A stretch of DNA of 64,000 nucleotides from Diphasiastrum complanatum (taxonomy: Eukaryota > Streptophyta > Lycopodiopsida > Lycopodiales > Lycopodiaceae): contig CM055096.1 of the NCBI GenBank assembly GCA_029204225.1, positions 45,479,346 to 45,543,345 on the forward strand, written 5' to 3'. The notes beneath the pieces are model-generated. The model saw nothing but the letters and a program-made list of their open reading frames with translations. It had not been told where the DNA came from and did not search any database. The translations under genes and the position numbers were made by a program. Within the stretch, counting starts at the first letter, position 1; every line of letters begins with the position of its first letter. This document shows positions 1 to 64,000 of this stretch, one piece after another.

Positions 1-570
1 GGGACATCAACGATTTCAAAGGAAATTTCTTGTGCGAGAATGATATGTAGACTAGTGGTTAGTAATTACAGTAATGGTAATACTAACGTATAAATCCATT
101 GGTTAAATGTTGGGGTATTTTGCGAAATTTTGAGGTTTAATCTGGATCCCAATATGGGTATCTCATAATTTACAAATCAGGAAACCCTTAAAAACTATTT
201 CTCACCTTTTAAAAGAACCCTTACTTCTTTTGGATTTCTCGAATATGGACTTCAGATAAAAATTCATATGATCCTTCTAGCATGGAAATTATTTTTATGA
301 AGGACTGTTTATAATCATGTGAATTACTACTTGGATAAGGCTTGGAATTTGGAATGTTCCAAGTTGTTGAAATTTTCAATTTATTAATCTCGGATTGTCT
401 CTTATGCCTAGATAGAGCTCAAGTAGATGATAGTTACTATCACTCGTGTTGAGAATATCTAGAAGAAAAGTCTTGTGTATAATAAAGTGAATCCTTTTTG
501 GAAGGCACTTATTATTGTCTTTTCACGATTTTGATATTTTCATTTATCATCTCTCTACAAAACTTTTATA
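1..570. other. AT-rich stretch without a recognisable gene
   Basis: No reading frame in this stretch resembles a known protein. It lies directly upstream of a copia integrase scrap, so it may be the decayed gag/pre-integrase part of the same element, but I could not recognise a zinc knuckle or protease here. Confidence 0.4.
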
Positions 571-699
571 AGAAATTGGAAATTAGATCTTGTATATAGC
601 GATCTTTGTGGTCCAATGCCAACTCCATCCTTAGGAGATGCAATTTATTTTATCACCTTCATTGTAATTTGTAGAGACAAATTGCCCCAAAGTAATTAA
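571..699 (+). pseudogene. Ty1/copia integrase fragment
   Basis: A short open frame reads as the start of a copia integrase core. The visible motif is LVYSDLCGPMPTPSLG followed by DAIYFITFI, which matches the usual family pattern 'hSD(l/i)CGPm.tpS.gg..Yf.tFid', including the first catalytic Asp of the integrase (the D of YSD). The frame ends at a TAA after about 43 codons, and the rest of the core (second Asp, Glu) does not follow. It is an isolated relic of a retrotransposon polyprotein and makes nothing useful alone. It is in the same orientation as the larger copia remnant at 8.25-10.65 kb, but no sequence joins the two. Confidence 0.7.
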
Positions 700-869
700 G
701 ACTTTCCCAGCTTCAAAGTCCAAATAGACTTTGATGATATAAAATTATCATTGATCAATATTCTTTTAGGACATTGTATGAATTTATTTCTTTAATGAAT
801 TGAGTAACAGACATTGATACCTGTAGAATTAAGAATCTTCTATGAACCATGTTTGATGGTATTATGAAC

Positions 870-988
870 ACTGGCCTTTCTTTGAAGGGATGTGCAGGTA
901 CTCACAAACGTAGTTGAAGAATCAGAACAAGAATAAGAACCCTTTGGGCTTAAGGACTGGCCTCTCTTTGAGGGTATGTGCAGGTACT
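870..988. repeat. Two-copy 33-bp repeat (ACTGGCCT...CAGGTACT)
   Basis: A 33-bp unit beginning ACTGGCCT and ending GTGCAGGTACT occurs at 870-902 and again at about 956-988 with a few substitutions. This is a local duplication in non-coding sequence. Confidence 0.7.
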
Positions 989-1046
989 TGAGAAAGTGTC
1001 AGAAGAACAAGAATTGAAAACAAGAAGCTTTCTAAGCTTAAAGACA

Positions 1047-1154
1047 GTATAAAGAAGGCTTTTTTATAAAGTCTATAAAGAAGGCTCAGAAGAGTCTATA
1101 AAGAAGGCTTATTACTAAGTCTATAATGAAGTCTCATAGGAGTCTATAAAGAAC
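1047..1154. repeat. Degenerate AGTCTATAAAGAAGGCT tandem repeat
   Basis: The core AGTCTATAAAGAAGGCT recurs five or six times in about 110 bp with variable spacers. It is a short minisatellite in probable retroelement leader sequence; the TATAAAG cores look like TATA boxes but are repeat units. Confidence 0.7.
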
Positions 1155-1196
1155 AGGATAAGGCCTAGGGTCTGATCACCCTAGTGACCTTTTCCA

Positions 1197-1271
1197 CCAT
1201 GATTGAGGATGGGCAACCTCTAGAAAACAAGTGCCAATGACCATGATTGAGGATGAGCAACCTCTAGAAAA
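1197..1271. repeat. 31-bp direct duplication
   Basis: CCATGATTGAGGATG(G/A)GCAA followed by CCTCTAGAAAA is present twice, at 1197-1227 and 1241-1271, with one visible substitution. It is the third separate short duplication in 400 bp. Confidence 0.75.
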
Positions 1272-1672
1272 AAGGGCCTAGGAATTGATGGACACTATGC
1301 AATAACAAGATGGACATATACCTTGGCTCTTCCTTAGGAAGATTGCACTTGGGTGAATTCCCAAGTTGTAACCATGTAAAATCATATGTAAATAAAAGTC
1401 AAGTTTGAACCTTGTACCACCTACCTCCCACCTACTTTTCCACATGCATTCTAGGCTATTTGACACCTAGAATGGGGCGCCGTCCTACAGTCTCACTTCA
1501 TATGCCAAATCATCATTATAATTCTCCCAAGCTAATACACATCACTCACCCTCTCTAACTAATACACCTCATCCATGCACTCCACTTCACCCTAAGTCCA
1601 ATTAAAGTCTTCCTCACACCTCATGCACTTGAACTTGATATCTCACTCACTTTGGAAGGACTCTACACTCTC

Positions 1673-1680
1673 TATATAAG
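1673..1680 (+). promoter_or_regulatory. Candidate TATA box
   Basis: TATATAAG sits in a pyrimidine-rich stretch (CTCTCTATATAAGTGG) with C-rich sequence upstream, as in a plant core promoter or the U3 of an LTR. No convincing ORF starts downstream before the direct repeat at 2010, so a retroelement promoter is the likelier reading. Confidence 0.35.
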
Positions 1681-2009
1681 TGGAAATGCGCCCCTCTACC
1701 TATAGGATTAAAGGAATGCATCCAAGCTCTGCCCATTTGTTGTTTGTTGTGTACATGTGCTTTGGAGAGGAGGATTGAGGCATTAGCTCAAGGAGGCTAT
1801 GCTATTTTGTGGATTGCAGGATTTTTGGAGCTCAAACCCACTCGGATTTCTATCTCTCTTTCACATCACACACACAAACACTCTCTCCCTCTCTCTCACT
1901 TTCACCTTCTCTTGAAACCATGGTATACTCTTGAAACTGTTATCCATATGTAAGAATTGTTGATCAGTACCATTGTATGTCAGGCTATCTATGGCCTAAT
2001 GTCCATGCA

Positions 2010-2829
2010 TGTTGGCTGATTCTGACGAATCCCCAAGATACTTGGACAGAGTAATTTAAGAGCACCTCTCACCTTAGACCGAGGAGGTCTCTGAGAAGAC
2101 GAGACTAACAAAGACTGAGAGCCGAGTATGAGAGTCGAGGAATACTAGTTAGTAATGACAAGCCAGAACTGTGTAAGCCTCATGGTGAATCCTGGAAGAT
2201 GGAATGACCATGTAGGAACTAGTATTTCTAGGCAAATGTAATAAATGCAAGTAGAGGAGCCACCTTTTGATGGTGACCTCTAGTGGAGAGCATTATTCCA
2301 CTTGTAATTTGTGAAATGTGGAAATTCCTCTAGGATGCCACTCAAGGAGCTCTCTTGCTTATTTAAGAGACTCCCTCTTTGTGAAGAGGAGCTTGTTGCA
2401 TTGTATCTACTCCACGCTTAATAAGAAAATTTTCTATGAGTTTGATGCTACACTAAGCTCCGTGATTATGATGGTTTTCTTGAGTGATGCCCCTATGATC
2501 ATGCCCTTCCATTCATATTGTGTGTGGTTGTGGACTTAGAGTGGATTAGTTTTCTTGCATTTCTAGTTGTGGATTATATGTCATTTCTTGTTTGTGGATT
2601 AATGTAGGAATCGACATTCAAGTAAACTAAATAGGCTAGAAATGTGGCATAAATCTTGCATATCCTCCAACAATCTAGTTTTTGATGTTCTTAGGATGTC
2701 CAAGAATCAAAAGACTGGTTGGTTTCTTGATTCTTGGGCTTCCAAAATGCTGTAGATTAGTTCTTGTTTCTTGTTTTGTCAATTTATGCAAGTATAGTAG
2801 TGCTTAGGATCTGAGTTCAGTTCATTTTG
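2010..2829 (+). mobile_element. LTR-like long direct repeat, left copy
   Basis: This 820-bp stretch is repeated at 7443-8249 with scattered substitutions and small indels. Its first 663 bp begin TGTTGG and end CCAACA (2010-2672), the inverted terminal hexamers typical of LTRs. Similarity continues about 157 bp beyond the CCAACA end in both copies, so both LTR-like units are followed by the same leader. No tRNA-complementary primer site follows the left copy in an obvious place. The copies flank a gag-like gene and a minisatellite. Read together they look like the LTRs of a non-autonomous element of about 6 kb, or two tandem copies collapsed by recombination. Confidence 0.65.
2700..2737. repeat. 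Perfect 11-bp hairpin
   Basis: CCAAGAATCAA (2700-2710) and its exact reverse complement TTGATTCTTGG (2727-2737) enclose a 16-nt loop just after the LTR-like end. In the right copy (about 8125-8156) the left arm is truncated, so the structure is not conserved between the two copies. Confidence 0.65.
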
Positions 2830-3534
2830 TAGATTCCTTCGTTGTTCAACTGAGCAGTAATGTAGATCATTTGTTGAACGCATTGGCTTGTATTTTTGGT
2901 TGATTATGCATGTGCATTCAGTTCAAGAGAGACCCATCCGGATGTCCTCTGACAGGCAGGACATTGCTACAATGATTATCAGCCCCTTCTGCCTAATCTG
3001 GGCCTTAAAACAAGAAAGAATAATTGTAAGCAAGAGCCCACCGTCTCTGCTGATAGGCAAAAGAAGTAAGTAAGCAAAAGAAACACTAGTAAACAGCTTC
3101 TAGAGTGTAGAATCTGTTAACATTTGGCACCATTGCCACTTACCTCAGACATGTAATATTCAACCAAGTTCTCAATGCCTGATGCCACACTGTCCTTGCT
3201 CAGATCCCTGCAAACATAGTCCCAATTTTTCAACACATCTGAGTTTTTACACACCCTGTAATACTTTGTATTCTGCACCATTCTTGATTTTCAATCAAGA
3301 GCATAAACCTGTCACAGAGCTTCACTGTCAACAGTCTTCAATGGGCAGCATTCTTTGTTTTGAGTTTCAACTCCTGCAACGGTTCACACATGCACCCCAC
3401 ATCCCTCCATGCTAACGAACACCCTGCCTCCATCCTACTAGACAAGCCTCCTTCATTCATCTCTCACACACGCCTCCCTTGACTCATTCTTGACAGACCC
3501 TCCTTCCTCACCTTCATGCTCCAGACCTATCTGG
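2830..3534. other. Internal retroelement sequence, no gene seen
   Basis: This stretch between the left LTR-like repeat and the minisatellite contains only short frames without recognisable domains. It becomes pyrimidine-rich towards 3,500. Confidence 0.4.
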
Positions 3535-3960
3535 AATCTCGACTGATGGATTTTCTCTGGAATCTCAACCGATGAAGTTTCTCTGAGATCTCGACCGATG
3601 GATTTTGATCAAATCTCGACCGACGAGTTTCGATCAAATCTCGACCGACGAGTTCTCTCTGGAATCTCAACCGACGGATTTTCTCTGAAATCTCGACAGA
3701 TGGGGTTTTCTTTGGAATCTCGATCGATGGGTTTTCTCTGAAATCTCGACCGACGGGTTTTCTCTGGAATCTCGACCGACAGGTTTTCGCTGAAATCTCG
3801 ACCGACGAGTTTTCTATGGAATCTCGACCTACGAGTTTTCTCTGGAATCTCGACCGGCAGGTTTTCTCTGAAATCTCGACCGACAGGTTTTCAATCAATC
3901 TCAACCGATGGGTTTTGGGTCCAATCTCGACCAAAGGGATTTCTCACCATCTCAACCGGA
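3535..3960. repeat. 26-bp minisatellite (ATCTCGACCGACGGGTTTTC core)
   Basis: About 16 head-to-tail copies of a 25-27-bp unit, consensus ATCTCGACCGACGGGTTTTC plus TCTGGA, run from 3535 to about 3960. Most variation is at the CGACCGA(C/T) core, consistent with CpG decay. Because 26 is not a multiple of three, the reverse strand stays open as a 135-codon frame (3527-3934) with a 26-residue protein repeat. That frame is best explained by the repeat, not by a gene. Confidence 0.9.
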
Positions 3961-4233
3961 CCAAATCCATGACAGACCACAGAACTTTCAAATGAAACCT
4001 CTAATTGGCATTTGGACCGAACCACCATCTTCCCAACACCTTAGAGTTTGAAAAAAAAAAGGCATGTACACCAAAAACAAATTCAAAAAATAAAACCCAT
4101 ACCATTAGGAAGCCCTTTTCATACTGAGTCTCCCCTTTCACTTCCTTAAGCACCCTAAAAATCCAAAAAATCCAACAAATCCAAAAAACTCCAAAAACAC
4201 ACACCCAACACAAAAAAGACACACCAGTACCCA

Positions 4234-5173
4234 ATGGACCAACATATAGATCCTGAAATCCCAGAAGATTATCCATACGAGATTAGGTCCCCTGTAGCTG
4301 AACAAATCAGACGTCATAGGTTCTATCGAATGCGGGTCCAAATACATAGATAATCCACAAACCCATTCGAGGAACAAGAACCTGACAGAGCCGAGTCTTC
4401 ACGAGCACGACCCCATTTTTATGGTGCTGAACCCTCACAGGCCATAAATAACATTAATGGTGATTGTCGGCCTTCCAAGATGGATCAGACGCGAGCTTAA
4501 ATCCAATGATGAATATATGAGTCTAAAGCTAGCTATGTCTGATGCCATCAAAGAAGAAGACGAGCGATCAGATGTTGACAAATCTAGATAAAGGAGAACA
4601 CCAGGTGCTCCTATCCACGAGTCAAAGCCGATCAAGGATACCCAAGATCAACTTTGGAAATTCCAGTTGGAATTGCTTAATAAGCAACACCAACTACAGA
4701 TGGAGAAACTCACCAATGAGTTTCAAACTACCCTGAAGTCTATGCAAACCAGTATGCCTCGTTAGCCAAACCCTGCACAGGTACCTTATAGACGAAAACC
4801 AATATGGTGCCCACACTACCGGGCTACACATCCTGCTGATGCTTGTCCTTCATATCATCCTATCCAAACACATACAATTCAACAATATGAAGAACAACCA
4901 TCACAGTCTGGACATGCCTTGATTTATCATGAATACCAACCAGAAAGTCCAGAACCACTAGCCATACAAGATGGCTATGCAGTTATACAAGGGCCATTGC
5001 ATACCAGATGTTTCATCTGTGGTAAAATTGGCCACTTCATGGTTGATTGTCAAGTCAAGACCAAGCACCACGCCGAGTGTCCCGATTGTGTCCGAAAACA
5101 CAGCTTCAAAGACTATCCGAAACAACCAACTAAGATCCTACCTGCCCATCACGTCAGTTATGAATCACAATAG
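4234..5173 (+). pseudogene. Gag-like nucleocapsid gene (decayed)
   Basis: Starting from an ATG at 4234, a gag-like polyprotein can be followed through several stops and a frame change. In order it shows a charged N-terminal region, a Q/L/K-rich segment with coiled-coil character (about 4650-4740), a WCPHY...ACP cysteine/histidine motif, and a canonical CCHC zinc knuckle CFICGKIGHFMVDC (about 5010-5050) followed by a second Cys-rich segment CPDC. Gag nucleocapsid proteins bind retroelement RNA in the virus-like particle. The gag-like gene at 10906-12121 has the same order (acidic DAI(K/R)E(E/K)DE motif, coiled coil, WC...CP motif, CCHC knuckle), so both belong to one family. No protease, RT or integrase follows. 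Confidence 0.65.
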
Positions 5174-7442
5174 GATCTTCACCTCAACAACACGAGCACC
5201 ATGGCAACAAACAGTTAAACTTGCTGCTCAATCGAGAAATTTCTTGCAAACTTCTACAATACCCCACAATACACCAGCTCCATAATGCAAAAAGACAATA
5301 TGAAATGAGTCCTTGTCTCCGTCATCTGCTACAATGTCCAACAAAGAGCAACCTCCACATGGAATTGACAGTTTTTCTCCCCTTTCACAACCTCAATTCT
5401 ATTAGTCTTTCCAAATGCTGATAAGATTTCCAATGTGCCAGTACACAATAAATCTAGCATTCAGAAATCCAGATACAGATTCGGTTCTGAATCACTTACT
5501 CAAAGAGGTCCTCAGGAAATAGTACCTCAACCATACCTGCATCTCAAGCTATATCTTACAACACCTGCTATCAATGATGGTAGATTTTAGTGTCACCAAC
5601 CCTGTCTTGTTTTGACAAGGGCATGTCAGAGTAAGTCTCATTATTCTGCACACAAATAGAATATTGCGATTGTCAAGGTCAATTATCAATGTTGATTGGA
5701 TGCAAGTTTTGTTCAACAAGTGCCCTACAATTCTCACTCTCTGTACCGTTTGTTTATTTCCTTGTTCCTCTTCATTCCTAGTGTGTGATTGATTTTTCCA
5801 TGAGAAATAGCTACTGCACGAGAGTCTTTCGTAGAGCATCTCGAGAGACATTTTCATTCATCTGTCCATCTTCAGATCACCTTGCACAGAGTTTAAGATC
5901 TTTGTGTATCCTGAATTTGCGAAATACATCTCACGTCAGAGTTGACTCCTGCATCTCATCGTCATATTCATTTTCGAGTCAGCTACAGCAAGATCGAAGC
6001 AAATTTAGTTAAAATTTGTTCAATCTTTAGTCTAGTCACATGTTCAACGTGTGTTCAGCTACGTGTTCCACACGCCGATCCAATCCTGAGCATGAACAGT
6101 TGCCAGCAACAACATCCCCACCAACAGATTTTTTTTTTTTTTGGGGGGGCGGAGAGTGGATCTGCTTGGATCCACTAGAGCAGTTACAACAACATTAGTA
6201 AGATCGACAGCCAAGGTCACAAGTCAAATATGAAAAAGACAAGGCTAAGAAGACAAATGGGCAATTCAAAGAGACTCAATCAGAAGAAGTACCCCAGTCA
6301 CAACGAGGATCCTTCAGAAAGGGAAACACAAGCATTGGAAAATCAGTCTCCTTCAACCAGCCTCTTGCCATACTTCTGCGCCCATTCTCATACCTGTCGT
6401 TCACACCATCTACCGATGTCACCACCTCCACCCTACCTTCCATCTGTTTGTTTATCATCATTTCACTGTTCTTCTAAGAAATTCCCAGTTTTTTATAGTC
6501 TTACCGAAGTAGCTGATAGACCGTTGCCAGTGTCTTGGGGAGACCAACTACCACCTACATTGGTTGATCAGCCAAACGAAGATCTAAGAAGCAGGCGAAG
6601 CAGCTAGAAGACATAAGAAATTAAGCAAAGAAGTACTTAAGCAACAGATGAGTCAGATCAATCTTGATCAAAAGAAACTCTCTGGAGCAATGATAGTTGA
6701 ATCCCCTCCTATGAAGTCCAAAGAGATCCAGAAGTAACGGATCAAAAGAAAGAGCTGCAGAAAATACAAGATGAAGACAACCATGAACTTGCAAATAACG
6801 TGAGCTCTTCACCTAGCAAGTGGTGGTCAAAGCTCGACATTGCAAGGGTCCAAGGCTACAGCTGTAGAACTATTAGTTCCTTCACCCTTCCACCAGGCCT
6901 TCATCATGTTTCCTTGTCGTCACCAAACCATCCATCCAATCTGTTTCTACCACCAATGTGTGAATGAGTCCATCTCCTTGAGACTGATAATCGAAGTTGT
7001 GCAACCTGCAGATCAAAGGTTGTCGGGACTTTGACTGAGTGAAGAACTACGGAAACGCCTAGAAGCAAAATGGAGGATGCAGACCTCCCAGAAGTTAGTG
7101 CCTGCCAAAAAAAACCAAAGATGAAACCGTCAATGGCAGATACAAGTGACAAAACAAAGAGACACATGGAAAGCACTCGAGCATGCAAATTGTGAAGCTG
7201 CTGAGAGCTCTCCAATTTTGAGAATGTCAACCACTTGTAGCAATAAGACATTCTGATCAAATTGCGACAATTTGCGAAAATAGTTTTTGATGAAGACTGA
7301 CAACAATAAACACTTGGTTTTATGTAAGCAAACGAGGATTTACGCTTTTCCAAGTGCCGATCAAAGACGCCAATGCGGAAGCGGAGCGACATCATCCAAT
7401 ATGAGTTGCAGTGGATCCTGCAACACATTAGGGGTGGGATGA
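5174..7442. other. Internal region of the non-autonomous element
   Basis: Only short, unrelated frames occur here and no reverse transcriptase, protease or integrase motif is visible on either strand. Around 6127 a long T run passes directly into a G run. The G-rich sequence just before the right LTR-like repeat (about 7430-7442, GGGGTGGGATGA) has the composition of a polypurine tract. Confidence 0.45.
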
Positions 7443-8249
7443 TGTTGGCTGATTCTGACAAATACCCAAGATACTCAGACAGAGCAATTCAAGAACACCT
7501 CTCACCTTAGACCGAGGAGGTCTCTGAGAAGACGGGACTAACGAAGATTGAGAGCCGAGTATGAGAGCTGAGGAATACCAGTTATTAATGACAAGCCAGA
7601 ACTGTGTAAGCCTCATGGTGAATCCCGGAAGATGGAATGACCATGTAGGAACTAGTATTTGTAGGCAAATGTAATAAATGCAAGTAGACCCCTCTTAAAG
7701 AAAGTAGAGTGAGCGGTGTCCTCTAGTGAAGAGCATTATTCCACTTGTAATTTGTGAAATGTGGAAATTCCACTAGGATGCCACTTAAGGAGCTCTCTTG
7801 CTTATTTAAGAGACTCCCTCTTTGTGAAGAGGAGCTTGTATCTAGTCCATGCTTAATAAGAAGATTTTCCATGAGTTTGATGCTACACTAAGCTCCTTGA
7901 TCATGATGGTTTTCTTGAGTGATGCCCCTATGATCATGCCCTTCCATTCATATTGTGTGTGGTTGTGGACTTAGAGTGGATTAGTTTTCTTGCTTTTCTA
8001 GTTGTGGATTAGATGTCATTTCTTGTTTGTGGATTAATGCAGGAATCAGCATTCAAGTAAACTAAATAGGCTAGAAATGTGGCATAAATCTTGCATATCC
8101 TCCAACATTATAGTTCTTGATGTGAATCAAAAGACTGGTTGGTTTCTTGATTCTTGGACTTCCAAAATGCTGTAGATTAGTTCTTGTTTCTTGTTTTGTC
8201 AATTTATGCAAGTATAGTAGTGCTTAGGATCTGATTTCAGTTTATTTTG
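7443..8249 (+). mobile_element. LTR-like long direct repeat, right copy
   Basis: This is the 807-bp partner of 2010-2829. It opens TGTTGGCTGATTCTGAC straight after a polypurine-like tract and the LTR-like part closes CCAACA at 8107. The following leader (TCAAAAGACTGGTTGG onward) is also shared with the left copy. Similarity stops within a few bases of the copia integrase sequence at 8250. The short flanks of the two copies show no convincing target-site duplication. Confidence 0.65.
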
Positions 8250-10646
8250 CAGCAAAATAGAAGTAGATTCCTTCTTTGAATGCTTCAAGAAGTTCAAGGC
8301 TTTTGAGACCCAAACATCTACAACGGTAAAAGCACTCCAATATGATGGTGGCAGCGAATACATCTCCAATGAGATGTTCGACTATCTAGTTGAACATTGC
8401 ATTCAAAGACAATTTGCAACCTCCTACATGCCTCAGCAGAACAGGTTTGCAAAAAGGAAGAATCGAACGCTTTTTAACACAGCCAGATCTATGCTACATC
8501 AATCGCACTTGCCTACGAAATTCTTGGCAGAAGCTACTGCCACAGCCTGTTATGTACAGAATAGATCCAACACCAAAGCCGTCAACAACAAGACTCCTTA
8601 TCAAGTATGGCATGGACACAAGCCAAGTGTCAAAGTCATTTGAAAATCTCTGGTTGTATATGTTTCGTTCATGTTCCTAAACAACTTAGGAAGAAACTGG
8701 ACGAGACGTCTAATGGCTATCCTGATGAACATAAAGCTTATAAAGTTTATGATCCATCCACCAATGTAGCATTTGTTTCTAGAGATGTAATCTTCAAGGA
8801 AGATACATTCTATGACTTTAAACAACAATCGATAGATGATGCTGTGCCATTTCGTCCTATTTTACGCAGCACAAAGTCTTTCAATCATGATGTTTCTTCT
8901 ACAGAACCTGCAACTACAACTAGAGAAGCCGAGCAGCCGACAGTACCTGTCACCAGACCAGACCAAGCTAGCTCGAGCAGATCCGGGCAAGAAGAAGCAA
9001 TTTGGTGAACTGACTGTCCTAAGGTCCTCAAGGACATGAACAATTCCTGAGAGGTATACACCTCAATCTTTCTAGACTTCATTAGAAGATCCAAAGACCC
9101 TAGCTGAAGCTATTAATTCTAAGGATGTTGTGAAGTGGCAAGAAGCTATGGAAAGTGAGTACAACTCACTTTTGACGAACCAGACTTGGACAGCAGTCGA
9201 CTTTTCCATCACAAGAGAGTTATTGCCAACAAGTGGATCTTCAAGAAGATCAACTCTAATGGTTCCATTGCTAAATGGAAAGCGCGGCTGGTGGCTAAAT
9301 GATTCACTCAAGTCCAACGAGTGGATTATCAAAAAAATTTCAGTCTTGTTGTGAAAATGCAGTCGATCAAGACTCTGATCGCGTTAGCAACCGCCAAAGA
9401 CCTTGAGATGGATCGGATGGATGTCAAGATAGTGTTCCTCAATGTCTACATTGAAGAGGAGATGTATACCTTCCAGTGGGAAGGATTCGAAGTTAGAAGT
9501 GCGCAAGCTGCATAAGGTGATTTATGACTTGAAACAGGCCGCAAGGGCTTGGTTCGAAAGAATCAATGCTTACCTTATTCAGTTGGGTTTTGAAAATAAT
9601 TCAACTGACTATAATGTTTATTCCAAGCATGTATGTGTCCATTCAGTTCATATAGCTCTTGATGTAGATGATGTGTTCATTCTGTCTAATGACACTTCTT
9701 TACTGCACACTACTAAGAGTGATATGTCAAAGGAATTTAACATGACTGATCTAGGTGTTGTTCGTTCTTTGTTAGGAATTCACATTACTAGAAATAGATT
9801 GCAAAAGAAAATCTATCTTAGCCAACAAAAATATCTAGAGAATGTTCTAGAGAAATTTCATATGTTTGACTGCAAACCTGTTGATACACCAATGGATCCA
9901 AGCATGATATTAACTAAACCTTCTTGTGTTGAAACCGACAATGAGATACTTGACCTCTCCGAGTATCCTTATCATTCACTAATCAGATCTTTTATGTATG
10001 CCATGATGTGCACTAGACCAGATCTTGCGTACACTATTAGCACACTCAGTCAATTCATGTATTATCCTAAGATCTTTCATTGGAAAGCATTAAAGAGTGA
10101 TGAAGTATATTCAGGGAAGTTAAGATCACATTCTGTGTTATGATGACAATCGAATCACTGGTTCTACGAGGCTACTCCGACTCAGATTGGGGAGAAAATG
10201 CCTCCACCAGACAATCCACTTTTGGGTTCTGTTTCTTTCGGGCAGGGGGACCAGTTTCATGGAATTCAAGAAGGCAAAAATCTGTCGCGCTTTCTTCGAC
10301 TAAGGCAGAGTACATTGCAGCATGCCAAGCTTCCAAAGAAGCTATATGGATCAGGTTATTACTTCATGATCTGCATCACACTCAGTTCAATGCTACCACC
10401 ATTTTGTGTGACAACTTGAGTTGTATTTCACTATCTTTGAATCCCAGATTTCATGAAAAATCTAGGCATATTCAAATCCAGTACCATTTCATTCACGAAA
10501 AAGTTTTTTCAGGACAAGTGACTCTCCAATACTACTCCACAATAGAAATGGTTGCAGGGATTTTCACCAAAGCACTTCTTAGGATCAAGCATCATAAATT
10601 TTTCAGTATGCTAAACCTGACGAAGACACCAAGGCACCAACCGTGA
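8250..10646 (+). pseudogene. Ty1/copia pol remnant: integrase, RT, RNase H
   Basis: Broken pieces of one copia polyprotein lie in the order expected for Ty1/copia. The integrase core (8258-8643) contains the ALQYDGGSEY segment with the second Asp and a later TPYQVWHGHKP. The integrase C-terminal region (8607-9008) has the KAYKVYDP...SRDVIFKE signature. The RT (9130-10100) carries DLKQAARAW, a VDDV box where the family has YVDD, and YLENVLEKFHM. The RNase H (10140-10646) has GYSDSDWGE, ALSSTKAEY and the C-terminal IFTKAL motif. At least five frameshifts or stops separate them, and gag and protease are missing on the 5' side. AAGGGGGACC at about 10650 is a polypurine tract and GTTGGGAATTAAG after it is a likely 3' LTR start. 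It cannot be functional. Confidence 0.9.
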
Positions 10647-10905
10647 TCTTAAGGGGGACCGTTGGGAATTAAGCTCACAGTCTTCTCCTTGTTGATGTTA
10701 TTTTCTATTTCAACATTGTTTCTGCACGTTTATTGATCATTGATCTAGGGTCAGATGCAACATCCTTTGGTTCTATGTCTGCTCATCTGATACTTGCAGG
10801 AATCACAGAATTCATACAGTCAAACTATTTGAAGGACGACTATGTCAGCTGATTTTCATCCATGGATAGAAACTAAAGGGTATTCCTATTTGAACCTACA
10901 TTCGA

Positions 10906-12121
10906 ATGTCAAACTATTCGAAGAACATCGAAGACCTAGCCATCTTCCATGACTTCGACCATCGGTTCACTAAACAACTTCGAAGTGTTACCCGCGAAGC
11001 ATCAGAAGATATTTCAAATGTCGGAAGTAGTATGCCACGTTGCAGGAAGGTATGGAAGATGCTATCAGAGAAAAGGATGAAGGATCCGATGACCATTCTT
11101 ATCCGACATCACATCATTCAACTCCCTCGGTAGCATCAACCTCCACTGCTTCCAATATCTCAACAGATCTACTGATGGAACAAATGACGAAACTACACAA
11201 ACAGCAGATGGAGCAATTAAGGGCCCAGTTTGATAAAAAATTGAAGGCCTTGCAAGGAGTTGTAGCATCATCATCAAACGCACCAGAACAAAACCAGCTA
11301 CAGTACCCTCGAAGGGAGAATGTATGGTGTCTGGTTTGTACCCAGAACCATAATACCAACGAGTGTCCAATTTTTAAACAAAATCTCAAACTAATACAAC
11401 AGTATTGCCACTTGTGCAACGTGTCATCGCACGAAACAGCGTTCTGCCCATTCAAGCCCAAGATCATCCGACAAAAGAGGAATCAGTATCAAACCTCTTA
11501 CCCTTATTACCAAGGGGCATTGAATGCGGCACCGCAGTTTGGAACACATGGCTTTACCAGCATTGCCAAGGCCAGCTAACAATCAAGTGGCCCATGTAAA
11601 CTTGACAGTAGCGGAGCACGAGATACCACCCCAATCTGACCAGCAATAGTGGTACGGTCTGGATGAACCATATGTCGATCTGGCTATCAAGGAATATTTT
11701 GGGACATCAACGTCAAGGTGGGAGAATCTACGGCTGTTATGGATGCAGTGAAGGGCACAAAATTGCTGAATGTCCTCATAAGGGCATATTTATACCCTTT
11801 TGTCGAGAATGCGGTTATGGGCATTGTTACAAGAATTGCTCATTGCGACCTAGAACAAGTGCACCTTTAAATCTTGATCATAGTGCAAAGGGAGTGGCAC
11901 AATCACCACCCTCCTCAGTGTCAATGGTCGACGATCAACCCTTAGCTGCAGGATCTTATCCTAACATGAAGGAAGATGGACGACAATACCAGGAACATAT
12001 GGCATTGAATACAGGGGGCACAAGCCAAGGAACCTGCATGAGCCAAGGAAAATTCTACAAAACCTCTAGCCCAACAGTGGTCCACATCCTTATAATAAAA
12101 CATCTTCATTCTCCATGTCAA
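10906..12121 (+). pseudogene. Gag-like gene with several zinc knuckles (decayed)
   Basis: Three overlapping frames read as one gag-like protein. A basic/acidic region (10906-11100) is followed by a Q/K/L-rich coiled-coil segment (about 11175-11265), a Cys/His motif WCLVCTQNHNTNECP, and a standard CCHC knuckle CHLCNVSSHETAFC. After a stop at 11577 and a frame change come two more close-set motifs, CYGCSEGHKIAEC and CRECGYGHCYKNC (11720-11850). Four nucleic-acid-binding Cys/His motifs in one gag is more than the usual one or two. The gene is homologous in layout to the one at 4234-5173. It ends against an LTR at 12125 and no pol follows. Confidence 0.65.
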
Positions 12122-12124
12122 AAA

Positions 12125-12774
12125 TATGAAAAATTGTCAACTAATTTGATTGTTTATTTGGCAATTCTGAGGCTAAGATGAAATCTCAACTTAGAGATAG
12201 ATTTATATTTGTCAATAAAGGCCTAAATAGTGTTTGTACTATTTTTGGCAAGTACGTAAATGAATGAGATAAGATTTGGACCCATTTTAATTGGCTAGAT
12301 TTCAAACATTGCATCTAGACTAGAATTTCTAGGTTATTTGATGAAGTACCAAGAAGTTACCATTTAGGAAAAGTTTAGAGCAAGTGGCCAAATGACATTT
12401 TGGAAGTATAAATAGTTGTACTTGCGTGGAGAAATAATCATCAAAGTTTTTTTCTTTGTGGAGAATTCATCTCTTGTGTTTCTATGTCCATCTCTTTCAT
12501 ATTTCTCAAGGTATCTTGATTTCTAGTGTGTAGAATGTCATTTTGTGATTGATCTTGCTTCCACACATGTGAAGGACAGTAGGGTGATGTTGTTGTACGG
12601 AAAGAGATAGTACCTTACTGTACTTTTATGCTTATGATCGATATTAGTGATTTATGCAATTCTAGCATCTACAATTGATGATTTCTATCTTGTAGCTAAA
12701 ACTAGATGTGCATCCAAATTTGGTCAAGATCTTGTTGATCCATTAAGTGTGTTTTGGATTTGTATTTTTCACAT
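12125..12774 (+). mobile_element. Copia-type LTR (5' LTR of a lost element)
   Basis: The stretch opens TATGAAAAATTGTCAAC (probably a mutated TGTGAAAA) and closes TTTTCACA, inverted terminal bases shared with the LTRs at 16431 and 36927. A TATA-like TATAAATAG lies at about 12408. A primer-binding site follows immediately. No second copy of this 650-bp sequence was seen downstream, so the internal region and 3' LTR are missing or diverged beyond recognition. Confidence 0.7.
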
Positions 12775-12790
12775 GGTATCAGAGCAGGTT
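12775..12790 (+). promoter_or_regulatory. tRNA-iMet primer-binding site
   Basis: TGGTATCAGAGCAGGT directly after the LTR end is the standard plant copia PBS, complementary to the 3' end of initiator tRNA-Met, where minus-strand reverse transcription starts. Confidence 0.85.
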
Positions 12791-14943
12791 GCAGGCCAAA
12801 GTTGGTGTTTATACCAAATTTAGAGGTGGATTTGAGGGCGCCATAAATTCTATGTGGATTTTGGAAGTGTTTCTAGATCAAATCTTGCATTTTCAAGTAT
12901 AGAAAGTGGATCTTTGTGATCCTAGCATCATTTTAGGTCAAATCACTTGGAGTAAGCCAATTTTTGAAACCACTTACTAGAATGTGGAGGCAAAAATTGC
13001 TCATGATTGTGGATGCTATATTCTTCTAGATGATATATGAAGATTCTAGGTTTTGCATATAGATTTTGCTTCATTCAATATTTTACTATTTTGCTGCTAA
13101 CTGTGGCATTTCCAATCCATGCACCAAGCTCGCTCCTAATTTTCGCTCATTCCCACTGACTTCTGACACTCAGTCCATGCTCTATAACATTAAAAGTTTA
13201 TTAGCGCCAATGTGAAAGTTTCACATGAAAACAATATGAGAGTGCTTTTGCCGATGCTTGAGAGAATGAATGAAAAGCACTAATTCTACATATTCCCAAA
13301 GAGAAATAAGATGAAATTATGTGCTCCTTAACTTATGTAATATTCTCTCATCTGCCTTATAGAAGAGGTCATACATAATCCTCAAACTTGCCATGACAAC
13401 CTGTGAGTAGATAATTGATTCAAGAATAAATGTAAGGAATCTGCACAAAGACAATAACACAAGAAGCTCCACACAATAGTAATAGTACTAAAAGCATCAT
13501 TCTTGTATTGAAACACCAAGTACGTAACCAATAAAAAAAATTAAGCAACTAAAGTAAGGTGTTTTGGATGGTTGATAGAGACCAAAGTGATCTCGAGCAT
13601 GCCTTAGTGAATGTCCTGCGTCAAATTTTATTGGTAGTAATATCATTGTCAAGCCTTTACACATGGCAATAAGATATTAACCGCCTCTCTAGATATGTGC
13701 CCACTCTTTATGGTTTCAAGGCGATTGTGCGTCATGTGCACACCATTCAACAAGCCAATACCAACTAAAACTTTGTGATTTGTTGATACTCTCTTAATAT
13801 TTTACACTATTTCCATTGAATTTGTATCTATAGCATTTTGGAAAGTGATATCACAAATTCAAAACAAAATTGGTCTAAGATTTTATGAATCGTCTGATTA
13901 TTGTGTGGGAGTAGGTGCAGCCTTGTAGTATGATGACAAGATTGTTTGTCAATTTTTTTTTAAAGACACTTTCAACACATGGGTGTTTGTCAATTGACGC
14001 TTTACCAAAATGTTTCCCTTTCAAATTCTAAAACACATATTGGATGCTTGTAGAAAGTAGACTGATTATTGAAGACTGGGGGCTGAGCCATTAGCCCCTT
14101 TCTTGTTGATTTTGGTCCCACTAGATAATACATTTAGAATCTCAAGGACCATAAAAGATAAACACCTAGTAGGTCTACAATAGTGCACAACTGCAATGCC
14201 TAGTAGGTAAAAAAAAATGCACATATCTCATAATGAGCCATTACTGGGCCAGCTTGTCATTTGTCAGTTTAAAACTTTGTATGTTTATACAATGAGCAGG
14301 GTATTGTCATATGCTAGCCTACCTTGGCACCATACCTAGAATTTGGCTGGCAACGAGTAGCGTATTGGTCCACAAAGTATTACATATTAATATACTCATT
14401 TTTTGTCAATTTGGCCATTTGTTGTGCCCATTTCAGTTCTTTCTCACGAAATCACCCGTTTGGCATCAATTAGCAAACATATGAAATGAACACAGTTTCA
14501 CATATTGCAATGGTACACCTGTCGAAACACCGAGGAATCAGAATTAGTTGTTGTTAACATAAATTCTAGGCTACAAGGGGAATTATTCCACATTATATCA
14601 CTCGACTGCCAAAACGATTGCCTATAGCGACAATGTGGGGTTTTCCAAGTTATTGGGCATAGCCCATTACTAGATTAAGCTAGTTCCACTCTACATAGCT
14701 CACATATGGGCAAATCATGATGCTAGATTATAGTTTCACTCTACATAGTTCACATATGGTAGTCAATTGCAACCCAAAGTTATGCAAGTACTAGTTTTTA
14801 ATACCAACTGGGTCCGGGTATTACACATTCTAAAAAAACACTGAACCAATCAAACATAAATATAACCATGTTTACAAATTGGTGACTGATATCAACCAAC
14901 CTTGGGTATTGCAAGGGTGATACTAGTCGAGTATAAACCCGGC
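12791..14943. other. Non-coding stretch downstream of the LTR
   Basis: No protein-like frame was found on either strand in about 2.1 kb. The first 300 bp could be the untranslated leader of the element whose LTR precedes it. The rest is ordinary AT-rich spacer. Confidence 0.45.
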
Positions 14944-14963
14944 TATATATATATATATATATA
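14944..14963. repeat. (TA)n microsatellite
   Basis: About ten uninterrupted TA units occur in AT-rich spacer. Confidence 0.9.
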
Positions 14964-15011
14964 AAGATATTTTAGAAAGAGATGTAAGAGAGATGTTAAC
15001 TCAGTCTACTA

Positions 15012-15071
15012 TGCTATGTCACGCCTAGGAATAATAGGGTATGCTATGTCACGCCTAGGAATAGTAGGGTG
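15012..15071. repeat. 30-bp tandem duplication
   Basis: TATGCTATGTCACGCCTAGG followed by AATAATAGGG is repeated immediately with a single change (AATAGTAGGG). Confidence 0.85.
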
Positions 15072-15156
15072 GGTCAACAACACCCTTACACATTACACAC
15101 CTTAGAACACAATTACACACATTACAACTTACTTACATAAAATTTTAATTACACCT

Positions 15157-15324
15157 TGCACACCTTACTTACATTACACATCTCTCACTATAAAAGCACC
15201 TCCTGCAACCGCCGCATTCCTCTCTCCCTACGTACCCATTGCACACCTTACTTACATTACACATCTCTCACTATAAAAGCACCTCCTGCAACCGCCACAT
15301 TCCTCTCTCCCGTACGTACCCATT
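15157..15324 (+). promoter_or_regulatory. Tandemly duplicated core-promoter module
   Basis: An 83-bp unit (TGCACACCTTACTTAC ... CGTACCCAT) is present twice in direct tandem with very few differences. Each copy holds CTCACTATAAAAGCACC, a good plant TATA box (TATAAAAG at 15189-15196 and 15272-15279). About 100 bp downstream begins a (CT)n(CA)n tract, a common feature of plant 5' leaders. The short frames spanning the module (15156-15338, 15239-15625) are repeat-driven and unlike known proteins. No gene could be identified downstream before the retrotransposon at 16431, so a disrupted or non-coding transcription unit is possible. Confidence 0.55.
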
Positions 15325-15425
15325 GTTGCCCGGCCTAGGCTCCCTCTCTATGTGGTCTTTTCAAGATGAAACTCGGCTGCCCGTTGACCGTTGCCTTCAT
15401 GCTCTGCCTTCACGCTCTGGGCTAG

Positions 15426-15525
<100 letters not shown>

Positions 15526-15821
15526 TCAGAAAATCTCTCACATTCAGAAAAGGAGATTCAAAACAGGAGGTATAGCATCTTCCTCAAGATCTATTTGTGC
15601 ATATATGTGTACCGTTATTGATTGAATGCCCTCAACGCTCTCTAATTGTTGTATCGTAGTCTTTGTTATTCTCTGAAGATCCAGGGAGAAGGCTTCAGAC
15701 CTGATATTTGTGGGACTGCTTGCTTCCAACCATCCCCGCGGGAGAGCTTTGTGTGCTTTGCTTCCTTGGAGTTTTCATTTTTGGCTAATTGTTCAAGACC
15801 AGGACTGAGAGATTAGGTGAG

Positions 15822-15939
<118 letters not shown>

Positions 15940-16164
15940 GCACATATACACAGACAGCTGGTTATGATGTAGGTGAGAATTAGTTCCATTGTTGATTTAG
16001 AGCATCAAATCTGATCGCATATTAGTTATTAGTTGTTAGTCATTCACATTGTTATTAGTTTCTATGCAGAAGTTGAGCGATCTTGAAAGTAGATCAATTA
16101 GTTTCTGTCGTACAAGAAATTAGTTTTTGCCCGTCTACTCACTGAAATGGAGACTCTTAACACA

Positions 16165-16288
16165 AATTCTGAAATAGATAACATCATTCAATGAAGACTC
16201 TTAAATAGATAACATCATTCAATGAAGATATTGAAATAGATAACGACATTCAATGGAGACTCTGAAATAGATAACATCATTCAATGAG
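16165..16288. repeat. Four-copy ~32-bp tandem repeat
   Basis: The core GAAATAGATAACATCATTCA followed by ATG occurs four times with small changes (one copy has AACGACATT), linked by GAGACTCT or similar. It is a young minisatellite just left of the LTR retrotransposon. Confidence 0.8.
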
Positions 16289-16430
16289 TCAACTCCCTCA
16301 CTTGAATATAACCTATATTTAGAATCACTCCCCATAAGCTGTTTACATTGTTATGAACCCACACCATCAAGAGTGCTAAGGTGGATCCAAAGGGAATTGG
16401 GTGCTATGGCTTCTTGCCAAATTTGTCTTG

Positions 16431-17262
16431 TGTGAAAAATGCAAAAATAAGCTTGGTAGAGGCCAAAAATCTTGTATATAGATAAACACACATGTGTGGA
16501 GCCTGTTCCCACGTGTGAAAATAGTGTAATTGTCATGTACCATAATCATATAGGTTGTACATATGATTTAATTCAAGTTCTAGTGGCTAAAAGGCCAAAA
16601 ACTAGTTTTCTAGACATATGACACATGGCATCAATCTATTGCTTGCATGAGCCACATCCTTTGGTTAGGTGTCACATCCCATGTGTAGAGGACAGCTCAC
16701 ATGTGTGGAATAAGCTTAAGTAGACTAATTTTGACTTCTAGAAGATTTTCAAGTAGATCTCCATATAGAAGGAAAATGGACCAAAAGTGCTCAAAATAGA
16801 AGGTTTTGTCCAAGTGTCAGTTTTTGCATGATGAATCATCATATGACAAAGCACCTTCACACATGTGGGATCAAAGGGATGATCAGTACCACGAGCTCCC
16901 ACTTATTGTATATATAGAGCCACATTTGGCCATAATAATTGTGAGACACCAATCTTGGTTTTGGAAGCAATTTTGAGTGATTCTCTCCATTTGTCTCCAT
17001 TTGTTTTGATTGTTTTGAGGTTCTATCAATGTGTACTTGATTTTCAGGTTGGAGTCCATAGTCAGACAGTTTTTCACACGTGTGAAACCATAAAGTACAC
17101 TTACCTTCAATTAATGATTGTTCTTGTTAGGATTTTGTGTCTAGAATTGATCTAGATTGATCTTAATATGAAGTAGATTGATAGATCAAGTAATCTGACA
17201 ACCAATCCCTCTTGAGGATCAGATTAGGATCCACTCTTGGTCCTTTCTTTACTTTTTCCACA
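16431..17262 (+). repeat. 5' LTR
   Basis: The LTR contains a TATA-like TATATATAGAG at about 16908-16918, followed by a likely R/U5 region. It is rich in near-palindromic ACACATGTG(G/T) and CACGTGTG motifs (at least five), which may be transcription-factor sites in U3. Confidence 0.93.
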
Positions 17263-17278
17263 TGGTATCAGAGCCAAG
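17263..17278 (+). promoter_or_regulatory. tRNA-iMet primer-binding site
   Basis: TGGTATCAGAGCCAAG abuts the 5' LTR and matches the complement of the initiator tRNA-Met 3' end. Confidence 0.9.
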
Positions 17279-18858
17279 TACAAGAGGTTTTGTTGAAATT
17301 GATGGTTAATCCAAATCAAAGCCAAAATTGGCAGTTTTTTGGAAACTAGTCAAATTTTGGGTAGTGAGTTGGATTTGATAGATATTCTCAAAATTTTTGG
17401 ACCAGAACTTGTTGTGGGCTGTAGGAACCCTTTTCACACGTGTGAGGCCGTACATCTCCGGTTTTGGCTGAGAAAATTCAAAAATTTGTACAATTTGACT
17501 CACACACCCAATTTGAGAGATTTTTGGTGCAAAATCAAGCATTTTCTATAGAGAATCTAATCCCTTGATTAGTTCTTGGATTATATCAGCCAAGAAATTA
17601 AATTTGAAGCTTGAAATAGGTGCATCAATTGATCATCTCTGATTTTTTGAGTGCATGTTGAAGTTGAGAGAGATTTTGCTAAAAACCATAGATTAAGGAG
17701 TGATATGCAAGGTGAGAGGTTGAAATCCATTGTACCATCACTCTAGATTTGTTCAAGAGTGATAGGGTCAAGTTTAGAAGCATCAATTTGCTAGAGAACA
17801 TCCTTGGATTTGTCCTCCAAGTGAAACCTTTGAGAGTTTCTAGTGCATATAGAGCATCTATGCAAATCTTTTGTAGAATTTGACATAGATTGGCTTAAAT
17901 TGAGAGTTCTAGAAAAGAGATGGAGATCCAAGTCACATTGTTCAACCCTACTCAATTTTTTTGAGTGATTGTAAGGTTTGAAAAGAGTCATTAAGGTGTC
18001 TATGGCAAATGTGTAGAGAGAGATCCAATTTTCTAAGAGTTCCTTCCTTTGTAGAAGGCAAGATCTAGAAGCTCATTTTGTGTTGTTATTGGTGGAGAGT
18101 TCGTCTCTTCCTAGGTGATCAAATCTTTCTAAGTGGAATTAGCTCTTTGAAGCACAATATCTTAGTGAGAAAGTTCACAACTTTTGATTTTGAATCTCAT
18201 TCCAAGTCTTAAAAGGTAGAGTAATTGGTGGAATCCAATAGAGTGATTGAATTCAATTTGTTGAGCAAAAATTGACATAGTATGTATGAAACTCAAATTA
18301 GTTCTATTCAGCTTTCTTTGTGAGAGTGTGAGGGTCAATTTGTGATCCCATTTGATGTCTAGAATGAGGAGGAGTCCATATTTGAGTATTCATGTATGGT
18401 TGAGATCTGTGTGAATCTCTAGTTGTCTAATTTTTAAGCTGTGTGAAAAATTGGTGGTATAGTTTGTTTTCATCAAATCAAATTCAATCTAAATCTCAAG
18501 AGTGAGATTATTTGGGTCAAGAGTGAGTCCAAAAGAAGTGATTAAGTTTTACTTTTAGGTGTTTGAAACAAAACCCATCTTTTGTTCAAGAATCTCAAGT
18601 GTTGAGAGAACTAGTCAAGTGAAAAGGAAAATCTAGGTGTCAAATCTTTTTCATATCCATTTCAACTTTCAAAAGAAGGAGTCATTGGTATTTGATGAGG
18701 CCAATAGGAGATTGGATCTGATTTCTTTCGTGATTTGATTCAAAGACTGTGTGCTTTTGTCTTAGTGATCAAAGCAAAGTTTCCAAGTGACTAGTCATTA
18801 GTGTGAAGATTGATTCTTAGGTTTGTGATCTAGATCTTTTGTAGATCATTCTAGATTA

Positions 18859-20037
18859 TTGAAGATGTTCAAATCTAGTCTCTTGAAAGTCACAAATTAC
18901 ATTTGTAGAATCATATCACAGGTTTTTATTCACATGGCATCAATAGGTGGCATCCTATTGAAGGAAAGAAAGGATCTTGAGTGTAACCTTTGTGGCAAGG
19001 GAGGCTATTTTTTCTCAAGATGCTACAAAAAGAAGACCAGTCCATCCAAGGAGAACCAAAGCAAGGGGGCTGAGGTGAAGGATGGAGCTTCAAGTTCAAA
19101 ATGCAAATACAAGAAGGACAAGTCCAAGGAAAGGTGTTTCCTTTGTGGTTAGGTGAATGAGGCTTGGAGTCTCATAAGGACTTGTAAGATTTGTCTTCAA
19201 GAGTCCATCACAACACATGTCAAATATTTTGAAATTTTTCATTTGGAAGTACATTGTTTGGTTCAAGATGCAAAGATAGATGTCACTTTCATGAAAGTAA
19301 CCTGGATTTATTTTATGTCCTTGGAAAGTTTTTTGCTTGGAACTTTAGATAAGGTCAAACTTATTGTTATGATCCAAGAGATATCAATCAAGAATAAGGA
19401 GCATCAATCACAAAATGAAAATAGTTCCATTTATGCTCTCATATCAACTTATGAAGATCTATTTTGCTTTGAAGGGATTTTTGTATCTCAAAGGTGGCTT
19501 AAGGCAATGCTAGTTGAGTGTGATGCCTTAAAAGATAGCAAAATATGTTTTCCTTGTAAGCTTACATTAGTTATGAAGTCAAGGAAATGGAAATATCTTC
19601 ATAATGTAGGATCTTCTGGTTTCAATAAGATAATGAATGATGTGTTCATTCATAAAGATGAAAATTGTATGTTTTCAATCCTAAAGGCAAGTTGTAAACT
19701 TCTTATGAGAATAAGTGAAGCATCCAAAGTGGACACTTATATCCATAAGCAAGTAGTTAGCCTTATTGAGATGGAGATAACTTTTGATTTCAATATTGGA
19801 AAAATCATGCCAAGTTGTGGTGATTTTTGGACTTATGTTTCTAGCATAAGTAATCTTGATAATCATAGGAAGTGCATATTGAATGGTCATACTTGTTGTG
19901 ATCATTATGAGACATGGAGGTCTCGGATTTCCATCAAGAAGGAGCATCATGAAGAGGATCTTAAGGAGTCATCTCAAGGTTCAAGTGTGCCAAGGATTGA
20001 GGAGGAGAGACCTTCTCAAGTTGTGATTCCAAAATGA
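18859..20037 (+). pseudogene. Gag-like remnant of the retrotransposon
   Basis: Two frames separated only by a TAG (19150-19152) are in phase and read as one open stretch. The first (97 codons) has a Cys-rich motif CNLCGKGGYFFSRC, which is a CCHC knuckle with the His replaced by Tyr, followed by a Lys/Ser-rich tail and the start of a second motif, CFLCG. The second (294 codons) has no domain I recognise; it is Lys/Ile/Ser-rich and ends EERPSQVVIPK. Altered zinc ligands and the internal stop argue against function. About 1.6 kb of non-coding leader lies between the PBS and this remnant. Confidence 0.5.
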
Positions 20038-20351
20038 AACTCAAGAAACATGGTTGAACCCATGTGGCTCACATTTCAAGGGAAAGAGGAGCACATCTCA
20101 TGTGAAGGAGCAAGCCTCAAGGTCAAGCATCTACATGAAAATTGGAAGGAATCAATTTTGGAGGTGCTAGGATGGTGCAAAGCTCTCAAGCTCATCAAAG
20201 ATGTCAACATCAAAGAAGCATTATCACGGATATGGTGATTTAGATCAACATCAAGCTCATTGGATGATCTTCACACCTTTTGAACCAGCAAAGACCAATT
20301 CAGCCCATGGAGTCAAGTTCAAGATCATCATGTTTTCCATCAAGCTAGATT

Positions 20352-20363
20352 TTTGAGGAGGAG
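20352..20363 (+). promoter_or_regulatory. Polypurine tract
   Basis: TTTGAGGAGGAG lies immediately before the 3' LTR start TGTGAAAA, the position of the plus-strand primer in reverse transcription. Confidence 0.85.
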
Positions 20364-21194
20364 TGTGAAAAATTATCAAAAATAAGCTTGGTAGAGGCCA
20401 AAAATCTTGTATATAGATAAACACACATGTGTGGAGCCTGTTCCCACGTGTGAAAATAGTGTACTTGTCATGTACCATAATCATATAGGTTGTACATATG
20501 ATTTAATTCAAGTTCTAGTGGCTAAAAAGGCCAAAAACTAGTTTTCTAGACATATTGCACATGGCATCAATCTATTGCTTGCATGAGCCACATCCTTTGG
20601 TTAGGTGTCACATCCCATGTGTAGAGGATAGCTCACATGTGTGGAATAAGCTGAAGTAGACGAATTTTGACTTCTAGAAGATTTTCAAGTAGCCATATAG
20701 AAGGAAAATGGACCAAAAGTGCTCAAAATAGAAGGTTTTGTCCAAGTGTCAGTTTTTGCATGATGAATCATCATATGACAAAGCACCTTCACACATGTGG
20801 GATCAAAGGGATGATCAGTACCACGAGCTCCCACTTATTGTATATATAGAGCCACATTTGGCCATAATAATTGTGAGACACCAATCTTGGTTTTGGAAGC
20901 AATTTTGAGTGATTCTCTCCATTTGTCTACATTTGTTTTGATTGTTTTGAGGTTCTATCAATGTGTACTTGATTTTCAGGTTGGAGTCCGTAGTCAGACA
21001 TTGTTTCACACGTGTGAAACCATAAAGTACACTTACCTTCAATTAATGATTGTTCTTGTTAGGATTTTGTGTCTAGAATTGATCTAGATTGATCTTAATA
21101 TGAAGTAGATTGATAGATCAAGTAATCTGACAACCAATCCCTCTTGAGGATCAGATTAGGATCCACTCTTGGTCCTTTTTTTACTTTTTCCACA
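20364..21194 (+). repeat. 3' LTR
   Basis: Near-identical partner of 16431-17262. A short deletion at about 20691 (GTAGCCATATAG versus GTAGATCTCCATATAG in the left copy) is one of the clearest differences. Confidence 0.93.
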
Positions 21195-21363
21195 TCTTGT
21201 TAAGGGGCGTTGCTTTGTCACTGCAGTTGATCTCAGCTTCGCTGGCCCACCGACTGGGCATGCAAGCTGTGGGATCTTCTCAAGCTTTCAGAAGCTTCGA
21301 AGGAGAGGTTGGTATACCACTTACCCTTATCTAAGTTTTGCCAATATGTTCTGACGCCGGTGA

Positions 21364-21371
21364 GTCGGGCC

Positions 21372-21441
<70 letters not shown>

Positions 21442-22301
21442 GAGCTGCTATAGCAAGGACTAACAAGCTAAATCTGCCACCATCCTATCTACGCATTTAA
21501 TTCATTGAAACACTATAGTATTTCCATTTCCATGTGTTATTATGTGTCTGCATTCCGTGCGATGTTTATACTTTGTGTCAATCTCAGCATCAACATTGAA
21601 TTTGGAAACTAATTTGTTAAAAGTTATGACTCATGCATTTTGCTAAACTGGAGTCAATGGTCACTAATCGATGCATGCATGCTAGGGTCCCGCAGTTCCC
21701 ACTCCCACTCCTTTAACTACGTAGGCAATAATGCCAATAATTATTAGTATGATAAGACAAGAGTAAACAAACGTATGAGCATCATGTAGTATTACTATAA
21801 ACGGCTGTGATACATGATCCTATGATGATGTCATGCATTGGAAGTTGGCAGTGCTCAAGCCTCAGTCACTGAGGCTTAAGGCGCTTGAGCCCTGCCTTTT
21901 GAGTTATACTAAGTCACTAAGAATACCTATTAGTCCAAACTTTAGAACAAACCCAGATCAACTTTCTGATGAACAAACTTGATCATGCTATACAAAATAG
22001 CATGCGGACTGTGTTATTGCTATACAAACTAACCATTCAATGCATATTTCATAATACTCATGATATGCTCTGGGCTTCCCGAACGCGGCTAGTGATGATC
22101 CCTTCACTAACAATCGCTCATCATCACATTTGCCACTATTATGATGGAGAGTCGGGCAATGATGATGATGATTGAGAGGAAAAGTAGATTGTTTACTTCA
22201 CATTTTGCCATATCTATCAGGCAAGTGGATTGTTTAGTTCACAGTTTGTCATATCTGCCAGGCAAGCAGATTGCTACAGGATGGTGATGGAGAGTTGGGC
22301 C

Positions 22302-22349
<48 letters not shown>

Positions 22350-22412
22350 CTAACAAGGTAAATCTGCCACCATCTTATCAACAGAATTAACTCATTCAAA
22401 CACTTTAGTATA
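21364..22412. repeat. Duplicated (CT)n-bearing unit
   Basis: Two units share a left flank GAGT(C/T)GGGCCAATT, a (CT)n tract (21375-21438 and 22305-22346) and a right flank starting GGACTAACAA(G/C)(G/C)TAAATCT and running through AACACTTTAGTAT. The second ends near 22412. A reduced third copy (GGCCAATGCTCTCT, 22689-22722) keeps only part of the left flank. The microsatellite travelled as part of a larger segmental duplication. Confidence 0.8.
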
Positions 22413-22696
22413 CAAGTGAGGGATTCTTCTTGCAAATTTGGATCGCTTGATCTTAATATTCTAGGGAAGTAGTAGTTTGCTTTCATAGGATTGACCTGGC
22501 AGTCCACAACTTCTTGGATAATCCCTCAGCAACTTGCTGTATTAGCGTTGTTGATGATGGAGAGGAAAAGCCACGTATACATGTAGGAAAAGCAGCATGA
22601 ATTGGGAGTTGGGCTACGCCTGGGGACGAGCTCTCGCTGGATTGTTTAGTTCACATTTTGTCATATCTACCACCCCTGGATTGCTGTAGGCCAATG

Positions 22697-22722
<26 letters not shown>
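22697..22722. repeat. (CT)n microsatellite
   Basis: Thirteen CT units preceded by the GGCCAATG flank shared with the other local (CT)n tracts. Confidence 0.9.
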
Positions 22723-22728
<6 letters not shown>

Positions 22729-23124
22729 AGCACAACTATATGTGTCTTTCACTTAAGCTTATCCTTAACATAAGTTGTTCAGTCTACTTGGAATAATCAG
22801 TTATATGAACTTATCAACATTAGGATACAAGTTACCCTTTCATGTCTTTGCCACTATTGTGCGCTGAACAAATTAAAACAGAGGAAACACTTTGTGTTTT
22901 ATAGAAATGATGGCGTTTTCAGTTTTTATCAAAAATGACAAACAAAAAATCTACCTTGCATCAGAGTTCCTACCCCTACTGGGCATTGCCTGTTATGTGT
23001 CAGAGAAATGCTCAAGCTCGATGCCAAGCTACTCTCGAGACTATATGCATTGGTGTCGATTAGGACTTGCAGCAATATGATTGAGATTGATGATACTATC
23101 GTTCTAGTTGTTTACAACATATTG

Positions 23125-23146
23125 CAACAAATATGAGTCTTTTTAT

Positions 23147-23216
<70 letters not shown>

Positions 23217-23342
23217 ATTCTATAGGGGGTTTGAGTAACGGGAAACATAGTTGTGTGCAAAAAAAGATGACCCGGTTATAACTCTTATCTTTTTCAAGTA
23301 AAAAACTTTGAGAGGATCAATAACCCAACAAGTTCTCACAAC
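23125..23342 (+). repeat. 218-bp direct repeat, left copy
   Basis: The unit starts CAACAAATATGAGTC, contains a (CT)n(CA)n tract (23147-23217), then ATTCTATAGGGGGTTTGAG, and ends CCAACAAGTTCTCACAAC. The partner is at 23818-24028. Confidence 0.9.
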
Positions 23343-23817
23343 CTCATAGGTATAAGAAGTACATCCAAACCGTGACACTCGGGTATGCTTCACAGTGGAA
23401 GCTAACGAACAACTGATACATACTGCACATGATATCTAACACCAACAAACCTGATATATAGGAGGATACATGGAACTGTTGCAAACAGAGCAGTCGAGCA
23501 GTTCATGTAGGCTGCTAGCATTCAATGTGGCTGCTTTTCCAGTAGTCGGAGCACAAACTTTTGTGAATGACACAGAGTCTGCAGAGGTGAAGCTTGAAAC
23601 AACGTTTCTTTCCAAGAAAGGAGACCCTAGCATTGGACCGTGTTCATCTCTTTCAGCCATAGCGATGCGTCAGAAAACCAGTCCTCTATTCACACACTCA
23701 TGTTTGACAAGAACCAATCTACTGAGGTTATACTTCACGCCCTGCCTCCATCAACCAAGTTGAGGCATTACTTGACAAGGAACCACATTGTTATTAGTTT
23801 CTACGTAGAAGTTGAGC
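23343..23817. other. Spacer between the 218-bp direct repeats
   Basis: One frame (23470-23763) is open for 97 codons but has no recognisable domain. Near 23786 the motif ACATTGTTATTAGTTTCTA followed by AGAAGTTGAGC also occurs at about 16048-16078, left of the retrotransposon, so parts of the 15.4-16.1 kb block are duplicated here. Confidence 0.4.
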
Positions 23818-23836
23818 AACAAATATGAGTCTTTTT

Positions 23837-23904
<68 letters not shown>

Positions 23905-24028
23905 TCTATAGGGGGTTTGAGCAACAGGAAACATAGTTGTGTGCAAAAAAAGATGATTTGCTTATAACTCTAATATTCTTCAAGTATGAAACTTTGAGAG
24001 GATCAATAACCCAACAAGTTCTCACAAC
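23818..24028 (+). repeat. 218-bp direct repeat, right copy
   Basis: Partner of 23125-23342 with a shorter CT and a longer CA part (23842-23903) and a handful of substitutions. Confidence 0.9.
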
Positions 24029-24900
24029 ATATCACAACATCACACTTACCACAACATATCATCCCACTGAGTACAGTTTGAACTTAGAAGCCGCAGTTTT
24101 CCAAGTTCCCATTGATTATAGTCAACAATAATAACTTTAAGAAGTTTGTGATTGCACATGTACGTCAGTAGAATCATAGAGTTTTTGTTATACTCATGCT
24201 GCCAGTGCTGAATGAATTGTTGCTTGCAACCATATCAGTCCCAGTACAAGCAACACCAGTAGAGTAGAATTGACCACTTCAGCTGATGTGGACATCAATT
24301 GCAAAAATCCAGTAGAATAGAATTGACCTCCCAAATGTTCGTCGAGAGATATTCTGGGCATGCAAATTCATGCATTTTCTGGTAACCGCTTTCTTCTGCG
24401 CTTGAGTTTTGCATGACTATAGTCTGTAGTTAAAAACGATCAACATAGAATGCCTGTGTTAAAAATGCTTTTATCAATAAAAGTATTAAAATAATGACCT
24501 GAATTCAAAAAGTCATAACTACAATATTTTTTTACTCTTTAAGCTGATTCCAGCAAGTATATGCATGACAATATTTGATTTCAGTTTGACTGAGATTTTT
24601 AAAGATCTTATTCAGTTAGGTGACGTTTTACGCCTTTTACGGAATTTCTTAACTTTCTTTCAAGTTAAATATCTTCTAAGTATGAGCTCCGATTCAAGTG
24701 ATGTAGAAAACAATATTGCTCTATTTTTTGAGTTCTCTACATTGACTATATGGATGATTAGTTTAAAGTGATTTTATAATATGACCCATAATCAGGCTAA
24801 CCAAACTTTATGTGATTGATCTAGAGTGAAACATTGCTTTTGGATCCACAAATCATTATTCTATCTCTCACTCTCGTAATACAAGTTTAAATCATTATTC
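24029..24900. other. Spacer without a recognised gene
   Basis: AT-rich sequence with only short frames unlike known proteins. Confidence 0.4.
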
Positions 24901-24906
24901 TGTCTC

Positions 24907-24980
24907 TCAAACCCCAACCAGCAAGTAGTTACTCCGGAGTTTGTACAAAACATTGTTTCATATAGAAAGCACATCCGCCT
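24907..24980 (+). repeat. Detached copy of the Helitron N-terminal repeat
   Basis: The sequence CCCCAACCAGCAAGTAGTTA onward matches 25302-25386 in the Helitron with few substitutions, but lacks an internal segment of roughly 20 bp (AACTCCGGTTTCTG). It encodes the same VVTPEFV...SYR motif and stands apart from the element. Confidence 0.75.
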
Positions 24981-25137
24981 GAAACCACCAGTACAAGTCA
25001 AACAAGACTATTTTTAACATAAAATTTGAGTCATAATCCTTCTTTATGCTCAAAAGTGATAAATTACAATTGAAAATATAGTAGGATGTCTGCTTAAAAT
25101 AGAGTGCCATGTTTACTATTTTTGATAGGTATCCATG

Positions 25138-25141
<4 letters not shown>

Positions 25142-25209
<68 letters not shown>
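25142..25209. repeat. (CT)n microsatellite
   Basis: About 34 CT units lie immediately left of the Helitron coding region. Confidence 0.95.
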
Positions 25210-25212
<3 letters not shown>

Positions 25213-25299
25213 GCTATTGTTTGCTTGATTCTGACGAAATCCATGTTAACTTTGACTTGCAGGATAAATGAACAAAGGTTGTGAATATCATGTTTGAAA

Positions 25300-26154
25300 A
25301 CCCCAACCAACAAGTAGTTACTCCGGAGTTTGTACGAAACAATGTTTCATATAGAACTCCGGTTTCTGAAAGCACATCCACCAGAAGGAAGAGATTGGCT
25401 CGTAGGAGACAAGCCAAGAGCAGGGCTTTGCCAGCATGTAGTATAGGCACTGCAGGTGTGTCCCTACATAGAGATGGTACATTGACTTAAAAGCTAGTGT
25501 ACAATCACTTAGCAGTGGTGCAGTAGAGCACATCAGGAGTAGCGAAACCAGTTTGGTTGTAGGCGTGCCTCCACATAGCTATCATCCGTTGACATTACAT
25601 CATATCATGCTACCATCACCTCAACATCTTGCTGTAGAGTTTGTTGGAAGTAGTGTATTTTCATCAGACTGTAGGAGTCCATCCACCCAGTTTAGGTCAT
25701 CCGAGATAGGGGTAGCAGCGGAGAGGGTAGAGTTGGTTACACCCAAACATGTTCATAGTAATCTTTCATATTTAACTCTTGAAGCGGAATTCATAAGTGA
25801 GAGGAAGAGGAGGATTCGTCGTAGGTATATGGTAATATGTAAAGCCAGGGCTTTGCAATTTACCATTCAGGAAGAGGAAGAGGATACGATTTGACGTCCC
25901 ATGACGATATCAGAAGAGAGACTGATATATTGGGTGTAGGATCGATTACGCATGTTACATTGGATTCGATGTCCAATGTTGATGTTATAGAGGGGGTAGA
26001 TGCTACAACAACAATGTTTGTTACACCCGAGCATGTGCATAATCACCCATCATATAGAACTCCAGAAGTAGAATCTAGATCTGCTAGGAGTAGAAGGTTG
26101 AATCGCATGTACCAAGCTAAGCGAAGACATCGGACCTTGCTTTTGTCTTTGTAA
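25300..26154 (+). pseudogene. Helitron N-terminal basic repeats (three copies)
   Basis: Across two frames the protein carries three copies of a roughly 38-residue unit with the pattern VTPE(H/F)V...(S)YRTPE.ES followed by an Arg-rich run such as RRKRLARRRQAKSRAL. They lie at about 25316-25430, 25737-25860 and 26019-26140. The Arg-rich halves resemble the basic N-terminal region seen before the Helitron_like_N domain in many plant Helitron proteins, but a triplicated unit is unusual. The second and third copies are separated by a stop and frame change near 25894. Confidence 0.65.
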
Positions 26155-26247
26155 AAACCCATAGTCACAGAAGTCTCACACTCTAGACGGGGTCATTTTG
26201 AAGTAGCTAGATCGCTTCAAACACAAGCATGCCATGATCTTGGAGAG

Positions 26248-26727
26248 ATGGAGTTTGTGTGCGGTCATTGTTCGGCCCTAAGATGGAAAGCAGAAAGAAA
26301 TAGCTCTTTCTGTTGCATGAAAGGCAAGGTGTGTTTGCCTTTGATGCCATTATCGCCTCTTTATCTCCTTAATTTGTACACGACTTCTGATGACGTGGGA
26401 GCTCATTTTAGAAAACATGTTCAGAGTTATAATAACTCCTTGGCCTTTGCATCTCTTGGGGTGAATCTAGATAGATCCACTGCCAACTCTGTAGGCGGTG
26501 CGTATACATTTAGAGTGTCTGGCCGGTTGTATCATCATATTGGTGGTTTGTTGCCTTTAAATAGACCTTCATTTTTGCAAATCTACATCATGGATGGTGA
26601 TGATTTGAAATTAGATTAGAGATTATCTCTGAATCCCGATCTTAAACATGATGTTCTCTCCCTTTTGCAAAGCATGATGATGGATGTGAATCCATTTGCG
26701 CAATGTTTTAAGAATGTGTTGCTCGAA
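26248..26727 (+). pseudogene. Helitron_like_N domain
   Basis: The frame shows CGHCSALRWKAE, FCCMKGKVCLP, then FRKHVQSYNNSLAFASLGV and GGAYTFRVSGRLYHHIG, all in the order of the Helitron_like_N family, with the usual Cys pairs that probably bind zinc. A TAG follows at 26617-26619. The same frame then stays open to 26770 with PDLKHDVLSLLQ-type sequence before a frame change to the Rep part. Confidence 0.88.
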
Positions 26728-26729
26728 TC

Positions 26730-28721
26730 ATGCGAGAAAACTTCACAAAGGATATTCGACTTCGCATAGTGTCTGGTTGTTCACAGAGTAGAGCAAATAG
26801 ACAATTCAATGCTCCTACGAGCAATGAGATTGCAGTGCTTATGTCTATAGATGATACACCGAGTGATGGAATGCGTGACATCATATTGCACTCCATTCAG
26901 GATGGTTTGCGACATATCACAGAGCGTCATTCATCGTATGATGCCTTGCATTTTGTCCTCATCTTTCCTTATGGTACTGATGGGTGGTATCAGGGGATTC
27001 CACATATGTGTATGAGAGATGTTGCACGTGGTGATGATGATGACGTACGTGATGGTATACATTCAGATGTTCCTGAAGAGCAATTAGAGGGCAGACACAA
27101 AGTTGTCACCATTCGAGAGTTTTACAGCTACCATTTACAGGCACGAGCGGAGCATGTTTCACCTATACATTTGGGTGGAAGGCTGTTGCAAGAGTATGTG
27201 TGTGACATGGTAGCAAAGATGGTGCAAAACAACATGAACTACATCTATAACAATCGAGATAGATTTCGTAGAGAGATTCGCAGTGGCATCATTGATGCCC
27301 TTGGAGCTCATTTCGCCAGGGACATAGGGCAGCGAATAGTCCTGCCATCATCTTATATCGGTTCACCACGTCATATGCATCAGCAGTACTAGGATGCTAT
27401 GGTCGTCGTTAGGGAGTTGTGTTCTCCCGATTTGTTTATCACAATGACGTTGTACCCAAATTGGTCAGAAGTGAGGACGGAGTTGAGATTTTGACAGACA
27501 CCTGCAGATAGGCCCGATTTGGTGTCGAGGGTTTTTAGCATGGAGCTTCAACATTTGATTGATTTGTTAAAGAAGAATGGAATATTTGGGCGCATTATAG
27601 GAAGGCTTCATGGTGTAGAGTTTCAGAAGAGAGGATTGCCCCATGCCCACTTATTGATTATATTGGAGGAGCGGAGCAAACCCATCACTGTTGGAGATTA
27701 CGATCGTATTGTATGCGCAGAGATTCCTGTGAGGGGAGATGATCCGGAGTTGTACGAGATATTGAGGACATGTATGATGCACGGCCCATGCGGAACATCT
27801 TTTCCAAATGCATCGTGCATGAAGGATGGAAGATGCTTGAAGAACTACCCAAGGAATTTTATTGATGAAACATCGATAGTGAATGGGTATCTTTCGTATA
27901 GGCGTAGAGACAATGGAGAGAAGGTGAAGTCACATGGAATAGATTTAGATAACAGGTGGGTAGTACCATACAATAGATGGTTGACACTACATTTTCAGTG
28001 TCACATCAATGTAGAGATATGTGTACATATACGTAGTGGGAAGTATTTGTACAAGGGACCAGATATGATTACGGCAGAGGCTATGGGGAATGGTGGTCAG
28101 ACAGTTGCACCAGTGAATAAGATAGAGCAATTTTTGAATGCTCGATATTTCTCTACGAGTGAGGCTTGCTGGCGACTATTTGGGCTTTCTATGGGTGCTC
28201 ATAAGCCAGTTGTGACTCGATTGGCAGTTCATCTGGCTAGACAGGAGTTGGTATACTTTACTGAGGGAGCCGATTTAGAGGAGGTCATAGAAGGTCATTC
28301 GAGTACCACTTTGACAGCTTTTTTTGAACTGAATAGAAGTGGAGATTCAGAGGCCCGAGAGTCGTTGTACCAAGACTTGCCACAGTTATACGTTTACAAT
28401 AGGAGAGTGCGAAGGTGGACCCATAGAATCAATGCACAGTCCATTTTGGCCATTAGACGTATGTACTTTGTCCATCCGTCTGAACGAGAGCGATTTTATT
28501 TGCGAGTTCTTTTGGCTCATGTAAGAGGTGCAAAAATTTTTGAGGACTTGCGCACAGTCGACGATGAGTTGTTTTTGTCGTTCAGAGATGCTTGCAAGCA
28601 TAGACTTCTTATCAACGATGCGATGGAATGGAGTAATTGCCTGCTAGAGGCAGTGTCATGGGGGACTCCGTCGCAACTTCGGCTCATGTTTGTTGTACTT
28701 CTTTTGACATGTGCCCATTAG
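26730..28721 (+). pseudogene. Helitron Rep (HUH) nuclease domain
   Basis: One frame, interrupted by TAG (27390-27392) and TGA (27493-27495), carries the Rep region. The metal-binding HUH motif is QKRGLPHAHLL (His codons at 27642-27644 and 27648-27650). The Tyr motif reads GKYLYKGPD. In the family this segment is usually KYLyKYxyKG with two Tyr; here the left half is replaced (VHIRSG), so one catalytic Tyr appears lost. Upstream, YDALHFVLIFPYGTDGW is the usual 'Y.pL.ypLlfP.G..GW' block. The domain nicks and ligates single-stranded DNA. In this copy it is inactive because of the stops and the lost Tyr. Confidence 0.9.
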
Positions 28722-29794
28722 ATCTTTGGACGAGTATAGAGCCCCATTTAGTAGAAGATTATGCGGAGGAGTTAGGACAACCAGTAACGTGCGAGACCGT
28801 TACTGTGAGTCAGATTTTGGTAGATAGGGCTCTTCTAGACGTGGAGACGCACATGCAGGCATCGGGAAAGTCGTTGACAAATTTTGGCTTCACACTTCCC
28901 AATAGCAATGTCGAGTTTTCTCCACTATTTCGCGAGGAGATATTTCTCGATGAGACCCTTCTAGACGTAGAGGCTGACATCGAGAGATTGAATGTAGATC
29001 AACGCGTGATTTTTTGATCGTGTAGTATGTGAGCATGTGGTACGAAGAGTGGGTGGAGTGTTCTTTGTAGATGGTCCGGGTGGTACGGTAAGACGTTTCT
29101 CTATAGTGTCATGCTATCGTACGTGCATGCACAAGGTTGGATAGCACTGGCAGTTGCATCATCGGGGATTGCTGCATTGTTAATGAAAGGTGGTAGGACC
29201 GCACACTCTAGATTTAGGATTCCTCCGACGGAATTGAATGAAAGCTCGACCTGCAACATCTCGAAACAGTCTCCGTTAGGTAAGCTTTTGATGGCATGTC
29301 GACTTATTATCTGGGACGAGGCTCCCATGGTACATAAGTATGCCATTGAGTGTGTGGATCGGTCTCTACGGGACATATTGGGTATCGATACTCCATTTGG
29401 AGGGATTCCAATCGTTTTTGGTGGTGATTTCCATCAGGTGCTCCCAGTGGTACGATGGGGTAGTCGTGCACAGATTGTGAGTGCCTCACTAAAGTGTTCA
29501 CGTTTGTGGAAACATATGGAAGTGCACAAACTGTCAATGAACATGCGTGTTATGGGTGTGGAGGGAGCCGATAGGAACGAGCAATCGAGGTTCGCAAAGT
29601 ATTTGTTGAGTATTGGAGATGGACGTGAGCCCACATTTGTGCTGCGTGGTTTGGATTTGATTTCTTTGCCAGAGTGTATGTGTCTAAGGACGCGAGATGT
29701 GTGTGAATTGATTTCGTTCACTTTCCCCGATATTGCACGACGTTATATGGATGTTGATTTTTTAAGACAGTCTAAAATTATTCACAAACTCTGA
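28722..29794 (+). pseudogene. Helitron Pif1-type helicase domain (truncated)
   Basis: After a frame change, the linker and helicase follow. The Walker A region reads FFVDGPGGT then GKTFLYS, but a 1-nt deletion at about 29087 puts the two halves in different frames. Walker B is LIIWDEAPM (about 29305-29331) and the next Pif1 motif is GGDFHQVLPV (about 29420-29449). The frame ends at 29794, before the C-terminal motifs (the usual 'NTHVD.IN' part and the GFxVT/SQG-like end), so roughly the last third of the helicase is missing. Confidence 0.88.
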
Positions 29795-31840
29795 CAGACA
29801 ATTCATAAAGCTTCAAGGTACAAATATCCTTAGAATTCATAATTCTAGAATATAACAATTCATTTAACTAGAATCTCTAGGAAAATCATTAAGATATAAA
29901 ATGATTAAAACTCAACTTTGAGTATCCTATACTCCCTTGAGTTAAATGCCCCTGTTTCTAGCATCAAATGCAAGAAAATAACAATCATGCATCTTAATAG
30001 AGTTGTTTGTCCCCTATGATAACTGGAGATCTAATCAAAAGAAATGTACTCAAGCATCTACAGACCATAAACTGTAGTAGAATAGCATCCACTAGATTAA
30101 TTAAACTCTCTACAAGTAAAATAGCTTAACTTGTGAGAATGTGTGGGATCCATAGGCTTTCAATAAAACACTAGAGTAAAGAGATTCAAAATACTAATAC
30201 TCAAATAATAGATAAAGAATTAATTGTCACACTTAAGAATCATCACAATCCTTATAATCCTCTAACAACAATCAAGTATCTATTTATGACCCTTCAATCA
30301 TAAATATTTAGATTCGTATGATTCGTCAATCACAGTTTTTTGGAATCCAAAACCATATTTAATCATGTACAGGACACTGGAGTATATGTCCAGCATAATT
30401 CAGTAAAAGTAAGAATCATTCTAAAATCTTTTCCACTAGAAAAATACTGAATTTTAGGAATATTCTTCAAACCGGATTCTCTGACACAAGTGTTAGATAT
30501 TTAAGTTCTATATGCCATTGGTAATTAAAGACAGAAAGCATACCAAAATGATAATGACAATCATCTTCAACCACAAAAAAACTTTAGATTGCTGTCAAAT
30601 TTGGATATCCAAAGTCCTACTAAATATCAATTCAGTTATTATTTTCGGATTCATTATGATTTGTTATCCAATTGAATACTCTGGGATACAATCACTAATG
30701 AGGTGAGCCTATTCCTTAATCAAGGAATACTCTATACCCAGAATATTGTATATCCAATGCACATAATTTTCACTGATGAATGCTAATGATTCACAAATCA
30801 TGTGTCTTACAAGCAATATAATTCAAAACAGTCAGTTTCCAGTGAATCCTCATCACACTAATTGTTTTACCAATTAACTTCATCTAGGAGTAATCAACTA
30901 CTCAAGTTAGTTGCCAATGATTCAGAAATATGGAGATATTAATGGTTACAAAGATATCAGTTATGAATTTAACTAAATGAATTTAATCCAGGTAATTAAT
31001 ACCCAGTATCAAGCAATTATTCCCAGGGATTATCAAAATCCTAACTGTGAAATACATTTATCGATCACACTTACTACCTCTGATGTCCACTCTTCTTCCC
31101 CCCTTAGGAATTTCAGTCCCTTGAAAACCTATTTCAGCTAAGGTACTAAGAAGATGTAACGACATTAGTAGATGTTTAAAGTGAATTATTGTAGGAAAAA
31201 GTCTGAAACAATTTCACTTCTATCCTATGCCTGGGTTGAATCACTGATATACAAAAATCATCTACTAGTATGAAAAACAGTACTAGTCTGATCTTTTGCA
31301 TATAATTCACCATAGGATTTAATCGGAAATGAAATTAGTTTTTTTTTATTTTTGATCAGTCTCTATCAATTACAATTTTTCCAATAAAATTGGACTGTTT
31401 TATCTTTTTATTGATTGGTTTGGCATTGCTCCGTCAATATTAACAAAAACTATCAAAACGTCAGAATATGAAATTACATGAATGGAAATCCTACCAATAA
31501 GAATTCAAAAATTCTTAAATTGTATCCAAGCGAGATTTTACTACTCGGATAAAGGGTTCTGCACCACTCATTCCATGTGGCCATTTCATATTGTTTGACG
31601 GTTCAATTTTGATGAGTATCTTGCACAAATGTTCACTTGACCCATTTCTAATGATCAGTATTGATTAGAAATATATCAGAAAAGTAACCAATTTCAAATT
31701 TTAACCAAATACGAAATTCAACAAAGTATGAAAAAATTCGATTTGAACTTTCAATCTAGGAGTACGCTACTCCAAAAGTTAAAATAACATTTAGTAAAAA
31801 TTGTCAGCAAATTCATTGCGGTTCCTTCTGTCAATTTTAA
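29795..31840. other. AT-rich spacer to the right of the Helitron
   Basis: About 2 kb, visibly richer in A and T than the Helitron, with no frame above 64 codons and no recognised motif. The composition step at 29.8 kb marks a breakpoint in the Helitron. Confidence 0.5.
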
Positions 31841-31867
31841 ATTATCTATCAAGGTCCTATTGGGCGA

Positions 31868-32169
31868 ATTCTTCGTGATCCATCAGTTTAGCACACCTTA
31901 TTATCCTCGAGGTAATGGACATGCAGAATCATCCAACAAGATCCTGTGTAGCATTATCACAAAAACCATTGAAGCTAGCATCTGATTGGGAACACAAGTT
32001 ACATGCTACATTATGGACATTCAGGACAACATACAAAGGAAGCACTGATAAAATACCATTCCAAATGGTTTATGGTCAGGATGCACTAATGCCAATAGAA
32101 TTTTTGGTGCCATCATTGAGAGTTGCCATAACACAATCCCTTGATGAATCCAAATCTCTACAATTATAA
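31868..32169 (+). pseudogene. Ty3/gypsy integrase core fragment
   Basis: Two overlapping frames give the end of a gypsy integrase core: TPYYPRGNGHAESSNK (with the catalytic Glu of the 'NG.aE..Nk' motif), then, after a TGA at about 31984 and a frame change, W..KLHATLWTFRTTYKGST, IPFQMVYGQDALMPIE. The order and spacing are those of plant gypsy integrases. The fragment ends at a stop after LDESKSLQL. The chromodomain end is displaced to 33115. Confidence 0.85.
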
Positions 32170-33114
32170 CATAAAGCCTTGCACAAACTTTGCGAGACAT
32201 GCCTACTGATTCTGCCCACCTTCCGTAGCCGTTGTCACTTCTTCCGCACCCTCCATCACCATCGCATCTTCCATCCTTCCTACCTCTCATATTCCTTCTG
32301 TTCTCACTCCACTTCTCAACATTAACACTCTCGATTCACAGTTATCGCCTGACACCCTCGATTGGATAAAAATCACTACATCTCCCTCCATCCTCGACAC
32401 CACCCTTCAATTTCCTACAGTTCCTATCATTTCTTCTTTCGATTGGCATCTTTCTCGATTCGCGTGACTACAACTCTTGGGAGGTTTGGTGCTTGATTTG
32501 CAATCCTTCTTGCTACTGCTCGTCCCGATCTCAGATTCATTTGGCGGTAGAGTCCAAGGATGTTGGATCTTGCCCTACGGTTTAGTGATATATCTTACTA
32601 TTGATTTTATTTGCGAAGGAAACTCATGTGAGGGTTGGCTGTGTGAGAGTTCTTTTCACTATTCTTCAGGTAAAAACTCTGTTTAGTAAGCACTTCCCAA
32701 AGATCTACTTGCAAAGCGGTTAGGGCTAGTCTTTAGCTTCATATCAGACGGAACGTCATCCTTTGGCATGTTCGACTTCTTCGACTTTTGTTGGAGTCGT
32801 CTGATATGTCGAAAGTTGTCTGATATGTCGGAGCCACTTGTTGAGCAATTCTCGGGTATTTCTGCAGACGGTGTAGAAACACGAATAAAACTTCAAAACT
32901 GGATAATGAAATTGATGTAGATTAAAGATCGATTATTCGGATGAATCACTCCCAATAGTAGAATAATCCAACAAGGTTATGTCTTAGAATTTCAAAAAAT
33001 TCTAGGACTATGCATACCTGAAAGCATTATAAGTTGCCTACTAGATATTGTGGACCATTTTGGAATATAAGGAAAATTGGTTTTTAAGATTACAAAATTG
33101 ATTTTCAAAATAAG
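32170..33114. other. Insertion or rearranged sequence inside the gypsy integrase
   Basis: About 0.9 kb of unrelated, more C-rich sequence separates the integrase core from its C-terminal end. The short repeat GTC(T)GATATGTCG(A/G) occurs near 32797-32835. No terminal repeat or target duplication was recognised. Confidence 0.4.
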
Positions 33115-33360
33115 TCTATTGCTCATATAGTGTTTCATGTAAGCTGGTTCAAATTAAATTCACATGAAGGTGGTATAGTTGGATCTAATAAAGATTTTAC
33201 CCACTTGGAAGATTTATATCTCGGTGTACCTTTGGAACCAAAAAGGGTACTTAGACTCAGAGATAAATAGTTGAGACATCAATCAATCTCTGAGTGCTTG
33301 ATCCAATGGAAAGGATGCACTTAGGCCAATGTTTATATAGGCATTTATGACCTCAATTAG
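33115..33360 (+). pseudogene. Gypsy integrase C-terminus with chromodomain-like end
   Basis: The frame reads IAHIVFHVSWFKL, then EPKRVLRLRDK, a stop, LRHQSISECLIQWKG, another stop, and NVYI. This is the VFHVS...P..il..R...r...i.e.LVqWkg pattern of chromovirus/gypsy integrase tails, where the chromodomain guides insertion to heterochromatin. The stops at about 33269 and 33325 make it a relic. It is in line with the integrase core at 31868-32169. Confidence 0.75.
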
Positions 33361-33442
33361 TCATGACATAATTGAGCAATTGCAAGCTTGCTATGTTTTC
33401 AATGGATGCACATCATCTTGATGCAAACGTGACGACCATAGA

Positions 33443-34820
33443 ATGGATAAATGTGGGCTGAATCCAAAGATTGAGTGCATACATTGTCACAAGAAAGGTC
33501 ATGCAGCCATGGATTGCTATGACAATCCAAGAAACAAGAAGACACAGAGTAGAAAGGAAAGCATGAACAACACATCGTTCGTGGAGGAGCCCAAATCCTC
33601 AAAGATGGCTAAAGACCAAGCTAGTAGAAGTTCTACTGCCTATATGGCTAAAGACGAAGCTAGTAGAAGTTCTACTGCTTATATGAGCACTGATATATGT
33701 GCAACATCCACAAAATGTTCAAGACATAGTTCTTGACTCAAGAGCCACGTCGCACTTTGTGATGACACGCAAGGCAGACAAAGAAAAAACTTGTATCACC
33801 TGAAGGTAAGCCTACAGAGACCTTTTCTCTTGTTGTGAAGGACACATCTCTACGCATATTATTTGCATACACAGCTATCTATGATCTGAAGATCCACATT
33901 GTAGACGAAAAGACAACATTTCTATATGGCGAGCTCAATGAAGTAGTCTACATGGACCAACCACCAGGTTTTACCTGCAAGTCACTTGCTGACTATGCCT
34001 GCAAAAGCATCTATGGACTGAAATAGTCCGCCAGACAATGGTACAAAAAAAAGAATCACGCACTAAGAGCCTTGGGCTTCCAGCCCTTGATGACTGACTA
34101 CACTGTTCATGTGAAAGTCATAAACGGAGAAATCATCATAATCAGTGTCTATGTAGATAACACGCTGATTCTGTCACAAAACGACAACTTGATTGCACAG
34201 TTGAAGACATATATTTTGAAGCACTTGGAAATATCTGACCTCGGGGAAGCAAAGTGCTACCTGGTCTTACAAATTGATAGAGATCTTCAGGCTGGAAAAT
34301 TGTATCTACACCAGTTAAGATACATTCAGAAGATTATTGATGATTTTGACATGATAGATTGGAAGGGAGTAAATACCCCAGTGGTTCTAAAAGATGATAG
34401 TAAAAGCGTCTTAGGAGGATGTACCATAGCAGCCAATGCAGATGTTATCTAGATTAGTAGAAACCAGACAATAACTGCCCAATCATCCTGTGAGGAAGAA
34501 TATGTTGCTGCAGTCAAAATGGCCAATGAGCTGACATGGCTCAAATAGTTCCTAGATGGACTATGACAGAGTACCGATGACCCGTTGATCCTGCACATGG
34601 ACAACACCTCTACTATTCCCTAGTGTTTCACTCCAAGACGAAGCACATCGCCATCAAGTATCACTTGATCAAGGATTTGGTTGAGAAGGACAAGACCGTC
34701 TTCATACCGACAAAGCAGATGGTAGCTGATATCTTTACAAAGGCATTGGATAAGACAATGTTTGAAAGGCATAGAGCCAGCTTGGAAATCAGAAAAATAT
34801 ACGGTTTAAGAGGGAGCTGA
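33443..34820 (+). pseudogene. Internally deleted Ty1/copia element (gag-RT-RNase H)
   Basis: A gag end with CCHC knuckle CIHCHKKGHAAMDC (33470-33520) runs almost directly into RT sequence at 33835, so protease and integrase have been deleted. RT shows VYMDQPPGF, a stop after SIYGLK, then ISVYVDNTLILSQ, where the family's YVDD active site reads YVDN, a lost catalytic Asp. RNase H pieces follow: QSSCEEEYVA, SKTKHIAIKYH and DIFTKAL. A 42-bp tandem duplication inside gag (33605-33690) repeats MAKD(Q/E)ASRSSTAY. GAGGGAGC at 34812-34819 is a probable polypurine tract before a 3' LTR. Confidence 0.88.
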
Positions 34821-36926
34821 AGAAATATTGAGTTTCTACTTTAAAGCCTTAGTATTTTTCTTTGTCTTTTAGACTGCTGCATATTTTAACTAGTTTTTTT
34901 TTTCATAGTTTGCATATTTGAACTGTTTGTTGCATAGTTTGTGTTTTTCGCATTTTGATAAGAATGCGAGAGCAGGTCTAAAATGACCCAGGATTTTTTT
35001 TCAACCAACCATTGGCTTTTTCGCCACATACTCAAAAGTCCGACACTTCAGAGTATTCATATGCAAGCCAGGATGAGGATGAACTATTGAACCTCAACTA
35101 CTCGAGCATGAAGTTTTTCAAACTATCACGATCCACTGTCGCCATGCAACATTAATAGAAATGTATTTAAATGGATGCTTAGCTCTAACTATAGCTAATC
35201 AATCTTGTAATCTAATCCAACATGATATATCTATTGGATCAAAGACAAAGATATATACACAGATATAGAAAATCATGAGCGCAACACTCAGTGAGGTGCA
35301 TATCAAGGAAGAAAGACAGTTCTAGCAGTAGCTAGTTCCATTTGTGAGAAGAGAACACCTCTCTCATGCCGACACGCTGATCTGGAAAACAGACAATGCT
35401 CAAGAAAGAATTTCAAATGTACACTCAATTTTTGATAATGTGGACGAGTTACATCTTCTCTGCTCAATGTGCAAACTCTATCTTTTTTTTCCAGTAGATA
35501 TGTCTCCGCTATCATTAGACAATGTCTGCTGTTTCATAAACTCATTGTCAGATTAGCAAAAGCTATCTGCAGTTCAGAGGATGATTGATCGCGACTTGAG
35601 GTAGTAGCCTTATCCGACAGATTGGCTCCATCTGAGCTCCAACTGGAAACGTCGCCTAATCAGGAACACTTGGATTCTCTTAGAGCAATCCGATTGTTTC
35701 GGCCTTCAGTTTCCCAATATACATTGATCACTATTATGTTTCCATTGTAGCAACCTTAATTTTTGTTATGCTAATTTGAAGATGGTTTTTTTAGTATCAA
35801 ATTCAAGCAAAAAGTAGTATTAGGTTGATAGACCTAAATAATGCATAACAACAAACTGAGTGTTTTCGATTTATTAGTACCCAACAAACTCTTAGAATTG
35901 TGAACATAGTAGCATATGCGTCAAGGGGTATGCGCAATATACCTAAATATGTGCTAAAGATTCACCTCGAGAGGTAGTCATGAGTGCCTTTGTAACGTGA
36001 TAAGCCACAGATGCTTCTAGTATCAATAATGAAGAGCAATATATCATGTTAACACCATAATAACCCACATAGTAATGTACGTATTTTCCCTATGCTTGTT
36101 GTATTTGTGACCACTCATTGGGTTGTGTTTGTGGATAGACATGTTAGTTTATTGCAAGCAAACAAATATGTTTTCTTGTTGTATTCTCCGTCAATTGCTC
36201 CAATGCAAGTGTTTAGAAATATTGTTGATTGCTTCCATTGGTTTATGTAAATGGCTTTCAATGGTTGGTGTGCTTTTTGTTGCACTCAGTTGTGCTATAG
36301 TGGCTAGTGTTAGACATTTGTGTTTGGTTAGGTATAATTGATGAGGATGAAGGTAAGTGGAATGAAACTATTTGGTTTATTGTTGCTTTCATGTGTTTGG
36401 ATTTGCTTGAGTTTTGACAATGCTTTATAATGTGCATAGACATAATGGCTAGAAACAAGGAAAAAACTAAGGGAGTTTCAAATTGTGGGATCAATAGAGA
36501 GGCCCAGGTAATGAGTGTGGAGTCATTGCAAGTAGCAAGAAATCGAAAGTAACAAAGATTGTTGATTTCAAGCTTGTGAATAAGTATGAAAATCAGAAAA
36601 GTTCATGAGTTGAGTGTTATGGTTGGCATCATTGGGTGTGTTGTTGATCCCAGAGTTATGGTTGTGATTGAGAGACTTTTAGGAATGAATGCATTGTTGG
36701 TGTGTGTGGGCTTGAGTGACAAGCCCTATAGGGGCGTCTCATATGGGGAGACAAACATGGGAGTAGAATATTCCTATTTTCAACTTAGGGTGTAAGCTCC
36801 TAGGGTCCCCCACACTCATACAACAATTAATGGGACTTTATGATGTTTGATACATCCCAATGTGATATCTCAAAGTTGAGGCCCTTCTAGCACCATAATG
36901 TGATATCTCAAGTGTGAGGCCCTACC
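34821..36926. other. Spacer, possibly starting with a copia 3' LTR
   Basis: The first few hundred bases after the purine tract are T-rich (TTTTTTTTTTCATAGTTTGC) and could be the 3' LTR of the copia relic, but its end and a target duplication were not found. A small direct repeat AATGTGATATCTCAA lies at about 36860-36915. No protein-like frame was recognised. Confidence 0.4.
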
Positions 36927-37431
36927 TGTGAAAAGTTTAGATCTAGTGATGATCCTAAGTGTGGATCTAGGTGAATATTGATTGCACAACAAAGCACTTG
37001 CCAATTTAATAGACAATTTCTATACACACAAGCATACATAAAGTATTCTGCCCAAATGTAGAAGAGAAAAGATGAGAAGATAGTATTGACTCCAAAGCTT
37101 CTAAATGTGGAATACTCTTAGGTTCTACTATTCCAGCATAAAGCCTGTTATTTATAGTTGAGAGAGATGACTCTCTCTCCTCTCTCTAGAGTCATTTAGC
37201 CTAGCTAATCCAAAACTTGACCTAAAGTAGTCATATTGGCCAAAATTGCCAAGTAAAGCTAAAAATGGACTTTTGTATGTACAAGTGACTAAGTGAACTT
37301 GGACCCAACAAATGTCATGTCCACTGATTTCACATGTGTGAGAAAACCATGTGAAGTTTATATACAAGTTTGGCCTTTAAAATGCCTAAAATAGCCAAAA
37401 CTAGTCAAGTATAAGTTGACAATTTTTCACA
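36927..37431 (-). mobile_element. Solo LTR (copia type)
   Basis: Read on the minus strand, the sequence opens TGTGAAAAATTGTCAAC and closes CTTTTCACA, the same termini as the LTRs at 12125 and 16431, and holds a TATA-like ACTATAAATAAC. Flanking bases are CTACC on the left and CTACA on the right, a target duplication with one mismatch. No second LTR or interior is nearby, so this is the product of LTR-LTR recombination. Confidence 0.75.
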
Positions 37432-39767
37432 CTACATGCACCCTAAGTCACAATTAGGAATATGGTTTGATGCTCTATAATTAGTCTAACCTCTCCCAAG
37501 CACTGGTGTAAGTGGTCGTCATGACTGATGAGTGGACCCAAGGAATTGTCCCTCATTTTTCTTGAATCCATTCCATATAAGTAGGTCCCACAAAAGGGAT
37601 CTATGATCCCAACCTTCTCTAATGGTATAGTAGGGCCCCCACCCTCATCCAACAGTTGAGAATACACCACACATACTATTATTATCTTTTGACAATGTTA
37701 AAGTTTTTCCATTTATTTGATGAGAGTCCCTCAAGTGACAAGTGACCTCCAGAAGAGTCTCTAACTAGAACATGAAAATTCAAAGTATTAACCTTGAAGT
37801 GTCAAGTAATGATTCATGTGACCCCACCCACAATTTGGGACTCCATGCTACATTTGATCTTTCGAGTTTTGAGTAGGTGTGATTCATTGACATGCAACAT
37901 GAAAATGGATGGTTGATGTGCTTGTATAAGTAGTCTGAGGTGAGAAAAATAGATGCAACCAAATTGTAAATTCCTGTCTTTCTTTTAAAATGAAAGGCAT
38001 CAAAGTTCTAGCAATATCTAGATAGATTGACTATCAAAGATTCACCTTCAAATGAGATCTTAAGAGGGTGGGTATCAAAATGTTCATAATAGTTTATGAC
38101 AATTCTAGGAAAAGCCATCCAGATGAAGTTTGATGTACACATTCACCTTTCCAAGATGAAATTCAAATTTTTGAATTACCTTTCAAGTGATGTTTAGTAA
38201 TATTTCTAAGCTTTCTTTGAAAGGCAAAGATAAGCCCTTGGTTTGCAGTTTGCAAATCGCAAAATCTTGCTTGTAATATTGAACCTAAAGGGTGTTTTCA
38301 AATAGAGGGGACTTAACTAGTGAGAGAGGGCCCATATACTCTTCTCACATAGATTGAGCCACCTCAAGGGGCCTACACCCTTTCACACAAGGTGCTACTT
38401 ATTCTATGTGGCAAATTAATGCTCACATGGGATAAGTGCTTATGTAGGGGGAGGTCCCCCCTAGTTCACTTGTCTCTTGGTAAGTGTCGGGATAAGGGCC
38501 CTAACCCAATGATATTACTTTTCACATGGGATTATGTAGGGGGAGTGTTCACTTGCCTCTTGGTAAATGTTGGGATCCTAAGCCAATGAGATTCCTTTCC
38601 ACATTATCTAGATTTAAAATTGAGGCCACTTGTAGTTCCCTCCTATGTGAAAATTACTATCAATGTACTAGGTAAGTCCATATTTTGAGGTCAACTTGGC
38701 CCCCTCGTGTGTGAAAACACCCTGTTTGCATACACCTTGATGACTTAGAATGATTCTTAGCTTGACACCTTTACATGTTATCATGAACACTCAAGTCTTT
38801 CCACATGCTCATAACCATTGATGTTTTTCCAAGCGACAAGAGTCACTAGTAGCCAACATCCAAGTGAGTGGGCATAGCATTCTACGAGCCATGACTGGTA
38901 ATTTGCTACGAGTGATTGGGGAACCTTGATCTTGATAAATGCATCATGATAAAATGTGACAAGCTTTCTTTATCGTAGGATGAGGGTGTGCCCTGCTTGC
39001 ACCCTCAGCGAAGTTGAGAAATAAGTTGATCCCGCTTTAGCTAATACCAAGTACGTTAACTATAATTGGAGACTAACTACCATTGTTAAGAGTGTATTGA
39101 TTTTTTTTATACCATTTGAGTTTTGATATTTGATTTTTTAGAAATTTTAACATCTATGGGTGTTAATATTAAAAATAACCATGTTTTACCAGTTGCGCAC
39201 TTGTAGAAATCAGTGATATGCTATAAATATACACATCATTGAAAGTTAATGAATAAAATAAAAATTATGTAGTGACTTGCCTTTTATTGAACCTCATTTA
39301 TAAGCCAATACTATTTTGGTGCCCAACAACGTGTTTGGTGCACTATGAATGAAGTGTATCACATATGTAAATTTTAAGTATTAACAAAAATCTGATCTAC
39401 ATTGATCAAGAGCAAAATCCATGACTTTGCCACTAATATGGGTATAGTTTGAGTTTTCACCAAAACCAGCCCTAAATACCCTACATGCAACTATGACAAA
39501 GTGGTATATTTGGTTGATACTCCGGTTTAAGCACCAAACCTTCTCATGGTTGATACTAGAGTTGATACTCCATTTTAAGCACCTATCTACCATCCCTAGA
39601 TGATACTCCATTTCAAGCACCTATTTACCTGCCATTAAACCCTAGATGCTTATTACTTATTACCCATTAAACTCTTTAAACTCTAGAGAAAGAGTGAAGT
39701 AGTGGAGACTTAAAGACTAAAATGCGACACTTTTTTTTTCTCTAGAATGTGATTCTTTAGCTAGAGA
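37432..39767. other. Non-coding spacer
   Basis: No recognisable gene. It contains the imperfect duplication listed at 38412-38577. Confidence 0.45.
38412..38577. repeat. Imperfect tandem duplication
   Basis: CACATGGGATAAGTGCTTATGTAGGGGGA ... CTCTTGGTAAGTGTCGGGAT is followed by a shorter version CACATGGGATTATGTAGGGGGA ... CTCTTGGTAAATGTTGGGAT about 105 bp on. Confidence 0.7.
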
Positions 39768-39855
39768 CTGAGGAGAGTACATGGCAAAGTAAGCTGAGGA
39801 GAGTATATGGCAAAGTAAGCAGAGGAGAGTTATGGTAAAGTAAGCTGAGCTAGAG
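39768..39855. repeat. Three-copy ~30-bp tandem repeat
   Basis: GCTGAGGAGAGTA(C/T)ATGGCAAAGTAA is repeated three times, the last copies shortened. It produces the longest part of an open minus-strand frame (39717-40175) that otherwise has no protein-like features. Confidence 0.8.
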
Positions 39856-40726
39856 AAGTGAGCAGTCAAGAGCAGGTTTTTGACGTGAGCTGCAGTTAAA
39901 GTGTGCACAGCAACAGAATTCAAATTTTTTACTTGTGGGAGTAAATCTGGCTGAGAACAAGAAACAGTTTGAAATTCTGTATTGCTGACATGATGGATCG
40001 GCAGAATCCTCGCTAGGTGTTTGTCATGTTGCTCTCCAGGCTCAGTGTTTCCCGGGCTTCGTTGCCTTCCAACGACCACACGACAAATCTGTCCAGCGAA
40101 TTCAAGTTTTCCATATCTCGTGTAAGATAGCTTTTGCAGATTGTTTTGCGTTGATTTTTGATCCACAAGGATCATCCATGTCGTCCGTGTAAAGTGATCG
40201 TATGGAAAGCACCCTCTGTGCAGTGGATTGATGGATGCGATTGATTTTGTATGCCTTGCATGTCCACAGAACTTTTCATCGTTCGTGCAAAATTCATTAT
40301 TTGAAGTTCCTTCTGTGGAGCGGTTTCATGGAGTATAATATTATGTGGTAATGATCATGAAAGAAAGTAGGGGTGTCCATGAAGGGAAGTAAAGGCTTTG
40401 GAAATCTCCTCTTGGAAATACTGGTGAAATTTATATATTGCTAGTAGAACGATCTGGCAGCATGATAATTCGGAATTTCCATCTGGGCAAACGGCAGGAA
40501 GCTCCGAAATTAACGATCCTTCAGAATTTTCCAAGCGGATTTTCGTCTTTCCTATTGCGTTTGATCGGGATGCTCTACTAGCTAATCACCTTCAACAGTC
40601 CATGGATAATTCGATCATGGAGCGCGTAGAAGCCGAAAAGAGTCTGTGTGAAAGAGAAGATGCTTTCGCTTCCGGAGCGTACTAGATGTTGCATTGTTTT
40701 CGGAAAGATGCAACGAATGGGGCACG

Positions 40727-41518
40727 GTAAGTTCTGAGGCGGAGCGTTGAGCACTGATGTCCTACTTTTGATGGTAGTTCATAGCATATTGGAATCGTTC
40801 TGTAGTTGGTTGCGTAGCCATTTTGTTGAAAGCCCAGTTCGTTCTTGCCGAAAATACTTTATTGTAGCTGTTATAATAAATGGAGTTAACAGCTCTTGCA
40901 GCCTATGTTATGTCAGAAATAGAAGTCGGTTTTCTATGCAGGAGAAGAACATATTGCAGCAGCCTCCGTCGTATCCTCACTGTGTGTAGAAATATATCAA
41001 TAATTTGGAAACTCTTGGGTCATGAGGATCCGTGATCAACAGCCACTTGACTGTTTGAACGTTTATGCTTTGGAAGATTAGTACATCTGGCTTCCCATTA
41101 GCTTAATAGAGAGGTTTATAAGATCGTAGTCGTATACTTTACCAGATCTTAAAGCTTTTCGCATCTAGTAGATCAAACAACGCAGTCTTTGTACTTATAA
41201 TGGTCCACTTGTTCCTTGAAACTAGCTGTCGCCTCGGAACACCAGTATCTCACGTTTGAGATGTTTCTAAGTGGGCAATTGATCGTTAAATTGTTATTAT
41301 CCAAACCCACTTATTTCTAAACTTTACTCTTCTTAGACGCCTTCTCTCTTTTCTCGAGCTGAAAATCTGCATACTGTGTCAACCATGAAGCTGCATGCGA
41401 ACTCACAACCTAGCAAATATAAATTATCTCCTGTGCTTCAATCTGAAGTTGTTCCAAGTGTTTAGATTAGTTCCAGCCCAATTTTCTCATCGGCACGGAT
41501 GAATATTTCTCTTTGCAG
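40727..41518 (+). other. Probable 5'-leader intron of the DUF3527 gene
   Basis: A perfect donor CG|GTAAGTTC at 40727 and an acceptor TCTCTTTGCAG ending at 41518 bracket 792 bp. The acceptor lies about 108 bp before the start codon. An exon ending at 40726 would be untranslated. The placement is inferred from splice-site quality only. Confidence 0.45.
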
Positions 41519-41626
41519 GTTAACTGTATCATCTGGAGCATCTGGATGAGAGAAGATGAAGTAGAAACTATAGAAATAAATATATATTCCTGCTGTTAAT
41601 TCGCATCAGCAGGGATAATTTTTCTC

Positions 41627-44600
41627 ATGGAATCATCGAGCTGCCATCGACAAAACTCTGCCCACTCTACCAACGTCAAAAGGGACTGGAAAAAACCATT
41701 ACTTTCAGGATGTGGTGGACACTCAGAGAAGCCCATGGTCGACAGACAACGCTCAACATCACGAGCTCTGAGGACAAGTTCGTCTTCGAAAAACATTCCT
41801 ATAGAAACTCCTCAAACTCTCCATCAATCAAGGGTTTCATGGAGCAAAGGATTGCTAGAACTCAAGGGATCATGCAGATCATGCAAAGGCGTGAGAACAC
41901 TTGAGGAGTTCAAGTTGAGTAAGAAAGCTTACCTCGCCATTTCTACTGAAAGGCAGATCACGCCAGTATCAAATACGAAGATACCCGAGATGATCCAGGA
42001 AAATATTTCTGGCCATCTCGAGAGTTTTTCCCAACAGGCTTGCCAAATATCGAAAAATGATCTGTTTTTACATAACGATAGGAGAGATGAAGCACTCGCG
42101 GCAAATCTCCCATTGCCAGCTGGACAAAACATGGCGATTCAAGTATACAATCCACACAACACAATTTCTCGCTCCCTTGCAGATCATAATGAACTGGCGG
42201 GGCAATCTCAAGAAGCCGTAGTTTTGGATCGGACAGTGATAGTCAGCTCATTGGAAAACTTTGAGGCAGTTCATCAAAATGCGTCTGATGGGAACTTTGA
42301 AGAAACTAGACCACTGCTAAGTGAAATGCAAGAAAACAAAAGGTTTGCAGGCTCTGGTTCTCATATGGGCAGGATGAACCCTGTCGGAACTGTACGAGAA
42401 GATAGATTGACAAGCGAGTACGGTACGCCGCCTATTGTATCTCATTCAGCAGAAATTAGTTTTCCAAGCAGTTTATCTTGTTCAGGGTCTTTAAACTTTG
42501 AGGATCGTTGGGAGGTTGGATCCTTGTCAGATGTGCAGTGTCTGTCAGACGATTCACAGACATGTAAGCGTGATTTATCCAGGATTCCTAACCAAGGTAC
42601 AGAAAATCAAAAGGTCTTACTGTGTGATGCTAGATATTTTCATCGTAAATCTACCCTTGTCAAGGATGAGCACACTCTTGTATCAGATAGCAGCTCCAAT
42701 CCTTCAAAAGCTCAATTTAACTACGTGACTACGCTTTTCCATGATGATCGAGTTAGAAGTAGTAAAAGAAATTTCGACTCTGAATCACATACTTCATATC
42801 AATCCAGAGCTTCAGTTGAGAGTTCACCCGCTGCGGTATTTCATTCTCCTGTTACAGACGCAGGCCGAAGATCTTTCCATACTGATCCAGGATCGAGACT
42901 TAGTCCTGAAATGTTTTGTAGTTGGTCGCCCGTAACAAGGAATCGGATGCTTCCATGTACTGACAGAATGGCATCTGGATTTGTGAGGAAAAGGATGATA
43001 CCTTATACTACTGGGTCAAAACGATGCAATTCTTGGCCTACTAGTCATGACGATGAAATGCTTGCTATAAGAGCCTCCAACAGAGGTGCTGTAAGGAAAT
43101 TGGACGACTCATTTGGGGAGTGCGGGTCTTCTTTGGGACTTCACAAATCTACCAAGGAATTAGATGAACATGCCGAGGTTGAAGCTGCAAGATTTGAAGG
43201 TTGTCCTTCTAGAAGCCCCATCAAAAGCTGGAAAACCTCTGCCGAGGAAATCCGCATGTCAGTTTTAGGATCTCGAGATTTATTTGAAGCTACAGAGTTT
43301 TCAGGTTATACCTCCTTGAAGGCAGTTAAATGTGCAGAAAAATCAATGATTTTGCAAGACAATTCCAAATCTCCTGTGCCTGTTAATTCATCACTCGATG
43401 TCACTTCTAGAAATGCTGCTAGTTCTCTAAAATGCCGCGACATGCTAGGAATCATGGCAGGGGATTTGAGTCCAATAAAGTTAATAGATCTAGACACTAT
43501 TGCAATCAGGAGTTTTCGGCAAGCTTCACAATACAGCTGCCCTTTGCCTGCTCTCAGACCACCCTTACATAATCTACTAAAATCGTTAACCCTTCCAACA
43601 AAAAGTGATTCAGCTGAACATGTTGGTTCATTTGGATTGGTGCATGGTCAATTGGAATGTATTCCGACGGAGGAAACTCTTAGTTTCAGATTTAGTGTTG
43701 CTAGCACTAAGGAGACTCTCATAGCAGAGACTTCCAAAGGTGCAAATGTTTCCAAAAAAGGAGCTGGCGCTCCATTGTTTACATTTTTTTCCTGGACTGA
43801 GAAAGCGAAGGAGAAGACAGGGTGGAAACAATGGGGCAAGAAACCAAGGCATTCTGTCAGCATCATAGGTGAAATGCAGGTCACTGCCGGAGGTAAATGT
43901 GAAGTTGATTGCCACGGTAAACCTTTGCTGCATTCAGAATTACAGTTTGTGCTACTAGGTGCGGCCTCAAATAAACCATCAAGCCATATCCTAGATGGAA
44001 AGAAATTTAACTCAGGCCATATGTCAACTGACCCTTCAGGATTTATTCCACAAAGTATTTCTTGCCCAAACTCCCCTGGACTTGGTTTTTCATCTCAAGG
44101 AGGTAATCTCCCTAAGGATTTATCAGTAAAAGATGTTTCTGGTGTACAAATCGACAATAAAGGTTTCAGGAGTCGGTCTCGTCGATCAGGATTGTCGAAG
44201 CCTGTTGGAAACCTATCTCGCCAACTCAGCCTTGAAAAATCAGGCAAGGACTGTGAGAATTTTGTCAAAGATGCTGTCGATGAGAAGGTTCAGGTTGACT
44301 TTGCTACACAACAAAAGACAGAGCTAGCAGCAATGGTCATTCGGCTACCTGCATATCCCAAATCCAGATGGTGTTGGGATATAAATTTCTTAAGGGAGGA
44401 TCCAAGAAGCGTAGGACTAAAAGATCTTCCCCAAAAGCTTGCTGTCTGCTCAGAAATGCTCTTTAGGGACGATTATCATCAGGAAAATATTTGCGAATTA
44501 AATTCCAGCAAAGCTGTGAATACCCATTGCAAGCGCGATCAGGTTGAATTTGAGAAGGGTCGTCAAGAATATCATTTGTCAAAGGTTTTGGAGTATGACC

Positions 44601-45330
44601 TGGTGCTAAGGGATTTGGAAAGATTTACAAGAGTAAATGATGAGTATGTCACGATCATTTTGCCAGCAGGTGAACATGGTTGCCCTACAATGGGATTGGA
44701 AGGCCCACCACCTTTGATTCAGCGATGGAAGTCTGATGGCAAATGTGATTGTGGCAGCTGGGACCTGGGTTGTGGTTTAGTCATCCTGAGTAACGAGCTG
44801 TCATGTAGATTAACAAAACCAATGCAAACGATAGATTCTCCTATGAAGCGTAATGGGGAGCAGAGTGGTCATGTGGAGGTGTTCATACAGGTGCTTCTCT
44901 CTATCCTTTGACTCTCTGGGCACATGTTGTTGAACGGAACTAAAGCAGATGAGTGCGGTTGTGCCCATGCAGATGAATGCGGTTGTGCTCATGTACTGTT
45001 TGATTTTCTTTTCAGGGAAGGAAACAGAAGGTGATTGCTATGAGTTTGTCGCATCTTCACGGCGGTCTGTTCTCTTTGAGTTTTCAAGAACCCATGTCAT
45101 CTTTACAGGCCTTTGGTGCAGCTGTTGCGATCGTTTACTCTAGATTGAAACATAATATATTGTCAAAGGATAAACACAAGTTTAAATCTGTGAAGCTGAA
45201 GCCACCAAGAGTTCCTTTGCGGACACTTGGAACCTCAAATTCAGTCATTGAAGCAAGTCCTAGGAGATACAAAGCATATTCTAGAGGCTGTCATCCAGAC
45301 CCGCCTCTAAATCCAGTAGACAGGGTTTAA
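41627..45330 (+). CDS. DUF3527 domain protein, two coding exons
   Basis: This is the best-preserved gene in the window: join(41627..44890, 45016..45330), 1192 codons. The intron has donor ACAG|GTGCTT and acceptor TTTTCAG and keeps phase 0. The start ATG gives MESSSCHRQNSAH. The first about 600 residues are Ser-rich, probably disordered, with many basic/SP motifs. The C-terminal half matches the plant-specific DUF3527 family: PLFTFFSWTEKAKEKTGWKQ, VSIIGEMQV, YVTIILPAGEHGCPTMG, SLIQRW-type LIQRWKSDGKCDCGSWDLGC, and across the intron junction a LSFQEPMSSLQAFGAAVAIV end. The biochemical role of DUF3527 proteins is not established; none is claimed here. No stop or frameshift interrupts it, unlike every other long gene in the window, which supports function in the host. 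Confidence 0.92.
44891..45015 (+). other. Coding intron of the DUF3527 gene
   Basis: A 125-bp GT-AG intron in phase 0. Removing it joins VFIQ to GRKQKVIAM and restores the family's conserved C-terminal block. Inside it a duplicated GCAGATGA(G/A)TGCGGTTGTGC occurs at about 44945-44990. Confidence 0.85.
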
Positions 45331-47065
45331 CGGTCAATCTGGTTGAAGAGGTTTCAATTTCTTCAACTTTCAACTGTTTAATGTTAGGCAAGAGCTAAGA
45401 CATTGTTAGAGATTCCATTGATTTATGCCAGCAGCCAAAATGTACATTAAATCAAGCATTGGATGCTATTGGAAATTTTACACGCTCTTGATGGGCTTTA
45501 TTTTAGCTGGAGCCTGCTGGATCAGTACAGCATGTAAACAATTTAATGAAACCTGTAAACTCATTTCTTATGAAGAGTCAAGAGCTAACCTTGAATTTCT
45601 GATTTCTGCAGACCACTAAAAAATGTGAATCTTTTGGATGTGCTACATTTGCTTGTTATAGTGAGCTTATATTGTTCCCATTTATTCATCTTAATTCTGC
45701 ATAAGGGTATGCTCAGAAGTTTCAGATGTCATTCATAACTATGCCCTTGCGCCGTCGCTACTGCAATTAATCTAGTGAGTACAAGAGAAAATGGTTTCTA
45801 AATTTTTTTGCACCAATTGAACTCTTCTGGATGGTTTTGTGAAAGGCTTACGCTATGCATAGCCACATTCTACAACCTGCATTTTCAAGCATAAAATTTA
45901 ATCTACCAATTATTTTCAAAATTTTAGCAAGCTATTGCTTAATATCCCATACATAATTTCTGTGAACTCAATATTTTGATTTGATTTTTGAAGATTTCAA
46001 TGAAAATTTCCATATGTTCTAAAGCACATATGTACTGTTGAATTATGGCTATACAAAGTGAATACTAGAAACTACTGTAACACATAAGCGACAGAAAGAG
46101 AAACAGAAATAGGGCCAGTAATAGAATGAATGATAAATTATGGACCAAGGCCACTAAAGAATATATAGCAGCAGTATTACTTTATCTAAAAATAAGTTTA
46201 CGAGATTAAACGTTTCACCTCTCTTTTGTTTGATGTCACGATACAAGAAATTGGTCACTGCGCTGTTCTAAACCACTGAAAATGAGAATCAAAGAACTCC
46301 ATCGACCTCTAGATTATGATCTGTCATCCCATTAGAGATTTTGCACGTTCAGGAGCTAGTGTCGATCTATAATATATACACCCAACTATAATTTGAATGC
46401 TCTAACCTTGAGGGAAATCAGCACTCTGAGAATCGAACAACCTGGTAACCAGCAGTCAGTTCCTACTTTCATGGAGCACTTGTAAGTGCCACTATTTGCA
46501 CTTTTAATTCGACAATAGTCTGTGCCAAGAAGTTGTGGATGAAACGTTTCTCATCGATAAGGGTACCATTAATGACAAGTGGGAGCTTTTGGTGAAGATA
46601 CAAGTTCGGTGGTGATGGCCAGAATATATGGGGCAACCCATCTTTTAAATATGGTAACTGGCAGGATGGCTATGAAAGAACATTAGCCTAGGTTTCACAT
46701 AGCAATGATCCATATTTAAAATTATGATGACTAGCTTTGAAAAAATAGTTGAAAACAGTATATTAAGGATTATTTTGACAAATCTTATTTTCTTTGAGTT
46801 GATGTAAATTCTTAAGACCTGGTTCAGCTCCAAATAAAAAGTACTCCATAGCACTCAATCCAGAATAGAGGTAAGAGATTATCATCTTTATGTAAGTAAC
46901 ACCCTAGTGCATTTATTCATAGAAAAAACTAGTAGGTACAGTGATGAAAAGGATACATACACCCCAAAGGGGAAGTTTATTCAAAAGTAAGCTCAAACAA
47001 GAGCGAAGTTTGCAATAAAGCTAAGATTAATCCAGATCCTTGCATTAAAAATAAAAGTGCATAAA
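45331..47065. other. 3' flank of the DUF3527 gene, no further gene
   Basis: The first few hundred bases probably hold the 3' UTR. Beyond that the sequence is AT-rich and without protein-like frames. Confidence 0.5.
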
Positions 47066-47590
47066 CTATGATGATGTCAGTGGGAGTCTGCCAACTGACT
47101 GCAGCAGATCAGAAAAGTGAAGAGGTGGCGAGTCGGCTAATGAAGGGAGATGAGATGTAGCAGACCCAGCCACCATCGCCCGTTGCAGGATTGATAGGGC
47201 TTGAGCACGTTGCAGGGCAATGGAAATACATTTATGTAACGGGTTAGTCTCAAGCATAGTTGTCCGTTTTGGAACGGAACACGTTCTATATATTTTTTTT
47301 AAAAAGGAATCAAGATTAAGGATTATATTTCAGATTACAGGTTCAGCAGATTGTGGTGGAGCATCTTCAGGTGGTAAGTGTCCAAATCTCAGTGATTTAA
47401 TGACTTCACAAATTACAATTTCATGGTGAGCTTTCAAAGAAAGCCTTCGAATTTGGGCTCCAGGAGTTTCATAAAGTACCCGCAGCATACCTAATTGAGT
47501 TTCCCTTAAGTACAAATGCAAGTAAGTATCTTGCAATTGCAGATGGCAATCTGGCACATCCCTTTCGAGAATGATGGCCGGTTCAATCAC
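47066..47590 (-). pseudogene. Possible two-exon remnant of an unknown gene
   Basis: Two minus-strand frames look more protein-like than their surroundings. The upstream one (47590-47330) contains DTYLHLYLRETQLGMLRVLY and IVICEVIKSLRFGHLPPEDA. The downstream one (about 47250-47066) contains NPLHKCISIALQRAQALSIL and ends at a stop. A donor-like CCT|GTAATCTG near 47344 and an acceptor-like ATGCTTGAG before ACTAACCCG near 47250 could join them. I do not recognise the product, there is no good start, and it could be a gene fragment captured by a repeat. Confidence 0.25.
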
Positions 47591-49164
47591 AAATGATCAG
47601 GTTATAGCAAATGAAAAGTTCATTGCCATATATTACTGACACTAGAATATTATCCGTGATTGTCCAAGAAATCTACTTTTTCCAAATAGAGTTTCAATTG
47701 CACTATCTTTCCTTGACAGTCGTCTTTAGTAATGTGGATGGTTCACGAAGGACAATGTAAAGATAATGTAATGAAGAACTCCAATAATGTTAGCTGTTCT
47801 GTCTTTCACTTTTGGAGAATAATAAATTCATCAACTTTTGCTCCTTTCCTGCTTCATTGATGCTAAGTTGTGGATGCGTTCTTAATATTGGTCTCAAATC
47901 GTCCTTCAATGTATTATCAAAAAGAAGGAAGATTGCGGCCAGCAGGTGGCAATCTAATACCTGTTTTTTAATTAAAAAAGAAGTTCCGACCCAGTACGTT
48001 CCAGCCCAAAAGGGTCGGAACGGGTTTCTAAGGATTTTACTGAGTCTAGCATCTCTTAAGATAGAATGGCATGTGTCAAATATATCTTTTCTCAACATCA
48101 GAACATTGCATTTTTGTCTGCTTAAAAAATTTGCATGCTCTTGAACGGCACTGCCTCAAAACTATACAGTTTCTCATCAGACACAAAGCAAACTATAATA
48201 ACGTTCGTTGATCGTATTTTAACTTAGATTTTCTGAAGGCTATATTTTAATATTAAGAAACAACTTGGTAAATATACCGTGTTTTGCAGTAGATAGCTTC
48301 TGCAATAATCCAAAACATCGTGTTTCAGCCATTGAACGCCAAAGATCACTCCGAAAATACCGAGTGAACATAACATAGTCGCATTTTTTAGTTGAATATT
48401 ATCAAATCACTTGACCTGAGAAAGACTACGTCTTACATCAATGTAGTGCAGTCTGTCAGGTGTCCCCAAAATGCCTTGACAGGCCATTCAGAAGAAGCAG
48501 CCCATTGTTTAACAGTACAGAATTCTATATTCCGACATTCTCAATGAAATATACTATTTGCTCAAGGCCTTTTATGTTTAAAATGGAAAAGCTTCTCCTG
48601 GCTGTAAGCCCGCATATAGTAAAAGTTAAGGTTTAAATTAAAAACTCTTGCTTTCGTAGAGGGCTGCGCGTTACCCCAAAAAGCTTTACTACAACCTAAG
48701 AAGCCTGCTAGCATGCTGGCAACCACACTCGGAAACGCTCAAAGCCTCCAGTAATGGGTCTTCATTATTGAATTCCCAAAAAGCAGATAGCTGTTGATGG
48801 ATCAACTTTTAGCCTTGGGATTGGGAGTAGCTTATCTTAAAAAGTTACAGGAAGTACTGCATTGTTTTGGTGAAGGTGTTTTAGCACTTTTTAGCAGCTT
48901 ATGCTTTTATATTTTATCGACCTGCACGATCTATCTATATTCTTGTAGTAAAGTAGGCCACGATCGAGGGGTGAAGCCACCATGGCTTACATGCTGTTGG
49001 TTTTTACCAAAGGCAATCCAAATACCCTATGTTTGTAATGAGCATTGTGCCGTGATGGAAGTACGTACTTACAATTACGGAGTAACTAATTGATGGATCA
49101 CGATAATGTAGTGGAAACACATTCATGATTCTTGTAAAGAACAAGTTACAAGCAGTGCCCACAT
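47591..49164. other. Spacer without a recognised gene
   Basis: Short frames only. The sequence GTTCC(G)A(C)CC...GGGTCGGAAC near 47985-48022 forms an imperfect inverted repeat. Confidence 0.4.
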
Positions 49165-49600
49165 GACAGAGATAATCTGAAAAGTCTCACAATCAACCAC
49201 TATTTTAAAATTTATTGGCTTAATCATGAAACATAGATCTGAAAAGTCTCCCAAACAACGCACTAATAATATAATTTACTGGCTAACATGGAATCTGTCT
49301 TGTGAGCAACCATTAATTTTAAATTTTTATAGAATCTGAAAAGTCTTACAAATAGCCACAAATTTTAGAATTAGTTGGCTACTCATGAAACATAGAAGTT
49401 GATGACAAGAATTAACTGGATAGAATTTAAAAAGTTTCACAAACAACCTGAGATCTTAAAATTATATGGGCTAATCATGAAACATCCAATTGAAATCTCT
49501 TAAGAACAACCATCAATTTTAGATTTCTCTAATAATCAAATCATGAATTGAGAATGTAAAAGGTCTTACAAACAACTAGTTTTAAAATTTATGGATTAAG
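49165..49600. repeat. Degenerate ~85-bp tandem array
   Basis: Five to six diverged copies of a unit with core TCTGAAAAGTCTCACAAACA, then ACCA.(T)AATTTTAAAATTTA and TTGGCTAATCATGAAACAT, run head-to-tail. Copy length varies between about 70 and 100 bp. The array is AT-rich and non-coding. Confidence 0.7.
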
Positions 49601-49869
49601 TATCAAATTAGCACAAATGCAATGTATCAAAATAGATCATAAATCCTAATAGGAGGAAATTTATCATGTGCTTTTCTCAATTGATTTTAACTCTGGTTAG
49701 CCTAATAATTCACCTTTGTAACTTACTAACAAGAGAAATTTGCTAAAGATTCTTGGGTAAGCTAGAGGGAATCAAACTCAAGGCCAAATGGTTAGTGGTG
49801 TCCTCAAAGCTTTAGCGTGGCCATGGCCCATATTTTGGTTTAGGATTCAAACTAGGGGTCTAGGATTTA

Positions 49870-50290
49870 TGTATAGGGAAAGACCTCCTTCAAGGGCAAA
49901 CCAATTTTTTTTTTCACATCGATTGGTTTTTCTCACAACATTATGCTCGTAAAGCCCATGAGCTAATGCCATGTGTCTCATCATCAAGAGAATTTTGAAA
50001 TTTAAAGTTCTTGGAATTACAAAGATTTAAACATTGAAGGTTTCTATGTACAAGGGGTAGCCCTCCCTCGAGGGCTTTCCGATTTTTGAGAGCTTGGACT
50101 TGAGGTTGTAGCCTGAGGACCCGAACTCTTAAAATTGGGCCTCTGCCTAAAAACTGAGCAATTTCCTTTCACATTGACTTGTTTTGTCGGGGCCATTACA
50201 CTCATCAACCCATGGGGCTTTATAGGTGTAATGTTCCATGTCTCACCATCAAGGGAATTTTGAGATCTAAAGTTTTTGAAAGTACAAATA
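49870..50290. repeat. Two-copy ~200-bp diverged duplication
   Basis: Two segments (about 49870-50030 and 50045-50290) share the order: C-rich AAGGGC/GAGGGC start, TTTCACAT.GA(C)TTG, CATTA(T/C).CTC(G/A)T, CCCATG(A/G)G, ATGT(G/C)TC(T)CA(T/C)CATCAAG.GAATTTTGA(A/G)AT.TAAAGTT, and end in TACAAA. Confidence 0.6.
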
Positions 50291-50819
50291 CAAATCATTG
50301 AATGTTCTTACGACTGAGATAACATCTAGTTACTTCAAGTCTTGGCCTCGTCTCAAATAATAGTTGCTCAAAATAAAAAACTCCTTACCATGGAATGTAA
50401 CTAGTTTCAATGTGCTTTATGATTGAAGCAATTGGAGGTTTGTTAGATAAGAATTCTATAGAAGGAAAATAACCACTTTCTTTTAAAAACCAAAGGAATT
50501 TGCGGCAAGAAATTTGGTTTAAAAAATATAACTAGAGGATTTGAAATACAATGATAACCGTTGTCATGTGAGCTCAAGATACATTTAAATGGTTAAAAAT
50601 TAAAAAATAAAATGATTGTGATTCAAGAAAAATAAAAAAACACATTTTAAAGCTCAAAATCACCTAAGAGTTACAACTCAACTTTTAGCAAATCGTCACA
50701 ATAGCTTACTGCTATAGCGACGAAGCTAACAAGGTGATCAAAGAAGGTCACGAGAGGCCCTAAATTACACCAAATTTTAGTGCCATAGTGTGTTGGATCT
50801 ACAAATCAAATGAATTTGA

Positions 50820-51015
50820 ATGTTTTGATTCATAAAGAAGTGCATCCAAAGAGTCGAGTTTTTGCAATAAAGTACTTAGCAATGTGGCAAAGTTTTTTGT
50901 GTGCATGTACCTTAGATTTTAAGACATTCACTTTAAAGGTCACATTTGCAAAAAATCTATTGACCAACTTGAACACGTAGTATTTCCTTTTACAAGACAA
51001 CGCCAAAAAGTAGAA
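50820..51015 (-). repeat. Dispersed repeat, left copy (coding-like)
   Basis: On the minus strand the frame contains KYYVFKLVNRFFANVTFKV and KKLCHIAKYFIAKTRLFGCT. A homologous copy in the same orientation lies at 62417-62620 (NYVLKLVNGVCAEVTIKV, then in another frame KK.(F/L)CHI...ART.). Both are broken. The source gene or element is not recognised. The two copies flank the 51.7-60.9 kb gene cluster. Confidence 0.6.
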
Positions 51016-51764
51016 CATTTGTACAAACTAACAATGTATATGTAGGGCTTGTAAGGCCTATGAGAAAGTTTTGATTGTTATGTCTAGTTGGGTATACATA
51101 GCTATTATATAGTGAGTTTTTGTTTGGAACTATTAGCATTACGAGATGATCCTGCAGGATTTGCATATGAGTGTAGTAGTTGCATGAAATTTTTTGTAAC
51201 AAGGGTTGTTGAATTTGGTAATTTTGTTTGGTAGTTAAAAACAAAAATATGTTGGATGGTGATACAACCAATATGTCTCAATTGTTGGTTCTATGCTTGT
51301 TATTTGAATTTCTAAGAAGCTGATGTTAAAATTTCACAATTCTAGCTTGACCAATTTTGGTCATATGGCTTGTAAATTGTATTATGGTCATGTTGTGGCT
51401 TGTCACATGTGACAAATAGCATAGGATACTCTTTGTAAGTCTCATTCCTAACCTAGCATAGGAGTGGCACCTTTGGAGTGAGTCCAAATAGTGCTTTGAT
51501 AAGCTAGAGAGAAAATAGGAGCTAAAAATAGCATGTTTTTCATTGTTTTGGGATCTCGAGATCTTGACCCCAAGTAAGGGTGGATCCAATGACCTATTAG
51601 GTTATATGTTAGGGCTAGGGTATGATAAGTTCAGAGGTGCCCTAATATGCTCAGATCTGAACTTGAAAAGTATAAATGTATGATGGGGTTTCCATCCAAA
51701 AATTAAGAAAAATCGAGTTTTTCCACTTCTATCATCATTGTCTTTTGGTGGCGAGTTCTAGCTA

Positions 51765-52971
51765 TTGGATGTGACCCACAAAGCAATATTGTCTCAATTT
51801 CTGTTTGTAATGAAAAAGACTCTGATGGCTCTTGGATACCACGTATCTATAGAAAATTTCACTGGGTTCTCATGCATCCCTCATCAAGAGGTGTTTTTGG
51901 TAGAAAGAGATAATCAAATATGGATTATAGGAATTTTTGGGAAGGTAGAATTTTAGACTTCAAAGTTTCACCCGGTGGTCATTCCATTTCAGAGGTCTTC
52001 ATTCAACATGTCTACATGCATAAAGAAATTAGAGTGGAAGTTCAAATGACAGACTCAAATGCAATTGTAAGTTTTGGAGAATTTTTTGCTTTGAGCTTTG
52101 CATTAATCATTTATACGTGTATCTGAGTATTTAGATGACATATAATTTTATGGATTTGTGCAGATTTGTATCCATCAAGCATAATCGACTGACAACCTAT
52201 ACAATCCCTTGTTGGCATCATGGACGTTATTCATTCTGATATTGGTCTTTTGCAATACAAGAACCGCTCCACGAGATCACTTTTGGATTCTTGTATTTTC
52301 TTCTATGATTCATTTTACACACCATCCAATTTAGGTGGAAAATTAGAGGCGATATCATTACCCTCTTTCTCAAGCGAAGAATGAATTCCTCCAGATTCCA
52401 CCATAGCAGAGAGCTTCCGATCAAGGTTTTTTATGGACATTCAAAACTGTATGAAATGTAGCACTGGTTCAAAAAACAATAGATTGCACTGGTTTTTGCC
52501 TATTGTAATATTTGTTGATTTTTTGTTAAATGTAATATTCGTAGAACAATGACAATGTTTATTTGTAGTGATTTAACAGACAATATGTTATCAAGCCTCC
52601 TTGATGATCATTGGGATAAAAAGAGTAATGGCAATATCGAGTGCATAGTTAATAGATCGTCAATGAAATTTAGATATCTTATAGAAAAACAAGTGCTTTC
52701 TTTAACATTTTATTATAGAAGATGGTCCAAAGTTGGCAATGGATGAAAAACATTGGATCAGGATTTTACAGTGAATCATCAAGATCAAATAGAAATCCAG
52801 GTGAGAAAAAATAATTCTACTCTTACAACAATTGAGGTGGAAGAAGATTGGACACTCGATCACATTCGATTAGAGCTTACATTGCTGCAATATGATATTC
52901 CTAAACACTTCTGTTTTCGAGTCAACGAGAGATTGGTAGGTGTATGTGTATTTATTTCAGTACACATTTGA
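51765..52971 (+). pseudogene. Decayed gene with a beta-grasp-like segment
   Basis: Several protein-like pieces in shifting frames suggest one decayed gene. Segment 1 (51810-51953) contains MALGYHVSIENFTGFS and QIWIIGIFGKVEF. Segment 2 (51920-52072) has SPGGHSISEVFIQHVYMHKE and meets an excellent splice donor (ATT|GTAAGT at 52071). The last segment (52753-52940) reads IEIQVRKNNSTLTTIEV, WTLDHIRLEL and FCFRVNERLV. That alternation of strands and a helix, ending before a donor-like GTAGGT, is what a ubiquitin-like (beta-grasp) domain would give, but I base this on pattern only. A TATA-like AGTATAAATG lies at about 51668. No family is named. Confidence 0.4.
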
Positions 52972-53389
52972 AATGACTTTCAATGATTTTATCTGAACAT
53001 GTTTCAGTGTTTTCGGTATTGCAATATTTCATTTAACATAATCTCAATGTTGATATTGTTTAACAAGTTTCTTTGATGTACATGTAAGACCAAGACAAGA
53101 AAGTTGCATAGAGTGCAAGGACTTAAATAGAAGCATAGAGATTGTTGAAACCGCATAAACATTGGGATGATAGACGAGCAACAACAATGTACTTTTTCAA
53201 AAAAAAAGGAATACAAAGAAGTCTCAAATGACTTCAAGATTTCATTGAGCAATTTGTATTTAGTATTTTAGAAAATGTACATTCGTGGCATTCAGTAATA
53301 GCCCACTTTCTATTTGCCTATCTATTGTTCTATGCATCATCATGTGATGATATATTTCTATGTGTCTGTCGGAACTTATGTGACAATAT

Positions 53390-54079
53390 TTACATTTCAA
53401 TTAAAGGTGCCTGAAGCATATCCTCGAGCACTGTAACCTCATCCACAGATCCCCTAGCAGGTTCATCCGAGGCACCTTCATGCTTGTAGGGCCTTGCACA
53501 CGATAGTAAAATTTCCAACATTTCATGCCGATACTGATGAATCACATTTGTTGATACCTCAGGACATTGGAACTGCAAGATAAAATATCAAGTGTATGTA
53601 TGTATTAGCCAATGTTTCAAAAAATATAAATTCACAAAGTTAACAATATATAATCAGGATATTGGAACATTGAAAAAAATACCTCACTGATACTAGCATC
53701 TGGAGGTTGCACCATATACCAATCCAAGAACGATTTAACATTCCAGATTGAATACCATTCGCAGCTGAAAGCATCGTCTTGTTGCGAAGACTGAAAAATC
53801 ACAGCAAAAACCTCCATGCCATCATGCAAATAAAAAACGTAATAAGATTCTTTTTACCTTTGCATCAACAACCTCTATGTTGGTATTTACAATTAGCCCA
53901 TCCGGCCTGGGCAATAGCTCCACCATCCTTTTGTACATGGATTTAACCATGGAATGGGTGGCATGCAAAGAATTCATTGTCATGCACACAGGTGTGCAGC
54001 TTCTAGTCGAATCCACTTTCATGGATATGACGTGCACACTCCAATGTTTGGAGAAGGACAAGCAATGGATTACTAGAAT
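53390..54079 (-). pseudogene. Ulp1/SENP-like cysteine protease segment (exons 2-4)
   Basis: These exons form the C-terminal half of a C48 peptidase fold. Exon 2 carries KHWSVHVISMK with the catalytic His. The position normally occupied by the catalytic Asp (about 20 residues on, before SL) reads MNSL, that is Asn. Exon 3 carries SSQQDDAFSCEWYSIWNV, with the oxyanion-hole Gln and the nucleophile Cys, but Ser and Glu replace the usual D before and G after the Cys. Exon 4 ends with EMLEILLSC and an acidic tail. C48 enzymes cut SUMO or similar modifiers from proteins. With Asn for Asp, activity is doubtful, though some thiol proteases work with Asn in that place. Confidence 0.7.
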
Positions 54080-54841
54080 CTATAAGAGTTTCCAAAAGAC
54101 AAATCTTACAGAAAACAAATATTACAAGAAGAAACTATCTTACTTTGAACAGTATGTGATGATGAACATTGATGCCTCCTTGCTAGTGTGCCTGAAGAGC
54201 CTTCTGGCTTTCCTCTCTTTATTCAACAGATGCCCAAAAAATGGAGATACAACAAAAATCTCCTTCGTGATTGTATATGTATATTTATGTACATAGTATG
54301 CACAAGCAGATTCAACTACTGTGTCTGAGATATATGAGGTCTTCTCTTTTAGCTCCCTACAATGCGGGTCTTTGATATGCATTGGAAAATTAATATCTTC
54401 TATACAAAACATAAACTCCCTTCTGAGATCTTCTATTTTCTTGGCTATATACAAGTCAAAATCAATGTACCTCTCAGAATCAAAAAATGTGTCTTTAGGT
54501 TTATTCGGAAGTTTGATGTGCAACTCTTTATCAGTTACATCAACAACAGAAACAATCATGTCCAGCACTGTATTTAGGTCATCCTCATGTATAGAAGGAG
54601 AACCGTGTAGTTGATGATCAGGGGTTAGGGGAGGACTCTCAACCAGTGGAATTGCGGACGTACTAGCCAGATCTTTTCTAATGGGAGGAGGTGAGGGTGA
54701 AGAGCTGGGAGACCTGGGCTTGGGTTGCGAACGCTTGGGATGTGCTTGCTTTCTCTTTTCGCGGGGTGGGACATGCCCCCTTTCAAGAGGAACTTGCCTC
54801 TGTGTGAATCCAGACTTAAAAATGCTGTCATAGGTGTTTCA

Positions 54842-55213
54842 AAGCCTCATGACAAGAAGCATGTCCTTGGGCATCAATGTCACCCTCTTGCCATGAATGG
54901 AGCACAACATCGAATCCTCAAACAATTTTGTCTGGAAGCCCTCGTATGTAGTATGGAGGGCCTCCAATGCAGTGATATTCCACCTCACTGCATAGGGCAG
55001 ATGGATGGTCATATCTTGTGTAACCTCCCTCACAGCCCGATAGAAGGCTGCTTTCGGGATCAAAAGTTTGGTGTTCCTCTGCAAGGCCCTGATGTCCCTT
55101 AACCATGGACGGTGAGGTCTTCCACGTCTTTGCGGATGTACAGGTTCAGATGTCTGGGGACGGGACGGTTGAACAAAACTGGTAAGCCTAGCGGTTTGCT
55201 TCGTCCGAGCCAT
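54842..55213 (-). CDS. Histone H3-like domain (CENH3-like), 124 codons to TGA
   Basis: Listed separately because this part is uninterrupted from ATG and could be made as a 124-residue protein if the TGA is real. The first eight residues after Met (ARTKQTAR) equal canonical H3, so H3 R2, K4 and R8 are kept, but position 9 is Leu instead of Lys and the tail lacks the K14, K27 and K36 contexts. The core has features of centromeric H3: a loop 1 four residues longer than H3, Trp after Arg before alpha2, and DSMLC...RVTLM in alpha3. It also keeps FEDSMLC(S)IH(G)KRVT and MPKD as in ordinary H3. The G-T-V-A stretch before alphaN is missing. It ends at the MRL where the usual RG-rich C-terminus would start. 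Confidence 0.85.
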
Positions 55214-55513
55214 TGAGGCCGGATATCTATACCATGCGAGGACAGAGACACAGCAGAAGAGACACTGAGAACTCTAAGGGTGATATCGCTACGACACGAG
55301 AGAGTGGCAGAGTCAGGCGGGGAGAGGCAGGGGCTTGCATGATGGTGATACTGGGAAAGTCAGACTGATATCGCTACGACGCGAGAGGGTGTAAGGAACA
55401 TTAATGGGGACGAGGTCGCTCGCGTGTTGGCGATATCACGAATGCAGGTCGTATGGAAGCAATCAAACGTGACAACAAATTACGTGAAAACCTGTACAAT
55501 CCCCGGGAATGGA

Positions 55514-55978
55514 CTTATATAGGGGAAAAAAATTGGCACGTGTGAATACCAGCGACACGTGGCCCAGTCAGTAGCTGAGATGTGGAACCACACGTCTGTA
55601 TACGCACGTGTGAAACTGCACGTCTGGATCAACTCGTGTGGGATCCCACGTGGGGACACATGGCTGAATGGATCAACGACATGTGTTCTCACATGTATAG
55701 GCTCGCACGTGTGGTCATGTGGCCCAATCAGTACCTGACATGTGGGAACACACTCCTGTATCTGCACGTGTGGCCACGCGGTCGAATGGTTTGGTGATGT
55801 GTATTCTGGCATGTGTTAGCTCGCACGTGTGGGCACGTGGCCGAATGACAGATTGACGCGTATTGTAGCATGTGTGGTCTCACACATGTGGACGATTGTA
55901 TTACGTGCCATAGATCTGATCCGCTGTTGGATCGACGAGTGTACAACTTGGATTTTATTGATTTTTAGCTATATAAAT
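55514..55978. promoter_or_regulatory. Divergent promoter with facing TATA boxes
   Basis: On the minus strand CCTATATAAG (55523-55514) lies about 305 bp before the H3-Ulp1 start codon. On the plus strand TATATAAAT (55970-55978) lies about 269 bp before the ATG at 56241. Between them is a CACGTG-rich tandem repeat. The near-equal leader lengths and the shared motif block indicate that the two genes are transcribed divergently from one regulatory region. Confidence 0.7.
55530..55895. repeat. CACGTG-rich ~60-bp tandem repeat
   Basis: About five or six diverged copies of a roughly 60-bp unit with the pattern CTCGCACGTGTGG, CACGTGGCC(G/C)AAT and ACATGTG. CACGTG occurs eight times (55537, 55556, 55605, 55647, 55706, 55765, 55824, 55834), plus several ACATGT variants. 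CACGTG is the plant G-box/E-box core bound by bZIP and bHLH factors. Confidence 0.85.
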
Positions 55979-56240
55979 GTTGTTTGATCAGTTAAAACAT
56001 TTCGCTAAGTTTTGGATTTTCACTCATTATAGCTCTCTGTGTGAACACTATTATTTCTTTGCAGTATTGCTACCACGTGCGAATCTTTCACAGATTCTAG
56101 ACGATCTAAGATCCCTCGTGTCATTCCGATATCAGCTGATTCACCAATATCACCATCACGCGAGGATTTCCTGATTGTCTTCTTACTCCTTGCCACCCCG
56201 CGTCGTAGCGATACTCGGCCCTACTGGTCATACTTTCGAG

Positions 56241-57751
56241 ATGGCTGCCTCATCCTCTAATACTTTTTGCACGCCTTCCTCATTGAATCCGGTGTTGGTA
56301 ACTACATAGGTCAGTATAAGACGTATTTCAATATGTCTTTTGATATTGAGAGGTTTGGATCAGAACATAAATCCTATCGTTGTATAAAGAGTATTATGAT
56401 AGTCTGAATCAGTCTATGTTGATAATGGATAGTCTATGATTCATCCATTTCCATGACCTAGTACTTGCCCAACCATCTTCAAAGCAAAGCCACAACCGAC
56501 GATTCACAAAAATTGTGAGTGATTTTAAACATGTGGTCCATTGTGACCAGCACAATCGATCATGTCGTTGTTTGTAGGAAGGCATGGGTTTGTGTTTTAT
56601 CTTTCTGCTCTTGTTCATGAGGAGGCAAGAACTTCGAGGCTTAACATTGAGGGTGACTCATCATCAACGGATTCTGTGATATCAGAGTCAGCTATTGTTG
56701 GTGACGCCTTGGGTGCTGACGAGGAGGCAAGATTGGCATCAATGTACGACCCAGCCGAGTCTCGTGCATTGTCCATTTCTTCCTTATCTGACATGAATCC
56801 ATATGACAAAACCAAGACTCTCCTCAATTTGCTAGTGTATTACATGAATAGTGTCACATACCTCTCACTGAATGATGTTGGAGATGTTCTTGATCTGAGA
56901 GGACAAAATATTATCAATTTTGTCTAATTTCATCAAAGAATTTGGGGACTTCATAGATCTCGATGGTGATGATGATCTACGTGCTTCTATTGATTACAAA
57001 GACGGAGATGAATGGATGGATGGAACTGAAGCACTGCAGTCAATCATGTCTGCAAGCAGGGCATACCAGGCAAATTTTCCTTGTGAGGAGAAATTTTTGA
57101 AAATTGGAGCAGATATGTGTCACAGTCTTCAGAAATTAGTCCATCCAGTGCTTCGACGACCATTGTTGCTGGTCATGATCTACATACTGTTGCACTTATT
57201 GAAGCTGATGAGCGTGATCTGGTAGGTAAATCTAGTTTTATCTTAATGAGATTTTTACTCAAAAATAGTTATTTTGTTTTTCAAGACATGTGACCTTTGC
57301 TCGTATTTTACAGGCTACTGTGGACGTGGATGCCTTTGCAACAAGGCAGTGATATTTGAGGGAAGGCCAGGGATCACGACAAAGGGATTCATCCCTGTCC
57401 AATTATTTGAAGTGCTTTGTAAATAAAGAGATTTGCATTCACCATAGCAAATTTTCTTCAGATGTTGCTACAATAATAATGGCAATTAAAGTGTTATCCT
57501 ATTTCTCGAACGGGCATAAATACCCTCCGAATACATATAAAATTATTTTTGCAAAGAGAGACATTGTCATAAAAGTATTTGGCTATGTAGCTGAGGAAGT
57601 TCCGAAAAGGTCTTCCTCCTTAGCTGTTTTTTCTGGATACATTGACTTGAGCAAAAGAAGATCGATTGATTTTCTAGATCCATATGATAGAAATTTTTTT
57701 CTTCATGACCACACAGCAAAGCTGATCATTAAAGACAAAGAGAAACAATGA
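56241..57751 (+). pseudogene. Divergent partner gene of unknown function (three exons)
   Basis: A first exon starts MAASSSNTFCTPSSLNPVL at 56241 and ends near 56297. Exon 2 runs from about 56578 (acceptor TTTGTAG) to 57225 (donor GGTAG|GTAAATC), and exon 3 from 57314 (acceptor TTTTACAG) to the TGA at 57751. Exon 2 is acidic and Ser-rich (SSSTDSVISES, LDGDDDLRAS). Exon 3 holds the best folded-looking part: CGRGCLCNKAVIFEGRPGIT then KGFIPVQLFEVL and, after a frame change, VATIIMAIKVLSYFSNG, YKIIFAKRDIVIKVFGYVAE and a Lys-rich end. Single-base frame changes at about 56930, 57085 and 57424 all fall at short homopolymers. I do not recognise the family. The shared promoter suggests a role together with the histone-protease gene. 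Confidence 0.5.
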
Positions 57752-57824
57752 TTTTGCCTTGCATTGTACTACAAATGATGCGATATAATACATATACTTT
57801 TTTCATCTGATATCATGAAAATTA

Positions 57825-60551
57825 CTATGGGTTGAGTCTTGCATCAATATTATTTTTGTCTATAAATTTGCACGCCTTTCTGAATTTCTGATTATTTGTT
57901 GATCTAGTATTATATCGGATTTGAATACGCCTGTAGAACCATCGAAATAGCTGGATGATGTAACTATTTTTTTTAGATGTTCCACCATGTTGTGTATTTC
58001 GATGAAATGCTGCTCCGGCTTGCCAATGCGATTTCTCTATTCCTTGTGATGACCAAATACTTAGACTGTCGTAAGCTTTTGCAAAAAATGATGCATGATG
58101 TCGTAAAATGTGCTGCAATATCAGAGATACAAATATTGTCATATTAACCATTTTAAATTTAGCATATGTGCAATGAGATTATCAATCGAAGAGTTAGTTA
58201 CATTGAAAAGATATTTACCATATAATGCGTAATATGATCTTCACCCCAGGCATCTTTAACTGCATCCACAAACTCAATTGTTGATTTCTCAATTAGTAGG
58301 ACATCAGTATCAGACAGTTTATCTTTTCTGAGCAATTTGACCATGTTGTCAAGCTTTGTCCAGACTTTAACTTTTTTAATCCTCGTTGTTCCTTTTTCTT
58401 CAAATCCTTTGTGGCATTGAGTACATCTATCCAAATTGAGTACTGGACTTTAGTTGGTTTTCCGGAATGATTTGATAAGAAACGACGAGCTTTGGATCCT
58501 CCTATACTTGGTTTGCATGGGATGTCTTCCATTTTTCCTGAAAGCTTCTCGTCCTTTTGTATTTTAACGTGTCCTTTATGAAGTCCTGCTTTTGATAAAA
58601 CTTCTTCCAATCGAGCTATTGCCTTTTTGGCTAATGACTCTGGCTTAGTATTCCAAGCAAACCAAATATGAAGGTATATCAATTTTTCGATAATTCTAAC
58701 CTCTCCATGTAGTGTACAAATGTGAACATTTTTTAGCGGAATCGGTAATACTGGTTTCCAAGTCGGATCTTCTATATCCCTTGAAACTCTCGTGCTCTTC
58801 GACATGTTATGTGTAGTTTCCATGCAATAGAGGCATGGATGTTTTGAATTTGCTCCATGTGAGACATTGAACATGCACTTCAACGACTTCAGGTCTCCAG
58901 TCAAATGCCATTCCACCTTAAAATCACCTATTCCAGGAACATTGAGTGGTGTATCGCTCATATGATTCGTAATTATTTTTGGATATGCTGTTTCACTAAA
59001 AATCTAGAATAGAATGTCATGATCTTCTTTTAAAACCTGTTTGAAACACAAAATCATGAACTATTTTAGGAGAATTGAACTCAGACCTATAATAACAAAA
59101 CAATATTAGCTTAAAACACAAAACCATTAATTCTCAAAATGAATTAGTTGCTAGTACTCAATAGAATAGATTTAAACCTGGAACGCTGCCAACCACCAGA
59201 TATTATTTTTGGACTGCACACTGAAATCAAGACTCTCCGAGTTTATCATATTGCTTAATGCTCCATTCATAAGTGTAACACTAACCCTTTCCAGCTTTTG
59301 TCCCTTTATTACCTCTGATTCATCTAACTTGAGAACTAATATCATCCTTTCAACACTTTCATTTGTGATTCCATAAAACTTTACAATAAATCTCAGTAAA
59401 TGATTCATATCTACAAACATATTGTTGGTAGAATCATATGACAAAGTGCCATGTTTTGAGTTATAAATTTTATTTATATGGTAAGGAATACCAATGATGT
59501 TTTGCAAACCCCTGTTTAACACATCCCTCTCTAATTTGATTTGAAAGGGCTGGGGAATAGGAAATTTTTTATATGTACTTTTCCAAATGCCTCTTTGATA
59601 ATTTTAAACATTGTGTCATATGCATCCCTGCTAATACCAGAATAATCACATGCTCCTTGTATCAATTTTCGGTCAATGATCTTGCCGACTTCGTCCATAA
59701 GGGCCTCTACAATCTTGGACTTGATTCGAGAATATTGTTGATTTCCAAGTAGACTCATCGTTGACTTGGTTGTAAGTACTGCACTCAAAGACTTTCCAAT
59801 CATGTCCTTGTCTTTCATATTTTCATTGGTGACTAAAGCTGATCTGCAAAATAAAAATAAGATTTAGAAAAAAAAACATTTCACAACCATTGAGTGCTAG
59901 ATGAAACAAAACACATGAATAGTTTAAAACATAATCTTACTTGAAAGCATATATTCTTTTTTTCCGTTGACCCCCACTTGTTGAAAGCTCATCAATACTT
60001 TTTAAAATAACTCTTTTTCACTTATTGTTTAGTATTTTCTTCCGTAATGTGTTTACTTCTACACTTATTTGACAATATGAGGTATGCAATGTTTGTACAA
60101 TTAGTTTCATATTGTCAGTTTCTTGGTTAAGGTTTAATATAATATCTTGCAAACTAGAATTATCTATCTTCAAGATTTCATTCTCTTCTTTTGTTTGCAA
60201 AAAAAGATTTTATTTTTCTCGGTAGTCAGTAAGCAAACCATTCAACATATTTTCCAAACAATGGATTTTTTTCATTGAATTACTAATGCCATAACTTTTC
60301 AATCTTTCACAATAACCCAATAGACCATTGTGTCCTTCACACAAAAACAGTATGAGTTGTGTGACCGATCTAAAATTTGGATGTTGCATTGAGCTTGGAT
60401 CGATTGGATACAAACTTCCATCAACCCATAGATCACAATGTTTCATGTCTTCCGTCCTTTGGTGAGCTGGTAAGGTGGATCCTTTCAGATTGTTTCTCGA
60501 CAGTGGAGCACATTCTGTGGGAAGATCAATATGGAGATGATATTTAGACAT
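57825..60551 (-). pseudogene. D-D-E transposase-like gene (four exons)
   Basis: Exons at 60551-59941, 59843-59178, 59036-58219 and 58112-57825 are joined by three GT-AG introns whose phases fit. The ATG at 60551 gives MSKYHLHIDLPTECAPL. Exon 1 ends in a coiled coil (NEILKIDNSSLQDIILNLNQ). Exon 2 carries VLKLDESEVIKGQKLERVSV, exon 3 WHLTGDLKSLKCMFNVSHGA with SKHPCLYC, exon 4 SSQGIEKSHWQAGAAFHRNT. Together these give D, D plus a CxxC, and E in the order of an RNase H-fold transposase; the GD(l/w)K.L......A....C.(Y/W)C and QG(I/F)EKSH patterns recall uncharacterised transposase-like proteins of animals, but I cannot name the superfamily. Breaks: frame changes near 60205, 59540 and 58400, TGA at 60020-60018 and TAG near 59005. 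Confidence 0.65.
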
Positions 60552-60649
60552 CTTAATAATCGATAGATTAATCTAGTAGAAAACCAACTTGTTATATATC
60601 TTGTAAGCTATTAAAACTCGTCTCAATTAAAAAACAAAAATTTAATTGG

Positions 60650-60853
60650 AAAAGTTTGAAATGACCTTGGTGCTCTTCTTGATCCATCACACTCCATTTT
60701 CTTGCTTTATATGCAAAATCAAAGCTTTGCAGTTATCAACAAAATAAGCAATTTTTTTTTTCAATAGATGTGTGTTGAAATTGCAAATTTTTGAACTACA
60801 AAAGTTTGACATAACCTTGCCGCTCCATTTGATCCAACACACTCCGTATTTTC
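60650..60853. repeat. Duplicated ~52-bp segment upstream of the transposase gene
   Basis: AAAAGTTTGA(A/C)AT(G/A)ACCTTG.(C/T)GCTC then TT.TTGATCCA(T/A)CACACTCC occurs at about 60650-60701 and 60800-60853. On the minus strand each could begin a short frame (…GVCWIKWSGKV / ECDGSRRAPRS). It lies within 100-300 bp upstream of the transposase start, so it may be part of its leader or an extra 5' exon (60908-60687). Confidence 0.65.
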
Positions 60854-60908
60854 TGAATTGCAAAAAATTAGATTCACGTTGTTGCTCATTGTGATCCAAA
60901 ATATTCAA

Positions 60909-62416
60909 AGTTTCTTGCCATGATTTTCAGATCGATAAGACTGTTTTCCTTTGATGTGAACGCTTTGAGTAGATGGAAAGAAAAGTTTGATGTGAAATAC
61001 GGTTTGCATTTACATGAGAAGTTATGTTAGTTAATGGCAGAAAATATAATCTTGAAGTATGGACCCCACACGTTGCAGCCCAACTTCCAGTTAACTACAT
61101 ACGTTACTAGTGAGGTCAAGTCACCGGAGTTGTGTGGGCAGACCAAAAACTCGGTCGGAGTTTTAAAATCCGACGATTTTCTCTCTCTTACGTGGCATTT
61201 CTTAGACAGCCCTTTTGGGCCTTGGAACTCCTCTAATGAATCATAGCAAGAAAGAAACTCACAAAATGCCAAGGCCACATGTGTGCTCAAGGCTCAAAGT
61301 CCTTAAATCACATGTTGTTGCTTGCAATATGAACGATCATCACACAACAGGCCGGATACATGAGAAACCAAAGCAGATTAGCAGTTCAAGTGGCATCGGC
61401 AATGCTCAGCCTACATTGGAATACAACCTTTACATAGCTAGTGATAATGACTACACACAATATACAAACTACTAAAGCATTGGCTTTCAAGAAATTCAAA
61501 AGCTTAAGAAAGTGGAAATACATGTTCATTGATAGGACACACCGCTACAATTATTAATGAGTGCATGATGCACCTTCGCAGACTACAAATGGTTGCTTCA
61601 TCCACCTTTCCACTTTCCACTTTCCAATTGTGTTGCTATGCAATGAATGAGGTTCTGAACAACATTTGTTGACTCTTAAATTACCCCGCCCACTTCAAAA
61701 TAGGCACCAAACTCTAAATCCAGCATTGCTATGTCTAATTCCCAATTCAAGCTCCAAATTAAGCATCGCCATGAATCTCAATTTGCATGCAAAGTATGAC
61801 ATGACATGTCTAACCCTGTACACAAATTTCTAACCAACATAAGGCATTTGCAAGTGCAAAGCATGCAAATTTCTAATCAAGCATCACCATTTCCAATTCC
61901 CAATCAAGATTTCAATTAAGGGATTGATTTTCTTTGCATGTGGATTTCTAACCCAGCAAGTATAACACATACATATTCTAACTCATGAAGCCATTTGCAA
62001 ATGCACACTACCCGCAAAACATGTGAAGAAAACTAAGAAATACAAAATTGCATATTCCAAACATTAAAAAAAATAGCAAAAACAACATTATGCTATAGAT
62101 TGTTGTGAGCAGGCCACATCGGCTTTTTTCAAACGATTGTGACTCTTGCTTTTGGAGTAGGGCCAAAAACATAAATGAAATAATTATGTGCATTGTGAAT
62201 GCAAATAGATAATCTTCACTAAACTATTGGTGTTAGCAATGATGTTGGTGCATCATGCATGTTGAGAGCCTAGGGATGCATGCAAGAACAAGATAAGGAC
62301 TCAAATTTCGTGTTATTTATGACTGGCATATTAAGGTGCATTTAAAGGGTGGGGCGCGCATGCGATAAAAAGAGAGGGACATGCATTTTTGCTATTAATG
62401 ACTTAAATATAGAGGT
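60909..62416. other. Right flank of the gene cluster, no gene recognised
   Basis: Upstream of the transposase gene the sequence is at first more G/C-rich (CTCGGTCGGAGTTTTAAAATCCGACG at about 61149-61174 contains a CGG/CCG inverted pair), then AT-rich. Around 61720-61930 short phrases such as GCATGCAAATTTCTAA and AATTCCCAA recur irregularly. No convincing coding frame. Confidence 0.4.
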
Positions 62417-62620
62417 TCATGAGACATCTAAAGAATCTAGTTCTTGGCATAAAGTCTTTATCAATGTGACAAAGCTTTTTTTGGGCACATAGCCATACAA
62501 TTTAAGCTTTAACTTTAATGGTGACTTCCGCACAAACTCCATTGACCAGCTTGAGCACATAGTTTTGCTTTTTTGCAAGGCAATGCCCAAAAAGAGCTTG
62601 AGCACAAGTTACAAGTGACA
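62417..62620 (-). repeat. Dispersed repeat, right copy (coding-like)
   Basis: Homologue of 50820-51015 in the same orientation, about 11.6 kb away. The minus strand carries KKQNYVLKLVNGVCAEVTIKV, a stop, and in the same sense KKAL/KKSF..CHI-like sequence. It too is broken by stops and a frame change. Confidence 0.6.
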
Positions 62621-62786
62621 AGTGACGAAGGGCCGAGGCAATGCTCAGGGAAATCGGCAAAGCATATTGAAACTGGCATGTTTTCTTAGAAACCAATATT
62701 ATAAGATTTCTAACGATTTTATGTGCCAGCATAACCCTTTTCTCTGCAATACTCTTCAAAAAATTGAGAAATTTTAAAAAATGCAT

Positions 62787-63285
62787 GTGTTTTTAGGATA
62801 ATGGCAAGGCCTAAAGCACCAATGCCCATGTGCAAAAATCCAAGCACACCCCGTGCAAATTGCAATCATCCAAAATACCCCGGAAATCGAAATTATGAGT
62901 TGCACGTTGGAGGGGAGTGGGCATGCCAGGCCCTGGCCCCGGCCCCAGGGCAAGCACGGTGGGAAGTGCTGATTCCATCCTGCCCAGTGATGGATCGTTG
63001 ATTGGGAGGAAAACAGAAGAATGCAGTTGCTTGGTTGGTTGCTAAATAACGGAGACAATCATTCACCATCACGCTCCTCAGTCATCATGCTTCTTCGTCT
63101 TCTTCTCCCACAATCCATACCATACTTTATGATCAATAATCAGCCCAGATAATCTACAGAAGAAACGGCAGGCCGCTTGGCGCAGCGTTCGAGGAGTGGG
63201 AACTTATACCACTAATTCTAGAAAAAAGAAATTTAGTTTCTAAGCACCTACTATCCTTCAAACCTCTTCCGTAAAAGGTCATACT
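62787..63285. other. Spacer with a tRNA A-box-like motif
   Basis: No gene recognised. At about 63173-63205 CGCTTGGCGCAGCGTTCGAGG combines TGGCGCAGCG, close to the tRNA A-box consensus TRGCNNAGYGG, with GTTCGAGG, but the two are too close for a tRNA or a complete SINE promoter. Confidence 0.3.
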
Positions 63286-63392
63286 ACAAAATTTGTAGAG
63301 TCACCTTTCTAGCTTTTCTTTCTGATTTTTACATAGCGTACAAAATTTGTAGAGTCACCTTTCTAGTTTTTCTTTCTGATTTTTACATAGCT
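63286..63392. repeat. 53-bp tandem duplication
   Basis: TACAAAATTTGTAGAGTCAC followed by TTTCTAG(C/T)TTTTCTTTCTGA and TTTTTACATAGC is repeated twice in direct tandem with two or three substitutions. CTACAAAATTTGTAG within it is nearly palindromic. Confidence 0.85.
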
Positions 63393-63477
63393 TACTCCAT
63401 GCAACATGAACCGCATTGCAATATGCACAAAATCATTGCCTTTCAATTTATATTTGTACATGGCTTACTCACATTTG

Positions 63478-63528
<51 letters not shown>
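63478..63528. repeat. (CT)n microsatellite
   Basis: About 25 CT units. Frames across it (63399-63770 and 63465-63668) owe their length to this repeat and show no known domain. Confidence 0.95.
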
Positions 63529-63530
<2 letters not shown>

Positions 63531-64000
63531 ATGTGGATTCCTAGATGCAATATGAACCCAAATTTTGGACTCACCTTTAGGAAGGTTTGTGCAAAAACAA
63601 AATTCATCGAAGAAATAAAAAAACTTCAAAAGAACCTTTCGAAATGTTTGTCTAGAAACAAAACTCATCCAAAAAAGAATCTAAAAGAAGACTTTGAAAG
63701 ATCTCACGTGAAGGGAGGAGGGCCTTTCCTTTTAACCCTTTCGTCGAATGAGGTGAACAACCTCGGGTGATTACCCTTGAACCTTTGAACTCACTAGGCA
63801 AGAGGATTTGAGAACATCACCACCTCATCTTCTCCCCGTAAAAAGAAAAAATGCCAAATGTTTTTTTCCCCTATATCTTGGAAAAACATATAGAAACAAA
63901 ATTTATGCATTGCTTTGCAACCATTTACACCGGGCACCAAAACTCTCATGTGGACAACCAATTGACTCCTTAGCATGAAACTTCTGAAAATGTGTTCATG
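63529..64000. other. Right end of the window, no gene recognised
   Basis: A Lys-rich plus-strand frame (to 63770) lacks recognisable domains. Nothing else is seen. Confidence 0.4.

Follow-up and report, generated by a model that had tools for sequence, protein, structure and literature searches.

Results and Discussion

Layout of the locus

The window, by which we mean the whole 64,000-nt stretch of Diphasiastrum complanatum DNA analyzed here, carries a decayed gene on its minus strand, from 55213 to 53390, in which a histone fold leads, without a change of frame, into a protease-like region. The first 124 codons (54842..55213) encode an H3-like histone fold with the tail MARTKQTAR, recognized by Pfam, by PDB matches, and by a relative (P0009) that is 90% identical over this part. 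An in-frame TGA (54839..54841) then stands about five codons short of the usual H3 end. Beyond it, the frame stays open for 232 codons (54140..54838), encoding a linker rich in Pro and Ser and then, by alignment with SENP/Ulp1 proteases, what appears to be the N-terminal part of a Ulp1-like domain (YISDTVV). The longest frame in 200 first-order Markov resamplings of 50500-61000 was 205 codons.

The remainder of the gene lies in three further exons on the same strand. Exon 2 (53858..54047, or with a start at 54072) contains HWSVHVI, with the His, and NS at the Asp column of the alignment. Exon 3 (53683..53790), delimited by GT-AG introns on either side and marked by its motif QQDDAFSC, supplies the oxyanion Gln and the Cys, and exon 4 (53390..53572) supplies the C-terminal region and a stop. 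Introns 2 (53857-53791) and 3 (53682-53573) both have GT-AG boundaries, and their removal links the flanking frames without introducing a stop. GC content is 0.24-0.32 in the introns and 0.41-0.51 in the exons. The weak spot of the gene model is intron 1, placed approximately at 54048..54147 from its GC content of 0.30 and an enumeration of junctions: a good-looking donor, GTAAGA, lacks any frame-keeping AG, and 12 other GT/GC-AG pairs preserve the frame, the nearest of which (GT-AG, 54150-54073) has a weak donor.

This layout agrees with the original prediction, which had been made from the sequence alone: an H3 fold, one TGA, continuation in the same frame, and exons containing KHWSVHVIS and QDDAFSC are all borne out by the sequence, the Pfam search, and the frames. 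Only the length of the open run, given there as 231 codons, needed correction.

The histone half

The H3 part is certainly a core histone. It scored 82.6 bits against the Pfam Histone profile (cut-off 26.4, E = 3.5e-23) and matched H3 and CENP-A-type chains in the PDB at about 1e-20. Its tail, ARTKQTAR, preserves K4, and the next lysine comes only at residue 49, in the window copy and in P0009 alike; H3 has eight lysines within its first 45 residues. Since the tail has no lysine between K4 and residue 49, K9, K14, K27, and K36 are absent. The histone fold, the MARTK start, and a loop 1 longer than that of H3 are shared with plant CENH3 and other H3 variants, from which this gene differs in its frame that continues downstream and in the loss of all tail lysines except K4.

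Loop 1 has four more residues than that of H3.1 and is CENH3-like in length. LIP and the DSMLC...RVTLM stretch also resemble A. thaliana CENH3. These features would fit a host gene, namely a duplicated H3 variant of CENH3-like type that became fused to a Ulp1 gene independently of any transposon and is now a pseudogene. Overall identity does not single out CENH3, however: measured against reference sequences, it reaches 47% for A. thaliana CENH3 and 46% for H3, with 43% for maize CENH3 and 42% for CENP-A. Two H3-like proteins that lack the extended loop score higher (P0010, 51.6%; P0011, 50.5%). The placement at centromeres that the original prediction had offered as one option can therefore draw on the length of loop 1, but not on identity, which is about equal for H3 and CENH3.

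Its other option, placement on nucleosomes, fared unevenly at sites of our own choosing. The H3 residue is retained at 9 of 12 DNA-contact positions and 7 of 10 positions at the H3-H3 interface, but in the core at only 12 of 25; L100Q, V101T, and M90E are among the core changes, some of which bring in polar or charged residues. On these counts, entry of the H3 half into nucleosomes is plausible but not assured. An AlphaFold2 model built on six alignment rows places four helices in histone-like order, although the model is poor (pLDDT 44.9).

The TGA and a relative without it

A protein search with the H3 core gave 11 candidates, 5 of them at E <= 1e-10; with so few candidates, canonical H3 and CENH3 were hardly sampled. 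Among them was P0009, the 137-aa D. complanatum protein O6H91_14G014700. It differs from the window copy at 13 of 124 residues in the H3 part. Among these differences, three (L50, F93, and L103) leave the H3-like residue in the window copy and one (S47) leaves it in P0009. P0009 has Gln at the position of the TGA and then continues in frame with NTYDSIFKFGFT, and 11 of 12 residues there match the window. It stops 12 residues beyond the TGA position.

By its sequence, then, the frame in another copy ran on beyond the histone. As P0009 reads Gln and continues where the window has TGA, the stop is most likely a lesion private to the window copy. A two-gene arrangement, with an H3 gene that ends at the TGA and a protease-like neighbor that has its own start, would account for the position of the TGA, some five codons ahead of where H3 normally stops, and for the annotation of P0009 as a protein of only 137 aa. 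It does not account for the absence of a stop at that position in P0009, the same frame onward with near-identical residues, or the open frame that begins straight after the TGA in the window, and we regard it as improbable.

The idea that one gene joins both domains thus gains from P0009 a frame that passes the end of H3 without the TGA. P0009 ends too soon to display an intact fusion, and none was seen elsewhere: the window holds no second copy of the gene, and a search with the whole read-through protein gave eight matches at E <= 1e-3 among 4,705 candidates, all to the H3 part only. A copy free of the TGA was found as an annotated relative and not in the window.

The Ulp1-like half

The downstream part presents its motifs in the order of the Ulp1/SENP proteases (Peptidase C48): YISDxVV (for WLNDxVI), HWSVHVI, NS (for DS), and QQx5C, with the same Gln-Cys spacing. 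It departs from them by Asn in place of Asp, as originally predicted, by Ser-Cys-Glu in place of Asp-Cys-Gly, and by a divergence too great for Pfam. The motif pattern, which we composed after the alignment had been seen, was present in 5/5 reference SENP/Ulp1 sequences (SENP8 with the second Gln only) and in 0/300,000 shuffles, 0/100,000 chimeras of other window frames, and 0/13 fetched proteins. Against a profile of five SENP/Ulp1 sequences, the downstream part scored 8.2 bits in the expected register, covering only the stretch up to the His motif and not the Cys; this score was reached by 2/2,000 shuffles and 1/3,000 chimeras of other window frames. The hhalign probability of the Ulp1 half against the SENP/Ulp1 profile was 0.8%.

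Database searches gave the protease no such support. Pfam returned no match to C48 or any other family at E <= 10 for the joined part and none at E <= 1 for the pieces, a negative that is limited by the HMMER filters, which discard most weak matches. The PDB returned no C48 match, its one match, at E 1.1, being unrelated, and no protein homologue of this half appeared at E <= 10 among 622 candidates. Of the two domains named at the outset, profile searches thus recovered the core histone and not Peptidase_C48.

These silent databases, together with the low profile score and hhalign probability, are what would be expected if the H3 part were real and the downstream frame encoded some unrelated domain. 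The order and spacing of the motifs, including QQx5C and HWSVHVI, speak against such a domain, to which we assign little likelihood. We take the downstream part to be a putative, divergent Ulp1 that carries Asn at the Asp position and Glu directly behind the Cys, an identity that the ordered motifs and the weak profile score favor and that Pfam, the PDB, and the protein search leave without backing. With these two substitutions, the first of them at the catalytic Asp, this half may be inactive. The original prediction had proposed a module that removes SUMO or, with the Asn, binds it; judged from the residues, catalysis is uncertain, and the window copy is broken.

Surroundings and a possible mobile element

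Upstream of the H3 start lies a divergent noncoding region (55214..56240) with degenerate 59-nt-spaced repeats, a cluster of CACGTG, and a mirrored TATCGCTACGACGCG motif. The repeats comprise four copies spaced 59 nt that are 61-73% alike; they are absent from the output of Tandem Repeats Finder. Seven of the 16 CACGTG copies in the window fall within 371 bp, against 0.09 expected, in a stretch that was picked after the repeats had been seen. A 15-nt motif is mirrored toward both gene starts; it is the mirrored core of a 21-nt promoter motif with two occurrences in the window, both on the plus strand.

On the far side of this region, a second decayed gene of unknown kind runs in the divergent orientation (56241..57751, plus strand; frames with stops, start codon assumed), without a Pfam match above cut-off. 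It is followed on the minus strand by a decayed gene at 58198..60572 whose motifs LDESE, GDLKSL, and CLYC we take to be transposase-like, and whose product presumably resembles transposon proteins of Hydra, sponges, and Rhizophagus. This gene has two stops in its first stretch, and Pfam, including its transposase families, gave no match above cut-off. A scan for terminal inverted repeats between 44950-53400 and 57760-64000, run without a shuffle control, turned up short pairs whose target duplications do not exceed 3 nt, and no convincing element ends.

On the other side, several open stretches at 51707-52971 (plus strand) may belong to another decayed gene, in tail-to-tail orientation to the H3-Ulp1 gene; four stretches tested there had no Pfam match. 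A ubiquitin-like reading of 52747-52971 (plus strand) was dropped, as it had no Pfam match. Farther away, the window contains a Helitron at 26712-29794 (plus strand; matches to Helitron_like_N and PIF1 helicase), two direct-repeat pairs, each repeat about 830 bp long, that are probably LTRs (16430-17263 and 20363-21195, 97.7% identical; 2009-2832 and 7442-8252, 90.2% identical), a remnant of a Copia-type reverse transcriptase (RVT_2) at 9433-10143 (plus strand), and a 1,103-codon open frame with DUF3527 at 41600-44911 (plus strand) that is likely a host gene.

The missing element ends are in keeping with a fused host gene, as is the status of P0009 as a named protein from a gene model on a 52 Mb contig. 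Set against this are the decayed transposase-like and other genes that adjoin, the divergent intergenic region rich in repeats, and the Ulp1 domains that one study reports in MULEs of several flowering plants (PMC13317346). On balance, we consider a transposon-independent host fusion unlikely, though it deserves more weight than either the two-gene or the unrelated-domain reading.

The explanation that we tentatively prefer, without claiming for it an even chance, is that the locus is a broken copy of a single gene whose product combined a divergent H3 with a SUMO protease of Ulp1 type, and that a clubmoss mobile element most likely carried this gene as an accessory. It is a degraded but real gene, and its layout was not found elsewhere in our searches.

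Comparison with known systems

Neither the protein searches nor the literature searched, which comprised open-licence papers, revealed a histone fold joined to a Ulp1 domain or a described H3-Ulp1 protein; the original prediction that no plant protein with this layout has been described holds within that literature. A pattern scan of viral contigs gave two matches, neither related. Long H3-containing proteins do exist (P0001-P0008) and resemble the present gene in having an H3 fold inside a longer open frame. They differ from it in that Pfam finds a protease in 0/8 of them and that seven have the H3 fold at or close to the C-terminus, whereas one (P0007) has it close to the N-terminus. Among the long proteins with the fold near the C-terminus are P0001, P0002, and P0005; P0001 and P0002 are alike along their full length and have a long loop 1. 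Two from Haematococcus lacustris (P0003, P0006) carry an H3 variant with an internal MARTK behind a long non-histone part and may be gene-model fusions.

The closest parallel in layout comes from Arabidopsis. There, VANDAL elements encode VANC proteins that bind short motifs arranged in tandem repeats and that lift silencing (PMC5735166, PMC13317346, PMC10398659), their targets are tandem repeats in noncoding regions, and some VANC genes (VANC/Kaonashi) include a Ulp1 domain (PMC13317346, PMC5735166). The Kaonashi/VANDAL elements (KIU), which are non-TIR MULEs, are multi-gene elements in which a Ulp1-type domain is fused to a partner that acts on chromatin. Here the partner is an H3 fold, DUF1985 was not found, no MULE transposase is recognized, and the source is a lycophyte. 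Pfam found no DUF1985/VANC domain in the downstream frame or exons, a negative of limited sensitivity because the C48 part escapes that search as well. As DUF1985 was not found, we do not place the H3-Ulp1 gene in the VANC family. If the element context holds, it is a variant of the Ulp1 accessory genes of transposon type.

A possible anti-silencing role

From these neighbors and this parallel, we infer a mobile-element context and an anti-silencing role: an old mobile element may have used the H3-Ulp1 gene to resist silencing. On the model of VANC, the product would be an element-borne factor that acts through both of its halves. The H3 half would pair with H4 and enter nucleosomes at the element, perhaps aimed there by the CACGTG-rich repeats. 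Since K4 is present and K9 and K27 are absent, such nucleosomes would be unable to carry the usual H3 silencing marks (K9/K27 methylation) on that subunit. The Ulp1 half would bind or remove SUMO on silencing factors at the element, and both halves together would have sustained expression of the element for as long as the gene stayed intact.

In its fullest form, this proposal holds that an H3 variant was captured by the element, deprived of all its tail lysines except K4, and joined to a SUMO protease, so that the element gained silencing-proof nucleosomes along with the removal of SUMO from silencing factors. We offer this sequence of events as a speculation that is probably wrong in at least some part. 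A sharp, testable prediction follows from the absence of K9 and K27 beside a retained K4. The VANC proteins, which are the known anti-silencing proteins of plant transposons, act through DNA motifs; if the proposal is true, histone-based anti-silencing would mean that an element was able to alter the nucleosome itself.
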